Shown piece by piece: positions 1 through 64,000 of a stretch of DNA of 64,000 nucleotides; the stretch's first letter is position 1, and each line of letters begins with the position of its first letter. The position numbers and the translations under genes were made by a program. Below the pieces are notes generated by a model. It was not told where the DNA came from, searched no databases, and saw only the letters and a list, made by a program, of their open reading frames with translations. Source of the DNA: Laccaria trichodermophora (taxonomy: Eukaryota > Basidiomycota > Agaricomycetes > Agaricales > Hydnangiaceae); contig JACTVC010000009.1 in the NCBI GenBank assembly GCA_018417955.1, forward strand, positions 1,116,001-1,180,000, read 5' to 3'.

Positions 1-1061
1 TATTTGGAACCGATGGGGCATCCTGAGGTTCATTCTCACTAACAGGGCTGTTCATTTGCACATCTATTGCGACCAATGTCAGGTTATTGTCATGGATATG
101 GTCACAAATAAGTACCCTCAGGTGACTCTGAACCTTGAGCCTCAGCTGAAGTAAACATAAGTATAGACCCCATAAAAATCAAAAAATGATCATACCTGCA
201 GTATCAGAAACTGATAGCCTAAATTGGTCCAAGTACTTGACCAGATGGTGATTTTTCTTGTCAATCAGGGTGGCATACCACTGCATGGCATTTCCAAATC
301 GTCGCCGTAAGTTATTCTAGAAGTGGATGAAGATATTTGAAAGATACAGAAAAATGCAAATAACTGACCTGAGTTGAAAGCTTGTATCTCCTGTTGCTAA
401 GAAAAGACTCCAAGGTCTCACACCAAGCCGTTGTATTTGGGGCTGTATTGACAAATAGCTCATTGACAAACTCCAGCATATTCAAGTCAACTGCTAGAGA
501 TGGCAAAAGAGGTGCACAAGGAAATAAACCCCGTTGAAGCAGTTGAAGAGCTGGTGATGTGCAAGTACAGAGCATAAGAGTCTCAATTTCTGCAAGAAAA
601 ATTTCAAAAGATTGAAACCAAACAGTAAAAGAAATCAACATACTTTCAAAAAAAACACATGAAACTTTCAAAGGTCTTCCAGAATGACAACCAGTACACC
701 CAAGAGCCAATTTGGTGTCAGGCATATTTCGCAATGAGTCTGTGTCTCTCAAGAGTTTCATATACGGTTCCATAAGAGCAGGAAGGATTTCCTGCTCCCA
801 TCGCTGAAATTGACGTTGTTTTTTACCTTGGTAATTTCCATCCACATTAACAGTTGTTGCTAAAGCTTGGAAAGTGTCTTGGTCCATCTCCTGAAAGGAA
901 TCTGTATGCTGCACAAGATGGCCTTCAGGGATATATATGTTAGCACGAGGCTCAGATGTAGGATCACCCGTGCCATAAGCTCTACGTGTTTGGAAAGATC
1001 CAGATGGAACAAGTTGCCGAGGAAGCTGTGGACGGGCCTTGACCAGTTTACGCTTGAACAT
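1..1061 (-). CDS. KDZ-type transposase with CxC cysteine cluster (5' part, cut by window start)
   Basis: The protein starts at the ATG at 1059-1061 and is read towards position 1, so the catalytic part lies outside the window. Exons can be laid out as 1061-644, 589-369, 316-196 and 145 onwards, with GT..AG introns of about 50 nt (643-590 and 368-317). The joined protein has a basic N terminus, a RRWEQE..PALMEPYMKLLRDTD-like helix, then a cysteine cluster (CTGC, CTC), then LFPCAPLLPSLAVDLN, TTAWCETLESFL and LRRRFGNAMQWYATL. This order is what I know from the cysteine-cluster region of Agaricomycete KDZ (Kyakuja/Dileera/Zisupton) transposases. The last visible stretch (from 145) is an acidic linker that stays open only if a further intron removes a stop near 103-110. 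Family assignment is from recalled motifs, without a search. Confidence 0.75.
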
Positions 1062-1278
1062 GTTAAAGGAGACTCAGAGGGGTGGGTGCGAGGGAAGGAA
1101 TGAAACATCACTTCATTACCTTTATTATCTGACCAGCGTGATCGGCCGATAACTGCCATTCCCATGCCAAACGTCCGTACATGTCAAGATTCATCAACAA
1201 AAAAACACCGCTACGGTCCACACAAAAACTACCAAGTCCTACGTATATTCTGTCATGATATAAAGTCCATGTCCACCA

Positions 1279-2280
1279 CTAAGCTGAAGATGATGCATTG
1301 TTAAGGAAAGGTGCTTGATGTGGTGTGCACGGGGCCCGTCCAAACGTATCGAAGAAGGTTTGGCAGTAAAGGCACACCACCATTTGCTCTGTCTCTTCAA
1401 ATCGAGTCTGTGTGGTGTCCGAAGAAATATACTGTGCCTTCAATCGCCATGCAGCTTCGCCCGGCCATCCCACCATCAACCGCCGCAAGGCCTCCACACA
1501 ATTCAAACGATCCCTCCAGTTCCCAGCTGCCAGCCCTTGATTTAGCCATCGTTCCGCAACAAGTAAGCCATCACTGTCATCAGGAAAAACACGGCGAATC
1601 AGATCTTCACGAAGACCTGCAGCCGAATCGGAGGCCCAGGCCGCAGGCAAGAGCAGGCGGTCAAGGTGGCGAATTTCATGCCGAAAATTTTGCTCAAAGG
1701 CGTTCCAGATGACCTGCACCATTATGGGTGCAGAGAGAAGGTCAGAGTCCCCTTGCATGACAGCCACATCACCCCAAAAAATGATGTTTGGTCGACCAGC
1801 AAGCTTCACCACTCCCGAGAAGATCGAACCCTGTGCCTCCTTGGCCTTATGCGAACGCCGCTGTTGTTGTGTCATAGTGGCAATTGGCTTGGCCCCCTTG
1901 TTCTTCGTAACTCCACTGCTGACCGTCGTTCTTTGGCTTGCAGATGGGTTTGAAGGCAGCAAACGCATATCTCTTGCAAAGTCGTGCAGGAAATTGCGCC
2001 AGTGCTGGGGCATCGGAAGGTGGGGAACAGAGTCAACATCCACCAGTGATTGGAGCCACTGTCCTTGCATCATCAACCACGCCAAGATCATCGCTCTGTG
2101 GTTCACACCAGTGATAAACAGGAAAGGATCGGGGAATTGATATCCCCGAAACTTTTGTGTAGAGGGCTCAGAGATGATGTGATGAGGGTCTGTATCCATC
2201 GAAGCCAATGCATGCTTCCAAGCAGGCGATTGCCGTGGTACGAAGTCCAATTCTGGCTCGCGGAATTTCGCGGCGTTCAT
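1279..2280 (-). CDS. Hypothetical protein, C-terminal exon of a larger gene
   Basis: A 333-codon open frame with an ATG at 2278-2280. I do not recognise a catalytic motif. It is rich in Trp and Arg, with runs such as FITGVNHRAMILAWLMMQGQW and RLNCVEALRRLMVGWPGEAAWR, and ends in a small Cys-containing tail (VCLYCQTFFDTF). The frame upstream (2492-3784) has the same strand and composition and is separated by about 290 bp that holds a direct duplication. Both are therefore best read as parts of one multi-exon gene or a pair of adjacent paralog-type genes. Long single-copy-looking coding sequence and high GC compared with the neighbouring repeats support real coding. Such lineage-restricted proteins are common in mushroom genomes, and the function is unknown. 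Confidence 0.6.
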   Translation of the reverse strand: MNAAKFREPELDFVPRQSPAWKHALASMDTDPHHIISEPSTQKFRGYQFPDPFLFITGVNHRAMILAWLMMQGQWLQSLVDVDSVPHLPMPQHWRNFLHDFARDMRLLPSNPSASQRTTVSSGVTKNKGAKPIATMTQQQRRSHKAKEAQGSIFSGVVKLAGRPNIIFWGDVAVMQGDSDLLSAPIMVQVIWNAFEQNFRHEIRHLDRLLLPAAWASDSAAGLREDLIRRVFPDDSDGLLVAERWLNQGLAAGNWRDRLNCVEALRRLMVGWPGEAAWRLKAQYISSDTTQTRFEETEQMVVCLYCQTFFDTFGRAPCTPHQAPFLNNASSSA

Positions 2281-2339
2281 GGAAGCTAAGAGTCATTCCC
2301 TTAGTTTACTTGATATTATTCATGAAAGAGAGGACTTAC

Positions 2340-2585
2340 GAAGCGCAGTCTTTTCATGCTTTACTGTAGAAGATCCTACAAGAGGTTTAGATACGTAGTT
2401 GCGAAAAGTAGTGTAAATCAAAGCCTACCAGAACGTGGCATTCGCGAGAACTCGGACCTAGCGGGCGTTGTGAGAGATTGCGTGGAAGATTCTACAAGAA
2501 AGTTAGATGCGTAGTTGCGAAAAGTAGCACAAACCTACCAGAACGTGGCATTTGCGACGACTCCGTCCGAGAAGGTGTTGCAAGA
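2340..2585. repeat. Direct duplication of ~120 bp inside a gene
   Basis: Two copies, about 2366-2480 and 2490-2590, share GAAGATYCTACAAGA, TTGCGAAAAGTAG and CTACCAGAACGTGGCATT. The copy boundary lies between the two coding blocks of the minus-strand gene, so it is probably an intronic or exon-edge duplication. Confidence 0.6.
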
Positions 2586-3911
2586 GAGTCTTTGAAACCA
2601 ACAGGTCTTTGCATCAACTCCGCCGTGGCCACAGGCTCCTTCACCACGGTTTGGGAGACAATTGGACCAAAATGACCCTCGCGCCACTGCTGACATGCTG
2701 CAACATATGCGCCGCTTCGGGGGGATGCAGTGATGACAGTCTGAAAAGGGGCGTTGGGGTAATCCCAAGAAGTGAACTCCCGTGGATCATACTCGCTCGC
2801 CGATCGCCCACAGTAATTCGGCTTCTTATCCCATCCAGGTGCCACGATGGCACGAATTGTCATGTCGCAAGGAATATTGCCTGGAGGCCGGACATACCAA
2901 GCAGGTGCCCCGACGCGGTAGAGCACTGCTATGCAATCGGGACTGTCGGTGATCGCTCCCATAATTGACTCATCTACTTCATATATTTTGCCCGTCATGT
3001 CATTGAGGCGAAAGGTCCACTTTTTGTGCCACTCGTACATGGCGAGAGTCTCCAGATAGAGCCGCTGGAAACAGGCGATCCGGTAGACAAGGTCCCTCCT
3101 CATGAAATTGCAGAATTTCAGTTGGAGGGCGGCATCGGTGGTCTTGTTGGCGAGATAGAAGAGGCGGCCAGGATCCTTATGCTGCTGAACAGACCGGCAC
3201 GCTAAGTGAAGTTTCTTCGCCTCTGCTCGAAATGCGTCTGCAATATCAGGTTCAAGTGTTCCCAAATTGCGGAAAGCCGAGCCACGAGCCTCAATGAAAT
3301 GGTGGTCGCTCATTTCCCACCAACAGAAACTCAGCTCGTGGCTTTCGATTGTCGCTGCTGGTGGGCGTGTACGGACGAAGGGAAGATGCCACTGGCTTTC
3401 TATAAACCACTGAGGGCAAAGGGTGAAGTCAGCCCAAGCAAAGCAACCATCTTCGCGGGCACGAACATCCCTTGCGCGAAGGGAGATATATGGCATCCAG
3501 TCAACATTAGGCGAAGTGACAATCATCCGCCTGGGGATGGCCTGGCCAGGAGAGATGGTGGGCGATGGGGGGACAGGCGCGTTATCGAGTGGGATATACT
3601 CTTCGTACAGTTCTGCAATGTCCAAAGCATCGTATGCTGTTATTTCATCTAAAATGCTTCGTTCAGAAAACAATCCAATGGTACTTTGTGCATCAGCGCT
3701 TACCATCCTCCGACCGCTCGTAAGTGTCAAATTTCGTATTGCCATCGTTATAGTGATAGCGACCAAAGACGTCAGGAGAGCCATCTATCATATCTGCGTC
3801 AATCAATCGCCGTGCACACCACACTAGCTTGGAACTTACAGGTATGAAGTAAAGGATCCGTTCTTGAGGAAGCCATCGTGTTTTTTGGGACGAACAGGTG
3901 TATGAAGACAT
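2560..3911 (-). CDS. Hypothetical protein, N-terminal exons
   Basis: The frame is open from about 3711 down to 2492, with convincing coding from about 3690 to 2570 (WMPYISLRARDVRARED, DGCFAWADFTLCPQWFIES, AFRAEAKKLHLACRSVQQHKD, RIACFQRLYLETLAMYEWHKKW). An upstream exon-like stretch at 3693-3835 reads LVWCARRLIDADMIDGSPDV in another frame, so an intron or frameshift lies near 3690-3710. The putative donor GTAAGC there has no acceptor at a normal distance that I can see. The last 25 codons before the stop at 2492 run into duplicated intronic DNA and are probably not coding. No known domain is recognisable; it is likely a soluble lineage-specific protein. It is followed by the frame at 1279-2280, probably its 3' exon. 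Confidence 0.55.
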
Positions 3912-4109
3912 GGAAAATATCTTCTAGCTGCTAGCAAGGGTTTCTGATCTAGAATGATTTCTAAAATGGAGTTATAGTTTAGCCAATGGTGTAAGAGAAG
4001 AATATAACTTACGAGGTCTTGGTAAGAGATTGATTGACAGGACAGAAGATGGAGAACACAACGATAGAGCAACTTGCTCGATTATCTAGAAACGGGAATG
4101 TTGGTAGCA

Positions 4110-4990
4110 ACCAATGCAAGACCGTCCCGCAAGAACGAACGACTAACAGTCTGCTCGTTCCAATCCACCGACTCAAAGTCAGGTAGATGGTGTTTCGACT
4201 GACTAAAAATCTGATCCCGGGCCTTGTAGGTTGGTGGACAAAGGTGGGAGGGGGCGCTTACCTTTGGACCGGACTCCTAGCTTTGGAGAAGTGGAGAGAG
4301 AAGGGGAACAACGTGGACAGTAGATAGTATACGCCCAACTTGAATGCGAACGGTGTTTGGCAGCACCCACCACAGTCAACAACATCGGACAGACGTTCGG
4401 AGCGACAGAGTCCCTTGTTCTCAATTAAGGTTCAAGCACGTTTACAGGCGCTTGTGACTTACTCGTGCCCACCACAGGTTGCCAGCAGACTTTATGTCGC
4501 TGGTTTTTGCAGACCAGACTTTGAGTCGGTCGTTCTCTGCGCCATACAGCCAGACTATAGTCGGCTGATTAGATCAGACCTCGATCACTCCTGATCTACT
4601 GGAGTACTGGATGCCTTGTCGACGCGAACACTACGACTGCGACGTTTACTACTACCTGCAGACTATAGGTCGCTAGCTAGTTTATTTGATCTGACTTTAG
4701 CCGGTCTTTTTCTTCAGATCTTACCAGACTGTAGTCGGTTCACCGGCGGCGCAAGTCCATTCTACATTGAACGAAGCGCACCCATTTCGACCCCAGGGCG
4801 CCTGGAATTGCGTCTTCATCACGTATGTGTTATATCATTGTTCACGCCCTTTTTGTGTTTTAATAAAGTGCTTTTTTTGTTTCAAGCGTGCTTTTTTTGG
4901 CTTCTAGCGTGTTTTTCTGCTTCAAGGGCGCCCAGCCTAGCGCGCTCTGTTGGTATGTACCCCCTCTTGTGCATTAGTTCTGGTGCTTTT
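4110..4990. other. Intergenic DNA with a cluster of palindromic GACTWTAGTC motifs
   Basis: No convincing gene. Between 4485 and 4740 a short motif recurs about six times: CAGACTTTATGTCGCTG (4490), CAGACTTTGAGTCGGTC (4516), CAGCCAGACTATAGTCGGCTG (4548), CAGACTATAGGTCGCTAG (4659), TGACTTTAGCCGGTC (4693) and CAGACTGTAGTCGGTT (4725). The best copy is a near-perfect palindrome, CAGCC-a-GACTATAGTC-GGCTG. The same motif recurs at 6255-6335. Confidence 0.6.
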
Positions 4991-5069
4991 TACTCACTGT
5001 GCATAAATTCATTTTCGTAGACACATGTTTACACATGTGCAACCTCCCTCAAGTGGAATTGGCATCCCA

Positions 5070-5355
5070 TTTCTCAACGAGTTCAAATCGGAATCGGGCA
5101 TTGATCTCAAGAATGACCGAATGGCAATCCAACGTGTTCGTGAAGCCGCCGAGAAGGCCAAGATTGAATTGTCGTCGACCACGCAAACCGAAATCAATCT
5201 TCCTTTCATCACAGCTGACACCTCGGGTCCAATGCACGTCAATAAGAAGCTGAATCGTTCTCAATTCGAAGCTCTCATTGGACCTCTTGTTCAATGCACC
5301 ATTGAGTCTTGCAAGAAAGCTCTGAGTGATGCTCGTGTCAACGCCCACGAGATTA
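5070..5355 (+). pseudogene. Exon-sized fragment of mitochondrial Hsp70 (SSC1-type chaperone)
   Basis: The plus frame contains [69 protein letters not shown] and [16 protein letters not shown]. This is a co-linear match to the end of the nucleotide-binding domain of mitochondrial Hsp70 (known from DnaK/Ssc1 proteins: [30 protein letters not shown]). Only about 95 residues of a ~650-residue protein are present. Identity stops abruptly before FLNEF and after HEIS, where a real gene would continue into the conserved EVILVGGMTR segment. The frame then runs into unrelated sequence and ends at 5537. With no ATPase N terminus and no substrate domain, this is a captured or duplicated gene fragment and not a working chaperone. 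Several substitutions (RTIEP to CTIES, DAG to DAR) fit relaxed selection. Confidence 0.85.
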
Positions 5356-5539
5356 GCGACAGTTGGAGTCTGCAAATCGCCAGCGATCTTGGTCGAGTTC
5401 CGCTCAGTCACCCCTTCCTTCGCCATGCCCCCTTAGTAATTAAGGGTCGACTATTCTGGAGGGTCATTGAAGCAAATTTTGGATGCGCAGACATTGGCCA
5501 GTCGTTTTTGTGGCGGTACGTCCCTGCCTTTACCTAACT

Positions 5540-5802
5540 ACTTGTATAATTTGCTGATCAAACTCAAATTCAGTAAATAAGGCATACTTATAAGTGCAGC
5601 TTCGATGGTCTAGATGGTCTACAGGCAAGCCTGCAGCTACGCTGCCCCGTAGATTACCTGTGCGATATATATGGACTGATGTTGCGACCACGTGACCTCC
5701 CGCATTACTTATTTAATGGTCTCAAACTCTTACAAGCAACTTTCCCCGCTTGACCTACTATAATCTCTCAACCAATCGTCCAACTCACGCCCACTACTTT
5801 AA
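5540..5802. promoter_or_regulatory. Upstream region of the 5803 gene
   Basis: Non-coding. It contains a TATATATATGG stretch near 5666 and pyrimidine-rich DNA before the ATG at 5803, and I see no defined site. Promoter assignment is positional only. Confidence 0.25.
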
Positions 5803-7727
5803 ATGTCTCATCATACTCAAACAAGATCCAAAAACCAAACTAGACCTAGGGCCGCCCCCCTGTCGAAGCAAAATGCAGTAAGTTGAACACTGTTTTCCCC
5901 TCTCCCATATATCCATTGACATGGCATTTCACTAGGGAGGTACTAAGGCTAGAAAAACCAAAAACAACAAGGAAGACACCATTTCCCCAGTGCGTGTCCA
6001 CATATTAACCTGTCTCCCCCTCCCTGACGCTCGATGACCAGGCAAACACGGACAAGCAGGATTCTGAATCCTCAACAGTTCAGAACGGGACTACATGCGA
6101 AGCTCTCGACTGCGTCCTCATCCCCACTCGCAACGACGCGCAAAAAATGAACCTCGCTCAAGCAGAAGCGAGGCTGAAGGTGGCAGCAACCAATGCAAAG
6201 GCAGCAGCAAACAATGCAATGTAAGTGCACATCTTCTTACATTTTATCGTCGTGGAATCAGACTTTAGTCGATTCTGCCTTGTCAGACTTTATGTCGGCA
6301 AGGCAGTACAGCCAGACTTTAGTCGGCTGACCTGCGGCGGCACCAGAGTCACAAGCTTACGCCTTTTAACCAGTGTTCATCCGGCGCACTCTGCAGGTTC
6401 CCCCGCCCCCACGCCTGTGAATGCCCCAGCTACCAATGCCTCCTCGAACGAAGACAAATTGCCCGAACGCGTCGACTTAATGTCTATCGGTGACTTCACC
6501 GACGACGACTTGGAGGCTATCAATTACAGTCTTCAAGGCGACCAAGGTTATCGCTTCTCGTATCCAGAAGGCGGCTATCGCCAGTATCACAGGTTTCTGC
6601 CCGAGGAGGGACCCTGCAGTCCAGCAGACGATCGGACTTTGATGTTCGATAACGATTCCTCCACTTGGGTTCCAATTCCACCTGGGTTTACAGCCCCCCA
6701 CGTTATCGAGGACTACATCGAAGCAGTCAATGATGTCCGAAAGCTTGGTCGTAACTGCAGCTCCTATGTTCACCCAGAGGCGAAGAGGGCCTTTCAAGAA
6801 TTAAACAACTCTCGTGGGCCGGACGATCCGGAACTTAAACTCGTCTGCGTCAACTATCTGTCTCGCGACGAAGAGAAGGGATTACAAGCGGGGTTGAACG
6901 AGGAGGGTGCCGTTTACAAGTTCAAAAAGCCATGGGAGGAAGGTCATGTGCGCTATCACGCACACTTACCTCGAGAAGGTCGGCAAAACACAGCTGACAG
7001 ACTCACGGAAATCTGGGATGAGACCAAGAACAAATACGTCAGCATTCCTGATGACCATACGGTCCCTCACGACCCACAAGATTATGTCGATGCAGTGAAC
7101 TGGGAGATTGTGCACACAGAGGAAATTCGTCGTGCAGAGGTTGCACAGGCCGCTCGACGTGCTCGGGTTAATTATGATGAATGGGACGCACCAGATCCCA
7201 TGATTGAGAGTGATCTCAGCGGTTCAGATTGGGAAGAGACACGACGGGAGAAGAGGGCTCTGGCTAAGTCCAGCGGAAAACCAGTTTCGGATACGGATGA
7301 GGAAGAGGAAGAGGAAGAACGCGAGATGCAGCGTGAACTGCAAGAAGAGACGCGCTCATCAGCTGCCGTCCCTGTCGTAACTATCAAGAGGTCTGACTCA
7401 GATTTGGAGATGGGTTTGCGTGGGGGGCCTCCGACCTCATCCGACGCTTGTTGGGAGGCTTTGAGAGCTTCGTTCACGCCTGCCCAAAAAGATGCAGCAT
7501 GCATCTTGAGAAGCTATGGGTTGACATTGACGCCCGATGCACTGCTCACCGAAGCCGACAAAATTTCCTCGAAAAAGCTGTCCCTCTTGGAGTCGGCGAT
7601 GTACCCAATGCTCGGAAACATTGTGTGGCAACTCGCTGGAAGGATAGGCAATCTCTATGGTCGCACAGCTCAGTTCGCCATGGAGAGGGCGGGTCTTTTC
7701 CAGAAGGAGAAGAGGGCCCCAAACTGA
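5803..7727 (+). CDS. Hypothetical acidic protein, multi-exon (N-terminal part)
   Basis: The ATG at 5803 opens a short basic exon (MSHHTQTRSKNQTRPRAA) ending at the donor after 5878. Micro-exons at about 5937-5990 and 6041-6220 follow, then a long exon from about 6396 (after TGCAG) to the TGA at 7725-7727. The long exon encodes two related modules: a GYRFSYPEGGYRQYHRFLP / VYKFKKPWEEGHVRYHAHLP pair, each followed by a Trp-containing VPIPPGF / VSIPDDH segment and DYIEAVN / DYVDAVN. An acidic stretch (DEEEEEEER) and a charged C terminus come next. The internal duplication is visible by eye, but I do not recognise the domain. After the stop the same frame stays open for 18 codons to a donor at 7783 and splices in phase to the next coding block. 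The two blocks may therefore be one gene with an in-frame TGA. Confidence 0.65.
6250..6340 (+). repeat. Second cluster of the GACTTTAGTCG motif, inside an intron
   Basis: Three copies: CAGACTTTAGTCGATTC (6257), CAGACTTTATGTCGGCA (6283) and CAGCCAGACTTTAGTCGGCTG (6308). They lie in the intron before the long exon of the 5803 gene and match the cluster at 4485-4740. Confidence 0.65.
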
Positions 7728-9474
7728 TACAATCTATACAAGTCTTTTGCCAGCCAATCAAAACCAGAGGATGGCAATAAAGGTAGCGTTTGTTTCCTGA
7801 TTGCTTGTTCATTCATTTCTAATATTTTTCCAGAGGGTCTGCTACTTTGGAACAAAACTAACAACGAAGAATACAGAAAGCTCATGGATGGAGCAACGAC
7901 AAAAGAGGAGAAAGATGAACGCATCAAGGACGCCGTAAAGTTCCTCCAGGAGCAGGTTACTGATGAGGGCACCAATGTCCGCGATGCGAGCCTCCGCTTT
8001 GCGGATAACCTCAAGGCAATCACCGACCTTGTAAGCTGTCTTCAACGTCACAAACGGGGACTAACAACAATGATTACTAGATAACTAACATCAAACGACG
8101 TGATCGCTCTTTTGACTTCGCAGGTATAATGGTTTACAGCGGGCAGAACGCAACGGCGCGTAATAAGTCTGGTTTCTTCATGAGCTCATCGGAACTTCAA
8201 GATCTCTGCAAGCGTGAACAATGGCCGATAGCCATGCTGACAGATGTTTTTGTTAGCAAAGTCCGGTCTGTAACACTTAAAATTAATGTAGCTCTTCTTC
8301 TTATGCATATTCTCGTAGGGCGATGCACGCGGACCGCATAATCAGCGACCAAGTCATACAGCATGGCATGGCGTCATCGGCGACACCTTCAGTGGTCACC
8401 GAAAGATCGACTGCCGGCCCATCAACTGCCAGCCCACCGAGTGCTCGCCTATCGACTGCTGGCCCGTCGACTGCTCAGGCGGCAAAGGCATCAATCATCA
8501 CAGTTGCTGCGGACGAAAAGATCCTACCCAATGCAAAAGATCGCCAGAGGCAATTCTCTGATTTGTTTCTAAATCTTCTAAGTAGGTCGTTTTTATTCAA
8601 CGTAACTTGCAGCACTTACTGTCTCACGAACTTTCTAGATAGTTACTTGCCTCAAAAAGAGCTGTGGAAGTCGGTTCCTTGGACAACATGGCCCAACCTC
8701 GCCTATCAGTTCCAACTCGTTATCACTGGATGGGATTCCACGATGCTCGACGTTGGTTTCTGCAGGTCGTTTGTCTCTACAAAAATCCAGAACAGGCAAT
8801 GGATGCATTTCTCCCTTCTCGTGATCAAGGGCATTCTCCAAATCAAGAGCTGGAATGCAGGTCAGTTCACATTGTGCTTCCTCAACATTAATTTGGATGA
8901 CATGTATTCCTTAGATCAAAAACAGATTGCTGAAGCTGACGCACGCTTCGGTGAAATCCCGGTCATTCTCAACCAGCAGGGTCTCCCGATGGTCTTTGTC
9001 AAAGACTCAAATAAGTGGGTCCATGGCAACTGCCTTATCTCAACTACAGTCAATAAACAGCAACACAATGGTACGCCGAGCTCTCCGGCCTCAATCTCGT
9101 CCCCTCCTCCTTCGGCAGGGCCATCCAAGAAGCGTTTGCGTGACGATGCAATGTCCCTTTCCGATGAACGCGAAGATGCAAGGTCTGTGAGGGAGTACCG
9201 CCCTATTCCGAAACACAAGCAAGTGCAAGAGGAGCCTGAAGCAAAGCGCCAACGTTGTGTCTCCTTTGTCGGCCTTTCTGACAATATGTTCTACAAGAAG
9301 TACCGTCAGGCAACTCAGCCGGTTCAGCCAGTTTCGTTCTATAATCCACTCCGAAATCAGTCGACATCTTCATCCTCTCGATCCGATCCGACATCGCAGC
9401 AATCTGTGAGTCAATCGGCGCAACCAGGCTCTTCCAGGTCTCAAAAACATGTTGGCGCTGGCAAGAAGAACTAA
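7728..9474 (+). CDS. Hypothetical protein, multi-exon (C-terminal part or separate gene)
   Basis: Coding exons include about 7834-8030 (EGLLLWNKTNNEEYRKLMDG, KEEKDERIKDAVKFLQEQ), 8083-8120, 8124-8264 and a long block from 8319. The block contains a Ser/Thr/Pro/Ala-rich low-complexity run (STAGPSTASPPSARLSTAGP), then YLPQKELWKSVPWTTWPNLA and GWDSTMLDVGF. The C-terminal part is basic and Ser-rich with a bipartite-looking KKRLRDD..KHKQ..EAKRQR, suggestive of nuclear localisation. The stop is at 9472-9474. Splicing at 8264/8319 keeps the frame (CG+G). The phase match with the preceding frame across 7782/7834 suggests one gene interrupted by the TGA at 7725. No known domain; proteins of this style are repeated in mushroom genomes and may belong to an unrecognised element. 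Confidence 0.6.
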
Positions 9475-9479
9475 CTAAC

Positions 9480-10120
9480 TCTTGCATCGTCGGTCCGTTT
9501 CTGCTTCATCGACGTACCTAACATGCTCTTTTTTAGTATTGTGGCTTGTTTTCAACAACTACATCCTCACATTGTCGTCCGTTTGTACTACATCTCTCAT
9601 GCTTCATGACTTAGTAGCTAACTTGATCATTTCTAGTGCTGTCACTCCTTTCTACCTGTGTTCATGCTTTTGTGATTGATATTTGCTTACTATCATATTG
9701 TAAGTCTTCTTGATTTGATTGATGATCATGTTTAACTTGGCTGTTCTTAGTAACATCAAGTTCTACTGACTTACACTCTTGTTGTAAGTCTTTCAATTTT
9801 TGATTAGCTTATAATCATCACGTTTAACTTTGCCCTTCTTAGTAATGTCACCCTGTTCTACTGACTTACACTCTCGTTATAAGTCTTTCACTTTATCATT
9901 AGCATATCTGGCATAATTTTTCGAAGTAATGTTATGCACTGCTTTCACTGTCACTATCTGTCCATGCTCTGTCACTCTTTTGCTGAATTCACCTTGCTAC
10001 TTACATACTTTATTATCATAAGCCTGCTTTGTGGATAGCTGCCTTTCTTTCGTCTTTGCTCATTTGCATTGCTCGCTATTTATTTGTCTCCCTCATTTGC
10101 ATTGGACTTTTACACACTTT
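9480..10120. repeat. Intergenic AT-rich DNA with a degenerate ~100-bp tandem repeat
   Basis: A unit with TGACTTACACTC, TTATAAGTCTTTCA, GATTAGC and CTTAGTAAY is repeated at about 9695, 9780 and 9870. No gene is seen. Confidence 0.5.
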
Positions 10121-10590
10121 ACGTTTGCATCAACTTAGAACTATTACTTACCTTCAAATTTTGTTACAATCTGCCATCCTAGGATATTGAAATGAGATAT
10201 ATCTTGGATATGTTCAGTGGAGATCATCTGTGAATATGTCTTGCTTAAAGTCATCCAATCTTAATATTCAGATTATATTCAGATTATTCACAGCCAGTAT
10301 ATATCCTGTCAAGATAAATGTACCAGTTACTTGGATATATAATACCATATATACCTTCAAATATATGTAATATAGATCTTCTGAGATATCTACCAAGTAT
10401 ATATGGACTTTTACATACTTCATGTTTGCATCGACTTAGAGCTATTACTTACCTTCAAGTTTTGTTACAATCTGCCATCCTAGGATATTGAAATAAGATA
10501 TATATGTGAAAATGTCTTGCTTAAAGCCATCCAATCTTAATATTCAGAATATATTCAGATCATTCACAGCCAGTATATATGCACTGGTAA
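10115..10590. repeat. Direct repeat of about 170 bp, period about 295 bp
   Basis: The copy at about 10115-10300 is repeated at about 10405-10580. They share ACTTTTACAYACTT, TTGTTACAATCTGCCATCC, ATATTGAAATRAGATATAT, TGTCTTGCTTAAAG and CACAGCCAGTATATAT, with a small internal deletion in the second copy. Confidence 0.7.
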
Positions 10591-11100
10591 TTGTATATGT
10601 ACCTTCAAACATATCTAACATGTATATATGTACATATTCAGATATATCTACCAAGTATATATGCACTGCCATTGGGGTATAGGCCTTGAAATATATCGCA
10701 CTGGTATATATATATCCTCAAATGTATTTACCACATATATATGTACCATTATATTGACCAAGTGTAGATTTGTGCCCTGAAATATATCTACAGAGGATAT
10801 ATGTACAGTTACTGGAATATATATACCTTTAAACATATTTAACAAGTATATATTCTGTGATTATGTGCAACTTATTGTGATATATACATTCAAATATATC
10901 TACCGAGTATAGATATATGCCCTCAAATATATCTATGAAGTATATATGTACAGTTACTAGGAGATATATCTTATCTATCTGGATATATTCTGTGATTATA
11001 TGCAAGGATGAGAGTCTCACACAGTATATATATTCATTGCGAGTGGAAATTTACTGTGGATATATTATTGCAAATTTATATATTGTGGATATATGTTGAA
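10300..11100. repeat. Degenerate ATATATCTACCRAGTATATAT satellite
   Basis: AT-rich units of roughly 50-60 bp built around ATATATCTAMCRAGTATATATG and GTACAGTTACTRG recur about a dozen times (for example 10385, 10640, 10725, 10785, 10835, 10890 and 10925). No gene is supported; open frames here are repeat artefacts. Confidence 0.6.
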
Positions 11101-11102
11101 CT

Positions 11103-11297
11103 GCTCAGGTTGTAGTCCTCCAACTTGAACTGTTGTGATCTATGATGCTCATTTAATTCCCCAAGTCATAGTTCAAGATGTATGCTACCTCTATCAATAA
11201 TTTAGCATAACTTACCAGCTGTTCTGATGTGGTTGTAATCCTCCAACTTGAACTGTTGTAATCTACAATGCTCATTTAATTCCCAAGTCATAGCTTA
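11103..11297. repeat. Tandem ~118-bp repeat, left part (split by the PIF/Harbinger element)
   Basis: Units contain GTTGTAATCCTCCAACTTGAAC, ATGCTCATTTAATTCCCAAG and TCATAGYTYAAGATGTATGC. The array resumes at 14149 after the inserted element and continues to about 14540. Confidence 0.75.
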
Positions 11298-11463
11298 GAG
11301 TCTGTTCGGCTGCCAAACCTGCCCAGGTTTTCGGAAAACCTAATTACCGTATATAGTACTTCATGTAATCACATCCTGATTAGGCTGTCACGCCGCCACA
11401 GCCTCAACGCCTCAACGCTTTTGCACCATTTTTCTTTCCCTCTCAGTCGCTCTTTGGTCCCCG

Positions 11464-12554
11464 ATGCCCCCCAAACCCACAAAGGAACGTGCTTCCTGGA
11501 CCGCGGACGATGTCACTGCGCTCCTTGAGTTTCTGATTGCGCACAAATCCGAAGGAGATTCAGGAGGATTCAAGAAGCCCACTTGGACTGCAGCTGCGGC
11601 CCATGTCAACAAGGTATTGACCTGTGGTGCAACGAAGACGGGTGATGGTTGCAAAGGCAAATTTCGGATCGTAAGCCCATTTATTCTTTGTTTTCGAGCA
11701 CTCTCAAAGCTGTTCTATCCTTTTTTAGCTCAAGCAGACGTATGAAGTTGTTAGGGCCATTCGGGACAACTCAGGCTGGTCTTGGGATGACGACAAGGGC
11801 GCCGACATCACTCCAGAGAAGAAGGGCACCTGGGACGACTACGTAGCCAAGCATCCACTTGCACAACCCTTCCGGAATGCAGGCTGGGCATATTTGGAGG
11901 CATTCGACGCTTTGGGTTCATCTTCGGCCAAAGGTGGCCATGTTTTCCGAGCTTCGCAAGGGGTCAGTGCAGCTCAGACCGATAGCACTCAATCAGATGG
12001 TCTCGGTGAAGGGGGTGGTCAGGTTGATGATGCCGAAGTTGAAGGCTCTCAAGAGCGGTCCACGTCCCCTGAGGTGCCTGGTGAACCAGATGAGGTGAGT
12101 TTCTTTCGTCTATACAGTATGATCATCTCTTTTAACATAACGGTAGCCATCCACCCCTCCTCGACGTTCATCTGCCCCTGCTGCCAAACGTGCCGCAAGT
12201 CCTGGTCCACGGACTGACAACAAACGCGTGCGCATTTCGCAGGGTAACCAAATGATGAATAGTCTTAGCAAGACTATGAATCGTATCACTGACGTCATGG
12301 AGACGGCCTTTCGTCCTTCGACACTCCCAGCAACACCTGTTCGCTTACAAGAAGCTATGACTTGTGCACAAACCCTCGAGAAGAACTGGTTGACATCAAT
12401 TCAACTTGTGATGTTAATTGACCTGTTTGAGCGTGAGCCCCATGCTGCTATAGCCTATCAGTCAATGAAGGATGACGAAGATCTTCGCAAATCGTGGATT
12501 TGTATGAAACTTCGCATTCCAGTTCCAGTTGTTGACGAGAACGAGTTTTTGTGA
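11464..12554 (+). CDS. PIF/Harbinger Myb/SANT-like DNA-binding accessory protein
   Basis: Three exons (11464-11670, 11729-12094, 12147-12554) join in phase to 326 codons plus stop. Residues 1-110 carry a Myb/SANT-like fold with the usual spaced tryptophans (ASWTADDVTALLEFLI, KKPTWTAAAAHVN, GWSWDDDKG), preceded by a short basic stretch. The middle is acidic, then comes a basic segment (RRSSAPAAKRAASPGPR, NKRVRIS) likely to act as a nuclear signal, and a helical C terminus that often contacts the transposase. In this superfamily the protein is known to bind the element ends and help import the transposase. It is divergent in orientation from, and 3'-facing to, the transposase gene inside the same inverted repeats. 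Confidence 0.85.
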
Positions 12555-12646
12555 TCCATAGCCACCCATTAGCCACTCGCTTAATATGTTAAATTTCCTT
12601 TTAATATCCCTCCTAGTCACTCATTTGATAACAAAGTAATAATGGT

Positions 12647-14003
12647 TTATTCCAAAGCAAAATCGTTGCCTCGCTCAGCTAGAATAGCCTGATAACTGTC
12701 CCACATTTGTTGTGCGATTTCATCCCGCTTTTCCTTTGCCCGAGCTTTCTCTGCAGCATTTGCTGGACCACGTGCAAGACTCCCAAAATCCTTCTCAGCT
12801 GGTGGGTTTCCTGGGTAAGGATCTAGTATTTCTGAGGACACAATTTCCTCAACCTCCATGGGGTCATGGTGCAAAATGAAATTATGAATTGCAGATGTTG
12901 ATGGTGGAATACGAGCCTGTATATCCATATCATATTCAGGAGGGTGGGTTAGAATGCTGAAACGTTTCTTTAATGAACCAAAGATCCGCTCAACAACATT
13001 CCTTGCTGATGCATGCCGCAAATTGAACAATTCTTCACGATTGGCTGGACTATATGATGATAATTTCAGATTGATCTCAATAAAGAAAGAACTTTTTTCT
13101 TTCTTACCGAACAGATGCTCTTCCCCACTCTGCAAGATGATAGCGAACACCTCGGTATGGAACAAGCAGAGAATCACATGCACCAAACCCAGCATCAGCA
13201 AGATAATATTTCCCATGAGGAATGGGGAGGTCACTTGTTCGTGCATTGTGAAAGAGGGTTGCATCTGCTGCTGATCCTTCCCATCCACTGAGAACATACT
13301 GGAATCGGAAATCAAAGGAGCAGCAACATAGTGTGTTCTGGGTCACACCTCCTTTGCGGTTACGAGAAGCCTGGCGTTCCAATGAAGATGGGCAGCAATT
13401 TATGTGAGTACCATCCATTGCACCTATTGCCCCTTCAAAAAAAGGAAACCACTTTGGGTTATCCAATATTGAAGGGGGTACAGGATCATTGGTGGCAGGT
13501 AAAAAAACATATTGATTGTAGAAGGCTGGTGATGAAATTAAAAATAAGACTTCTTTGAAGTATCTATTGATGACAGATTTCAGTGAGCAAGAAATTTCTA
13601 GTCAAATTGGTTCTTACTTTGAAATTGTGTCATTTGAACGTTGAAACCGTTCTCCAACATGTTGGATGGAGAGTCCTGTTACACATGTATAGAGAAAAAT
13701 TGCAACTTTCTCCCTTAAAGCAACATGTCTGGAGTCCTTCAGCCCACATGAGCGCAGCTCAGCCAGCAAGGCAAGAAATACATGAACCCTCATTCCTAGG
13801 CAATTCTTGATCCTGTCAGGATGACCATAAACGAGCTCCTCAACCCATTCTGCTCCAGTCAAAGCAGAAGTGTGATAAGGCTGTTTCCAGTACCACTGAC
13901 TAGCATACAAGGACATGGCAAGTGCAGCACATTGAACCATATACAAAATGGTAGCCAGAAGGGCTCTGCGTTGAGCAGCAGGCATTGTACGAGCGCGCGG
14001 CAT
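12647..14003 (-). CDS. PIF/Harbinger DDE transposase
   Basis: Three exons on the minus strand (14003-13618, 13563-13108, 13049-12647) join in phase to 414 residues. The start is the ATG at 14001-14003 (MPRARTMPAAQRRALL). Residues about 60-125 hold the helix-turn-helix region before catalysis. The DDE_4-type catalytic core shows GAMDGTHI (D179), YLADAGFG (D252) and NVVERIFGSLKKRF (E301). The spacing of 73 and 49 residues fits the superfamily. The two introns have clean GTAAG..TAG borders, and removing them restores R-P-A-N-R-E-E-L across the second junction, a conserved stretch before the catalytic Glu. It performs cut-and-paste at the TTA target with the Myb-like partner. All catalytic residues and the frame are intact. 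Confidence 0.93.
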
Positions 14004-14151
14004 TTTTGAAATAAGCAGTGTTTCCCAGCGCGTGCCAACTGTGTTCGCATTCGTCACAAACCGTCACAAGTTGATTGTTTCCCATGGTACTATATATGGT
14101 AACTAGGTTTTCCGAAAACCTGGGCAGGTTTGGCAGCCGAACAGACTCTTA

Positions 14152-14560
14152 AGATGTATGCTACATCTATCAATAATTAAACACAACTTACCAGCTGTTC
14201 TGATCTGGTTGTAATCATCCAACTTGAACCGTTGTAATCTACGATGCTCATTTAATTTCCAAGTCATAGCTTAAGATGTATGCTATAATTAAACATGACT
14301 TACCAGCTGTTCTGATCTGGTTGTAACCCTCCAACTTGAACCATTGTAATCTACGATGCTCATTTAATTCCCAAGTCATAGCTTAAGATGTATGCTACAT
14401 CTATCAATAATTTAACACAACTTGCCAGCTGTTCTGATGTATGCTACCCATTAACACCAACACTACAACTTACAAGCCAGCTGTTCAGATCTATGATGTT
14501 CCTTGCCCAAGTCATACATCAAGATGTATGCTACCATCTATGAATATAACATAACTTACC
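14152..14560. repeat. Tandem ~118-bp repeat, right part
   Basis: This continues the array left of 11297, with at least three more units (TTACCAGCTGTTCTGATCTG, GATGCTCATTTAATT, CATAGCTTAAGATGTATGC). No gene. Confidence 0.75.
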
Positions 14561-14569
14561 TGCTGTCCT

Positions 14570-15180
14570 CTCCAATGCTTTAGTGTGAGGAACATCCACC
14601 TTCTCTCACCAAATACTCCAACAACAACACCCAGCTTCCCTCACCAAGCACTCCAACAACAACACCCAGTTTCCCTCATTATTATATAAAAATTTAGATG
14701 GTTGTACTGATATAAGTAAGTAGTATGATGGGTATGCATGCACTGGGGAAAAGATGGTATTAAACTATAGATGGTTGTACTCATGTGGAACACCCAGCTT
14801 CCTGCACCAAGTACTCCAACAACAACACCCAGCTTCCCTCACCAAGTACTCCAACAGCAATGTCCAACTTTCCTCACCAAATATTCCAACAACAACACCC
14901 AGCTTCCCTCACCAAGCACTCCAACAACAACACCCAGTTTCCCTCATTATTATATAAAAATTTAGATGGTTGTACTGATATAAGTAAGTAGTATGATGGG
15001 TATGCATGCACTGAGGAAAAGATGGTATTAAACTATAGATGGTTGTACTCATGTGGAACACCCAGCTTCCCTCACCAAGTACTCCAACAACAACACACAG
15101 CTTCCCTCATCAAGTACTCCAACAACAACACCCAGCTTTCTTCTCCACTGTTCTCCATTGCTTGAGTGAGAGGAATACTC
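14570..15180. repeat. CAACAACACCCAGCTTCCCTCACCAA minisatellite with a 268-bp higher-order unit
   Basis: Units of about 35 bp (CCAACAACAACACCCAGCTT) occur in blocks separated by a spacer with TTATATAAAAATTTAGATGG and GGGTATGCATGCACTG. The spacer plus block is present at about 14670 and 14939. Open frames here are repeat artefacts. Confidence 0.8.
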
Positions 15181-15239
15181 AGCTTTCATGACATATCAGT
15201 AAAGAAACCTCTCATACATATGCTACAAACAGTCAAGGA

Positions 15240-15620
15240 AGGGTGGCTAAAACCCTAAAAAATAATAGGTAAATTACCTAGAATATATGTCCCCCATCCC
15301 AAAAAATATCACAAGTTTTTTTAGGAACTGGGACCCCAAACACCCCTAGTGGCTGAAGAAATATATCCTTGGTCAATCCCAGCTGCAAAATATATCCTAA
15401 GTCCAGACCAGACCAGAAATATATTTCTGCAGTGTGACAGTCACAATTCAGGGTCCAGGCATAAGAAATATATTTGGAGTCCATCTCAGTGAAGAAATAT
15501 ATTTTGGGGTGTGTGACACACTAGAAATATATTTGGTGTGACTTTGAATGTCAAAATATATTTAGGTAAAAGTGGAGATATACAAGCCCCAGAATATATA
15601 CAATATAGATATACATACTG
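15240..15620. repeat. Dispersed AAATATATTTGG repeats
   Basis: The AT core (R)AAATATATTTGGTG / AAATATATCCTWGG recurs every 35-50 bp, alternating with GC-richer text. No coding potential is seen. Confidence 0.5.
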
Positions 15621-15689
15621 ACATTTAGTCCCGTAGTATTCATGGAGTTTGCAAGACTAAAAGTCAGTTGGTAGTGGGTGACTGAAGTG

Positions 15690-17215
15690 GATCAAATCCA
15701 TTATCTTCTCGGCTTACCGAACCACCACGCGTTCTGCTGGCTTACAGACTGAGCGGGAATGACTCAATGGACGTCAACCCCCCTGCTCTGATGGATCCTG
15801 ATGCCTTTGAAGCAGCACATCTCTCCACTATCAACTTGTGGGTGTGGGCCAGTGCTGTGCATGGCATGTATGAGTCCTTCCTGTGGACCCCAAATTTAAT
15901 TGTAGGAAATTGGTCATGTGACCACCCTCCTGACATCCCAGCTGCAATGTCATGTAATCACTTTATGATTTTCTGAGTTTTGTTCTATATTTGCAAATCG
16001 ACCCTGAGCCCTGAGCCTAGCCATCAATATTTTAGCAGTGATGTGTACTATTCTTATTTTTCCTTTTTCTTTTTGATTTTGATTTTATAGCAATTTTTTC
16101 CAATTTTATAACTATTTTTCTGTTTATGGCAAAATATTCCCACAGTCCTGTTTGCAAATATCTCAAGAAAAAAGATGGTTAGTTATATTTTGTGACCTAT
16201 AATAGTATGCTCTATATATCTGGGGTAAATTTCCTTTTTGGGTTAAAATTCCCACAGTAGCAGAAACACAGCCTCTCACTTAGCTCCATTAACAAAAATT
16301 GTAGCCCCTTTCCTTACCTTTACAAATATGTATAAATAATGTCATGCAGACCATTCCTCATTGAGAAAAACACAAAATACTGAAAAAAATTGGACACTTT
16401 TTAGAAATTGTCATGCAATTTTAACCAATATCTCAAAGAGCAAGAAGACTGTTCTGATGATATAGTCATATTGCATAATATAATGATATTATTACATGAT
16501 TATCTTAATTTTCCATATTTAAATATGGACTCTGGACACTGGACACAGCCCCTCTACATCATGGCAACAGAAAAAGTATCATTTTTATTTTTTTACTCAT
16601 TTTTTTCTGATTTGCTAGCCATTTTTCTTATTTTGTTCTATATTTAGATATGAACCCTGAACCCTGAACACAGCCCCTCCAACACTATGGCAACAGAGAA
16701 GATCCCTCTTAATTTTTGAGTGTTTTTTTGTGATTTTCTGGCAACTTTTAGCTGGTTTCTATATTTAGATATTGACCCTGAAGCCTGAACACAGCCTCCC
16801 CAACTTACTAAGCAATATTCTGATTTTTTACATATTTTTTGCCATTTTTCCTGATTTTATGGCTGCTTTTCTCTTTAAGGGAAAAGGTTCCCGCGGTGAT
16901 GAAAGGTAAATCAATCAATCAATGAATGAAAATTTTGCCTAAGTCCTCAGTTGATAAAGAATGAGTCTTACTCGTAAACTCGTAAGGACTCATAATGACA
17001 TGATGGCCTCAGCAGGACCTTTAGTTCTGGATCCAGTCCAGTATGACTATCCGAACCCCTCTCACAGCGATCCGGAAGAAGGGGAGCTAGATGATCAGAT
17101 GGAGGACATCGTCGAGTACAAGCGAACTAAACAGGGTAAACGCACAGGTCATCGAATTCAGAACATACAGAAGAGAGATAACGAACGCCGCAGATGCGGA
17201 CAGGGGCAGCGATAG
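15690..17215 (+). pseudogene. Retroelement-associated ORF split by a Helitron-like insertion
   Basis: The part left of the insertion (to 15833) reads MDVNPPALMDPDAFEAAHL in frame from an ATG at 15767. The part right of it (from 16998) reads MMASAGPLVLDPVQYDYPNP, then an acidic EEGELDDQMED stretch and a basic tail (RTKQGKRTGHRIQ), ending at 17215. Dropping the 1,164 bp that both inverted copies share puts the two halves in one frame without a stop. It ends 40 bp before a purine-rich tract (ATGGGGGGGCTT) and an LTR-like sequence, so it may be the 3' coding end of an LTR element. I do not recognise a domain. The exact border bases are uncertain, and other border choices shift the frame. Confidence 0.45.
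15834..16997 (-). mobile_element. Non-autonomous Helitron2-like element, family A, copy 1 (1,164 bp)
   Basis: The element's sense strand is minus: its 5' end (CATTATGAGTCCTTACG) is at 16997 and its 3' end (GGCCCACACCCACAAGT) is at 15834. The 5' hairpin is GAGTC-c-TTAC, loop GAGTTTACGA, GTAA-GACTC. About 30 nt before the 3' end lies the inverted copy AAGGACTCATA, followed by a bulged stem-loop GCCATGC..GCAC-TGGC. The body is AT-rich and made of degenerate ~110-bp units (GACCCTGAACMCAGCC, ATGGCAACAGA, TTTAGATAT). It has no gene; the 79-codon open frame inside is also present in the inverted copy and is not supported. It matches the copy at 19845-21008 over its whole length wherever I compared them. 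Confidence 0.8.
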
Positions 17216-17257
17216 AATTTATAGGCATGGGATGCTCCAATCTCATGGGGGGGCTTT

Positions 17258-17470
17258 GTAACGGCAGTCGAACGACCTAGTACAGTACATGACCTTGGAG
17301 CATAGTTTACTACTGTTTGTCTCTTGTTGTATATAGCCGTGTACTGTAAATAATGAACTTTACTTGACAACCACTATATACATAATGTGGACCGAGTCAC
17401 CCTCTTCTCATAAGGCTGGGCTGCCTAACGCCTCCCCTCCGGGATACCAGAGCCCGGCGTCGGGTGACAA
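17258..17470. mobile_element. LTR-like sequence, 213 bp (TGTAAC...GTGACA)
   Basis: It begins TGTAACGGCAGTCG and ends GGCGTCGGGTGACA, so it has TG..CA ends on either strand, with a TATATAGCC/AATAATGAA-type core. On the minus side it is immediately preceded by a polypurine tract (AGGAAGGGGGACAT). On the plus side it is preceded by ATGGGGGGGCTT. It therefore looks like the 3' LTR of the minus-strand gypsy element to its right, but could also close the plus-strand ORF to its left. No partner LTR is seen in the window. Confidence 0.55.
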
Positions 17471-17571
17471 TGTCCCCCTTCCTGGGTCACTGGAACGCGC
17501 TAGCATGAAGTCGCATCACGCTAGCTTGACCCGATCTCTATCACGCATACCTCGTATATTCTCCGCTGCCA

Positions 17572-19463
17572 TCAAGAGCGCGCGACTTCATCGAGAAGCC
17601 ACGAACGAACACTCGGTTTCACAGCTTCCTTAGCTGCTTGGAAGGTGTATTCCTCCTCCACCCCCCACTTCCATTTAGCACCCTTCCGCATCAATTGGAA
17701 TAACGGGGCGCAGATGGAAGTGTAATAAGGGATGAAGGTAGAGAAATAAACGACCATACTGAGGAATGTCTGCAGCTGAGACAACTTTCTAGGTCGCTCC
17801 AACTCTAATATGGCTTTGACCTTCTCTTCATGGGTTGAAAGCCCCAGTCTTGACACTTTATGACCCAAGAGGAGGATGGACCCATAGAATAAGTGGCATT
17901 TATTCAGTGAGAGGGTAATTCCTGCTTTCTCAATGGCTTCCAAAACCTTGTCCAGGTGTATGATATGTTCTTTGTAGGATTTGGAGAATATTACTATGTC
18001 GTCAATGTAAACAAGGCAGAATAACCATAAGTAGGGCGCCAAGATCCCTTGCATGACCCTCTGAAAGATGGATGGGCTGTTTCTCAAACCAAACGGCATT
18101 CTTTTGAACTGAAATAGCCCTCTGTGTGTTTGGAAAGCCGTCTTCTCCACATCCTCTTCATGTAGCTCCAACTGAGTGAAACCTGACAGAGCATCTAATG
18201 AAGATAAGACCTGAGCGCCCGACAATGAAGAAAGGATCTCTGATTGATGCAGGATCAGGAATTCGTCGGGAATCGTAACTGCATTCAGCTTCCTGTAGTC
18301 GATGCAGAATCTCAGTTTACTGTTGCGATGCATGATGACTACCAGCGCACTCCACAGACTGATAGAAGGTTCAATCACGTCCTGCTCAAACCATTTATCC
18401 ATTTGTTCGTCCATCATGCATCTTTTCTCAGGTGAACTACCATACATTGGCCTGGATATTGGGACCTGGCCGTCAGCTGTTCTGATGTGCACTTTAGTGG
18501 GTAAATGTCCCAATCTCCCGTCGAAGCCAAATGCCTGTTGACGGTTCCTCAGCATATTCCACGCCTGATCCTTCAAGTGATCTGGTAATGTTCCTACGTC
18601 AATCAATTCTTCCATTTTTGCAGATGGGAAATTTGTGAGGTCAGGCATGGCTGCCGTTTTCGGTCTGTACTCCTCTTCCTCCTCGGGAACCTGTTGATTG
18701 ACTATGTCTGGCATGGCGTGGTTCATTCCACTTTCCGACTCCATTTGGGTTGTGATGACCACTTTAATGGCTGCAGCATGTTTGTACAGAGCATCCGCGT
18801 GTTCAGCTGAGCTTGGGGTCTCAAAGAAGTCTTCTGGATTGTGTATCATACCAATCACCTCTCCCCTACGGATGTATCTTGGTTGATCAGTGGGATTGGC
18901 AATCAGAACCCAGGGATCGCACACTGCAATCAGAGTGTTAGGTATGGCGAAATAAGAGTCGTTTGTGTTTGCTAACAGACTCTTCTGTACCAGCCAGTCT
19001 TTGTCGTCGTCAAATTGTCCCTTGACTCGAACACGACGACACGCATGTGGCTTCAAGATACAGTCTTCTGCTGCCCGAACCATCTTCTCTTCTACGTCAA
19101 ACTTGAGTTTGCGGCGGTGTCTTCTGGCTTTTTCATGATGGTGGACTTTGGCTTTGGCAAACTTGCCAACCAGCAAGGTACTTTGTCTCAGCCTGTCAAA
19201 GTCTGGGGTATGACTGACGTGCACTGCAGAGATTTCGTGGTCTGTGTCTGCGAAGCGTAACTTGGTACCTGTCTCAACATTCCTGGTGACTCCGAGTTCG
19301 TAGGTTAGCTGATAGTCTTCTCCCAGAAGTATAGGCACTGTCATATTCGGCACTACGTACGCCTCTGCCTCCGATTCTATCAACACTCCTTCCGTGGTTT
19401 GCATGAAAATGGGGATCCTCACGTAGCTTTTGAGCTCTTCATTTTTGTCCATGAGCTGCCATA
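17572..19463 (-). pseudogene. Ty3/gypsy pol, protease end plus reverse transcriptase, truncated
   Basis: The minus frame reads from the second half of the aspartic protease (MTVPILLGEDYQLTYELGV) through a linker and into reverse transcriptase: WSALVVIMHRNSKLRFCIDY, RKLNAVTIPDEF, SSLDALSGFTQLELHEEDVE, KRMPFGLRNSPSIFQRVMQ, then the active-site YIDD near 18000, and the thumb (LGHKVSRLGLSTHEEKVKAI). The frame breaks off just after FQAAKEAV, where RNase H should follow. RNase H and integrase are missing, and about 100 bp later the polypurine tract and LTR begin, so a large internal deletion has occurred. The upstream half of the protease lies at 21338 and beyond, separated by a hAT-like insertion. 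Reverse-transcriptase motifs are intact, but the element cannot be autonomous. Confidence 0.92.
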
Positions 19464-19471
19464 GTTTCATC

Positions 19472-21329
19472 AACTGGTAGCTGCCAATTACATGATGTAG
19501 TTATGGCAGCTGCCATAAAAAAACTTGATCAGCTACCGTGAATGAATGAAATGCTAAGTTTTCATTCATTCACGGCACCTGTTTCATTTGAGATAATTTA
19601 TTCTGTTTCATTCATTCCTGGCAACTATTTCATTCTTTGTTTCATTTTTTGTTTCATTCTTACCATGGAATTTTTGTTTCATTCTTTATTTCATTTTTGT
19701 TTCAATCTTTCAGGCAACAATTTCGATGTTTTAATACACACCTAAATAAGGAAATAATATACAATTATGCCTGATATGTGTTGCACCCTACTGCAGTGGT
19801 GTGGGAGGCCATATGGGAGTACTTTTGCATTTGAGGCTCAAATACATTATGAGTCCTTACGAGTTTACGAGTAAGACTCATTCTTTATCAACTGAGGACT
19901 TAGGCAAAATTTTCATTCATTGATTGATTGATTTACCTTTCATCACCGCGGGAACCTTTTCCCTTAAAGAGAAAAGCAGCCATAAAATCAGGAAAAATGG
20001 CAAAAAATATGTAAAAAATCAGAATATTGCTTAGTAAGTTGGGGAGGCTGTGTTCAGGCTTCAGGGTCAATATCTAAATATAGAAACCAGCTAAAAGTTG
20101 CCAGAAAATCACAAAAAAACACTCAAAAATTAAGAGGGATCTTCTCTGTTGCCATAGTGTTGGAGGGGCTGTGTTCAGGGTTCAGGGTTCATATCTAAAT
20201 ATAGAACAAAATAAGAAAAATGGCTAGCAAATCAGAAAAAAATGAGTAAAAAAATAAAAATGATACTTTTTCTGTTGCCATGATGTAGAGGGGCTGTGTC
20301 CAGTGTCCAGAGTCCATATTTAAATATGGAAAATTAAGATAATCATGTAATAATATCATTATATTATGCAATATGACTATATCATCAGAACAGTCTTCTT
20401 GCTCTTTGAGATATTGGTTAAAATTGCATGACAATTTCTAAAAAGTGTCCAATTTTTTTCAGTATTTTGTGTTTTTCTCAATGAGGAATGGTCTGCATGA
20501 CATTATTTATACATATTTGTAAAGGTAAGGAAAGGGGCTACAATTTTTGTTAATGGAGCTAAGTGAGAGGCTGTGTTTCTGCTACTGTGGGAATTTTAAC
20601 CCAAAAAGGAAATTTACCCCAGATATATAGAGCATACTATTATAGGTCACAAAATATAACTAACCATCTTTTTTCTTGAGATATTTGCAAACAGGACTGT
20701 GGGAATATTTTGCCATAAACAGAAAAATAGTTATAAAATTGGAAAAAATTGCTATAAAATCAAAATCAAAAAGAAAAAGGAAAAATAAGAATAGTACACA
20801 TCACTGCTAAAATATTGATGGCTAGGCTCAGGGCTCAGGGTCGATTTGCAAATATAGAACAAAACTCAGAAAATCATAAAGTGATTACATGACATTGCAG
20901 CTGGGATGTCAGGAGGGTGGTCACATGACCAATTTCCTACAATTAAATTTGGGGTCCACAGGAAGGACTCATACATGCCATGCACAGCACTGGCCCACAC
21001 CCACAAGTAACAAGATAGGCATACTGTTGCCAAATAAGGCACTTTAATATTTTACATCAATTACATAATAATTTTCCCAGCTCTAACAATAAAGGAATGA
21101 ATGAAACAGTTGCTGTGGTGGAATGAAATGAAAAATGAAGTAATTTCTGTGAATCAATGAAATGAAATGAATGAAACAGTTGCCGTGAATCAATGAAACA
21201 GAATGAATCATTTTGAATGAAATGGGTGCTGTGAATCAATGAAATTTCATTTCATTCCCTCACGGTAGCTGATCAAGTTTTGCCATGGCAGCTGCCATAA
21301 ATACATTGATGTAGAGTGCAGCTACTAGT
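19472..21329. mobile_element. hAT-like foldback insertion with 8-bp target duplication
   Basis: The 8-bp duplication GTTTCATC occurs at 19464-19471 and 21330-21337. Deleting the insert plus one duplication rejoins the gypsy frame exactly (..RMK-LWQL..), which fixes both ends. The ends are ACTGGTAGCTGC / ACTAGTAGCTGC, followed on both sides by the palindrome ATGGCAGCTGCCAT and AACTTGATCAGCTACCGTGA. The two halves are long imperfect inverted repeats of ATTCAYTSAYTCACGGCAMC and TGTTTCATT units. Without the nested Helitron-like copy it is about 694 bp and has no gene. An 8-bp duplication points to hAT, but the terminal bases are not typical. Confidence 0.8.
19845..21008 (+). mobile_element. Non-autonomous Helitron2-like element, family A, copy 2 (1,164 bp)
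   Basis: This is an exact mirror of 15834-16997. The 5' end CATTATGAGTCCTTACGAG is at 19845 and the 3' end CCCACACCCACAAGT ends at 21008. It is inserted in the hAT-like element, so it is an independent insertion and not the right terminal repeat of a larger transposon. Confidence 0.8.
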
Positions 21330-21337
21330 GTTTCATC

Positions 21338-22110
21338 CTCATCCCTTGCTGAATATGAGGCGCGCCTTTTAAGGTGTTAAAGAATTCCTCAGAGATCAAT
21401 GTGATGTCTGCACACAAATCTATTCTAAGGTCAACCCTAGCATTCTCTAAACCCACTACCCATCCTCTAGTTGACAGAACGGAAACTCCTAAGGACGACA
21501 TCCCTGGTGAAGTCAGCCGTTTCTTGCATAGATGAATGGGTTTGGAGTCGGGTGGTGGCAGAGGTAGATCCCTGGAAGGTGGCCTATCAGCGGACTCTGC
21601 CTGCTGCACATTATGGTGTGCTTCCTTGTCCTCTTCCTTAGCTTTGATGTCTTCTGATGTGTTCGGTTCGTTGCTGTCCCCAGATTCGTCTGCCTTGTCT
21701 ACCGAGATCAACAGGTGTTTGGGCGAAGTTGGCTTAATCCTCGCTGCCACCACATCCTCATCTTCAATTTCCTCCACAGCGACTCATGATGGAGATCTAC
21801 TGGCTGATGGTGCAGAATTCCTAGACGATGTAGGATGTTTACTGGGGGAGGGCCTCCTCTCCTCAGGTTCTTCATGCGAAGTGTCTTCCTTGTTTTCTGA
21901 CTGAAGCAGGTGAGTATCACTCTTAGGTCTGTTCCTATCTTCTTCCCAAAATTCGTCTTCTGTCTCCTCTACAGTGACGGCCATCTTCCTTGGCAGGACT
22001 TCGGTCTTACACCCATGGTAGCTCTGATTGCTCATGCTACTACAAACTGCCAGCTTAAAATCCTTCTCCAACCACTTCAGTCACCCACCTTGACCAAGCT
22101 ATTAGCCTTG
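21338..22110 (-). pseudogene. Ty3/gypsy gag-pol junction region and protease N-terminal half
   Basis: The minus frame starts near KDFKLAVCSSMSNQSYHGCK, continues through an acidic, Ser/Pro-rich linker, and reaches the protease (NARVDLRIDLCADITLISEEFF, in which the catalytic D-S/T-G appears as DLCAD). It runs into the hAT-like insertion after GMRMK. An in-frame TGA at 21784-21786 interrupts the linker. The catalytic triplet is not canonical, so the protease is either divergent (as in some basidiomycete gypsy elements with ID.C(A/S)D) or dead. Together with 17572-19463 it makes one element in which gag and the left LTR are missing from the window. Confidence 0.8.
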
Positions 22111-22169
22111 TAAAATGTAAGAATGTATCCAGGCTAATAGGTTCTTCAGCCATTTATTTTTTTTGCCTC

Positions 22170-22500
22170 TGGAGAAAAATATATTATTCCATTGGGCAAA
22201 AATGTTTGGCCTTCAATATTGTGACCAGAAATATTTGGGCTGATATTTTGCAATGAAAAATATCCTAGCCATCTGAAAGTGGTTGGATATATTTGAAGCA
22301 TGTTAGAGTGGTAGGAAATATTTGAAGTGTTTCAGACTGGTAGGAAATGTTTTAGCTATGTGACATTGCTCAAAAATATTTTAGTCATGTCACACTGCTA
22401 AGAAATATTTTAGCCATGTCACACTGCTCAGAAATCTTTTGACCATGTCACACTGCTCAGATATATTTGAGCCATGTCACATAGGCCAAATATTTCCTGC
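22170..22500. repeat. ~32-bp tandem repeat with AAATATTTTAGCCATGTCACACTGCTCAG core
   Basis: About eight to nine degenerate units, each an AAATATTT core followed by a CATGTCACACTGCT-like half. Spacing is regular in the last five units. Confidence 0.7.
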
Positions 22501-23416
22501 CAGTGTCATGGAGTATCTGGGGTCCTAGTTTCAAAAAAAAAACTTCAAAAATTTCTGACCATTCAAACTTTTATCTTCTGGATTCAACTTTTCTACAAAA
22601 TTTATCATAAATATAATTTTGGTCCTAAACTTGCCTTTTTACTCTTATATTGTATTTTTATCATAGAAAAAGTAGATTATATATTGCAAGCAACTGTATC
22701 TATTGGTATTCAGCTATCTGTTGTATAGTTATAGCCTCTAAATTCTGCTTTATCACATAATGAATCTTGTTACTGACTGCTCTTATATTGAGTTTATATT
22801 GATAATTGCCAATAATAAACCAGTTTTATCTACTGAACCATTACTGTTGTCTATTATTCTTGCAAATTACCAGAAATAAATATTGGCTAATATGTGAGCC
22901 ATATTCTTCACTGCAGTAGACCCATGTTTCTGAAAGCTAGAGAGAGTTCTGGAGATTGTTACATTTACCATGCTAGCTATATCTTTTCACTTCCATAGAG
23001 GTATATTTCTGAGTGCTGGAGAGAGTTCTGAGGAGTGTCAGAGTTTGATGTTTCATGTAAATGTATATGATGTGATGTATTTGTGTTTGTTGACTATAAT
23101 GACATATTAAATTTCTTTCTTGAACATCATCATGACTGCCAGTACTGTACAAATTTGCTTCTTTGGATGTGTACCCAAGACTCTCGCAACAGCACCCAAG
23201 AATAATGCTTTTTTTCTCTCTTTATTCTTACCCAATTTTATAGCTAATTTTCATCTAAAAATGCACATCTTTTCTTGTCTGAAATTACATACTGGACCTG
23301 TAAAATAACACTAACATTACAGCTAATTGTGAAATGATAGAGCAGCTGACTTCCCATTCCAGTTCAATCATCTGTTTGTTTTGTTGAAGGCCAGACATAT
23401 TAATTACTGTATATCC
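22500..23416. other. AT-rich intergenic DNA
   Basis: I see no gene, and the frames are short and not conserved in style. A weak direct repeat (TTTCTGAAAGCTAGAGAGAGTTCT at 22928 and TTTCTGAGTGCTGGAGAGAGTTCT at 23006) is the only structure noticed. Confidence 0.4.
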
Positions 23417-23540
23417 ACTTGTGGGTGTGGGCCAGTGCTTTGCATGGCATGTATGAGTCCTTCCTGTGGACTCTAAATTTAATTCTAGGAAATGGGTTAT
23501 GTGACCACCCTCCTGACATCCTATTAGCTGCAATGACATG
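23417..23540 (-). mobile_element. Helitron2-like family A, 3'-end fragment
   Basis: ACTTGTGGGTGTGGGCCAGTGC at 23417 through GTATGAGTCCTTCCTGTGG is the 3' end on the minus strand. The copy is cut at 23540, where a family B 5' end starts. Confidence 0.75.
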
Positions 23541-23700
23541 TTACGAGTCCTCTGAGTTTACGAAGAGACTCGTTTATTACCCTTGATCTCAAGGATTTTT
23601 TCAGCGTTCTAACGCTGAACTTTGCCTTTTTCCCACGAAAATTGATGGTTTCCCACATTCAGGGTTTCAGGGTTTTGGGCCTTTTGTAGTCTTTCATATT
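23541..23700 (+). mobile_element. Helitron2-like family B, 5'-end fragment
   Basis: TTACGAGTCCTCTGAGTTTAC, the same 5' hairpin (TCT..AGA inner stem, identical loop), then a second stem-loop TTCAGCGT-tcta-ACGCTGAA and CCCACGAAA. It resembles the arm ends at 47571 and 48443. No matching 3' end was found to the right. Confidence 0.7.
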
Positions 23701-23994
23701 CAGGGTTTCAGGGTTTCAGGCACCCAAGCTATTTGTATGCTTCCATCATCATCTTTGTAGTTGATGGTATACAGTACAAGGTTTTGTCTATTTGAATTGG
23801 TCCTGTAGTGCTGTAGACCGCCATGCATTTGTTGAACTTGATTGGCAGACAGTACTAGGAAATGTAGACATATCATAGAAGTATTTTGAGCTAGCTTCAA
23901 AGATGTTGTGTATGTCCTCACTCTTAGTTGCAGTCTGGTTCTTAGATCAACTTAGAATGTTAAGCCTGTCTCATAATGTAGACAACAGCTCACT
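23700..23994. other. Short stretch downstream of the F-box gene
   Basis: A 73-codon minus frame is present, but its C terminus runs into CAGGGTTTCAGGG repeats. I do not count it as a gene. Confidence 0.35.
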
Positions 23995-25165
23995 TTAAAT
24001 GTAGTTGGCTGGTAAGTATGTTGAGTAATTTTGAGGAGTTGTTTGACAGTCAACAAAGTGTATCAAAATGTTAGTCAAATAATCAACTACCCATGGTAGT
24101 TCAGTAAGGCTGACTTTCTGTCCTCCTACTTGGACAATGTTTACCCAACGTAGAAGTGGAAAATGTGTTTCGTTCAGCATAGTTTGCAAATTTTGCCAAT
24201 CAAGACACTTGCCATCGTCTGGTCTCATCACAAGAAAAAGTTCTTCGAGTTTCCACCCTCCAGCTGATTGCCACCTGACCAAGCTCTTACTGACTTCACT
24301 GAAGTTGCCTCTGTTGTCGCATATCAGGACACGTATGCTGGTCACCAACGTGGTATTGCAGAAACTTTCCAGATGGCGCATGGCTGTATATAATTAATAT
24401 TGTTCCTTAAATATAATGTAGTGACACACCAGTGATGGCAAGAATTTCAATGTTTGGTTTCCAATCATGTAGGATGCTGCCTGGTATCGATGCTGAATAA
24501 TGAAGGTGCAATACACGGACAGAAGATAAATCCATTATGGGACTTGTGTCATTCCATTTAGCCTTGAATAAACGTGGAAACATGAATGAGTCATTCTGTG
24601 CAATATACAGTATGGTTGGCTTTGGGATGGGTCTTCTGACAAACCTCTCGACTCCAGCACGGGGAGTGAAGTTTATGTGAAGGTTGTGAAGTTTCAGACG
24701 CCTGATGTTGTGACAGTGTGCAAAGGTGGTAACTGGAAAGTATCGGAATTGAGAGAGTGTGAGGGTTGTGAGGTTTGGTGAGGAAAAGACGCGAATAAAT
24801 TCAGTCCGTAGCCCTTCTGGGATGGTGTTCCAGTTCCTTATGGGATATCCTCCTGTAAGCTTGAAACTCTTTAGTGAGAGAAACTGCTGCATCAGGCCCA
24901 TCTGCATGTCCCAGTCAGAGTCATCCAAATGATAACGAAGGTGGTATATATATTGGGCGATGTGTGGACTGGCATGTAAAAGTTTGGAAAGGTGTTGAAC
25001 TGATGGCCCCACAACAGAAATTGTTGTAAAAAGACGTCTTTGCGATGGTTGAACCAACAATCGGCATGTTTGGGACATGGAGGACAGTGTTTTCCAATCT
25101 TCAGCAAGTGTAAGCTGGTCCAAGACGGTATTTTGTAAGATGTCAAATGGGATGGTGACTTGCAT
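23995..25165 (-). CDS. F-box protein
   Basis: Two exons, 25165-24430 and 24383-23995, join in phase (ACT G|CC) to 374 residues. The start chosen is the ATG at 25163-25165, because the F-box begins at once: MQVTIPFDILQNTVLDQL, then DWKTLSSMSQTCRLLVQPSQ. The frame continues 88 codons upstream without obvious homology and may be a 5' exon with another intron. After the F-box come leucine-rich segments typical of fungal F-box/LRR-like proteins (LKSFKLTGG, LTTLTLSQF, NIRRLKLHNL, VRVLHLHYS, IEILAITG). The family acts as the substrate-recognition subunit of SCF ubiquitin ligases through Skp1; the substrate is unknown. The upstream side carries the GC-palindrome module at 25430-25600. Confidence 0.8.
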
Positions 25166-25429
25166 TCCCTTTTCTAATTGTTTGTCAGTTCGATATGGTA
25201 GTAGATTAGCTGGCTTACTTGTGATCAACTTTTTCCTTTTAAGGTGTAGTATGGAATGAGCGCCAGCAAGTGCTGTGCCGTAGGCGCAGGGGTTTACAAA
25301 CTGCGGAATCTGTTGGTGATGGCTCAGATTCTGGTTCAAGATGGTGTATGTTGAAGTTGAACCCAGTGATGTCACATTTTTTGAAAGAAATACAAATAGT
25401 TTTACCCAGCTGGACGTAGATACAAACAA

Positions 25430-25610
25430 GATTACCGGCCCCAGCTAGAGCCCGATCTTACATCATAATTTGGCGGTAAGATTCAATACAAACAATGATC
25501 ATCATACATGCAAACTGAACTACCGCGCGCGCGGTAGTTCCCTTTGCACATGTTTGTTTTCAACGTCAATGCCAGATACACTAATCGACAGAATGTTAGT
25601 ATTAGGAAAA
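25430..25610. promoter_or_regulatory. GC-palindrome module, copy 1 (half of the long palindrome)
   Basis: CCCCAGCTAGAGCCCGATCTTAC and CATAATTTGGCGGTAAGATTC lead to a perfect 24-bp palindrome GAACTACCGCGCGCGCGG.. at 25517-25540, then TTTGCACATGTTTGTTTTCAACG. The same order recurs at 58321 and 59922. It lies upstream of the minus-strand F-box gene. Whether it is a promoter or an element end is not clear. Confidence 0.6.
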
Positions 25611-25659
25611 CATATGACATTATAGACTACCAGCGCATGACTCATTTGTCGCACCCTTC

Positions 25660-26975
25660 AGTCCAGGCGCATCTTGCTTAACTTCTCTCCAGTGTCATGC
25701 TCCTCATCCTCTTCATAACCAATCCTTCTCTTCAGCGATTGGCTTGCTCGACGGAGTTCTGCACCTCCACTCATGCGACGTGCAATACTTGCATTCTGTT
25801 TTCTGTCAGTTAGCATTGTGTACTTTGGCTGAATGTTAGCTTACTCGTAGTGGACTGCAATCTAGTAGAGTGATAGCACGTAGCACCACCAGTAGTTTGT
25901 ATCTTTGTTGCTTGAGCGGTATTGCAACAAATGAAACCTGCACTTCCACAACATCTCCTGGACGTATTTTCATTGGGTTGATTTCATAGTATCTGTGAGG
26001 TATCAGTCAAATTCAAATTATTGGAGCGCTTCATTGCTTACCGTATAATATTATCAGTTCCTTGTTGCGCTTCATAATATTCAACCTTATTTTCCAGAAG
26101 GTGAACAAATTCATTGGACAATGCATTCGTAAGTATATTGTGTGGGTCGATCTCAGTGCCAAAGGAAATAGGAGCATCACCGTTTATATCACGCCGGTCT
26201 GTGAAATAGCGGTTTCCCATATCCAATGCTTTGAATGTTTCATAATGACTAGGAACCCATGCATCCATGGTGTTGTGGGGTAGTGATCGCTCAAAAATGT
26301 GCTGTATGTCGTAAATGTTTTCGATCATGGTGGAAAATTTTGTTCCCCCAAGTCCCGTCAAAGCTAATGATTGCTTCAGATATCTTCGCTGCTTTGGCTC
26401 TCTGTTTTATGACACTTTAGCTTGTTTATGCTTCACAATTAAGGAAATGCTTACATTTTGAATGGTCGTTTCACAGGTGGAAGACTTGCATTGCAAACAA
26501 TACCCTGTATGCGCAGTACGACTTCTTCTTGGCTGTTGTCGTCAATGTTGGTCTTTGTGAGCTTCCAACATCTTGGTTTGTCCACCTCTGTTACTGAGCA
26601 TAAATCAGACATTCCATCCACCTGTTATTGGGGTGTGAGTATATCTCAGTTAATCTATAACACTATACCACTGCTCACCGAATTAAAATACGCCAATTGT
26701 ACAACCTTTGGACCCTTTGTTGTCCTAGCAGTTATGACGGCCTCAAGCAGATCACCTAGTATATAAAATTAGTGACTCTACACATCCAGTTAAAGAGGGT
26801 ACTTGCATGCTTCTATCTTGTTGTAAAAAGAATCCATTGTAGTGAACGATGTACTGTGTACTGTGACCGGTAAAGTGTTCCAACTACAGAAGGTGGGGTG
26901 GGTTTGATTCTCTTGGAGTTTTGGTGGACTTACCGACTTACCGACAGATCTGCAGTGGTTGATGAGCCCTGACAA
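25660..26975 (-). CDS. Hypothetical multi-exon protein of a mushroom-expanded family
   Basis: Short exons read in the minus direction: about 26975-26805 (MSGLINHCRSVGKSVSPPKL .. FCSWNTLPVTVHSTSFTTMD), 26757-26682 (LGDLLEAVITARTTKGPKVV), 26630-26455 (KPRCWKLTKTNIDDNSQEEV), 26361-26040 (FSTMIENIYDIQHIFERSLP, DMGNRYFTDRR), 25995-25860 (YYEINPMKIRPGDVVEVQVS, KLLVVLRAITLLDCS) and 25795-25665 (RRMSGGAELRRASQSLKRR). The last ends with a basic C terminus. The segment P..IRPGDVVEVQVSF..IP..QQRYK is one I associate with repeated Agaricomycete hypothetical proteins. Introns are 45-60 nt with GTAAGY/GTGAGC donors. Function unknown; exon borders are approximate. Confidence 0.6.
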
Positions 26976-27303
26976 AATATGGTGTGATATTGTCGGATGA
27001 CTTGGCTAGATATTTTCCAATGCATTTTGAATCCCTGTGGCGCTGTTTAGCTCAATATAATAAAACTCACTAGAGGGTTTTTGACAAAATATGGTGCGAT
27101 ATTGTCGGATGACTTGGCTAGATATTTTCCAATGCATTTTGAATCCCTGTGGCGCTGTTTAGCTCAATATAATAGTCACTAGAGGGTTTTTGACAAAATA
27201 TGGTGCGATATCGTCGGATGACTTGGCTAGACATATTTTCTGATGCATTTTGAATCCCTGTGGCGCTCTTTAGCTCAATATAATACTGACTAGAGGGTTT
27301 TGG
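26970..27303. repeat. Three tandem copies of a ~110-bp unit
   Basis: The units at 26970, 27080 and 27190 share TGACAAAATATGGTGYGATA, GTCGGATGACTTGGCTAGA, CATTTTGAATCCCTGTGGCG and CTAGAGGGTTTT, with few differences, so the triplication is recent. It lies just upstream of the preceding minus-strand gene. Confidence 0.9.
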
Positions 27304-27978
27304 AAATTACCAACCCATAGATTGTTCATTCCTCTCGGTTGTTGTTAAACCTTGTTTGAAATTGTAGACACTCCAGGTAATTAGTTAGCTTTTGCAATAA
27401 CTTCATGAAAAACTGTGGTTTTACCTATGCTGTTCTAATGCTGTATGCCTACCCTATTTCGTCATGCAGTTCTGTTTCTGAAAACCCTAACCAGTTTGAG
27501 GAACCACTAACGCCACTAGTATACATTTGTGGCGTATGTTGGTATATGCATATTCTGTCAGTTACCCCTTTACAGGGTCACATTCTGGACGTTCGATGGA
27601 ATACCAAACATCCACCCTGATCGCAGCTCGTAGCTGCAGCTGTTGTTGAACTAATGTCCCTTGATAAATTGCTTTTGCTCCAAATAATAGAAAATAGTGA
27701 ATGAGTGAATTTGTCTGGCGTAGGACTTAGCGTTTTTTTCCCCATCATTCATCTCAATTATCAACTTCACCTTCTGCTTTGTTGGTATCGCCATGAACTT
27801 ACATTATCATCACTCAGGTTTGTGTTCTGCTTTTTATTCAGCCTTTCTGCCACGTTCCTGATATAATGAACTTAGGCCTGTACACACAATCCAGACGGCC
27901 AGCCTTTCCTTTGTATCGACCTTCATTTACAGGTATTAGTTGGACATTCATTCCTCATATCAAGTAGTGGACTCACCT
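27304..27978. other. Intergenic, no gene seen
   Basis: Between the triplicated unit and the next ATG I find only short frames and no repeat or motif I would name. It is probably the 5' region of the gene starting at 27979. Confidence 0.4.
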
Positions 27979-29500
27979 ATGATTCTTTTCCCAGAAATTG
28001 AATCACGGTCATCCTCTCCAACAATTTCCTCACCTTCTATGTCAGATCCCAGCTCGCCAACCGAATTATGTATGTTTATCTCCAATTCATTGTTGACCTT
28101 CATATGTTGATTTCTTGTTATTAGCATCCATGCCCTTGTTCGTAGATGGACCTGCTCTTCGTACATTTTTCAGCAATTCGGTTGCAAAGGGCCAAGAGTC
28201 GGTTTCCTCAGCTCAAGCAACCATCTCTAGTCCACCATCGTTTCTCTGGCAAATGACATCAGAGCAACTGGTACAGTTTGGTCAGACGAACCCTGAGCAG
28301 TTCCAGACGATCCAATCTCACATCTGTGAGTTGGCAGACCTTTATCGTTTGAAAACTAGTATGTCGCGACTTTGTCATCTTCAATTGTTATCGTTTTGAG
28401 CAACCATAGTTCCACAGAATGCCACCTTCGAGTATCCAACAAACATTCTCCTGCATATACCGCTAGACGTTCAGAAGCTTATTCTGGATAACTTGGCCAT
28501 TCCAGCCTTGCTTAGGCTATCAAAATGCTGCCGTTATCTATCACATGCAGTTAATGCATATATCATGACACGAATTGAGGGTATTCTAACCTCATTTTCA
28601 ATTGATCCACACAAGCTTCTGGAAGGCATGGAGACCTGTGGTGCGTTTATTGGGGGGTCTGTTGCCCTTCTTGCAGTGCTGGCAAATGTCGACAGTTTTG
28701 CCCCAAATGATCTTGATATATACGTTCCAGAAGCTCATGCTGAAACCTTGGCCAAGCGCATTTTATCCAGGTTCAAATCTGTTGGCGGTCACTCACCAAT
28801 CTATGATTTGAATCCCGCTATCACTCATGTGGAATGGTACACTTCCAATTTCCATCCCCTCATTCATGTCAACATTATCGCCACCAAATCCGCGTCACCC
28901 TTGGAGGCCCTATTCCATTCCGGTGCATCCATTACCATGAATGCTATAACTGGGCGAGGAATTTTCACTGCTTATGCTGATCTAACAGCCCGTAAAATCA
29001 GCTTGCTACCTTTCAGTTTATCCCTGCCCACCGCCAAACTCTTTCGTGCGGTCAGAACCAGATCATCTTTGCCCCAGGATGAGGCACATACCATTCTCGC
29101 TCACTTTGGAATTTCAGTACCAGTTACAGCATTGCCTTGGGAGTTGATGGAACTTCTCGTTAAAAAGTATAAATCGAGAGTTGGGGTTACCTTTATCCGT
29201 GATCTAGCAGCGATCAAGAACCATATCTGTGGAGAGGATCCTTCTTGCAGCTTTACCCTGAGGACTTCCGCTGATTCAGGATGCGCCTTCTTCCCCTTCA
29301 GAGCGATTTCACCTCTTCCTACTTTGACGCTCGCCATGCCCATCACTCCTGTCATGCCCAAAGTAGTAGAAAATCCGATCCGCTGGAGTGTGGTTACTCC
29401 AAAGCTTATCTCGTGGTGTGTCGGTGGCTGTAGATGTGCTGGTGATGGCGTTAAACTCCCTAGCCTAGTGTCTAGTCTCCCAGCTGATTATGTGTTGTAG
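27979..29500 (+). CDS. F-box protein fused to a nucleotidyltransferase-like domain
   Basis: Three exons (27979-28069, 28125-28358, 28410-29500) join in phase to 471 residues. Residues 1-115 are Ser/Pro-rich and then helical. Residues about 119-160 look like an F-box (ILLHIPLDVQKLILDNLAIP, LLRLSKCCRYLSHAV). From about 185 the chain shows FIGGSVALLAVL (Gly-Gly-Ser at 190-192) and, 19 residues on, NDLDIYVP (D209, D211). This is the GGS..DxD signature of the polymerase-beta-like nucleotidyltransferase fold. The Gly-Ser and both aspartates needed for metal binding are present. The C-terminal third contains conserved-looking helices (LPWELMELLVKKYKSRVGVT) and a Cys-rich tail. F-box proteins recruit targets to SCF ligases; an NTase domain on one could bind or modify a target, but that is inference. 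Confidence 0.7.
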
Positions 29501-29915
29501 ATAGGTTGTGTGTCACATTATTTATAATTGTTTGCATCCAATGCTTTCATCCTAACACAGTTTACGAATTTTCGGATTATAAGTTTAGTGGCACTATCAT
29601 TGCAGGCACCTGTGAAGTACAAATATGGTATAGTTTCTCTAATACCCTTGTTTTCACACCCCTTTCAATCTTTTAAACAGTCTTGGGCTCGATCTAATGC
29701 ACATTCTACGCTTCCCTCGGAAATTCTCTCATTACAGGGTCTAGCACTTCTAGCGTTTTTACAAATTCAGGGTTTCTGGTCCCCACCTCCTTGATGTCCT
29801 GCTTTGTTTCATCTATATCCTTTCTATACAAATTAAATTCTGTGTCATATAAATGAGGATTGATTTTCGCTCCTCCTTGTGCATTTCCTTTCTTTTCCTT
29901 CTTCGCTTTGACTTC
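29501..29915. other. Intergenic, no gene seen
   Basis: This separates the NTase-like gene from the AT-hook gene. It contains a minus frame with no recognisable content. Nothing else is seen. Confidence 0.4.
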
Positions 29916-32495
29916 ATGGTTTCTACTCGTCGCAAGAAGGCTGTGGTTTCTACGGAGTTCATCGACGACTCTGATGAGTCGGATGGAAACGAGACTTATG
30001 AAGAGGAGGGGTATGTTTCTAGGCTGCGCTTTCCTTATTTTCAGTTTGCTCACCAAACTTTATCCAAGTTCGTCTGATGAGGAAGACGGAGAGGACAGTG
30101 ACAACGATGAAGAGGAAGAAGAGGCTGTGTGCGTCACTCATTTTTACTTATATTTGACGCATTTAACTCCATTTTTTGTTTAGTATGAGTGAGCCAGAGA
30201 TTGTGGAGGTACCCTCCACCCCACGCAAACGTGGAAGACCCCGCAAGAATCCCGCTACACCTACCCCATCAAAGTTTGTTATCTATTTTTATATCAGTAA
30301 AAATCTAACCATTGTGTTCAGAGGGAAAAAGAGAACAATCAATGAGGTCGCTGCATCTGATTCTGAGGCATCTTTTGTTGCGAGGTATGTTCAATTTCAT
30401 CTCATTGTGATTTTTTGTGTCTCATATCAAATTTCAAAGCCCCATACATGACAGTCCAAAGAAACCTAGGGTAGCCCCTTCTACGACTAAGAATCCTCCC
30501 GCCACTCCGTCCAAAAACACTCCAGCTAAGGCCAAGGTGGCTAACAAGATGAAGACTTCTCCCACCAAGGCCAAGACAACCCTGGCTGTGAGTAACAAGG
30601 CGACCTCTCCTAGCAAAGTGGCTTCCACTAAGAAGAGTGAAGTGTACGTCAACTTTTGTCCTTGTAACCATATAAAATTATTGATTGTATCCTCACTCTA
30701 GCACTGCTTCTAACAATGATAATGAACTGGAATCTGTAGTCAGTGACGATGACCCAAGGTAATTTTCCATGCTATTTCTGAGTGGCAATCTCATAACCTT
30801 ATGTTGTTTAGCGAATCCGGTCATGATTCTCCAACGCCAACAGGAAAAAAGTGGGTTTTATTCTGTTAGATTGCAACCAGATTTAACTTCATTTGCTTTT
30901 CACCTTAGAAATAAGGGTCGTCAAGTGATCTTCGACACTTCTGTGTAAGCTTGACTTATTTTTTGAAGTTATTCAGTGCCCATGTTCAATTTTAATCAGG
31001 TTGAAGACAAAAGCGAGCATTGAAAAGTCGAAGAAAAAGAAAACTGCTCCAGATGTCTTTGACAAGGATGAGGACATGTCTGATGGTGACAAGACAGATG
31101 ACGGGTTCGTGCTTTATTGATTTTTTTTTTACTTTCAACCCATTTTAACCCATTATCAGCGAAAAGACCGTTTATTTAGAAGACATTGATCGTGATCCTT
31201 CCCCTAGGCAATTATTTCTATTCTTTTACTTGAACTTTGTCTTATTTGCAACACAAGTTATCCGAAGTTGTCTAAATGTGGAGTTGCCTCTTCTGATCTT
31301 GTCAACCCTCTTCTTAAGGAGACGTATAAGAAGTTGACCAAGCTGCCTAGGCAAGTTATCAATAAGTATAATGCGTCCTCATACATCTTACTTGAACCTT
31401 ATACATCTAGCGGCTTGAAATTTATATCATGGAAGGACAACAACGACCAAGAAGATGACGATGGAAATGGGATGATCCTCTTCTCTAGCATTGGAGGCGT
31501 CTACCCCAATATCAATCTGAAGTATGTTTTCTTTTGAATTTTCTCTAACTGAGAGACTCATATTTGCATCTGATTTACAGGTACATCAAAGGATTGGTTG
31601 TGTTCGAGAAGGACTATACATCCAATATTGTCAACCTTTCTCGCATTGATCCATCACTTCTTGTTGCCAAGAAGACAGCTGGTCAAACAAAGGGTGGGCC
31701 TCTCGTGTTCATACGGGATCGCAAGACACCTGCCTTGTGTGTTACACTTGGAATCATTGTTGATGACCAGCTCATTTCACCTCGTCAACGCGGAGACAAA
31801 GAGGTCAAATTTGTCACTGCAAAGCTTCTTGCTTATGAGTATGAGCGTATGGTTGCTGTTTTATGCATGACTTTCAAGAGAGAGTCTGTGAGAGTTCAGC
31901 TTGCAGATAGCACCCTGACCTTTGCGACGCGTGCAGCAGGTAAGCATTTCCTGTCTTCATGTCTGCGTTACTTATCCAATCTACTAGAGCCAAATTCAGG
32001 CTCTTCTCCTGTCAAAGGATTTGCAACTGTCCGCAGCAAAGCTACCATGTCGAACAATACACCAAATCGTAAATTTCGATATTCGTCTCTGAGCCCTCAT
32101 GACATAGGTAAAGAAAAAATATAACATTTATATTGCTGATAATCAATGCCTTTCAGTCCCCGTTCTAGATGCTCGAACCAAGCAGATCAAGATGCCATCT
32201 GGCCTTGGAACCATTGAAAAGGACCTTCCCCTATTCGGTCGTCAAGTCCCCACAGGTTCCATAGCCCTCATTGGATATACCGTTGGTTCCTATAACTCCA
32301 AGGCAAATCCCAACGATGTATCTTTGTCAATGAATGTGCTTTGGGTTGCAGTGCTGGCTGCTAGTGAAACCACTTTGCAAGTCTATCATTATCTTCATTC
32401 TTATCCTTGCTCAACATCACATTTCAGGTAGCCCTACTTTTCTCAGTCTCTTTCATGATGACCCAGTGTTCAGAATGATGGAGGCTATGGAGTAG
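29916..32495 (+). CDS. AT-hook, acidic nuclear protein with many micro-exons
   Basis: The ATG at 29916 (MVSTRRKKAVVSTEF) starts a chain of about a dozen exons of 35-250 bp, each bounded by GTATGT/GTGTGC-type donors and TTTAG/CAG acceptors. The N-terminal exons are acidic (DDSDESDGNETYEEEG, SSDEEDGEDSDNDEEEEEA), then an AT-hook (RKRGRPRKNP) that would bind the minor groove of AT-rich DNA, then Lys/Pro/Ser-rich exons (TPSKNTPAKAKVANKMKTSP). The C-terminal exons (31265 onward) are globular: KLTKLPRQVINKYNASSYIL, GGPLVFIRDRKTPALCVTLG, VPVLDARTKQIKMPSG, PTGSIALIGYTVGSYNS. The last splice (A|GT at 32359/32429) gives SPTFLSLFHDDPVFRMMEAM and a stop at 32493-32495. The C-terminal domain resembles one repeated in mushroom genomes; function unknown. 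Confidence 0.65.
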
Positions 32496-32952
32496 AATTA
32501 TGTGCTTGCTTTCCATTTACTTTGCTTCGTATCCCCCTACATATCGTATTCAACTACCTCGAATTCTTTAAATACTGGTACTTAACTACCGTATATTGTT
32601 GATGTGTTTTTCTAAATTGGCTCAATAAATTTCTGGGCTTCAACTAAATTAGCAAAGTTGAGTGTGGTTGGGTCAGATATCTACATCTGCTTCATGCAGA
32701 TGATATGCCTAATTTGATTGCAAGATTTACACCCAGCTAATTATGCTTAATGCTCTAGCTATATTGTATATGATGACTTATTAGGTTACCTTAATATCTC
32801 ATAGACGTAGACGGATATCTTGTGGATATCCTTTTGTAACATTTGTAACAATACTGAAATACATCAAAGTAGTAGTAATAACTGCTAAGTTATAGTTTTC
32901 TACTGTATAACCGTTTATACTTACAAAGACCATGTTCACCGGTCAAGACATC
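32496..32952. other. Intergenic, AT-rich
   Basis: No gene. It has a likely transcript end for the AT-hook gene (AATAAATTTC near 32624). The sequence next to the Helitron end at 32953 would be the far flank of that insertion. Confidence 0.4.
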
Positions 32953-33053
32953 ACTTGTGGGTGTGGGCCAGTGCTTCGCATGGCATGTATGAGTCCTTCC
33001 CATGGACCTCCAATGCTGAAAAATATGTAGAGTAAGTTTTATTTAAAAAATGC

Positions 33054-33244
33054 ATATTTTAACATTTTCATTAACAATGGATGCAAGCCACATTAACTTG
33101 AATCAAATTAGTGGGAAGAGATTGTAAATAATGTTAAGTAAGAATGTCCAAGCAATTGTAAAATTAATTGAAATTTATTTACAATTCTTTATAATCAGTT
33201 GCTTCAAATCAATGTGGCTTGCATTCAATGTTATAAAAATATTA
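33054..33244. repeat. Imperfect inverted repeat near the Helitron 3' end
   Basis: The arms at 33054-33105 and 33200-33244 share AATGSATGCAAGCCACATT and about 25 flanking bases (ACTTGAA / TTCAAAT). It lies downstream of the Helitron stop codon, so it could fold in the 3' UTR or near the replication terminator. Confidence 0.65.
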
Positions 33245-33292
33245 ATCTAGAATTCTATTTTAATGTTAAATTTATTAAGACAAAGTTCTAAT

Positions 33293-36200
33293 TTACAGTT
33301 GAGAATATACAGCTAAAACAAGTTCTTGGTCTTCATAGTATCTAAGATCATTATTGCTCTTATCATCTAGCTGCCCATCTTCTATACACTTATTTTTGGT
33401 GGTTATCCCATTATGGAACCAAACTTCACCTTCATATGAAAAAACTCTAGAGGTGAAATGATTATCCCCATGGTATATGATCCCTCTCAGGCTCAGTAAT
33501 ACTTCTTCTCCATTTATTACAAACTTTAACTTGTGACTAGTTTTAGTATTACAGTATGGGTACTCCAGGATGATAATCTTTGGAACCTCTGCATAGGATA
33601 CATGCTCAATCATTTCACCTGAGCAATTCCCACATATTTCTGTAGATGACTTCTGAATTGATCCTATCCATTTTAAAGTTGATGTTGGTATAGGGTCAGA
33701 TGCATGTAGAACATATCCCAGTGTATCATCTACTTCATATGCATTTCCACAGTCTGAACATACAATTTCAGCTACTGCATTATTTTTTTCATACTTAAGC
33801 ATTTCAAATGTAAGTTGTCCAACACTAGCTCCTGTTTTGCCCATAGGAAATTTGATAGGATCTAAATTATGAAGATCATGTCTAAGTTCATCTCTTACAT
33901 TTTCTAAAGTAAGTGTTCCTTCAAGCACCTTGTTGAAACCAGCTGCCAATGCACCTAAATAATCTTGGTTGATCTCTGTAAAATTTGTAGTCCACCTTAG
34001 AGGATCTATGTTCCAAATATGATATAAAATTACAAATAAGCTATCATATGCACAACTGTAATTTATACTATCCCATTGAAGTCCCAACTTGATGCTAGAC
34101 TTAGGCTTCAGTATTTTTTTACTCTTTTTCTTTATATTAATCTCATCATCATCATCCAGCTTATGCTTGACTGCAACTGATCCCTTAGCTGGGATGAATG
34201 TTGAAGCTTTCTTGGGTTGCTCTGCTTTCTTATCTTTGCCTCTCTTAATGATCTGCCATGGACTGTCTGTAACCACAGGTAGTATATCCATTGGATCACT
34301 TTCACTCCACCTCAAAGATGTATCTGTTTTTTCTGGAACATATGCTGTACCTTTCCAGTTTTGAAAATTTCTGATTAATGAATTGCATGTGTATCCTACA
34401 ACACAAGGAGGAAGTGAACCTTCATATCTAAGCCTGGTAATTTCATCTAGAAGTTCCTGTTCTCTGAGTTCCTGTCTAAGATATTTTGCACATCCTCTAG
34501 TAACAATGCTGGGCTCAAAGCCTTGTAGAATGATAGTTCCAGCTGCACTTGCACTTCTGGAGAGGCAAGTGTAGTAAGACATATGAGTATGGCAGCTGTT
34601 GAGATGTACAACATTGTATGGTCTAGTTTTTCCTTGAGCTGCATAATCTGTCATTGCAAAATTAGGTAGAACCCAAACTTGTTGTCTTTCTATAGACTCC
34701 TTCAGGTCACTAGGGAATGTACATGTAATAGTTTTAGTTCCCTTGACTAAAGGTACCACATTTTCTGGAAGCCCAGGTATTTGAATAGTTTTTGAAGGCT
34801 TATCTAATTTTACAAATAGAGTGTCCAGTATTCTCTTTCCATGTGGACCTTTCTTTGCCTGCCATCCAACTACAAATCCTTCTTGACCTTTTGTTATGCA
34901 CAGCTCAGTTGCATCATTATTTCTGATCATCACAGGCATTCCAAGGCAGAGTGAAAGCTTTCCAGCAAAATGTTCAGTTGATCCATGTCTGACATTCCAG
35001 ATTTGATGTTGATCATCAAAGTCAATTTCATTTGACTTGTGCTTTGATTTTGTAGCAGCCTTTGATTTTCCCCACTTTGTTTTATTAGCTGGATCAGCAT
35101 CCTTTCCCCACTTATCTACAGAGTAAAAATGGGTCAATTTTTGGCCTGTCTCCTCAGCAAATCTTTCACACCCCATTTGATTAATTTGATCTTTTTGTGT
35201 GTGTCTTCCACATATAATTGCCACATTTCTGAATTCCTTTGAAGCAATGTTAGGTCTTCCTGGCTTTTTACTGGCTTGAAGAGTTCTCAAAAATTTAATG
35301 TCCTCAGCAGTACAATTTCCATATCTCATATTGACCAATGCTTTTCTCAGTGATGCATCTTGGGGAGTCTGAGTTTTCTGCCTCATATTCTCTCTAAGTA
35401 TAACTACAGTTGTAACCTGATGCCAGAGAGCTTTTCCTACAGCAGCTTCTTGGCCACCTGGCTTTAAGCCTGAATGGACTTGTGTTCCAACTGAGTGACT
35501 GTATAGAGATTGACCACCAACAGGGGGCAGTTGGGCAAAATCACCAGCAAATATCATATTGATTCCACCATATGGCTTATCAAAATTATTGAGTGCTTTG
35601 GCTAACTGTGAAGCAATTTTATACATGTCATGGCATGAGAGCATTGATACCTCATCTAAGAATATATAGTCAACTCCATCTAGTCTAGCTCTGACTTGAG
35701 CAATGCTTGTAGCCTCATTTCTAATACCCATTCCACTCATTGGAACACCCAAAAATGAATGATAAGTTGATCCATTCAGAAGAGCAGCTGATGATCCTGT
35801 TGGTCCAAGCACAATAAATCTATGAGACTCATTTCTCTGTTGAAAAAAATAAATGAGGGCTTTGAAGACTTGTGATTTTCCAGTACCACCCATGCCACCT
35901 AAATACATTTTTAATTGTTCAGTCTGATGTTGAACTGCATGATTTGCAACAATTCTAAAGGCCCTTTCTTGCTCTCTGTTAAGGGAATATTTTTTTACAA
36001 CTTTATCAATCATCCTTTGAGCTGATTTTTCGTTGGCTTTGAAGTCTTTTGTAAGATATGATTGGTCAACAATTTTTACATCATTTTCATTGTGGTCTAT
36101 CTGTTGGTTTTTCATATTTTTCTGAGCAGGGATATTTTTATTTCTTTGAGCCAACTCCTCCTGTCTTTTTTGATCAACTGAAGCTTTCCATTTGGAACTA

Positions 36201-39200
36201 GACTGTAATATATCAGGTTGGATTGGCTTCTTGTCAACTTCACTGATTCCATTTGGGGATTCATCCATCCAGCCAGCTTCTTTTATTGCAATTTTTGTAG
36301 CATTCATTTGCTCCTGGTTTGCTCTTCCATATTTTCCAAGTGCTGTATATTTATTTGGAATATTCTCTTCATCATTTTCATCATACTCTGCATCCCAAAA
36401 GTGAGCACCATCATATGCATTTAATTCATCAAGATCCAACATTGTCTCATTTGACATCCACTGGGGAAATATTCCTTCTGAATCTCCCTTTTTTTGTTGA
36501 GCAGAAAAATCATCTCTAGCATCATTACACTCATATCTAATATTAAAGTTCAGCATATATTGCCTCTGTTGCACTGTGAATTCATAGTCATTGAAGGTTT
36601 CATCCCAAGTGTCTTCCTCAGATTTCAGATCATGACCAGTTCTCCAAGGCTTGAATAAAGCAAGCATGGTGGCACAATAATACTCTCTGTCTCCTCTGTC
36701 ACATCTTGGCAGTGAGCCTCCAACAAAGTTGGGGACAACATTACTTTTTTTCTCATTAAATTGAGCTTGATGTGTTTTATAGAGAGGATGGTCTCTAAGA
36801 AATGGGTAGGTTATTCTGTTTTCACTGATAAGTTCATCATCACTGTCATCAGCTTCAATACTAGTTGAGTTTTTATTTATATTAAGCTCATCTCCATTAG
36901 AATCAGAATCATCAACTAGTTGTGGTAGTACTTTAGTACTGACGTGCTCAATTTTTTCTATCAAGTCAAGTTCATCATCTGAATCTGTAATTTCATCATG
37001 CTCTTGGAAGCTATTGGCTACTTTGCATCTAGCAGACATTTGAACCCATTCATATAGTGTCTTATCTTCAAATATTGTTGGTCTATAGATGTAATCATGA
37101 ACTGATGAAAAGCCCACATATTCACCTTTGCCTTTTTGAAGTACAAGTTTTTCAGGTATCTCCTTTTCCAAGTCTTCCTCTGATCTGAAGGGTTTTAGAG
37201 CTTCCCTCACAAAGTTTTTCCAGTAGAACACTACAAATTTGTGACTGGTATAATGATCAGGATTTCCCAAAAGATATAGAGCAGCCATAGGACCTCCAAT
37301 CTCCATTCTAGCTGTTAAACAGTTGCTAGCCTGTGTTACAATTTTTCTTGCCTTTTCCTTTCTTTCTAAAGACCCTCCCAACATTTCAGAGTTCCTGTCA
37401 TATACACTCCTAATAGCATCAAATATTGCATAAGTTTTTAACCCAGGCTTAGTCACATAATCTGAGATATATGCCACTATAGCTTTGATGGCTGTTCCAG
37501 ATAGAAGGCTTGTTACATCTGAGTTACATCTGAGCAGATAAGTGACTGGAGGAGATAGTGTATTAATCAATTCCTCTCCTTTCTTGACATTCAAGGCCCC
37601 AGTATTTGAATCCACCTCTGTCTGATCATATAATGGTCTGGGAAATCTAGCTTTACATTTTCCCTGTTTATTCATACATGTAGGTCGATCCCTCTTTGCA
37701 GCTTTTTCACTAGTTGATCTGTTTCTTCCACAATCATGTACATTAGACCTCAGAATCAGATCATCTACTGTCTTTGCATATTCTTGCCACCAGGTGCTAA
37801 GATTTTCACATTTTTCACAATTATTGCAGTCACAAAATGGAGGAGGTGCTTCAGGTAAAGTCTGAGTTGGATCCTTATAATCCTTGTTTTGATTTTTCTC
37901 TATATCTACCTGGTGCTTCACCTTATCCATTGACCCTGTCATAAATTCACCAATGTGGACAGCCTCCAAATATTCAACAATTTTCTTTTGAAAGTCTGAA
38001 AAAGGATCCATGATTTTATCTCTGATTTCCTGAGGAGTTAAAGCTCCTTTGATCCAAAGTAGCATATGCAAATGTAAAGTCAATCTTCCCTGTTGTTCCA
38101 CTGTTGCATAAAATGCCTCTGTATCTCCATACAGTCCTCTATGTTTTTCACCCACACCAAGAACATGCTTGATGAACATCTCAGTTATGAAGTGGAAAAA
38201 TCTAGCACCAGCTACAGGATTATTTGCAATTAATTTGTATCTTTCATCATATTCTCTTAATAATGGACTAAACTTTTCCTTAGTATCAGCAAAGTACAAT
38301 GATATAGGGTGCATGTTATCAGCTGGAGAGAATGTAATAAACCAAGATGGAGCTCCAATGAATGAGATGAGGGACCAGATTTCATTGCGCATATATTTTT
38401 TGGTGGTGGTTGAGCCTTGAACTCTTCCTGAAACATGATCCAAGTCTTTGATAAGCTGAAAGCACAAGGACTCTTCATCAGTTTCAGGCTTTACTCTCTC
38501 TCCATCTTCCATTCTTTGGATCAAGTCACTTAAAACTTCAACATCAACATCCATAAGTCTTTTTGAAATATTGTCAAATTTTGGAGTCTCAGCAAGCAGG
38601 TATCCTGAAGATGTACTTTGTTTTATTTGCTCATGATTAAAAGCAATTAATGCAAAGTGAGAATCCTTTTGAAAGCGCTTGTCATGGTACATGAGAAGAT
38701 GCCTTTTATGTTTTATTTCAGACAGACGCCCCTTCTGGAGAGTGTTTCCAATTCCTCCAAGTCCATATGGAAAAAGCCATGGAAACATCTGAGGAAATAA
38801 CTGAGGATTATTGTATAATGACTCTGGTTCTTGTGCATGGCCCACAGCTAATATCTTTTTATTTGAAGTCAAATGTTGAAGGGCAATGGCTTTGAGTGCT
38901 TTTAAGCTTTTTGTTGAATATTCTTCACCAGTCAATCCATGGACTACAAATGGACACTGGCCAGTTTCAGTTCCAGTTTCCTCTTCTATATCATTAATAG
39001 CTGTAGACTCTGGATCTTTGTTTGAAGATGACTCTCTATAATCCACTACAACTGGTGGACTATCCTCAGGATATTCTCTAAGATTTTTATAGGATATTTC
39101 CAGATCAAAATAGTCACAGTGGTTAAGTTTAAGCCACTCTAGAGCTGCAGCCACCTTTTTATGTCTTACAAGAAGAGGAGTTCTCTCAAAGTCAGATTTT

Positions 39201-41614
39201 GTAGGTTTGCAAGAACCAGTATAAATGAAAGCTAAAACTTCATCCATTTCCTCTATTGGAGGAGGTAATATATCATAAATCTTAGGTGTAGGATTAGAAA
39301 AAGAGATAGCATTGGCTCTCATTTTATGCATTCCTGAGGAGACTCTGACTAGGCATCTATTATGACGAACTCTAGCCACCAAAAGTTGTTCAGCAAATGA
39401 CAAGTCTAATAATTGAGGTGGAACTTTTCCTATCCATTTGCCATTTGCTAAGGCTAGCAGTGGCATCTTGCCTTTTGATACAGCTTTATAGCAAATCTGA
39501 CATATAGAGTCCAAATTACTGTCCAGTACTGGGCCTTCAATATCAGAGAGGGGATCCTTTGAACCTTGTCTTTCAACTTGGGTAACACCATCTTGAATCA
39601 GAATATCCAAGTTCAAGTTCATTTCTGAGAGCTTCTTGAGAGTTGAACTTGGTGTTAACTGACCACAAACTGCACATCCAGACTCCTCAAATTGATTTGG
39701 ATCTATATCTTCACAGAAATCTGTAAATATCTGATGCATTAATTTTTGGGAAGGAGCTGAAGGAGGAAATTCTGGGTTTAAGCCTTTATTTTGATATTTC
39801 TTTACCGCTTCTAAGTTTAAAACCTTATATTTTTCTTGATTTTTTTCTTGGTGTTTTTTGGCTGCTTCCAAATTACTGGCCTTGTATTTCTCTGGGCTTT
39901 TCTCTTGGTATTTCTTAACTGCATCCAAGTTGCTGGCCTTATATTTCTCCAGGCTTTTCTCTTGATGTTTTTTAACTGCATCCAAATGGCTGGCCTTATA
40001 TTTCTCTGGGCTTTTCTCTTGATGTTTTTTGACTGCTTCCAAGTGGCTGGCCTTATATTTCTCTGGGCTTCTCTCTTGGTGTTTTTGAACTGCCTCCAAG
40101 TTGCTAGCCTTGTATTTCTCTGGGCTTTTCTCTTGGTGTTTTTTAACTGCCTCCAAGTGGCTGGCCTTATATTTCTCTGGACTTTTTTCTTGGTATTTTT
40201 TTGACTTATTTAAATTAATAGCTTTATTTTTTTCTGTCTTGTCTTTCTCATCTATAAATTCAAATATTTCTACATATTCTTTACATGATTTACACCTGTG
40301 ACTTTCAATAATGCTCTGAATTTCTAAGCTTTTTGACTTGGAATGAATTTTGATGTTATGGCATTGAGCAATAAATTTTAAGTTAGGAATGCTCAAGTGG
40401 GAAATGAGCTCTGTAAGGGGCATCTTACAAAGTAAAGTTGGACTCTTGATACTCTTCAATGAATGGACTTCAGATTCAGGTACATAGTCTGAATATTTAT
40501 ACATCCCTCCTGGATTCACCTCATTTATAGCAAATGAAGAAAGCTTCTCAGCTGAAAATATACCAGCAGGGCCACCCCCCAATATTTCATTTTTAGTCAC
40601 CAAGTCATTATGTGAATTGAAACTTTGTGTTGGTTTAAACCCTGGAAGGTCCAGCTCCAAGAAGGATACTACAGATAAAGCAAGTATCATGATACACAAA
40701 TTTTTTGTGATATTTGTTGAGAACTTGAAATACTGCAAAGCTGAGACATGGTGGAATATTATCAAATACACAATGTAATTTGCAAAGTTTAAAATAGTAG
40801 AGCATCCACCAATTCTTTTCATAAGAGCAGCAAAGTCATGAGATCTCAATAAATTTCTTTTCAATTTCAAATCAAGTTCCTGGCATTTTACTGCAACAAG
40901 ATCTCTTTGAGAAATAATAGTAAATAATCTGAGAAGAGTCAAAAAAGCTCTGACATATAATTCCAAGAGTGGAGAAGATCTTAGATGCAACCACAACTTA
41001 TTAAGTTTTAAATCTAAACATTCAGAAAATGTGTAGTCACTTTTACATAGCTCAGGGCTAAGTTCAACACAAGTAGAAAAGCCATCATTTTTCAAAATCA
41101 AAGTTTCTGACCATGAGCTTTGTGCATTCCAGTGTAAGGGTGATACTCCTGATGTATGCCTATATATATCATCATATCTCATATTTGGGTAAGCTATGTC
41201 TGTTCCCTCAACCATAAATGGAAGAGCATATGTATTTTGCCTTTTTCTCTCAACCATAAATGGAAGAGCATATTTATTGTGCTTCTCAACCATGAATGGA
41301 AGAGTATTGAATGCCAAAAGGCCATGCCTCTCAACCATAAATGGAAGAGTATAGAGTGCCAAAAGGCCTTGCCTCTCAACCACAAATGGATGAGTATGTA
41401 ATTTATGTATTTTTCTCTCAACCATGTTGAATGGAAGAGGCTCAACCAAATGGTTGGCTGCCAAAGGGCTCGGATTGAGATCAATCACTATAGAGGGTGC
41501 CCAAGGGCTAGGGTTGTAATCAACCTCACTGGAATCAAGGTAGTTGCCAAAACTCTCTTGATCCCAGTGTAGAAGATCTAAAAGATTGCTCAGTCCTAGG
41601 TTACATATGATCAA
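33293..41614 (-). CDS. Helitron Rep-helicase polyprotein with C-terminal USP-like cysteine protease (2,773 aa)
   Basis: One uninterrupted frame. Residues about 61-139 carry five to six copies of LPFMVERxx. Residues about 472-608 carry about seven to nine copies of a 20-residue KSPEKYKAS.LEAVKKHQE repeat. A DUF6570-like/Helitron N domain follows. The HUH Rep nuclease shows LTLHLHMLLW (H1181, H1183) and the two-tyrosine motif YISDYVTK (Y1382, Y1386). A CNNCEKC and a C-rich segment lie between. The PIF1-type helicase has Walker A GGMGGTGKS (about 1905) and Walker B FLDEVSML (about 1980). The C terminus (about 2510-2773) has a Cys box NYSCAYDSLF (C2521), a CSDCGN..CGNCSG zinc pair and a His box GDNHFTS (H2719), the order seen in ubiquitin-specific proteases. 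Rep and helicase drive rolling-circle transposition; the protease role is unknown. All catalytic residues are present. Confidence 0.95.
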   Translation of the reverse strand: MIICNLGLSNLLDLLHWDQESFGNYLDSSEVDYNPSPWAPSIVIDLNPSPLAANHLVEPLPFNMVERKIHKLHTHPFVVERQGLLALYTLPFMVERHGLLAFNTLPFMVEKHNKYALPFMVERKRQNTYALPFMVEGTDIAYPNMRYDDIYRHTSGVSPLHWNAQSSWSETLILKNDGFSTCVELSPELCKSDYTFSECLDLKLNKLWLHLRSSPLLELYVRAFLTLLRLFTIISQRDLVAVKCQELDLKLKRNLLRSHDFAALMKRIGGCSTILNFANYIVYLIIFHHVSALQYFKFSTNITKNLCIMILALSVVSFLELDLPGFKPTQSFNSHNDLVTKNEILGGGPAGIFSAEKLSSFAINEVNPGGMYKYSDYVPESEVHSLKSIKSPTLLCKMPLTELISHLSIPNLKFIAQCHNIKIHSKSKSLEIQSIIESHRCKSCKEYVEIFEFIDEKDKTEKNKAINLNKSKKYQEKSPEKYKASHLEAVKKHQEKSPEKYKASNLEAVQKHQERSPEKYKASHLEAVKKHQEKSPEKYKASHLDAVKKHQEKSLEKYKASNLDAVKKYQEKSPEKYKASNLEAAKKHQEKNQEKYKVLNLEAVKKYQNKGLNPEFPPSAPSQKLMHQIFTDFCEDIDPNQFEESGCAVCGQLTPSSTLKKLSEMNLNLDILIQDGVTQVERQGSKDPLSDIEGPVLDSNLDSICQICYKAVSKGKMPLLALANGKWIGKVPPQLLDLSFAEQLLVARVRHNRCLVRVSSGMHKMRANAISFSNPTPKIYDILPPPIEEMDEVLAFIYTGSCKPTKSDFERTPLLVRHKKVAAALEWLKLNHCDYFDLEISYKNLREYPEDSPPVVVDYRESSSNKDPESTAINDIEEETGTETGQCPFVVHGLTGEEYSTKSLKALKAIALQHLTSNKKILAVGHAQEPESLYNNPQLFPQMFPWLFPYGLGGIGNTLQKGRLSEIKHKRHLLMYHDKRFQKDSHFALIAFNHEQIKQSTSSGYLLAETPKFDNISKRLMDVDVEVLSDLIQRMEDGERVKPETDEESLCFQLIKDLDHVSGRVQGSTTTKKYMRNEIWSLISFIGAPSWFITFSPADNMHPISLYFADTKEKFSPLLREYDERYKLIANNPVAGARFFHFITEMFIKHVLGVGEKHRGLYGDTEAFYATVEQQGRLTLHLHMLLWIKGALTPQEIRDKIMDPFSDFQKKIVEYLEAVHIGEFMTGSMDKVKHQVDIEKNQNKDYKDPTQTLPEAPPPFCDCNNCEKCENLSTWWQEYAKTVDDLILRSNVHDCGRNRSTSEKAAKRDRPTCMNKQGKCKARFPRPLYDQTEVDSNTGALNVKKGEELINTLSPPVTYLLRCNSDVTSLLSGTAIKAIVAYISDYVTKPGLKTYAIFDAIRSVYDRNSEMLGGSLERKEKARKIVTQASNCLTARMEIGGPMAALYLLGNPDHYTSHKFVVFYWKNFVREALKPFRSEEDLEKEIPEKLVLQKGKGEYVGFSSVHDYIYRPTIFEDKTLYEWVQMSARCKVANSFQEHDEITDSDDELDLIEKIEHVSTKVLPQLVDDSDSNGDELNINKNSTSIEADDSDDELISENRITYPFLRDHPLYKTHQAQFNEKKSNVVPNFVGGSLPRCDRGDREYYCATMLALFKPWRTGHDLKSEEDTWDETFNDYEFTVQQRQYMLNFNIRYECNDARDDFSAQQKKGDSEGIFPQWMSNETMLDLDELNAYDGAHFWDAEYDENDEENIPNKYTALGKYGRANQEQMNATKIAIKEAGWMDESPNGISEVDKKPIQPDILQSSSKWKASVDQKRQEELAQRNKNIPAQKNMKNQQIDHNENDVKIVDQSYLTKDFKANEKSAQRMIDKVVKKYSLNREQERAFRIVANHAVQHQTEQLKMYLGGMGGTGKSQVFKALIYFFQQRNESHRFIVLGPTGSSAALLNGSTYHSFLGVPMSGMGIRNEATSIAQVRARLDGVDYIFLDEVSMLSCHDMYKIASQLAKALNNFDKPYGGINMIFAGDFAQLPPVGGQSLYSHSVGTQVHSGLKPGGQEAAVGKALWHQVTTVVILRENMRQKTQTPQDASLRKALVNMRYGNCTAEDIKFLRTLQASKKPGRPNIASKEFRNVAIICGRHTQKDQINQMGCERFAEETGQKLTHFYSVDKWGKDADPANKTKWGKSKAATKSKHKSNEIDFDDQHQIWNVRHGSTEHFAGKLSLCLGMPVMIRNNDATELCITKGQEGFVVGWQAKKGPHGKRILDTLFVKLDKPSKTIQIPGLPENVVPLVKGTKTITCTFPSDLKESIERQQVWVLPNFAMTDYAAQGKTRPYNVVHLNSCHTHMSYYTCLSRSASAAGTIILQGFEPSIVTRGCAKYLRQELREQELLDEITRLRYEGSLPPCVVGYTCNSLIRNFQNWKGTAYVPEKTDTSLRWSESDPMDILPVVTDSPWQIIKRGKDKKAEQPKKASTFIPAKGSVAVKHKLDDDDEINIKKKSKKILKPKSSIKLGLQWDSINYSCAYDSLFVILYHIWNIDPLRWTTNFTEINQDYLGALAAGFNKVLEGTLTLENVRDELRHDLHNLDPIKFPMGKTGASVGQLTFEMLKYEKNNAVAEIVCSDCGNAYEVDDTLGYVLHASDPIPTSTLKWIGSIQKSSTEICGNCSGEMIEHVSYAEVPKIIILEYPYCNTKTSHKLKFVINGEEVLLSLRGIIYHGDNHFTSRVFSYEGEVWFHNGITTKNKCIEDGQLDDKSNNDLRYYEDQELVLAVYSQL

Positions 41615-42164
41615 GCTAAGGTCTTACCATAGTTTAAGAAAGAGGTGGCATAGAAATCCATAGGATTTAACTGGCAGAAAGCCAATGATGTGTTTTCTGG
41701 GTTAAATATATTAAATTTGAGAATATGCACTAAAAAGGGCAAGTTACATACCTTCTGGGCTCAGAATAGCCAGAGAACAGGGAGTTTGTTGATCTAGAAT
41801 ATAGAAAGATTAGCAGAGTACCTACAGAAATATAGAAATAGGCTTACATGGCCAAAAATGACCAAGTTCAGAGCTAACACCAGTATTTCCAGATCTGAGC
41901 ATGTTCCAGGTGTTGGAAGAGAACACAGAGGGCATAGAAGTGTAGCAGAGAAGGCCTAGAAGCCATAGCAAAAAGAATTGTAGCAGTAGCATAAGTGGTT
42001 GACTCAGAATGGAGTGAACAAGGTGCCAGCAAAGCAAGATGATGGTGGTTCAAGTTCAAAAGGGAAAGTTTACTATTGTTTATCAGAAGCTTTGAAGTAC
42101 CCAGGAAGTTTAGGGCAAGTCCACATTCCTTATGTGGGAACTTTTTCCCACAGTACATGAATTA
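41615..42164. promoter_or_regulatory. Helitron 5' leader
   Basis: Non-coding, upstream of the Rep-helicase ATG at 41612-41614. It should contain the promoter, but I see no site I can name. Confidence 0.35.
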
Positions 42165-42689
42165 TAGCCCCTTCTTATACATTTCTAAATGTACTGAAAT
42201 CATATAACCAGATGACTTTTTTATTGAGAAAAACATAAAAAAACATGAATAAATAGGTGTCTTTGCATATATCTCAGGAAAGAAGATAGCTAGTCACATT
42301 TTGTGACCACATTGAGAAATATAACAGCATGCTCTATAAAACTGTCACTAATTTCCTTTTTAGGTCAAATTTCCCACAGTACCAGAAACACAGCCTCTCA
42401 CTTAGCTTTATTAACAAGAATTGTAGCCCCTTTGCTTAGCTTTACAAATATATACTTGTGTTAGAGGCCATTGCAAGCATGGCAGAAACGAGTCCTCCTT
42501 TTTTTGCAAAGGCAATAGAAACCAATTTCTACTTTTTCTCCTTTTTTCTGTCTTTCTGGGTACATTTTTATCACAAACCAGTAAATCTTCCTATATAAGT
42601 CTTCTTCTGGATTCTAAACAAATTACCCCAGCATCATCACCATCAATAAAAAACATTTCTATGTTTTTCTTATTTTTTTCTTATTTTCT

Positions 42690-44260
42690 CATTATATGCA
42701 GGTAGATTACCATATTTGGAAATCTACCCTAGAGCCTGAAACTGTTACCCAACATCATTACTAACAATAAGCACCATCCTTCAATTTTCACAGATTTTAT
42801 GACTATTTTTAATGGATTACCATATTTGGATGTCTGCTCTATACCCTGAACACTTTAGCAAACTTATACTACAAAGTTTACTAATATACAATAAAAGACT
42901 GCAGATGTCAGACATAGACTACAAAGTTAGATTATCTCTACAACAGGAGCACTTTCAGTGTAGGGCTACAACTTCCATTTGTTGACTATTTTTGGTAACT
43001 GATCATGTGACAATCATCCCATCATCCCATTACCAATAGGCTGTAATAGACAAAGTTATTATTTGCTTGGTTTTCTCCAGTTTTTGGTCAAAGTAGATGA
43101 TATTTTCTTTTTTGGTATGGACTCTGAAGGTAGTGCCTGACATTCTACATACCATTCAAACTTTCTTTTTTTTTTCAATTTTTCCACTATATTCCAGCAA
43201 TTTTTGGATCTATTACCATATTTGGAGCTGGACCCTTGACCCTGACAACATTACCAAACATTATCGCAGCAATGAGCACCATCCACCATTTTTTTCTGAT
43301 TTTTTGCCCATTTTCTGGCTATTCTTTGTTATATTACCATATTTGGAACTAGACTCTGGACCCTGACAATGTTACCCAATGATATCTAAGCACCATCCTC
43401 CATTTCTTTCTGATTTTATAACAGTTTTCTGGCTTTTTTTTGGATATATTACCATATATAGAACTAGACCCTGACAAGATTACCCAATGTTATCACTGCA
43501 GTGGGCACCATCCCCCATTTTTTTCTGATTTTCTAGCTATTTTCTGGCTATTTTTGGGTCTATATTACTCTATTTGGAACTAGACTCTGGACTCTGACAA
43601 TGTTACCCAAGGTTATCACTGGCAATAAGCACCATCCCTCATTTCTTTCTGATTTTCTGGCTATTTTCTAGCTATCTCTGGTTATATTACCATGATGAGA
43701 ATAGCCTCTGAACCTTGACAACATTACCCAAGGTTATCACCACTATCCTCCATTTTTTTCTCTGATTTTCTGGCTATTGTTGGCTATATTACCATATTTG
43801 GAAATATACCCTGGACCCTGAAAACAACCTCCAACATCATTACCAGCAGTAAGCAGCACCCTCAATTTTTTTCTGATTTTTCTGCTATTTTATTGCTATT
43901 TTACATCTGAAAATGCACACATTTTCTTATTTGAAAATGTGCCCTGAACCCTGAAAACAAACTCCAACATCATTACCAGACTACCCTCAATTTCTTGTGA
44001 TTTTTGTGATTTTTCTGCTAATTTATTGCTATTTTACATCTGGAAATGCGCACATTTCCTTATTTAGAAATGTGCCCTGAACCCTGAAAACAAACTCCAA
44101 CATTATTACCAGACTACCCTCAATTTTTTGTGATTTTTGTGATTTTTCTGCTATTTTATTGCTATTTTACATCTGAAAATGCGCACATTTCCTTATTTAG
44201 AAATGCGCCCTGGACCCTGAAAACGACCCCCGACGTCGCCACCAACAGTGAGCAACACCC
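42690..44260. repeat. ~115-bp AT-rich tandem array (left arm; mirrored at 51754-53324)
   Basis: About a dozen units with ATTACCATATTTGGAACTAG, ACYCTGGACCCTGACAAYRTT, ACCCAAYRTTATCACYRSMA and TTTTTTCTGATTTTCTGGCT. Units of the same design make up the bodies of the family A copies. Confidence 0.85.
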
Positions 44261-44338
44261 TAAGTTCATTGTCGCAAGCAGCAAGCCCTTTACAGCTAAT
44301 ATAATGTGTATAGGCTGGATTTGTAAGCATCGGAAATC

Positions 44339-44416
44339 TCCGAAAATGACGTACTTCCCTTGCGGGTTACCTTCAAAATCAAAGGTAGCCCGCAAGGGAA
44401 GTACGTCATTTTCGGA
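44339..44416. repeat. 78-bp near-perfect hairpin (mirrored at 51598-51675)
   Basis: TCCGAAAATGACGTACTTCC and CTTGCGGGTTACCTT pair with the reverse complement downstream, leaving an 8-nt loop and one G-T type mismatch, about 35 bp of stem. AGCAT/ATGCT just outside extends it after a short bulge. Confidence 0.9.
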
Positions 44417-44459
44417 TGCTTCCGAAGACTCAACGTCAACTTCTGCTTGCTAAGTACAA

Positions 44460-44890
44460 ACCCTGTTGTCATCGTCTTGGTCAATCCAAACGTGACACAG
44501 AGCATTCTGTGATGCCACATCCATTGTGTTGTTGTCGTCTTGGTTAATCCAAATGCAACACACATAATGCCACATCCAAAGCAGGTGGTGTGCTGTACAC
44601 TTTGCTGTCTTGCACTCTTTCTTGTCTTGGCCAGTCCAAACGATTTGTGCAATGTATCTATCTACCACATCTTGTCTGTTTCCTTTGCATGCTTGTCATT
44701 GTCTTGGCCAGTCCAAACAATTCGAGTGCCACATGTCTACCATATTCATCTCACAGCAATATTTCATTTGGGTGGGGATCTGGTCAACTTGTAATGCGTG
44801 TCTTGACTCTTGCTCATGTGGCTGTGTGTAGTTTGTTGGTGGAATGGTACATTGCCATCTTGGCTAGTCCAAACACAATGAAAGTTCTCT
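44460..44890. repeat. Dispersed CTTGGYCAGTCCAAACR repeats (mirrored at 51124-51554)
   Basis: The core CTTGGYYARTCCAAAC recurs at about 44477, 44548, 44634, 44703 and 44861, each followed by a GTG or CAC-rich stretch and CCACATS. No gene. Confidence 0.7.
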
Positions 44891-44899
44891 GTCAACGCG

Positions 44900-47040
44900 G
44901 CTTCGATTTTCATGATCTTGAGCTCGTTTGGATAGCCCCACACTCTGTGAAGATGCTCCCAAAAACCGTTTACAAAACGGTTGAGGTTGCGGGGAGCTAG
45001 GTCAGTTTCCATTTGCGCTTTTTTGCCCTTATGCTCACAACTCCCCAGAACCTCAATCTGCGTCGGTTTTTGTGATCAATGACTCGTTCGGATACCCCTA
45101 CACTCCGCTAAGACGCTCCCAAAAACCGCTTACAAAACGGTTAAGGTCTCGTCGAGCGAGGTCAGTTTCTATTATCACTTTTTTGCCCTTATGCTCACAA
45201 CTCCCCAGGACCTCAATCTGTATCGATTTTTGTGATTAAGGACTTGTTCGGATACCCGTACACTCCGCTAAGACGCTCCCCCAAACCGCTTACAAAACGG
45301 TTGAGGTCTCGTGGAGCTAGGTCAGTTTCTATTATCGCTTTTTTGCCCTTATGCTCACAACTCCTCAGAACCTCAATCTGCTTCGATTTTCGCGATCGAG
45401 GACTCGTTCGGATACCCCTACACTCCGCTAAGACGCTCCCCAAAACAGCTTACAAAATGGTTAAGGTCTCGTCGAGCGAGGTCAGTTTCTATTATCGCTT
45501 TTTTGCCCTTGTGCTCACAACTCCCCAGAACCTCAATCTGCATCGAGTTTTGTGATCAAGGACTCGTTCGGATACCCCTACACTCCGCTAAGACGCTCCC
45601 AAAAACCGCTTACAAACTGGTTAAGGTCTCGTGGAGCTAGGTAGTTTCTATTATCGCTTTTTTGCCCTTATGCTCACAACTCCCCAGAACCTCAATCTGC
45701 GCCGATTTTTGTGATCAAGGACTCGTTCGGATACCCCTACACTCCGCTAAGACGCTTCCAAAAACCGCTTACAAAACGGTTAAGGTCTCGTCGAGCGAGG
45801 TCAGTTTCTATTATCGCTTTTTTGCCCTTGTGCTCACAACTCCCCAGAACCTCAATCTGCGTCGAGTTTTGTGATCAAGGACTCGTTCGGATACCCGTAC
45901 ACTCCGCTAAGACGCTCCCCCAAACCGCTTACAAAACGGTTGAGGTCTTGTGGAGCTAGGTCAGTTTCTATTATCGCTTTTTTGCCCTTATGCTCACAAC
46001 TCCTCAGAACCTCAATCTGCTTCGATTTTCGCGATCGAGGACTCGTTCGGATACCCCTACACTCCGCTAAGACGCTCCCCAAAACAGCTTACAAAATGGT
46101 TAAGGTCTCGTCGAGCGAGGTCAGTTTCTATTATCGCTTTTTTGCCCTTGTGCTCACAACTCCCCAGAACCTCAATCTGCGTCGAGTTTTGTGATCAAGG
46201 ACTCGTTCGGATACCCCTACACTCCGCTAAGACGCTCCCCAAAACAGCTTACAAACTGGTTAAGGTCTCGTGGAGCTAGGTAGTTTCTATTATCGCTTTT
46301 TTGCCCTTGTGCTCACAACTCCCCAGAACCTCAATCTGCGCCGATTTTTGTGATCAAGGACTCGTTCGGATACCCCTACACTCCGCTGAGACGCTCCCAA
46401 AAACTGCTTACAAAAACGGTTAAGGTCTTGTGGAGCTAGGTCAGTTTCCATTTTCGCTCTTTTGCCCTTATGCTCACAACTCCCCAGGACCTCAATCTGC
46501 TTCAATTTCTGCGATCGAGGACTCAATCAGATACCCCTACACTCCGTGAAGACGCTCCCGAAAGCCGCGTACCAAACGCTTGAGGTCTCATGGAGCTAGG
46601 TAAGTTTGTCTTTTCGCTCCTTTTCCCCTTGTGCTGACAACTTCCCAGGACCTCAATCTGCTTCGATTTTTGTGATCAAGCACTCGTTCGGTTACCCCCA
46701 CACTCCGTGAAGACGCTCCCCAAAACCGCTTATAAAACGGTTGAGGTCTCGTGGAGCTAGGTGAGTGTGTATTTTCGCTTTTTTGCCTATCTGCTCAAAA
46801 CTCCCCAGGGCCTCAATCTGCTTCATTTTCCATGGTCGAGGGTTCGTTTGGATACCCCCACACTCCGTGAAGACGCTCCCCAAAACCGCTTACAAAACGG
46901 TTGAGGTCTCGTGGAGCTAGGTCAGTGTGTATTTTCGCTTTTTTGCCCATATGCTCACAACTCCCCAGGGCCTCAATATGCCCCATTTTCTGTGATCGAG
47001 GGCTTGTTCGGATACCCACACACTTCCTAAAAATATGCCA
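44900..47040. repeat. 159-bp minisatellite, ~13 units (mirrored at 48974-51114)
   Basis: The unit contains GGACTCGTTCGGATACCCCT, ACACTCCGCTAAGACGCTCC, CGCTTACAAAACGGTTRAGG, TCGCTTTTTTGCCCTTRTGC and CACAACTCCCCAGAACCTCA. CGGTTTTGTAAGCGG-type sequence makes a short hairpin in each unit (CCGCTTACAAAACGG). Units towards 47040 drift in sequence, while central units are nearly identical. The array has fixed phase with open frames on both strands, which explains the many spurious ORFs. Confidence 0.95.
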
Positions 47041-47200
47041 CAAAAATTGTCATGTCCTTAATCATTATATCTTCAATATAAAGAACTATTGTTACATAAA
47101 TGTGAAATAGAGGCAATATATTCATATGTTAGAGTCTGACAGTCAAATAGGGCAGTACCTCAGCTACCACCTACATTAATGACAACTTGTATAGGACTAA

Positions 47201-47571
47201 AAGCAAGTGATAGGTAAGGAATAGTAAAGAAAACTAGCAAAGCTGTCAATGCTAAGCAGGCAGCTCATCGTGGGAAGAAATCACTTTCATAGGAGAAAGT
47301 CAAATTTCAGCGTTACCGCGCTGAAAAAAGTCTCGATATCCTGGGTAATAAATGAGTCTCTTCATAAACTCAGAGGACTCGTAAAAAGCAAGTGATAACT
47401 AAGAAATAGTAGAGTAGACTGGCAAAGTCGTCAATGCTGAGCAGGCAGCTGATCGTGGGAAGAAATCACTTTCGTGGGAGAAAGTCAAATTTCAGCGTTA
47501 CCGCGCTGAAAAATGTCTCGAGATCCTGGGGAATAAACGAGTCTCTTCGTAAACTCAGAGGACTCGTAATA
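47201..47571 (-). repeat. Tandem duplication of the family B 5' end (185 + 186 bp; mirrored at 48443-48813)
   Basis: The unit 47386-47571 and the unit 47201-47385 both end in GTAAACTCAGAGGACTCGTAA (or ATAAACTC) and contain TTTCAGCG..CGCTGAAA and AAGCAAGTGATA. The element thus has two 5' ends in a row. The inner one has one changed loop base and several point changes. Confidence 0.85.
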
Positions 47572-47776
47572 GGAGATCTGGTCTATGCGGGCGTATTGCC
47601 CATGCCTTCTCCTCTTGAATGGGGTGAATTCATTGAAAAGGTGTTGAAGGGCGCGTTGGATGCTATAACCATGCTTGGGCTAATTGATGAGGACACGACA
47701 GTGCCACAGGCATTTGTGGAACTTGATGAGTTTGTCAACTGTGTGTTGACTGCAGAAGAAAAGGCTGCCATGACAT
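47571..47776 (+). pseudogene. Displaced and inverted 3' coding fragment of the gene at 53562
   Basis: The plus frame reads GDLVYAGVLPMPSPLEWGEF, IEKVLKGALDAITMLGLIDE and FVNCVLTAEEKAAMT, then meets the 5' end of the autonomous Helitron at 47777. The minus-strand gene at 53562-55189 ends in NIGSLTAILI exactly at the right palindrome arm. Joined, they give GSLTAILI-GDLVYAGV, matching a G-L-x-A-x-L-x(3)-D-x-x-Y-A-G-V pattern I know from repeated Agaricomycete proteins. The fragment is therefore the C terminus of that gene, now on the opposite strand and 6 kb away. Confidence 0.8.
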
Positions 47777-48442
47777 ATTATGAGTCCTTACGAGTTTACG
47801 AGTAAGACTCATTCTTTATCAACTGAGGACTTAGGCAAAATTTTCATTCATTCATTGATTGATTCATTGATTTACCTTTCATCACCGCGGGAACTTTTTC
47901 CCTTAAACAAAAAAGCAGCCATAAAATTGGGGGAAATAACTAGAAAATTGGGAAAAAATATGTAAAAATCAGAATATTGATCAGTAAGTTGGGGAGGCTG
48001 TGTTCAGGGTCAATATCTAAATATAGAAATGAGGTAAAAACTCCCAGAAAATGAGAAAAAATACCCAAAAATAAAAGTGATATTCTTTGTTGCCATGGTG
48101 TTGAAGGGGCTGTGTTCAGGGTCCATATCTAAAAATAGAGACAGCACAAAAAAGCACTTGGAGCAAATAGCTGGACATTAAAGAAAACATAAAGAAACTT
48201 GTAGACAACATTTTCTGGCTATATTTGGGCAGATTGCCATATTTGGAAGTGTACACTGGACCCTGAACACAGCCTCTACAATAGTATAGCAACATTAAAG
48301 ACCAGAAATGTGATTATATCATCTGACTAGCCTTCTTTCTTATGCAGATATTGGTCAAAATACATGACTATTTTCAAAAAGTGTCCAATTTTTTCAGTAT
48401 TTTGTGTTTTTCTCAATAAGGAATGATCTGTGTGACATTATT
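47777..48442 (+). mobile_element. 5' terminal part of the autonomous Helitron, inverted
   Basis: ATTATGAGTCCTTACGAGTT at 47777 with the family A hairpin, then GGACTTAGGCAAAATTTTCA, ACCTTTCATCACCGCGGGAA and AT repeats, stopping at GACATTATT (48442). In the intact 1,164-bp copies this point is followed by TATACATATTTGTAAAG, which is what remains at the left side of the left arm (CTTTACAAATAT, up to 42452, opposite strand). Confidence 0.8.
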
Positions 48443-51400
48443 TATTACGAGTCCTCTGAGTTTACGAAGAGACTCGTTTATTCCCCAGGATCTCGAGACA
48501 TTTTTCAGCGCGGTAACGCTGAAATTTGACTTTCTCCCACGAAAGTGATTTCTTCCCACGATCAGCTGCCTGCTCAGCATTGACGACTTTGCCAGTCTAC
48601 TCTACTATTTCTTAGTTATCACTTGCTTTTTACGAGTCCTCTGAGTTTATGAAGAGACTCATTTATTACCCAGGATATCGAGACTTTTTTCAGCGCGGTA
48701 ACGCTGAAATTTGACTTTCTCCTATGAAAGTGATTTCTTCCCACGATGAGCTGCCTGCTTAGCATTGACAGCTTTGCTAGTTTTCTTTACTATTCCTTAC
48801 CTATCACTTGCTTTTAGTCCTATACAAGTTGTCATTAATGTAGGTGGTAGCTGAGGTACTGCCCTATTTGACTGTCAGACTCTAACATATGAATATATTG
48901 CCTCTATTTCACATTTATGTAACAATAGTTCTTTATATTGAAGATATAATGATTAAGGACATGACAATTTTTGTGGCATATTTTTAGGAAGTGTGTGGGT
49001 ATCCGAACAAGCCCTCGATCACAGAAAATGGGGCATATTGAGGCCCTGGGGAGTTGTGAGCATATGGGCAAAAAAGCGAAAATACACACTGACCTAGCTC
49101 CACGAGACCTCAACCGTTTTGTAAGCGGTTTTGGGGAGCGTCTTCACGGAGTGTGGGGGTATCCAAACGAACCCTCGACCATGGAAAATGAAGCAGATTG
49201 AGGCCCTGGGGAGTTTTGAGCAGATAGGCAAAAAAGCGAAAATACACACTCACCTAGCTCCACGAGACCTCAACCGTTTTATAAGCGGTTTTGGGGAGCG
49301 TCTTCACGGAGTGTGGGGGTAACCGAACGAGTGCTTGATCACAAAAATCGAAGCAGATTGAGGTCCTGGGAAGTTGTCAGCACAAGGGGAAAAGGAGCGA
49401 AAAGACAAACTTACCTAGCTCCATGAGACCTCAAGCGTTTGGTACGCGGCTTTCGGGAGCGTCTTCACGGAGTGTAGGGGTATCTGATTGAGTCCTCGAT
49501 CGCAGAAATTGAAGCAGATTGAGGTCCTGGGGAGTTGTGAGCATAAGGGCAAAAGAGCGAAAATGGAAACTGACCTAGCTCCACAAGACCTTAACCGTTT
49601 TTGTAAGCAGTTTTTGGGAGCGTCTCAGCGGAGTGTAGGGGTATCCGAACGAGTCCTTGATCACAAAAATCGGCGCAGATTGAGGTTCTGGGGAGTTGTG
49701 AGCACAAGGGCAAAAAAGCGATAATAGAAACTACCTAGCTCCACGAGACCTTAACCAGTTTGTAAGCTGTTTTGGGGAGCGTCTTAGCGGAGTGTAGGGG
49801 TATCCGAACGAGTCCTTGATCACAAAACTCGACGCAGATTGAGGTTCTGGGGAGTTGTGAGCACAAGGGCAAAAAAGCGATAATAGAAACTGACCTCGCT
49901 CGACGAGACCTTAACCATTTTGTAAGCTGTTTTGGGGAGCGTCTTAGCGGAGTGTAGGGGTATCCGAACGAGTCCTCGATCGCGAAAATCGAAGCAGATT
50001 GAGGTTCTGAGGAGTTGTGAGCATAAGGGCAAAAAAGCGATAATAGAAACTGACCTAGCTCCACAAGACCTCAACCGTTTTGTAAGCGGTTTGGGGGAGC
50101 GTCTTAGCGGAGTGTACGGGTATCCGAACGAGTCCTTGATCACAAAACTCGACGCAGATTGAGGTTCTGGGGAGTTGTGAGCACAAGGGCAAAAAAGCGA
50201 TAATAGAAACTGACCTCGCTCGACGAGACCTTAACCGTTTTGTAAGCGGTTTTTGGAAGCGTCTTAGCGGAGTGTAGGGGTATCCGAACGAGTCCTTGAT
50301 CACAAAAATCGGCGCAGATTGAGGTTCTGGGGAGTTGTGAGCATAAGGGCAAAAAAGCGATAATAGAAACTACCTAGCTCCACGAGACCTTAACCAGTTT
50401 GTAAGCGGTTTTTGGGAGCGTCTTAGCGGAGTGTAGGGGTATCCGAACGAGTCCTTGATCACAAAACTCGATGCAGATTGAGGTTCTGGGGAGTTGTGAG
50501 CACAAGGGCAAAAAAGCGATAATAGAAACTGACCTCGCTCGACGAGACCTTAACCATTTTGTAAGCTGTTTTGGGGAGCGTCTTAGCGGAGTGTAGGGGT
50601 ATCCGAACGAGTCCTCGATCGCGAAAATCGAAGCAGATTGAGGTTCTGAGGAGTTGTGAGCATAAGGGCAAAAAAGCGATAATAGAAACTGACCTAGCTC
50701 CACGAGACCTCAACCGTTTTGTAAGCGGTTTGGGGGAGCGTCTTAGCGGAGTGTACGGGTATCCGAACAAGTCCTTAATCACAAAAATCGATACAGATTG
50801 AGGTCCTGGGGAGTTGTGAGCATAAGGGCAAAAAAGTGATAATAGAAACTGACCTCGCTCGACGAGACCTTAACCGTTTTGTAAGCGGTTTTTGGGAGCG
50901 TCTTAGCGGAGTGTAGGGGTATCCGAACGAGTCATTGATCACAAAAACCGACGCAGATTGAGGTTCTGGGGAGTTGTGAGCATAAGGGCAAAAAAGCGCA
51001 AATGGAAACTGACCTAGCTCCCCGCAACCTCAACCGTTTTGTAAACGGTTTTTGGGAGCATCTTCACAGAGTGTGGGGCTATCCAAACGAGCTCAAGATC
51101 ATGAAAATCGAAGCCGCGTTGACAGAGAACTTTCATTGTGTTTGGACTAGCCAAGATGGCAATGTACCATTCCACCAACAAACTACACACAGCCACATGA
51201 GCAAGAGTCAAGACACGCATTACAAGTTGACCAGATCCCCACCCAAATGAAATATTGCTGTGAGATGAATATGGTAGACATGTGGCACTCGAATTGTTTG
51301 GACTGGCCAAGACAATGACAAGCATGCAAAGGAAACAGACAAGATGTGGTAGATAGATACATTGCACAAATCGTTTGGACTGGCCAAGACAAGAAAGAGT

Positions 51401-53561
51401 GCAAGACAGCAAAGTGTACAGCACACCACCTGCTTTGGATGTGGCATTATGTGTGTTGCATTTGGATTAACCAAGACGACAACAACACAATGGATGTGGC
51501 ATCACAGAATGCTCTGTGTCACGTTTGGATTGACCAAGACGATGACAACAGGGTTTGTACTTAGCAAGCAGAAGTTGACGTTGAGTCTTCGGAAGCATCC
51601 GAAAATGACGTACTTCCCTTGCGGGCTACCTTTGATTTTGAAGGTAACCCGCAAGGGAAGTACGTCATTTTCGGAGATTTCCGATGCTTACAAATCCAGC
51701 CTATACACATTATATTAGCTGTAAAGGGCTTGCTGCTTGCGACAATGAACTTAGGGTGTTGCTCACTGTTGGTGGCGACGTCGGGGGTCGTTTTCAGGGT
51801 CCAGGGCGCATTTCTAAATAAGGAAATGTGCGCATTTTCAGATGTAAAATAGCAATAAAATAGCAGAAAAATCACAAAAATCACAAAAAATTGAGGGTAG
51901 TCTGGTAATAATGTTGGAGTTTGTTTTCAGGGTTCAGGGCACATTTCTAAATAAGGAAATGTGCGCATTTCCAGATGTAAAATAGCAATAAATTAGCAGA
52001 AAAATCACAAAAATCACAAGAAATTGAGGGTAGTCTGGTAATGATGTTGGAGTTTGTTTTCAGGGTTCAGGGCACATTTTCAAATAAGAAAATGTGTGCA
52101 TTTTCAGATGTAAAATAGCAATAAAATAGCAGAAAAATCAGAAAAAAATTGAGGGTGCTGCTTACTGCTGGTAATGATGTTGGAGGTTGTTTTCAGGGTC
52201 CAGGGTATATTTCCAAATATGGTAATATAGCCAACAATAGCCAGAAAATCAGAGAAAAAAATGGAGGATAGTGGTGATAACCTTGGGTAATGTTGTCAAG
52301 GTTCAGAGGCTATTCTCATCATGGTAATATAACCAGAGATAGCTAGAAAATAGCCAGAAAATCAGAAAGAAATGAGGGATGGTGCTTATTGCCAGTGATA
52401 ACCTTGGGTAACATTGTCAGAGTCCAGAGTCTAGTTCCAAATAGAGTAATATAGACCCAAAAATAGCCAGAAAATAGCTAGAAAATCAGAAAAAAATGGG
52501 GGATGGTGCCCACTGCAGTGATAACATTGGGTAATCTTGTCAGGGTCTAGTTCTATATATGGTAATATATCCAAAAAAAAGCCAGAAAACTGTTATAAAA
52601 TCAGAAAGAAATGGAGGATGGTGCTTAGATATCATTGGGTAACATTGTCAGGGTCCAGAGTCTAGTTCCAAATATGGTAATATAACAAAGAATAGCCAGA
52701 AAATGGGCAAAAAATCAGAAAAAAATGGTGGATGGTGCTCATTGCTGCGATAATGTTTGGTAATGTTGTCAGGGTCAAGGGTCCAGCTCCAAATATGGTA
52801 ATAGATCCAAAAATTGCTGGAATATAGTGGAAAAATTGAAAAAAAAAAGAAAGTTTGAATGGTATGTAGAATGTCAGGCACTACCTTCAGAGTCCATACC
52901 AAAAAAGAAAATATCATCTACTTTGACCAAAAACTGGAGAAAACCAAGCAAATAATAACTTTGTCTATTACAGCCTATTGGTAATGGGATGATGGGATGA
53001 TTGTCACATGATCAGTTACCAAAAATAGTCAACAAATGGAAGTTGTAGCCCTACACTGAAAGTGCTCCTGTTGTAGAGATAATCTAACTTTGTAGTCTAT
53101 GTCTGACATCTGCAGTCTTTTATTGTATATTAGTAAACTTTGTAGTATAAGTTTGCTAAAGTGTTCAGGGTATAGAGCAGACATCCAAATATGGTAATCC
53201 ATTAAAAATAGTCATAAAATCTGTGAAAATTGAAGGATGGTGCTTATTGTTAGTAATGATGTTGGGTAACAGTTTCAGGCTCTAGGGTAGATTTCCAAAT
53301 ATGGTAATCTACCTGCATATAATGAGAAAATAAGAAAAAAATAAGAAAAACATAGAAATGTTTTTTATTGATGGTGATGATGCTGGGGTAATTTGTTTAG
53401 AATCCAGAAGAAGACTTATATAGGAAGATTTACTGGTTTGTGATAAAAATGTACCCAGAAAGACAGAAAAAAGGAGAAAAAGTAGAAATTGGTTTCTATT
53501 GCCTTTGCAAAAAAAGGAGGACTCGTTTCTGCCATGCTTGCAATGGCCTCTAACACAAGTA
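48443..53561 (+). mobile_element. Non-autonomous Helitron2-like element, family B, right palindrome arm (5.12 kb)
   Basis: Mirror image of 42453-47571 about position 48007. All open frames and every stretch I compared are identical. The 5' end is at 48443 and the 3' end CCTCTAACACAAGT ends at 53560-53561. It interrupts the hypothetical gene that resumes at 53562. Confidence 0.85.
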
Positions 53562-56100
53562 ATAAGAATGGCTGTTAGAGAGCCTATATTGACAAACACC
53601 TTCTTTGGAGTTGGTTTGTTGCCGCCCTTTGTTCCTTTCTTTTTTCTAGACCTTCCACCATTGACTGAAGACTGAAGCAAGAACTTATAGACCTCGGTGA
53701 GACTCAGATCCTTCTTATTGATCAGGGGTTCCCATAAATGTCTCTTTTCCCAGTATTCTGGAACACGATCAATGCTTCGATCGCCTTGCAAAGACCCATA
53801 AGCAGATTTGATGATGAAATAGCTTTCTGCTTTGTTTTCTTTGAAGGCATTCCAATCATCCAGATTCTCAAAATGACGTCCATCATCCCGAGCAAACGGT
53901 GAGCCGTAGAAAACTCCACGGAAGCATAAGACGTTCCAAAAGCCGATTGATGTCCTGAGCCATTCTGGATCATCGTATATCATATTTCGTGAACGAATAC
54001 GGGTGGGAGCATGTTCCCTGTATGGCATAAATTTATCCGGTGCCCTTGCTATTGTTCGGAGAAATTTGTTGGAACTGTCCACATGTGCAGAGACTCCATC
54101 CGTGAGCAGTGGCATTCCTCGCCTCAGAAAGTCAACAAATATCATTCTTCTGTCATCTTTTGACTGGGGAAGGGATGCGATGTCCACGTTAGATGTTTTG
54201 GACTTGGTTGACTTCTTGGCTTCTATGAGTTTTATTTCAGATCGCGCCTGGGTAAATTTGAGTTGTGCCTTCTCAATAGCCTTGGTATCAATCTGGCTCT
54301 CGGAGAACCAATCCATAACAACGCTGTGCAGAAAGTCCAACTTCTCTGAGAGCCAGGAATGTGGGGTTGCTAATGGATGCTGTTTCAAACGAAGTTCAAA
54401 CTCTGACCATATTGGATGCTTTTCAGTATGATTATTGTATCCTTGATTGTTGCCCTGCAATGCGACAAGTGGGCTTTGAAATGCAGTCCAAACAGGCTCT
54501 AGCAAAAAAATGGAGTGTTGCTCAATAGCCTTCCTAATAGTAGCAATGAACATCCACTGAGCAATCGCTTTTGGGGTCACTGGAAATTGCAGCCATGCAC
54601 GAATAATATCCACAGCTGCAGTTGCTAGTTGCTCTCTTTGAGCGTTGGCATCGTATACCAAGTGTCTGACTTTGTGATTGTGTGTTACAGCCTCCTCTAG
54701 ATGAGGGAGGTATTTGCTAGAAGAGAAGGGTATGACCTTGCTAGAGTGTGTCCCACTGGTGTAAAATCCGTTGAGATCTTTGACCAGCCTATGCACCCAA
54801 GTAGGTTCGTAGCCTGCTGGTGTGGAAATTAGATTCACCGAAGGCTTGGTATCAATTGCCTCCTGGACTATGGTCTGAACCCAAGTGTAAGGCGCTGAAA
54901 CACCTGTCATATAAGTCAATCTGTAGGTATAGAGCTCCATGGTTGAAAGGTGAATGGAATTCAAGAGAAGAGCATGTTTTGGCCATATTTTTGCAATGTT
55001 TTGGGGATGGTCTGAAGCCCATGGAGAGTCGCTTAATTTTCGAACAGTGCGTTCTATACTGATAGAGTTGGCCATCAATGCCATTCGGTTTACTTGTTCT
55101 TCCAAACGTAATGAAGCGAGAGATCCCAGGAAATGGTCAGCGCAGATGGCAATTGCATTGATGTTAATAGAACCCAAGAAGTCATCCAAGGGACTGATAT
55201 GTTCTGTAATCTATTAGTATTCTTCTCTCATCAGAGTCAGTGACAGTGTTACCTGTTAGTCCATCATCTTCACTTTCCAAGTCTATCTCACTTTCTCCTT
55301 CACTATCGTATGTGTACTTATCTTGAGAGGGTCCTTCATCATCCAAGGATTCTTCATCATCCAAGGGTTCTTCATCATCCAAGGGTTCTTCATCATCCAT
55401 GGGTTCTTCATCATCCATGGGTTCTTCATCATCCATGGGTTCTTCATCATCCAAGGCCTCCTCATCAACCCCAGACCCTTCATAATCTAGATCCCAGGGC
55501 ACTTCATCCTCTAACTCATCATCTGTAAAAAAACAAATCAGATAAGAGTTTAGTTGTATTTACTATACTAACCATTATAATCAGCAGAAGATGCATTTGC
55601 TTTAGGTGAGTCCAAATCCATCTGATCATCTTGATCTTCATTCCCATCTTGACTGTCTGAAAGATCTATCGTTAGCCACCCTTTAGTCTGATTTGACTGA
55701 ACCAACCTTCTCCTCCAGAAGAGTATTTGGTACGTTTTCTCTTTCTGGTGCTTCGGCCATTCTTCTCCCGGTTTGATGATTGTGCATGAGTGCTTTGAGC
55801 TTCCAGCTTTCGTCGTGTGACTGTCTCTAACATTGCATCTCATCAACTGATGTGGTATGTTAAACTTTACCCTCTCACTACTTACCTTGATGAAGATGTT
55901 GATGCAATAAACTCATGCTGTCAATTGTGATCCCATCAATTCGTTTTTTTCTTGCTAGCCTTGCACCAATACCTATAGTATCTCAGTAAACCTGTTAAAT
56001 AAATAAGAAGAACCACTTACGTTGAAGCTCTCGCTCTCGGTTTTGACCCTCATTCTTGTTTTTCTTACTGGAGCCCCCACCCACATCTGCGACTATGAAT
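53562..56100 (-). pseudogene. Hypothetical protein gene interrupted at its 3' end by the palindrome
   Basis: The main exon runs from about 55187 to 53562 and encodes about 540 residues before running into the arm: MDDFLGSININAIAICADHF, TWVHRLVKDLNGFYTSGTHS, FLRRGMPLLTDGVSAHVDSS, AYGSLQGDRSIDRVPEYWEK, then a basic linker (NGGRSRKKKGTKGGNKPTPK) and NIGSLTAILI. Upstream exons on the same strand include an acidic repeat exon (55255-55520), 55575-55845 (KTYQILFWRRRLVQSNQTKG .. DGNEDQDDQMDLDSP) and micro-exons near 55930-56090 (ARLARKKRIDGI, SSKKNKNEGQNREREL). The missing C terminus is at 47571-47776. The frame past 53562 is element sequence and not protein. No known domain; it resembles a lineage-expanded mushroom family. 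Confidence 0.65.
55330..55465 (-). repeat. 15-bp coding repeat (DDEEP) in an acidic exon
   Basis: Eight head-to-tail copies of GATGATGAAGAAYCC-type units encode MDDEEP/LDDEEP. The repeat keeps the frame, and the same exon continues into DSEGESEIDLESEDDG. Confidence 0.85.
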
Positions 56101-56156
56101 AAGTGTGAAATGTATATGGTAAGACACTCACGTTTTGGCCTATTGGCTTCAGTATC

Positions 56157-58315
56157 TCAGTTTGTCATATCTGTGTAGTCCTTGACATGGCCATACTGGG
56201 ATGGTATAAACTTGGCCATGTTGGCCTTGTGGTCGATCCAATCCATGTGGATCTTTTTGCGGATATATGCAGCTTTGACCGATGGATCCATCTGGTCTTC
56301 GTTGACCTCCCCAGGTAAAACAGGATCAGAGACTGAACCGTCTGGTGCTTCAGGCCAAGGTTCAGCAGGTATAGTTTTTGTAGTATCTTGCATGGTAAAT
56401 GAAGATGTAAATTTCGCCTGGTCTATTCGTACCCCCATTGATGATGGAAGCTGACGAACAATATAGGCAGATATTTGGAGCAGGCCCCGCACCACAAAGT
56501 TGAATAATGATTTATTCTCCATAAGGACCAAACCGTCCCGAACAAAGTTGGCTTCCCTTGTTATCTCCCCTTTATTGGAGCTAGATTTTCTCAGTTTTCT
56601 GTGACAGATGTTAATGTTTGTTACTCACAGCAATGATGTCGCCTCTGTTGACAATTTGAACAGTTGTCCAAACATACTGGCAAACCCAATAGAGTATTGA
56701 CCAGCTCCAGAAAGCATGAAACGGGGTGAGTACAGAACAGCATTAATTCTATACAGATTCTTCTTCAACTCAATGCCACGTCCCAGGATGATTGGCGAAC
56801 CCCCATGTCTGTAGAGCCCATTGAATATGGCCAAATAAAAGCGAGCCATCTTGACATAGAGAAAATTGTTTAGAACAAAAAATCTGCCCATTTCTGTTCC
56901 ACCTGTTTCTGGAACGTTAGTGTTTGACATCATGCAGGTATATCCTCCAGGATCATCTCCATCATCACGGCCCTGCATTTGTCCAAAGATCCCCATGCCC
57001 ACCAAAGCAGTGTCTACAACATTGAAGTATAAATAGTTGTAGTAAAATAACTGAGACACTTACCAAAACGTTTCTCCCAAAGTATTGCAGGCGAAATGTT
57101 CAACTGTAGGGCTTGAAAGTAACAGTTATCTTCAACTCCCAGTCTTGGTATGTTGGAAGCAGATGTGTAGCGTTGGTACAGCTCTTGTATGTGATTTGGA
57201 AGGCAAATTTTCATTGCAAGAGCTCCAATTTCACTGTGTAACTAGAAATCCTGTTAAGCAGCAGGAATAGCTGAACAAAATAACAGTACCTTGATAAATC
57301 TCTTTCTGAACTTAAGTTGTTCATCCATAAACTCCAAAATTTTTCCGAACCAGTGGGGACTCCACATTGCACGGGAATGTTGGGTTGTAGATGCCATGGG
57401 ATAGCAACGAGTTCCATTGATTCCAACTGCACCAGTCCTTTCAAACCACGTTCCCCCTCTCAATACTCCATTTTCATCACGGGTTGGTGGATCAAGAGTA
57501 GCTTCTTCTTCTGGGCCAATCAGATCCGCTTGTAAGTCGTCAAATGCTTTGATTTGTTCTTCAGTCATCATCTTTGCTCTATTTCATAATCAGACGATGA
57601 TTTTTGTGTGGATGTGCAGAAACGTACCCATCCAGTATACAGACATTCAAGACGTCCTGCATCCAGTCAAGACGTGTCAGGGGCGTGGAAGCATATAGAG
57701 CAACCCCAGGTGGCACTTCCAATGATCCTATGTATAAATTTTAAGAGGTTGATTTGCATTCAGCACAGACTGTATGCACCAAGTTCATCCATTAATGAGT
57801 CAGGTCCAATTGGAACTGACAAGGTCTCTTCAAATTCAAATCTCTTCTTTTGTTCCTTTGCCGAAGTGTTGACAATGTATACCCAGGTCTCGTTTACATA
57901 TCTGGATGCATCGGGCATGATTTCATTGAGTGCGATGTGTGGATGAGGAGTTTGTAAACGGTAGACGTAGTAGAAGCGAACATCTCGCCGCTCTAAGATG
58001 ATGAGATCTGCATCTGGGACAACATACTGTTCGTCGATTGGCCCATTTTTTTTGCATGAATTCCTTTCCATCTAGTGGATAACGTGAACCTGTGCCACAG
58101 CTTGATGCATGAAAGCTGATTGTGACGTTCTGTGAATCTTCTGGTAAATAAGTTTCTTCAGCTTCATTAAGAAGAAGCTCTTGATCGATATCCTGTGCTA
58201 GAAGTGTGCCATCCGACATTGGAATTGATAGAACAGACGTCGATGAGCGAGGTACACGATGAAGCCTTATCAGAGCTGCCTGAGAGATGCCCGAGACATT
58301 AGAGGCATTAGCCAA
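56157..58315 (-). pseudogene. Hypothetical multi-exon gene with a frameshift
   Basis: Read on the minus strand: 58315-58055 (SQAALIRLHRVPRSSTSVLS, NEAEETYLPEDSQNVTISFH), then the frame changes at a run of eight T (58046-58053) and continues in 58050-57760 (DADLIILERRDVRFYYVYRL, MPDASRYVNETWVYIVNTSA). Further exons are 57700-57600, 57571-57290 (GINGTRCYPMASTTQHSRAM, WFGKILEFMDEQLKFRKRF), 57240-57065, 57015-56630 (CMMSNTNVPETGGTEMGRFF, IFNGLYRHGGSPIILGRGIE) and 56590-56160 (KAAYIRKKIHMDWIDHKANM). The homopolymer site could be a sequencing error. No ATG begins the first frame; it starts within 10 bp of the 80-bp palindrome. Function unknown. It faces the same way as, and directly precedes, the gene at 53562. 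Confidence 0.6.
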
Positions 58316-58320
58316 ATAAT

Positions 58321-58560
58321 GCCAAACTATGACGTGTGAGTAAGCTCGTCTGAGCCCTAGCTGGGGCTCAGACGAGCTTACTCACACGTCATAATTTGGC
58401 GGTAAGATTCATTGCAAACAAGGACCATCATATGTGTAAACAGATCGACCGCGCGCGCGGTGGATCTGTTTGTATTTGTTTTAAATGATGTAAAGAAAAT
58501 ATGCACTGATGCTCAAATCGACTGATGATAAGTATTAGCTATCCAATGTTGTATCCAAGA
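58321..58560. promoter_or_regulatory. GC-palindrome module, copy 2
   Basis: An 80-bp palindrome at 58321-58400 (GCCAAACTATGACGTGTGAG.. pairs with ..CACGTCATAATTTGGC; two mismatched pairs). It is followed by GGTAAGATTCATTGCAAACA and a 30-bp palindrome at 58440-58469 (ACAGATCgACCGCGCGCGCGG, one mismatch). It lies between a minus-strand gene on the left and non-coding DNA on the right. Confidence 0.85.
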
Positions 58561-59850
58561 TTCTATCATTTGGTTGACGCACGTCTATGTGGGTACATAC
58601 GGTAGGAGGCGTGTGACATTTTATTATATAGAAAAGTTGCAGAAGCTTCGAATGAAGCTATCTGAAGGCCCATCGACAAAAGAATGGAGAGTAGGAGGGG
58701 TGGCGCTGTTGCTGTCCTGTGGCGTTCATGTAATGTTCTGTCAGTGCAAGGGAAGTGGGGAGGAGGGAGGATTGTGGGCCCCATTCATTGCATTTGCGTT
58801 CATTCGTAGTTTCGTGCATTTGGCGGCGAGTCAACGCAGGGAATGAATGGGAAGTGGGGGAGGCAGGGTGACTGGCTATGAATATTGGGGCTGTTGAGTT
58901 TTTACATATCCATGGCGCCATAAAAGCTACAGATGAGTGAAACGAGTTTCATTTGAACTCGTTTCGTGTATTCGGAGGCGGGTTGACGCGAGGAATGGAT
59001 GAATGGAGGGAGGAAGGGGTGTGTGGCTGGCGCTGTTGCTCTCCCGTTGTATCTGTGGGTGCATAAGTTTCGATTCCTATATCTGAGAAAGCCTTCTTAC
59101 CTAGCAATGTCGATCTTCACTCCACTCTCATCTTTAACCTTGCCGTCGTCGTCGTCATTCGTCCGTAAGCCATCTGCTCGTCGTCCACCGTCGCAGCCTT
59201 TGATCTCATTCGAATTTTTAGAACCTTTCTTCGACGCCAGACGTAACGCAACACTAGACCACAACCAGGTACGTCAACGTCTGTATCATCATGGACTAAG
59301 TTCACTCACCTTCTGTCGTATGCCATTTTGCAGGCCGGACGTGCCGGCAGTGATCCTACCGTTAGAAAAGCTGGGGAGGCACGAAACGACTTCGTTTGAA
59401 CTCGTTTCATGCATTTGATAGTGGGTCAAGGCAGGGGATGAATGGAAAGTGTGGAAGGCGGGGTGAGTGCCTGGAAATGTTGGGGTCGTTGACTTGTTTG
59501 AGTGACCACCGGGCCCTAGAGGCTACGGATGAACGAAACGAATTCATTCGAACTCGTTTCGCGTAGTTGGAGGCGGGTTGACGCGATTCGAACTCATTTC
59601 GCGCATTCGGAGGCGGGTTGACGCGAGGAATGGAGGGAGGAAGGGGTGTGCGGCTGGCGCCGTTGCTCTTCCGGGGTCTTCGCACATCCATGGCTGTATG
59701 AGTTTCGAGTTTCTGACTATGACGAACATTGAATTTGATGCAATCGATGACTTTGACTTACTGTGAATGAAGCATTGCATTCCCTGCAACTGGTGCAGTT
59801 CTACAAAAGGTTCGTGAGTTTCAATAGTCAAATGGGGCGGTAGACGACTT
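58561..59850. repeat. Non-coding DNA with a ~590-bp degenerate duplication and GAACTCGTTTCGYG motifs
   Basis: Blocks at about 58800-59100 and 59390-59720 share GTTTCATGCATTTG, CAAGGCAGGGRATGAATGG, GAGGCGGGTTGACGCGAGGAA and GAGGGAGGAAGGGGTGTG. The inverted pair ACGAGTTTCAtttGAACTCGT recurs (58939, 59385, 59535). I see no gene that survives inspection. Confidence 0.6.
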
Positions 59851-59921
59851 ACCTCATAGACAACTTACCTAGAGAGGTGCTCAAGAGTCTGAGTCGTTGG
59901 TAGATGGATTAGCCAAGCAGT

Positions 59922-60100
59922 GCCAAACTATGACGTGTGTGTAAGCTCGTCTCAGCCCTAGCTGGGGCTCAGACGAGCTTACACGCACGTCATAATTTGG
60001 CGGTAAGATTCATTGCAAACAAGGACCATCATACGTGCAAACAGATCCACCGCGCGCGCGGTGGATTGGTTTGCACATCTTTGTTTTCAACGCCGTTTGA
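59922..60100. promoter_or_regulatory. GC-palindrome module, copy 3
   Basis: An 80-bp palindrome at 59922-60001 and a 22-bp palindrome at 60045-60066 (ATCCACCGCGCGCGCGGTGG..), followed by TTTGCACATCTTTGTTTTCAACG as in copy 1. The 20 bp to the left (TTAGCCAAGCAGTGCCAAAC) also match copy 2. Confidence 0.85.
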
Positions 60101-60109
60101 CAAGGACCT

Positions 60110-60730
60110 CACTTCTCCTTATTCCCACACCACCCTCCAGCTTCCAAAACCCTTCCTCCTAGTCATCCATCTCCCAGGCCTCGAGACGACATATTTCCCT
60201 CCGCTAAACACCCTCCTACATGTTGGCAAGTGTTTTGAACCCTTCCACAATGTCCTGCACCCCCAAGACGACGTATCGTCGTCCGCAAAACGATTACACG
60301 TCGCCCTTCAGCGTCAGAAACTCCTTCACCTCGCATAGGTCCCCCAGGCGTCGAGACGTATCGTCGTCCGCTAAACGCCTTCTACGTGCTGGACAATAAT
60401 TCCAACCGTTCCACAACGCCGCGCTAGCCCCAAGACGACATATCGTCTTCCGCCGAACGACCACACACCACCCTCGGGCTTCCAGAACTCTTCCACCTCG
60501 CCATTGGTCCCCTAGATGTCGAGACGATGTATCGTCGTCCGCTAAACGCCCTCCCTATGTGCTGGTTTTTTTTCCAGCTGTTCCCCAACACTGTGCATCC
60601 CTCCTGACCCGAAGACGATGTATCGTCTTCAGCAAAACGGTCCCACGTCGCCCTCCTGCTTCCAGATCCATTCCACCTCGCCATGGCGTCTAGACGACGT
60701 ATCGTCGTCCGCTAAACGCCATCTCGATGC
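60110..60730. repeat. ~169-bp tandem repeat carrying two GACGAYGTATCGTCGTC palindromes per unit
   Basis: Unit starts are at about 60183, 60353, 60520 and 60691 (TCGAGACGAYGTATCGTCGTCC, then GCTAAACGCC). A second palindrome lies midway (AAGACGACGTATCGTCTTCC at 60266, 60434 and 60612). CTTCCAGAACTCTTCCACCTCG is also repeated. No gene. Confidence 0.85.
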
Positions 60731-60769
60731 GTGGGTCGTCTCCGGATGTCGGATGGGATGGGTTACAGT

Positions 60770-62480
60770 TGAGAACTTCGAAAAGAGAAGAAAAGAAGGT
60801 TTGTTCAGTCTTTTAAAACCATAAACATGAGTAGATACCTACTTGTTCCATTTAGAGCTGTCCCCGCCCTTCGTTGCGTCGACGCAACGTATCGGGTTCC
60901 GCCAATCACTATCCGGGCACGACATGGTCTCCCCGAGGCTCGTCTTTCATTTTCGGTCGACGTTGCGAGCTGCAAGCGACTACGTGTCATCATTTTTTCA
61001 AGTTTGGGCGACGGGGTCAACGTACCTTCGTCGTTTGATCGACTTCCTCGCGTCGCCATCTCTCTTCCATGTCTCCAAGGCTCACCACGACATATCGACG
61101 TCTGTCAAACGCCTTCAGCTCATTGTGGATGTTCTGCAACATCGCGTATGTTGTAGCTTTCAGATTTAAGTAAGTTCTACGTCGATTTGAAGTTGTGAGA
61201 TGTTACTTACTTCTTTGCACATCATTTAGGCACGTTGGCACCCCGGGAACGTGTCCGATCCTTCGCCACGTCAGCAATTGTGCCCCAACTGCCTCCAACG
61301 CAAGACTGTTGTGGATTTATGATGTTCTGTGGTTGATCTTCAAGGTAAGTCATCAGTTTTTGGTATGAGGCAACTATTCACAGACTTACCCTTCATCTTT
61401 AGCCATTTTAACAAGTTACCGCCTTCAATCCACCTTCCCAACGCTCGACAGGACGTATACGCTCGACAGGACGAATACGCTTGACAGGACGTATCGACGT
61501 CCGGCAAACGTGTTGAAGATATCGTCGATGTTGCGCAAACACGCCGTGGGTCGTAGCTTTGAAAAATATGTGAGTTTTCCGTTGATTTGTGTACTGAGTC
61601 TTCGCTTACTGCTTTTGAAGATCGTTTACCCACGTTCTTGCCCTTTTGAACCTTTCCCGAGTGTGCCACGTCACCAACCACGCCCAGCTGACTTCAACAC
61701 GACCACGTCGTCATTTATGAAGAGTCTAACGTCAATTTTCAACGTAACTCGTTAGTTTTCGTCGTTATGCGACTATTCAAGAACTCACCTTTGTCATTCA
61801 GCCGTTTCCACATGTTATCGACTCCAATCCACCTTTCCAAGGCCCAAGAGGACGAAATGATGTCCGATAAACGTGTTGAGGGTGTCGTCGATGTTGTGCA
61901 AACACCCCGTTCGTTGTAACTTCTGAATATATGTGAGTTTTGCATTGATTTGAGATGTGATTGTCCGCTTACTTGTTTGAAGGTTGTTTTCGCATGCTAT
62001 CGACCAGCAACAGTCAACGAAAACATTGACGGGCAAACGACAACCACAGTCGAATGCCAGCGCCCACGAACGACCTCACGAACGACATCCCTGTCAGCGA
62101 CGTTGCAAGTATGCGACGCAGATGGACGAGGGATGATGACGACGACGCGCAGAAGGACGAGGGACGACGACTCTGACGACGTACTGCAAGTCGTCGGCGT
62201 TTGGTACGTTCCTTTTCCCTTCTTTTATGCCCCCTCCTCCTTTTCTCTCCTCCATCCATACATTTGATCCCCTGTCGCCTCCCATTCACAACATCAAGCA
62301 CCATCGTATTCTGACACGCCATCTCCCTAGCCGAGAGTATCAGCACGGCTGTATCATCATCAATCTGTGACCGACCACCCTCAGTGGTCCACCTACCAGG
62401 TGCACAGGATCACGACGCACCAATGACGATCACGACAAACAGCAATGACAACGGCAACAACGACGGCCACGTCATCAGTT
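60770..62480. other. Non-coding DNA with diverged copies of the same palindrome
   Basis: Diverged motifs (GACGCAACGTATCGGGTTCCGCC at 60880, GACATATCGACGTCTGTCAAACG at 61088, GACGTATCGACGTCCGGCAAACG at 61484, GACGAAATGATGTCCGATAAACG at 61851) recur every 200-400 bp next to AAACGTGTTG and GTTGTGCAAACAC. Short frames with splice-like borders exist, but none form a gene I can support. Confidence 0.5.
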
Positions 62481-62483
62481 GAA

Positions 62484-62536
62484 GACGATGTGGAACATCG
62501 TCCAGACAGTGACGACGTATGCCGTCGTCACTGTCT
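62484..62536. terminator. Two adjacent perfect hairpins
   Basis: GACGATGT-gga-ACATCGTC (62484-62502) is followed one base later by AGACAGTGACGACG-tatgc-CGTCGTCACTGTCT (62504-62536). There is no gene ends nearby that I can name, so the terminator type is only the closest label; they may be remnants of the palindrome-rich repeat. Confidence 0.6.
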
Positions 62537-62590
62537 AGTCTTTCAGCTATGTCTTGTTACACACATCCTCCATCTCTTTGTTGACAGCAG

Positions 62591-63729
62591 ACTTGTGGGT
62601 GTGGGCCAGTGCTTTGCATGGCATGTATGAGTCCTTCCTGTGGACTCTAAATTTAAAGTAGGAAATTGGTCATGTGACCACCCTCCTGACATTCCATCAG
62701 CTGCAATGACATGCAATCACTCTATGATTTTCTGAGTTTTGTTCTATATTTGTAAATAGACCCTGAGCCCTGAGCCTAGCCATCAACATCATAGCAACAA
62801 TGTGTGCTATCCTTTTTTTTTTTTTTGATTTTATGGCAATTTTTCCCAATTTTATAACTATTTTTCTGTTTATAGTAAAATATTCCCACAGTCCTGTTTG
62901 ATATATCTCAGGAAAGAGGATGGTTAGTTATATTTTGTGACCTATAATAGCATGCTCTATATATCTGTAATGAATTTCCTTTTTGGGTTAAAATTCCCAC
63001 AGTATCAGAAACACAGCCTCTCACTTAGCTCCACTAACAAGAATTGTAGCCCCTTTCCTTACCTTTACACATATATATAAATAATGTCATGCAGACTATT
63101 CCTTATTGAGAAAAACACAAAATACTGAAAAAATTGGACACTTTTTGGAAATTGTCATGCATTTTTGACCAATATCTCAAAGAACAAGAAGGCTGGTCTG
63201 AGGATATAGTCATATTGCATAATAGATAGTTGTCTTAATTTTTCATATCTAGATATGGACCCTGAACACTGGACACAGCCCCTCATACATCATGGCAACA
63301 AAAAAGTATGATTTTTATTTTTACTCATTTTTTTCTGATTTGCTAGCCATTTTTCTTCCTTTGTTCTATATTTAGATATGGACCCTGAACCCTGAACACA
63401 GCCCCTTCAACACTGTGGTGACAGAGAAGATGCCTCTTAATTTTTGGGTATTTTTTTCTGATTTTCTGGCAACTTTTAGGTGGTTTCTGTATTTAGATAT
63501 TGACCCTGAACCCTGAACACAGCCTCCCCACCTTACTAAGCAATATTCTGATTTTTTACTTTTTTTTTTTGCTAATTTTCTAGCTATGTTCCCTGATTTT
63601 ATGGCTGCTTTTCTGTTTAAGAGAAAAAGTTCCCGTGGTGATGAAAGGTGAATCAATGAATGAAAAATTTGCCTAAGTCCTCAGTTGATAAAGAATGAGT
63701 CTTACTCATAAACTCGTAAGGACTCATAA
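62591..63729 (-). mobile_element. Non-autonomous Helitron2-like element, family A, copy 3 (1,139 bp)
   Basis: The 3' end ACTTGTGGGTGTGGGCCAGTGC is at 62591 and the 5' end, on the minus strand TTATGAGTCCTTACGAGTTTAT, is at 63729. It is diverged by point changes and small indels from the two 1,164-bp copies, with a TTTACTCATAAACTC change in the loop. Confidence 0.85.
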
Positions 63730-64000
63730 CACTTCCAAATATGGCAATCTGCCCAAATATAGCCAGAAAATGTTGTCTACAAGTTTCTTTATGTTTTCTT
63801 TAATGTCCAGCTATTTGCTCCAAGTGCTTTTTTGTGCTGTCTCTATTTTTAGATATGGACCCTGAACACAGCCCCTTCAACACCATGGCAACAAAGAATA
63901 TCACTTTTATTTTTGGGTATTTTTTCTCATTTTCTGGGAGTTTTTACCTCATTTCTATATTTAGATATTGACCCTGAACACAGCCTCCCCAACTTACTGA
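63730..64000 (-). mobile_element. Truncated Helitron body, continues beyond the window
   Basis: This matches the reverse complement of about 47990-48255 (CTTCCAAATATGGCAATCTG, TTTATGTTTTCTTTAATGTC, CCTGAACACAGCCCCTTCAA). It abuts the 5' end of the previous copy with no spacer and runs off the window. Confidence 0.7.

Follow-up and report, generated by a model that had tools for sequence, protein, structure and literature searches.

A short interval lying inverted between two opposed copies of a Helitron2-like element in Laccaria trichodermophora

An interval of 877 bp in contig JACTVC010000009.1 of the L. trichodermophora assembly lies, as assembled, in the reverse of its ancestral orientation, between two identical copies of a transposable element, here called E, that point in opposite directions. 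One copy interrupts a gene and the other interrupts a 10-kb Helitron, H, which itself lies within that gene. The inversion is best explained by homologous exchange between the two copies of E, and this is considered the probable cause. All positions refer to the window, by which is meant the whole stretch of 64,000 nucleotides that was analysed. The features are as follows.

31648..32952, minus strand: third piece of the gene region, on the far side of H, matching the C11 paralog at 95% over 1315 bp
32953..42453, minus strand: body of H, which with the 667 bp in the spacer totals 10168 bp
42454..47568, minus strand: left copy of E, hairpin (5') end at 47568 and CACAAGT (3') end at 42454
47569..48445: spacer of 877 bp, which the join comparisons show to be reversed with respect to the sequence on either side
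47569..47778, plus strand: gene exon piece of 210 bp (IGDLVYAGV..AAMTY), running up to the insertion of H; the other parts of the gene lie on the minus strand
47779..48445, plus strand: hairpin (5') end of H, 667 bp; H continues further left, on the minus strand
48446..53560, plus strand: right copy of E, the same sequence as the left copy in the opposite orientation, hairpin end at 48446
53561..57774, minus strand: upstream part of the gene, broken by E and ending ..NIGSLTAILI

Orientation of the spacer

The original order of the gene was the upstream part (from 53561 rightwards), the exon piece that is now in the spacer, H, and then the rest. The presence of the third piece beyond H places H inside the gene, and the corresponding empty site is exact in both the C11 and the C12 paralogs, with no target duplication. 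The upstream part resembles the C11 paralog as far as 56745 and a second copy, on C77, as far as 57774, and the exon piece in the spacer is 97-99% identical to the C11 and C12 paralogs. A scan of two stretches of the gene returned no Pfam match at a threshold of 0.01. Eleven homologous proteins were found in public data (38-92% identity), one of them named from Laccaria amethystina. The 667 bp that form the hairpin end of H have copies elsewhere at 99.6-100%.

The orientation of the spacer was examined with four 200-bp probes, one for each possible join and each taking 100 bp from either side. These were compared with 44 of the 50 loci that had been fetched, the six loci from the site itself being excluded. 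The probe that joins the left flank to the reversed spacer gave 43 matches, 33 of them running across the join. These correspond to 23 distinct places on nine contigs, eight at 99% identity or above, three at 96-97% and 12 at 89-92%, and one of the 23 lies inside the window near 62977. When the left flank was joined to the spacer as assembled there were 35 matches among the 44 loci, none of which crossed the join. On the other side, the gene joined to the spacer in the order expected of a flip gave two matches and both crossed the join (C11 at 94.5%, C12 at 99%); the gene joined to the reversed spacer, which is the arrangement in the assembly, gave 40 matches in the same 44 loci with none across the join. 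The loci had mostly been fetched with queries from the site or nearby and are hence selected relatives, and choosing loci by kinship cannot produce joins in one order only, so that no bias between join orders arises from it. Chance is not a credible cause of the pattern.

The protein evidence concerns the gene break. Nine of the 11 homologous proteins were read across this point and eight of them are unbroken, showing NIGSLTAILIIGDLVYAGV or a near variant, while the ninth (P0008) stops ahead of the break. Among the unbroken homologues P0006 and P0007 are almost one protein and P0010 reads NVGELTAILIIGDLVYGG. The interval is thus inverted relative to the ancestral order, this order being taken from paralogs and homologs, not from alleles. 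Judged on sequence comparison, the inversion of the spacer in the assembly is confirmed as real and is cleanly shown.

These results uphold the reading given in the first-pass annotation, which had described an 871-bp spacer inverted relative to both of its neighbours. The joins bear this out and refine the bounds to 877 bp (47569-48445). It had also been proposed that the gene continues from NIGSLTAILI to GDLVYAGV, a continuation that is unbroken in the C11 and C12 paralogs and in those eight of nine homologous proteins, and that the Helitron body continues at the far edge of the spacer, as the 23 places with an unbroken join to the reversed spacer now demonstrate. The suggestion that one flip would mend both junctions agrees with the join tests, and the two protein pieces, whose separation in paralogs would have spoken against this reading, proved to be contiguous there.

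The elements E and H

The inverted arms as first delimited (42453-47571 and 48443-53561) are 5119 nt each, 100% complementary with no differences, and lie 871 nt apart. Comparison with empty sites narrows them to 42454-47568 and 48446-53560, that is 5115 bp each, and each arm is one copy of a single transposable element. In the gene, E lies between ..TTATT and ATAGGAG.., and the insertion is precise and without target duplication, as determined from the empty sites in C11 and C12. In H it lies between ..ACAAATATAT and ATAAATAATG.., again precisely and without target duplication, the empty sites here being the copies of H. E in H is therefore younger than H itself.

A 160-bp unit is repeated about 13 times in an array within E, at 44844-47063 in the left copy and at the mirrored position in the right one. 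The hairpin end is doubled (47199-47568, and its mirror), consisting of two 185-bp units that are 90% alike, with a terminal hairpin in each. Copies of E elsewhere vary in end-to-end span, for example 4159 bp for C13:91769-95927 against 6257 bp for C67:49972-56228, while the two arms at this site are identical. Relatives of E were sought in the genome: its outer 2.5 kb yielded at least 112 matching stretches when 40 of 815 candidates had been scored, and its inner 541 bp yielded at least 40 when 40 of 113 had been. The CACAAGT end has the same bases in six of the eight loci compared, two of these six being the arms described here; the exceptions are L029, which does not have this end, and L032, in which the first bases are different. 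Of 12 loci, 11 have the hairpin end and L045 does not. No Rep/helicase frame in E appears in the list of open reading frames of the window, and E would accordingly be non-autonomous.

H contains an open frame at 33293-41614 (2773 aa) with matches to DUF6570, Helitron_like_N and PIF1. The last two score above the curated cut-offs, giving a Rep and a PIF1-like helicase in one protein. The H-type hairpin end has 122 matches across the genome (55 forward, 67 reverse), and a control search with the reversed pattern gave none.

E and H share several features at their termini. Both have asymmetric terminal inverted repeats of which the 3' copy lies inside the end (10 bp long and 34 bp in for E, 11 bp long and 35 bp in for H). 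The sequence of this repeat is ACGAGTCCTC in E and TATGAGTCCTT in H, so that it is paired within each element and differs between the two, and the hairpin loop GAGTTTACGA is common to both. The 5' hairpins of E and H are predicted to fold as single strands at -6.4 and -6.0 kcal/mol (z -2.79 and -2.94), and only 2 and 3 of 200 shuffles, respectively, fold as well. In the orientation of the element a T flanks the hairpin end of E in all 11 readable loci out of 12 (L045 being unreadable), and the base beyond the CACAAGT end varies among the six of eight loci that could be read there. These features match those described for Helitron2-type elements, and on this terminal evidence E and H are assigned as Helitron2-like.

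A further type of element, seen at L036 and L037, has an E-type hairpin end but is different in the rest of its sequence. It lies hairpin-to-hairpin with a copy of E at C39 and at C13, at distances of about 0.3 and 1.0 kb. These two places were considered as recurrent hairpin-to-hairpin pairs of E and were rejected as such, since the partner belongs to another type of element and has only 122-123 bp in common, at about 84%.

Origin of the inversion

It is proposed that the gene would have received the 10-kb Helitron H, that E would have inserted twice in opposite orientations, once in H and, earlier or later than H, once in the gene, 877 bp apart, and that homologous exchange between the long inverted copies of E would then have turned the 877 bp around. 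The position of H in the gene, the two precise and opposite insertions of E and the flip in the assembly are established. That the flip is also present in the organism, beyond the assembly alone, and that exchange caused it, we infer. Exchange between long identical inverted copies inverts the interval between them and needs nothing else. Under this model the flip would be later than both insertions of E, and an exchange inside the arms predicts that the inner flanks are swapped and the outer ones kept. This is the arrangement found, with the outer ends of the arms retaining their ancestral flanks and the inner ends having swapped theirs, and it supports exchange. The mending of both junctions by one flip also counts for it, and identity over 5119 bp provides ample length for homologous exchange. 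Among the points against it, two insertions 877 bp apart require either a short-range hop or luck in a region rich in E, and the absence of any difference between the arms would also be expected if one consensus had been used for both. The identity of the arms may derive from a common immediate donor, from a short-range hop or from conversion; identity of the arms and of their arrays is to be expected if there was one donor or if one arm converted the other.

The second of these points leads to the assembly itself. It is conceivable, though on balance unlikely, that both copies of E are real and that the 877 bp between them were placed in the wrong orientation, as with identical 5.1-kb arms any read that falls short of a whole arm cannot orient the spacer. 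That the opposite orientation is ancestral at both junctions is also how such an error would look. The assembly, however, comprises 59.0 Mb in 77 contigs, one of them of 4.78 Mb, with the site in a contig of 1.5 Mb, and many near-identical Helitron copies have been placed apart in it. This contiguity and separate placing suggest reads long enough to span a 5.1-kb arm, and such reads would probably exceed the arms at this site. The same contig moreover contains two further near-identical inverted Helitron pairs, with shorter arms, and in both the spacer is in its ancestral orientation.

These two pairs, P1 and P2, are inverted H-type pairs with their hairpin ends facing inwards as in E. P1 (15834-16997 and 19845-21008) has identical arms of 1164 bp around a spacer of 2847 bp, and inspection by eye showed it to be contiguous with its flanks at five paralogous sites, the left edge in C19, C12 and C76 and the right edge in C77 and C38. 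P2 (62591-65828 and 76667-79904 in window coordinates, and thus mostly beyond the window) has arms of 3238 bp at 99.97% identity around a spacer of 10.8 kb; its right edge is contiguous, again by eye, with the 160-bp array of E, and its left edge is contiguous in one locus, L032. Both spacers are in their ancestral orientation, so that one of three tested pairs is flipped and the idea that all inverted pairs are flipped can be discarded. Flipping is thus no general feature of such pairs here, the method is able to return an unflipped result, and spacers of this kind are not routinely inverted by the assembly. The arms of P1 and P2 are shorter and easier for an assembler, so that a pair with arms of equal length would be the stronger control. 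P1 and P2 show, too, that some pairs have not been turned by exchange; frequent exchange is neither proved nor excluded by them.

Some further observations were made on repeats in this region. The spacer of P1 (within 15834-21008) contains a reverse-transcriptase frame. Five repeats of at least 99% identity and at least 700 bp occur within 120 kb, all inverted and none direct; in two of these cases the repeats probably form the termini of one element. P3 and P4 are better interpreted as one element each, bounded by long terminal inverted repeats, than as pairs. At C77:1210825-1216905 (L012, L013) and C77:1226433-1231902 (L014) there are two elements that carry long terminal inverted repeats, read CACTTCAGTCACC at their outer ends and show, by eye, apparent 7-bp target duplications (ttgacat and agcttga). 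The stretch that runs from 62591-64000 on to C77:1181828 (L009) has three successive hairpin ends on one strand over 3.2 kb from an H-type CACAAGT end, as if new 5' ends had been gained stepwise or by nesting, and has a near-identical inverted copy about 11 kb away.

The unflipped pairs also bear on another possible origin, in which the second copy of E and the inversion arose in one step, either because an intramolecular move of E duplicated it inversely and flipped the interval or through template switching by a polymerase. A single event would account for the presence of a second, oppositely oriented copy, for arms that are identical down to the 160-bp array, and for the flipped spacer. Replicative transposons of the Tn3 and Mu kind do duplicate themselves in inverse orientation while turning the DNA between the copies. 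In the usual model of rolling-circle transposition, on the other hand, flanks are not exchanged and a move should not invert the interval, and P1 and P2, as near-identical inverted Helitron pairs that are unflipped, indicate that such pairs form without inversion. Template switching between the arms of inverted repeats is reported in yeast, in the part of that study available, to homogenise the arms and invert the spacer (PMC8604942), but this concerns short repeats which 5 kb far exceeds. A one-step origin is for these reasons regarded as improbable. The broader proposition, that a Helitron2-like element making a local hop on one chromosome can carry out a one-step duplicative inversion, leaving two identical inverted copies with the DNA between them turned, is likewise doubtful; were it true, a rolling-circle element would be doing what replicative cut-and-join transposons are otherwise known for.

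The first-pass annotation had named exchange between the arms and a choice of orientation by the assembler as possible causes, and these stand as the two leading explanations. Its further idea of a switch that can toggle finds no support. Inverted repeats around a short segment do allow physical flipping, but E occupies both breakpoints whichever way the spacer lies, so that toggling would restore neither the gene nor H. As assembled, E splits the gene and the exon piece runs the wrong way; flipping the spacer back would leave E in place, and H interrupts the gene as well. The spacer itself holds only 70 exon codons and the end of a Helitron. To go by the DNA itself, a 5.1-kb element inside the gene and inside the Helitron would leave no intact product either way, and a working product limited to one orientation was not found. 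A functional inversion switch maintained for toggling is thus very improbable indeed, and the flip is not expected to serve any function.

In the assembly this site is a base-exact micro-inversion bounded by Helitrons and partly ordered by nesting, with the gene, H, and E in H in succession and a flip that needs both copies of E. If the inversion is confirmed in reads, the locus offers a ready assay for the recombination rate of long inverted Helitron copies in a fungus. If it proves to be an assembly error, it is a clean case of identical inverted copies misleading an assembly.

Comparison with known systems

A structural parallel for the elements is found in the non-canonical Helitrons of Helitron2 type from Fusarium oxysporum, for which the available part of the description gives terminal inverted repeats that are asymmetric, the 3' repeat lying some 20-40 bp inside the end, a 5' hairpin and, for two subgroups, a preferred T/A insertion site (PMC5148889). 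As far as that part goes, E and H are alike in their asymmetric, inset terminal repeats and 5' hairpin, and differ in their termini, which are TACGAGTCCTC..CACAAGT in E and TATGAGTCCTT..CACAAGT in H; E differs also in having a 160-bp array and no transposase. Among basidiomycetes, HELPO1 and HELPO2 of Pleurotus ostreatus are described, in the portion of the paper available, as combining Rep and helicase in a single frame, leaving no target duplication, ending in T[C/G] and CTRR (CTTG in HELPO2) and inserting at AT, with allelic copies of different length and with satellite repeats inside one subfamily (PMC4289320). The elements at this site resemble these accounts as basidiomycete Helitrons with a one-frame Rep and helicase, no target duplication and differences in length that may be linked to satellite repeats, and differ from them in the ends of E and H. 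Helitron-derived tandem repeats of 154 bp are reported in the accessible text on Drosophila virilis (PMC12910113), and the 160-bp units of E are similar by description, in a different organism, as an array of about 150-160 bp inside a Helitron.

A limited look at the open literature on Helitrons, covering parts of the texts, found no inversion bounded by two Helitron copies; the inversions mentioned in the parts available of PMC10462019 and PMC12910113 are tied to other elements or to none. The event described here is a new example of a known general kind.

The element Galileo reportedly lies in oppositely oriented copies at both breakpoints of an inverted segment. Inversions in Drosophila are attributed to ectopic exchange between inverted copies of this transposon in the part of the study available (PMC2775673). 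The present site is like Galileo in having opposite copies of one element at both breakpoints of the inverted segment. It is unlike it in that the element is Helitron2-like, the organism is a fungus, the segment is shorter than 1 kb and the other orientation is read from paralogs alone. The site is ordinary in kind and unusually clean in detail.
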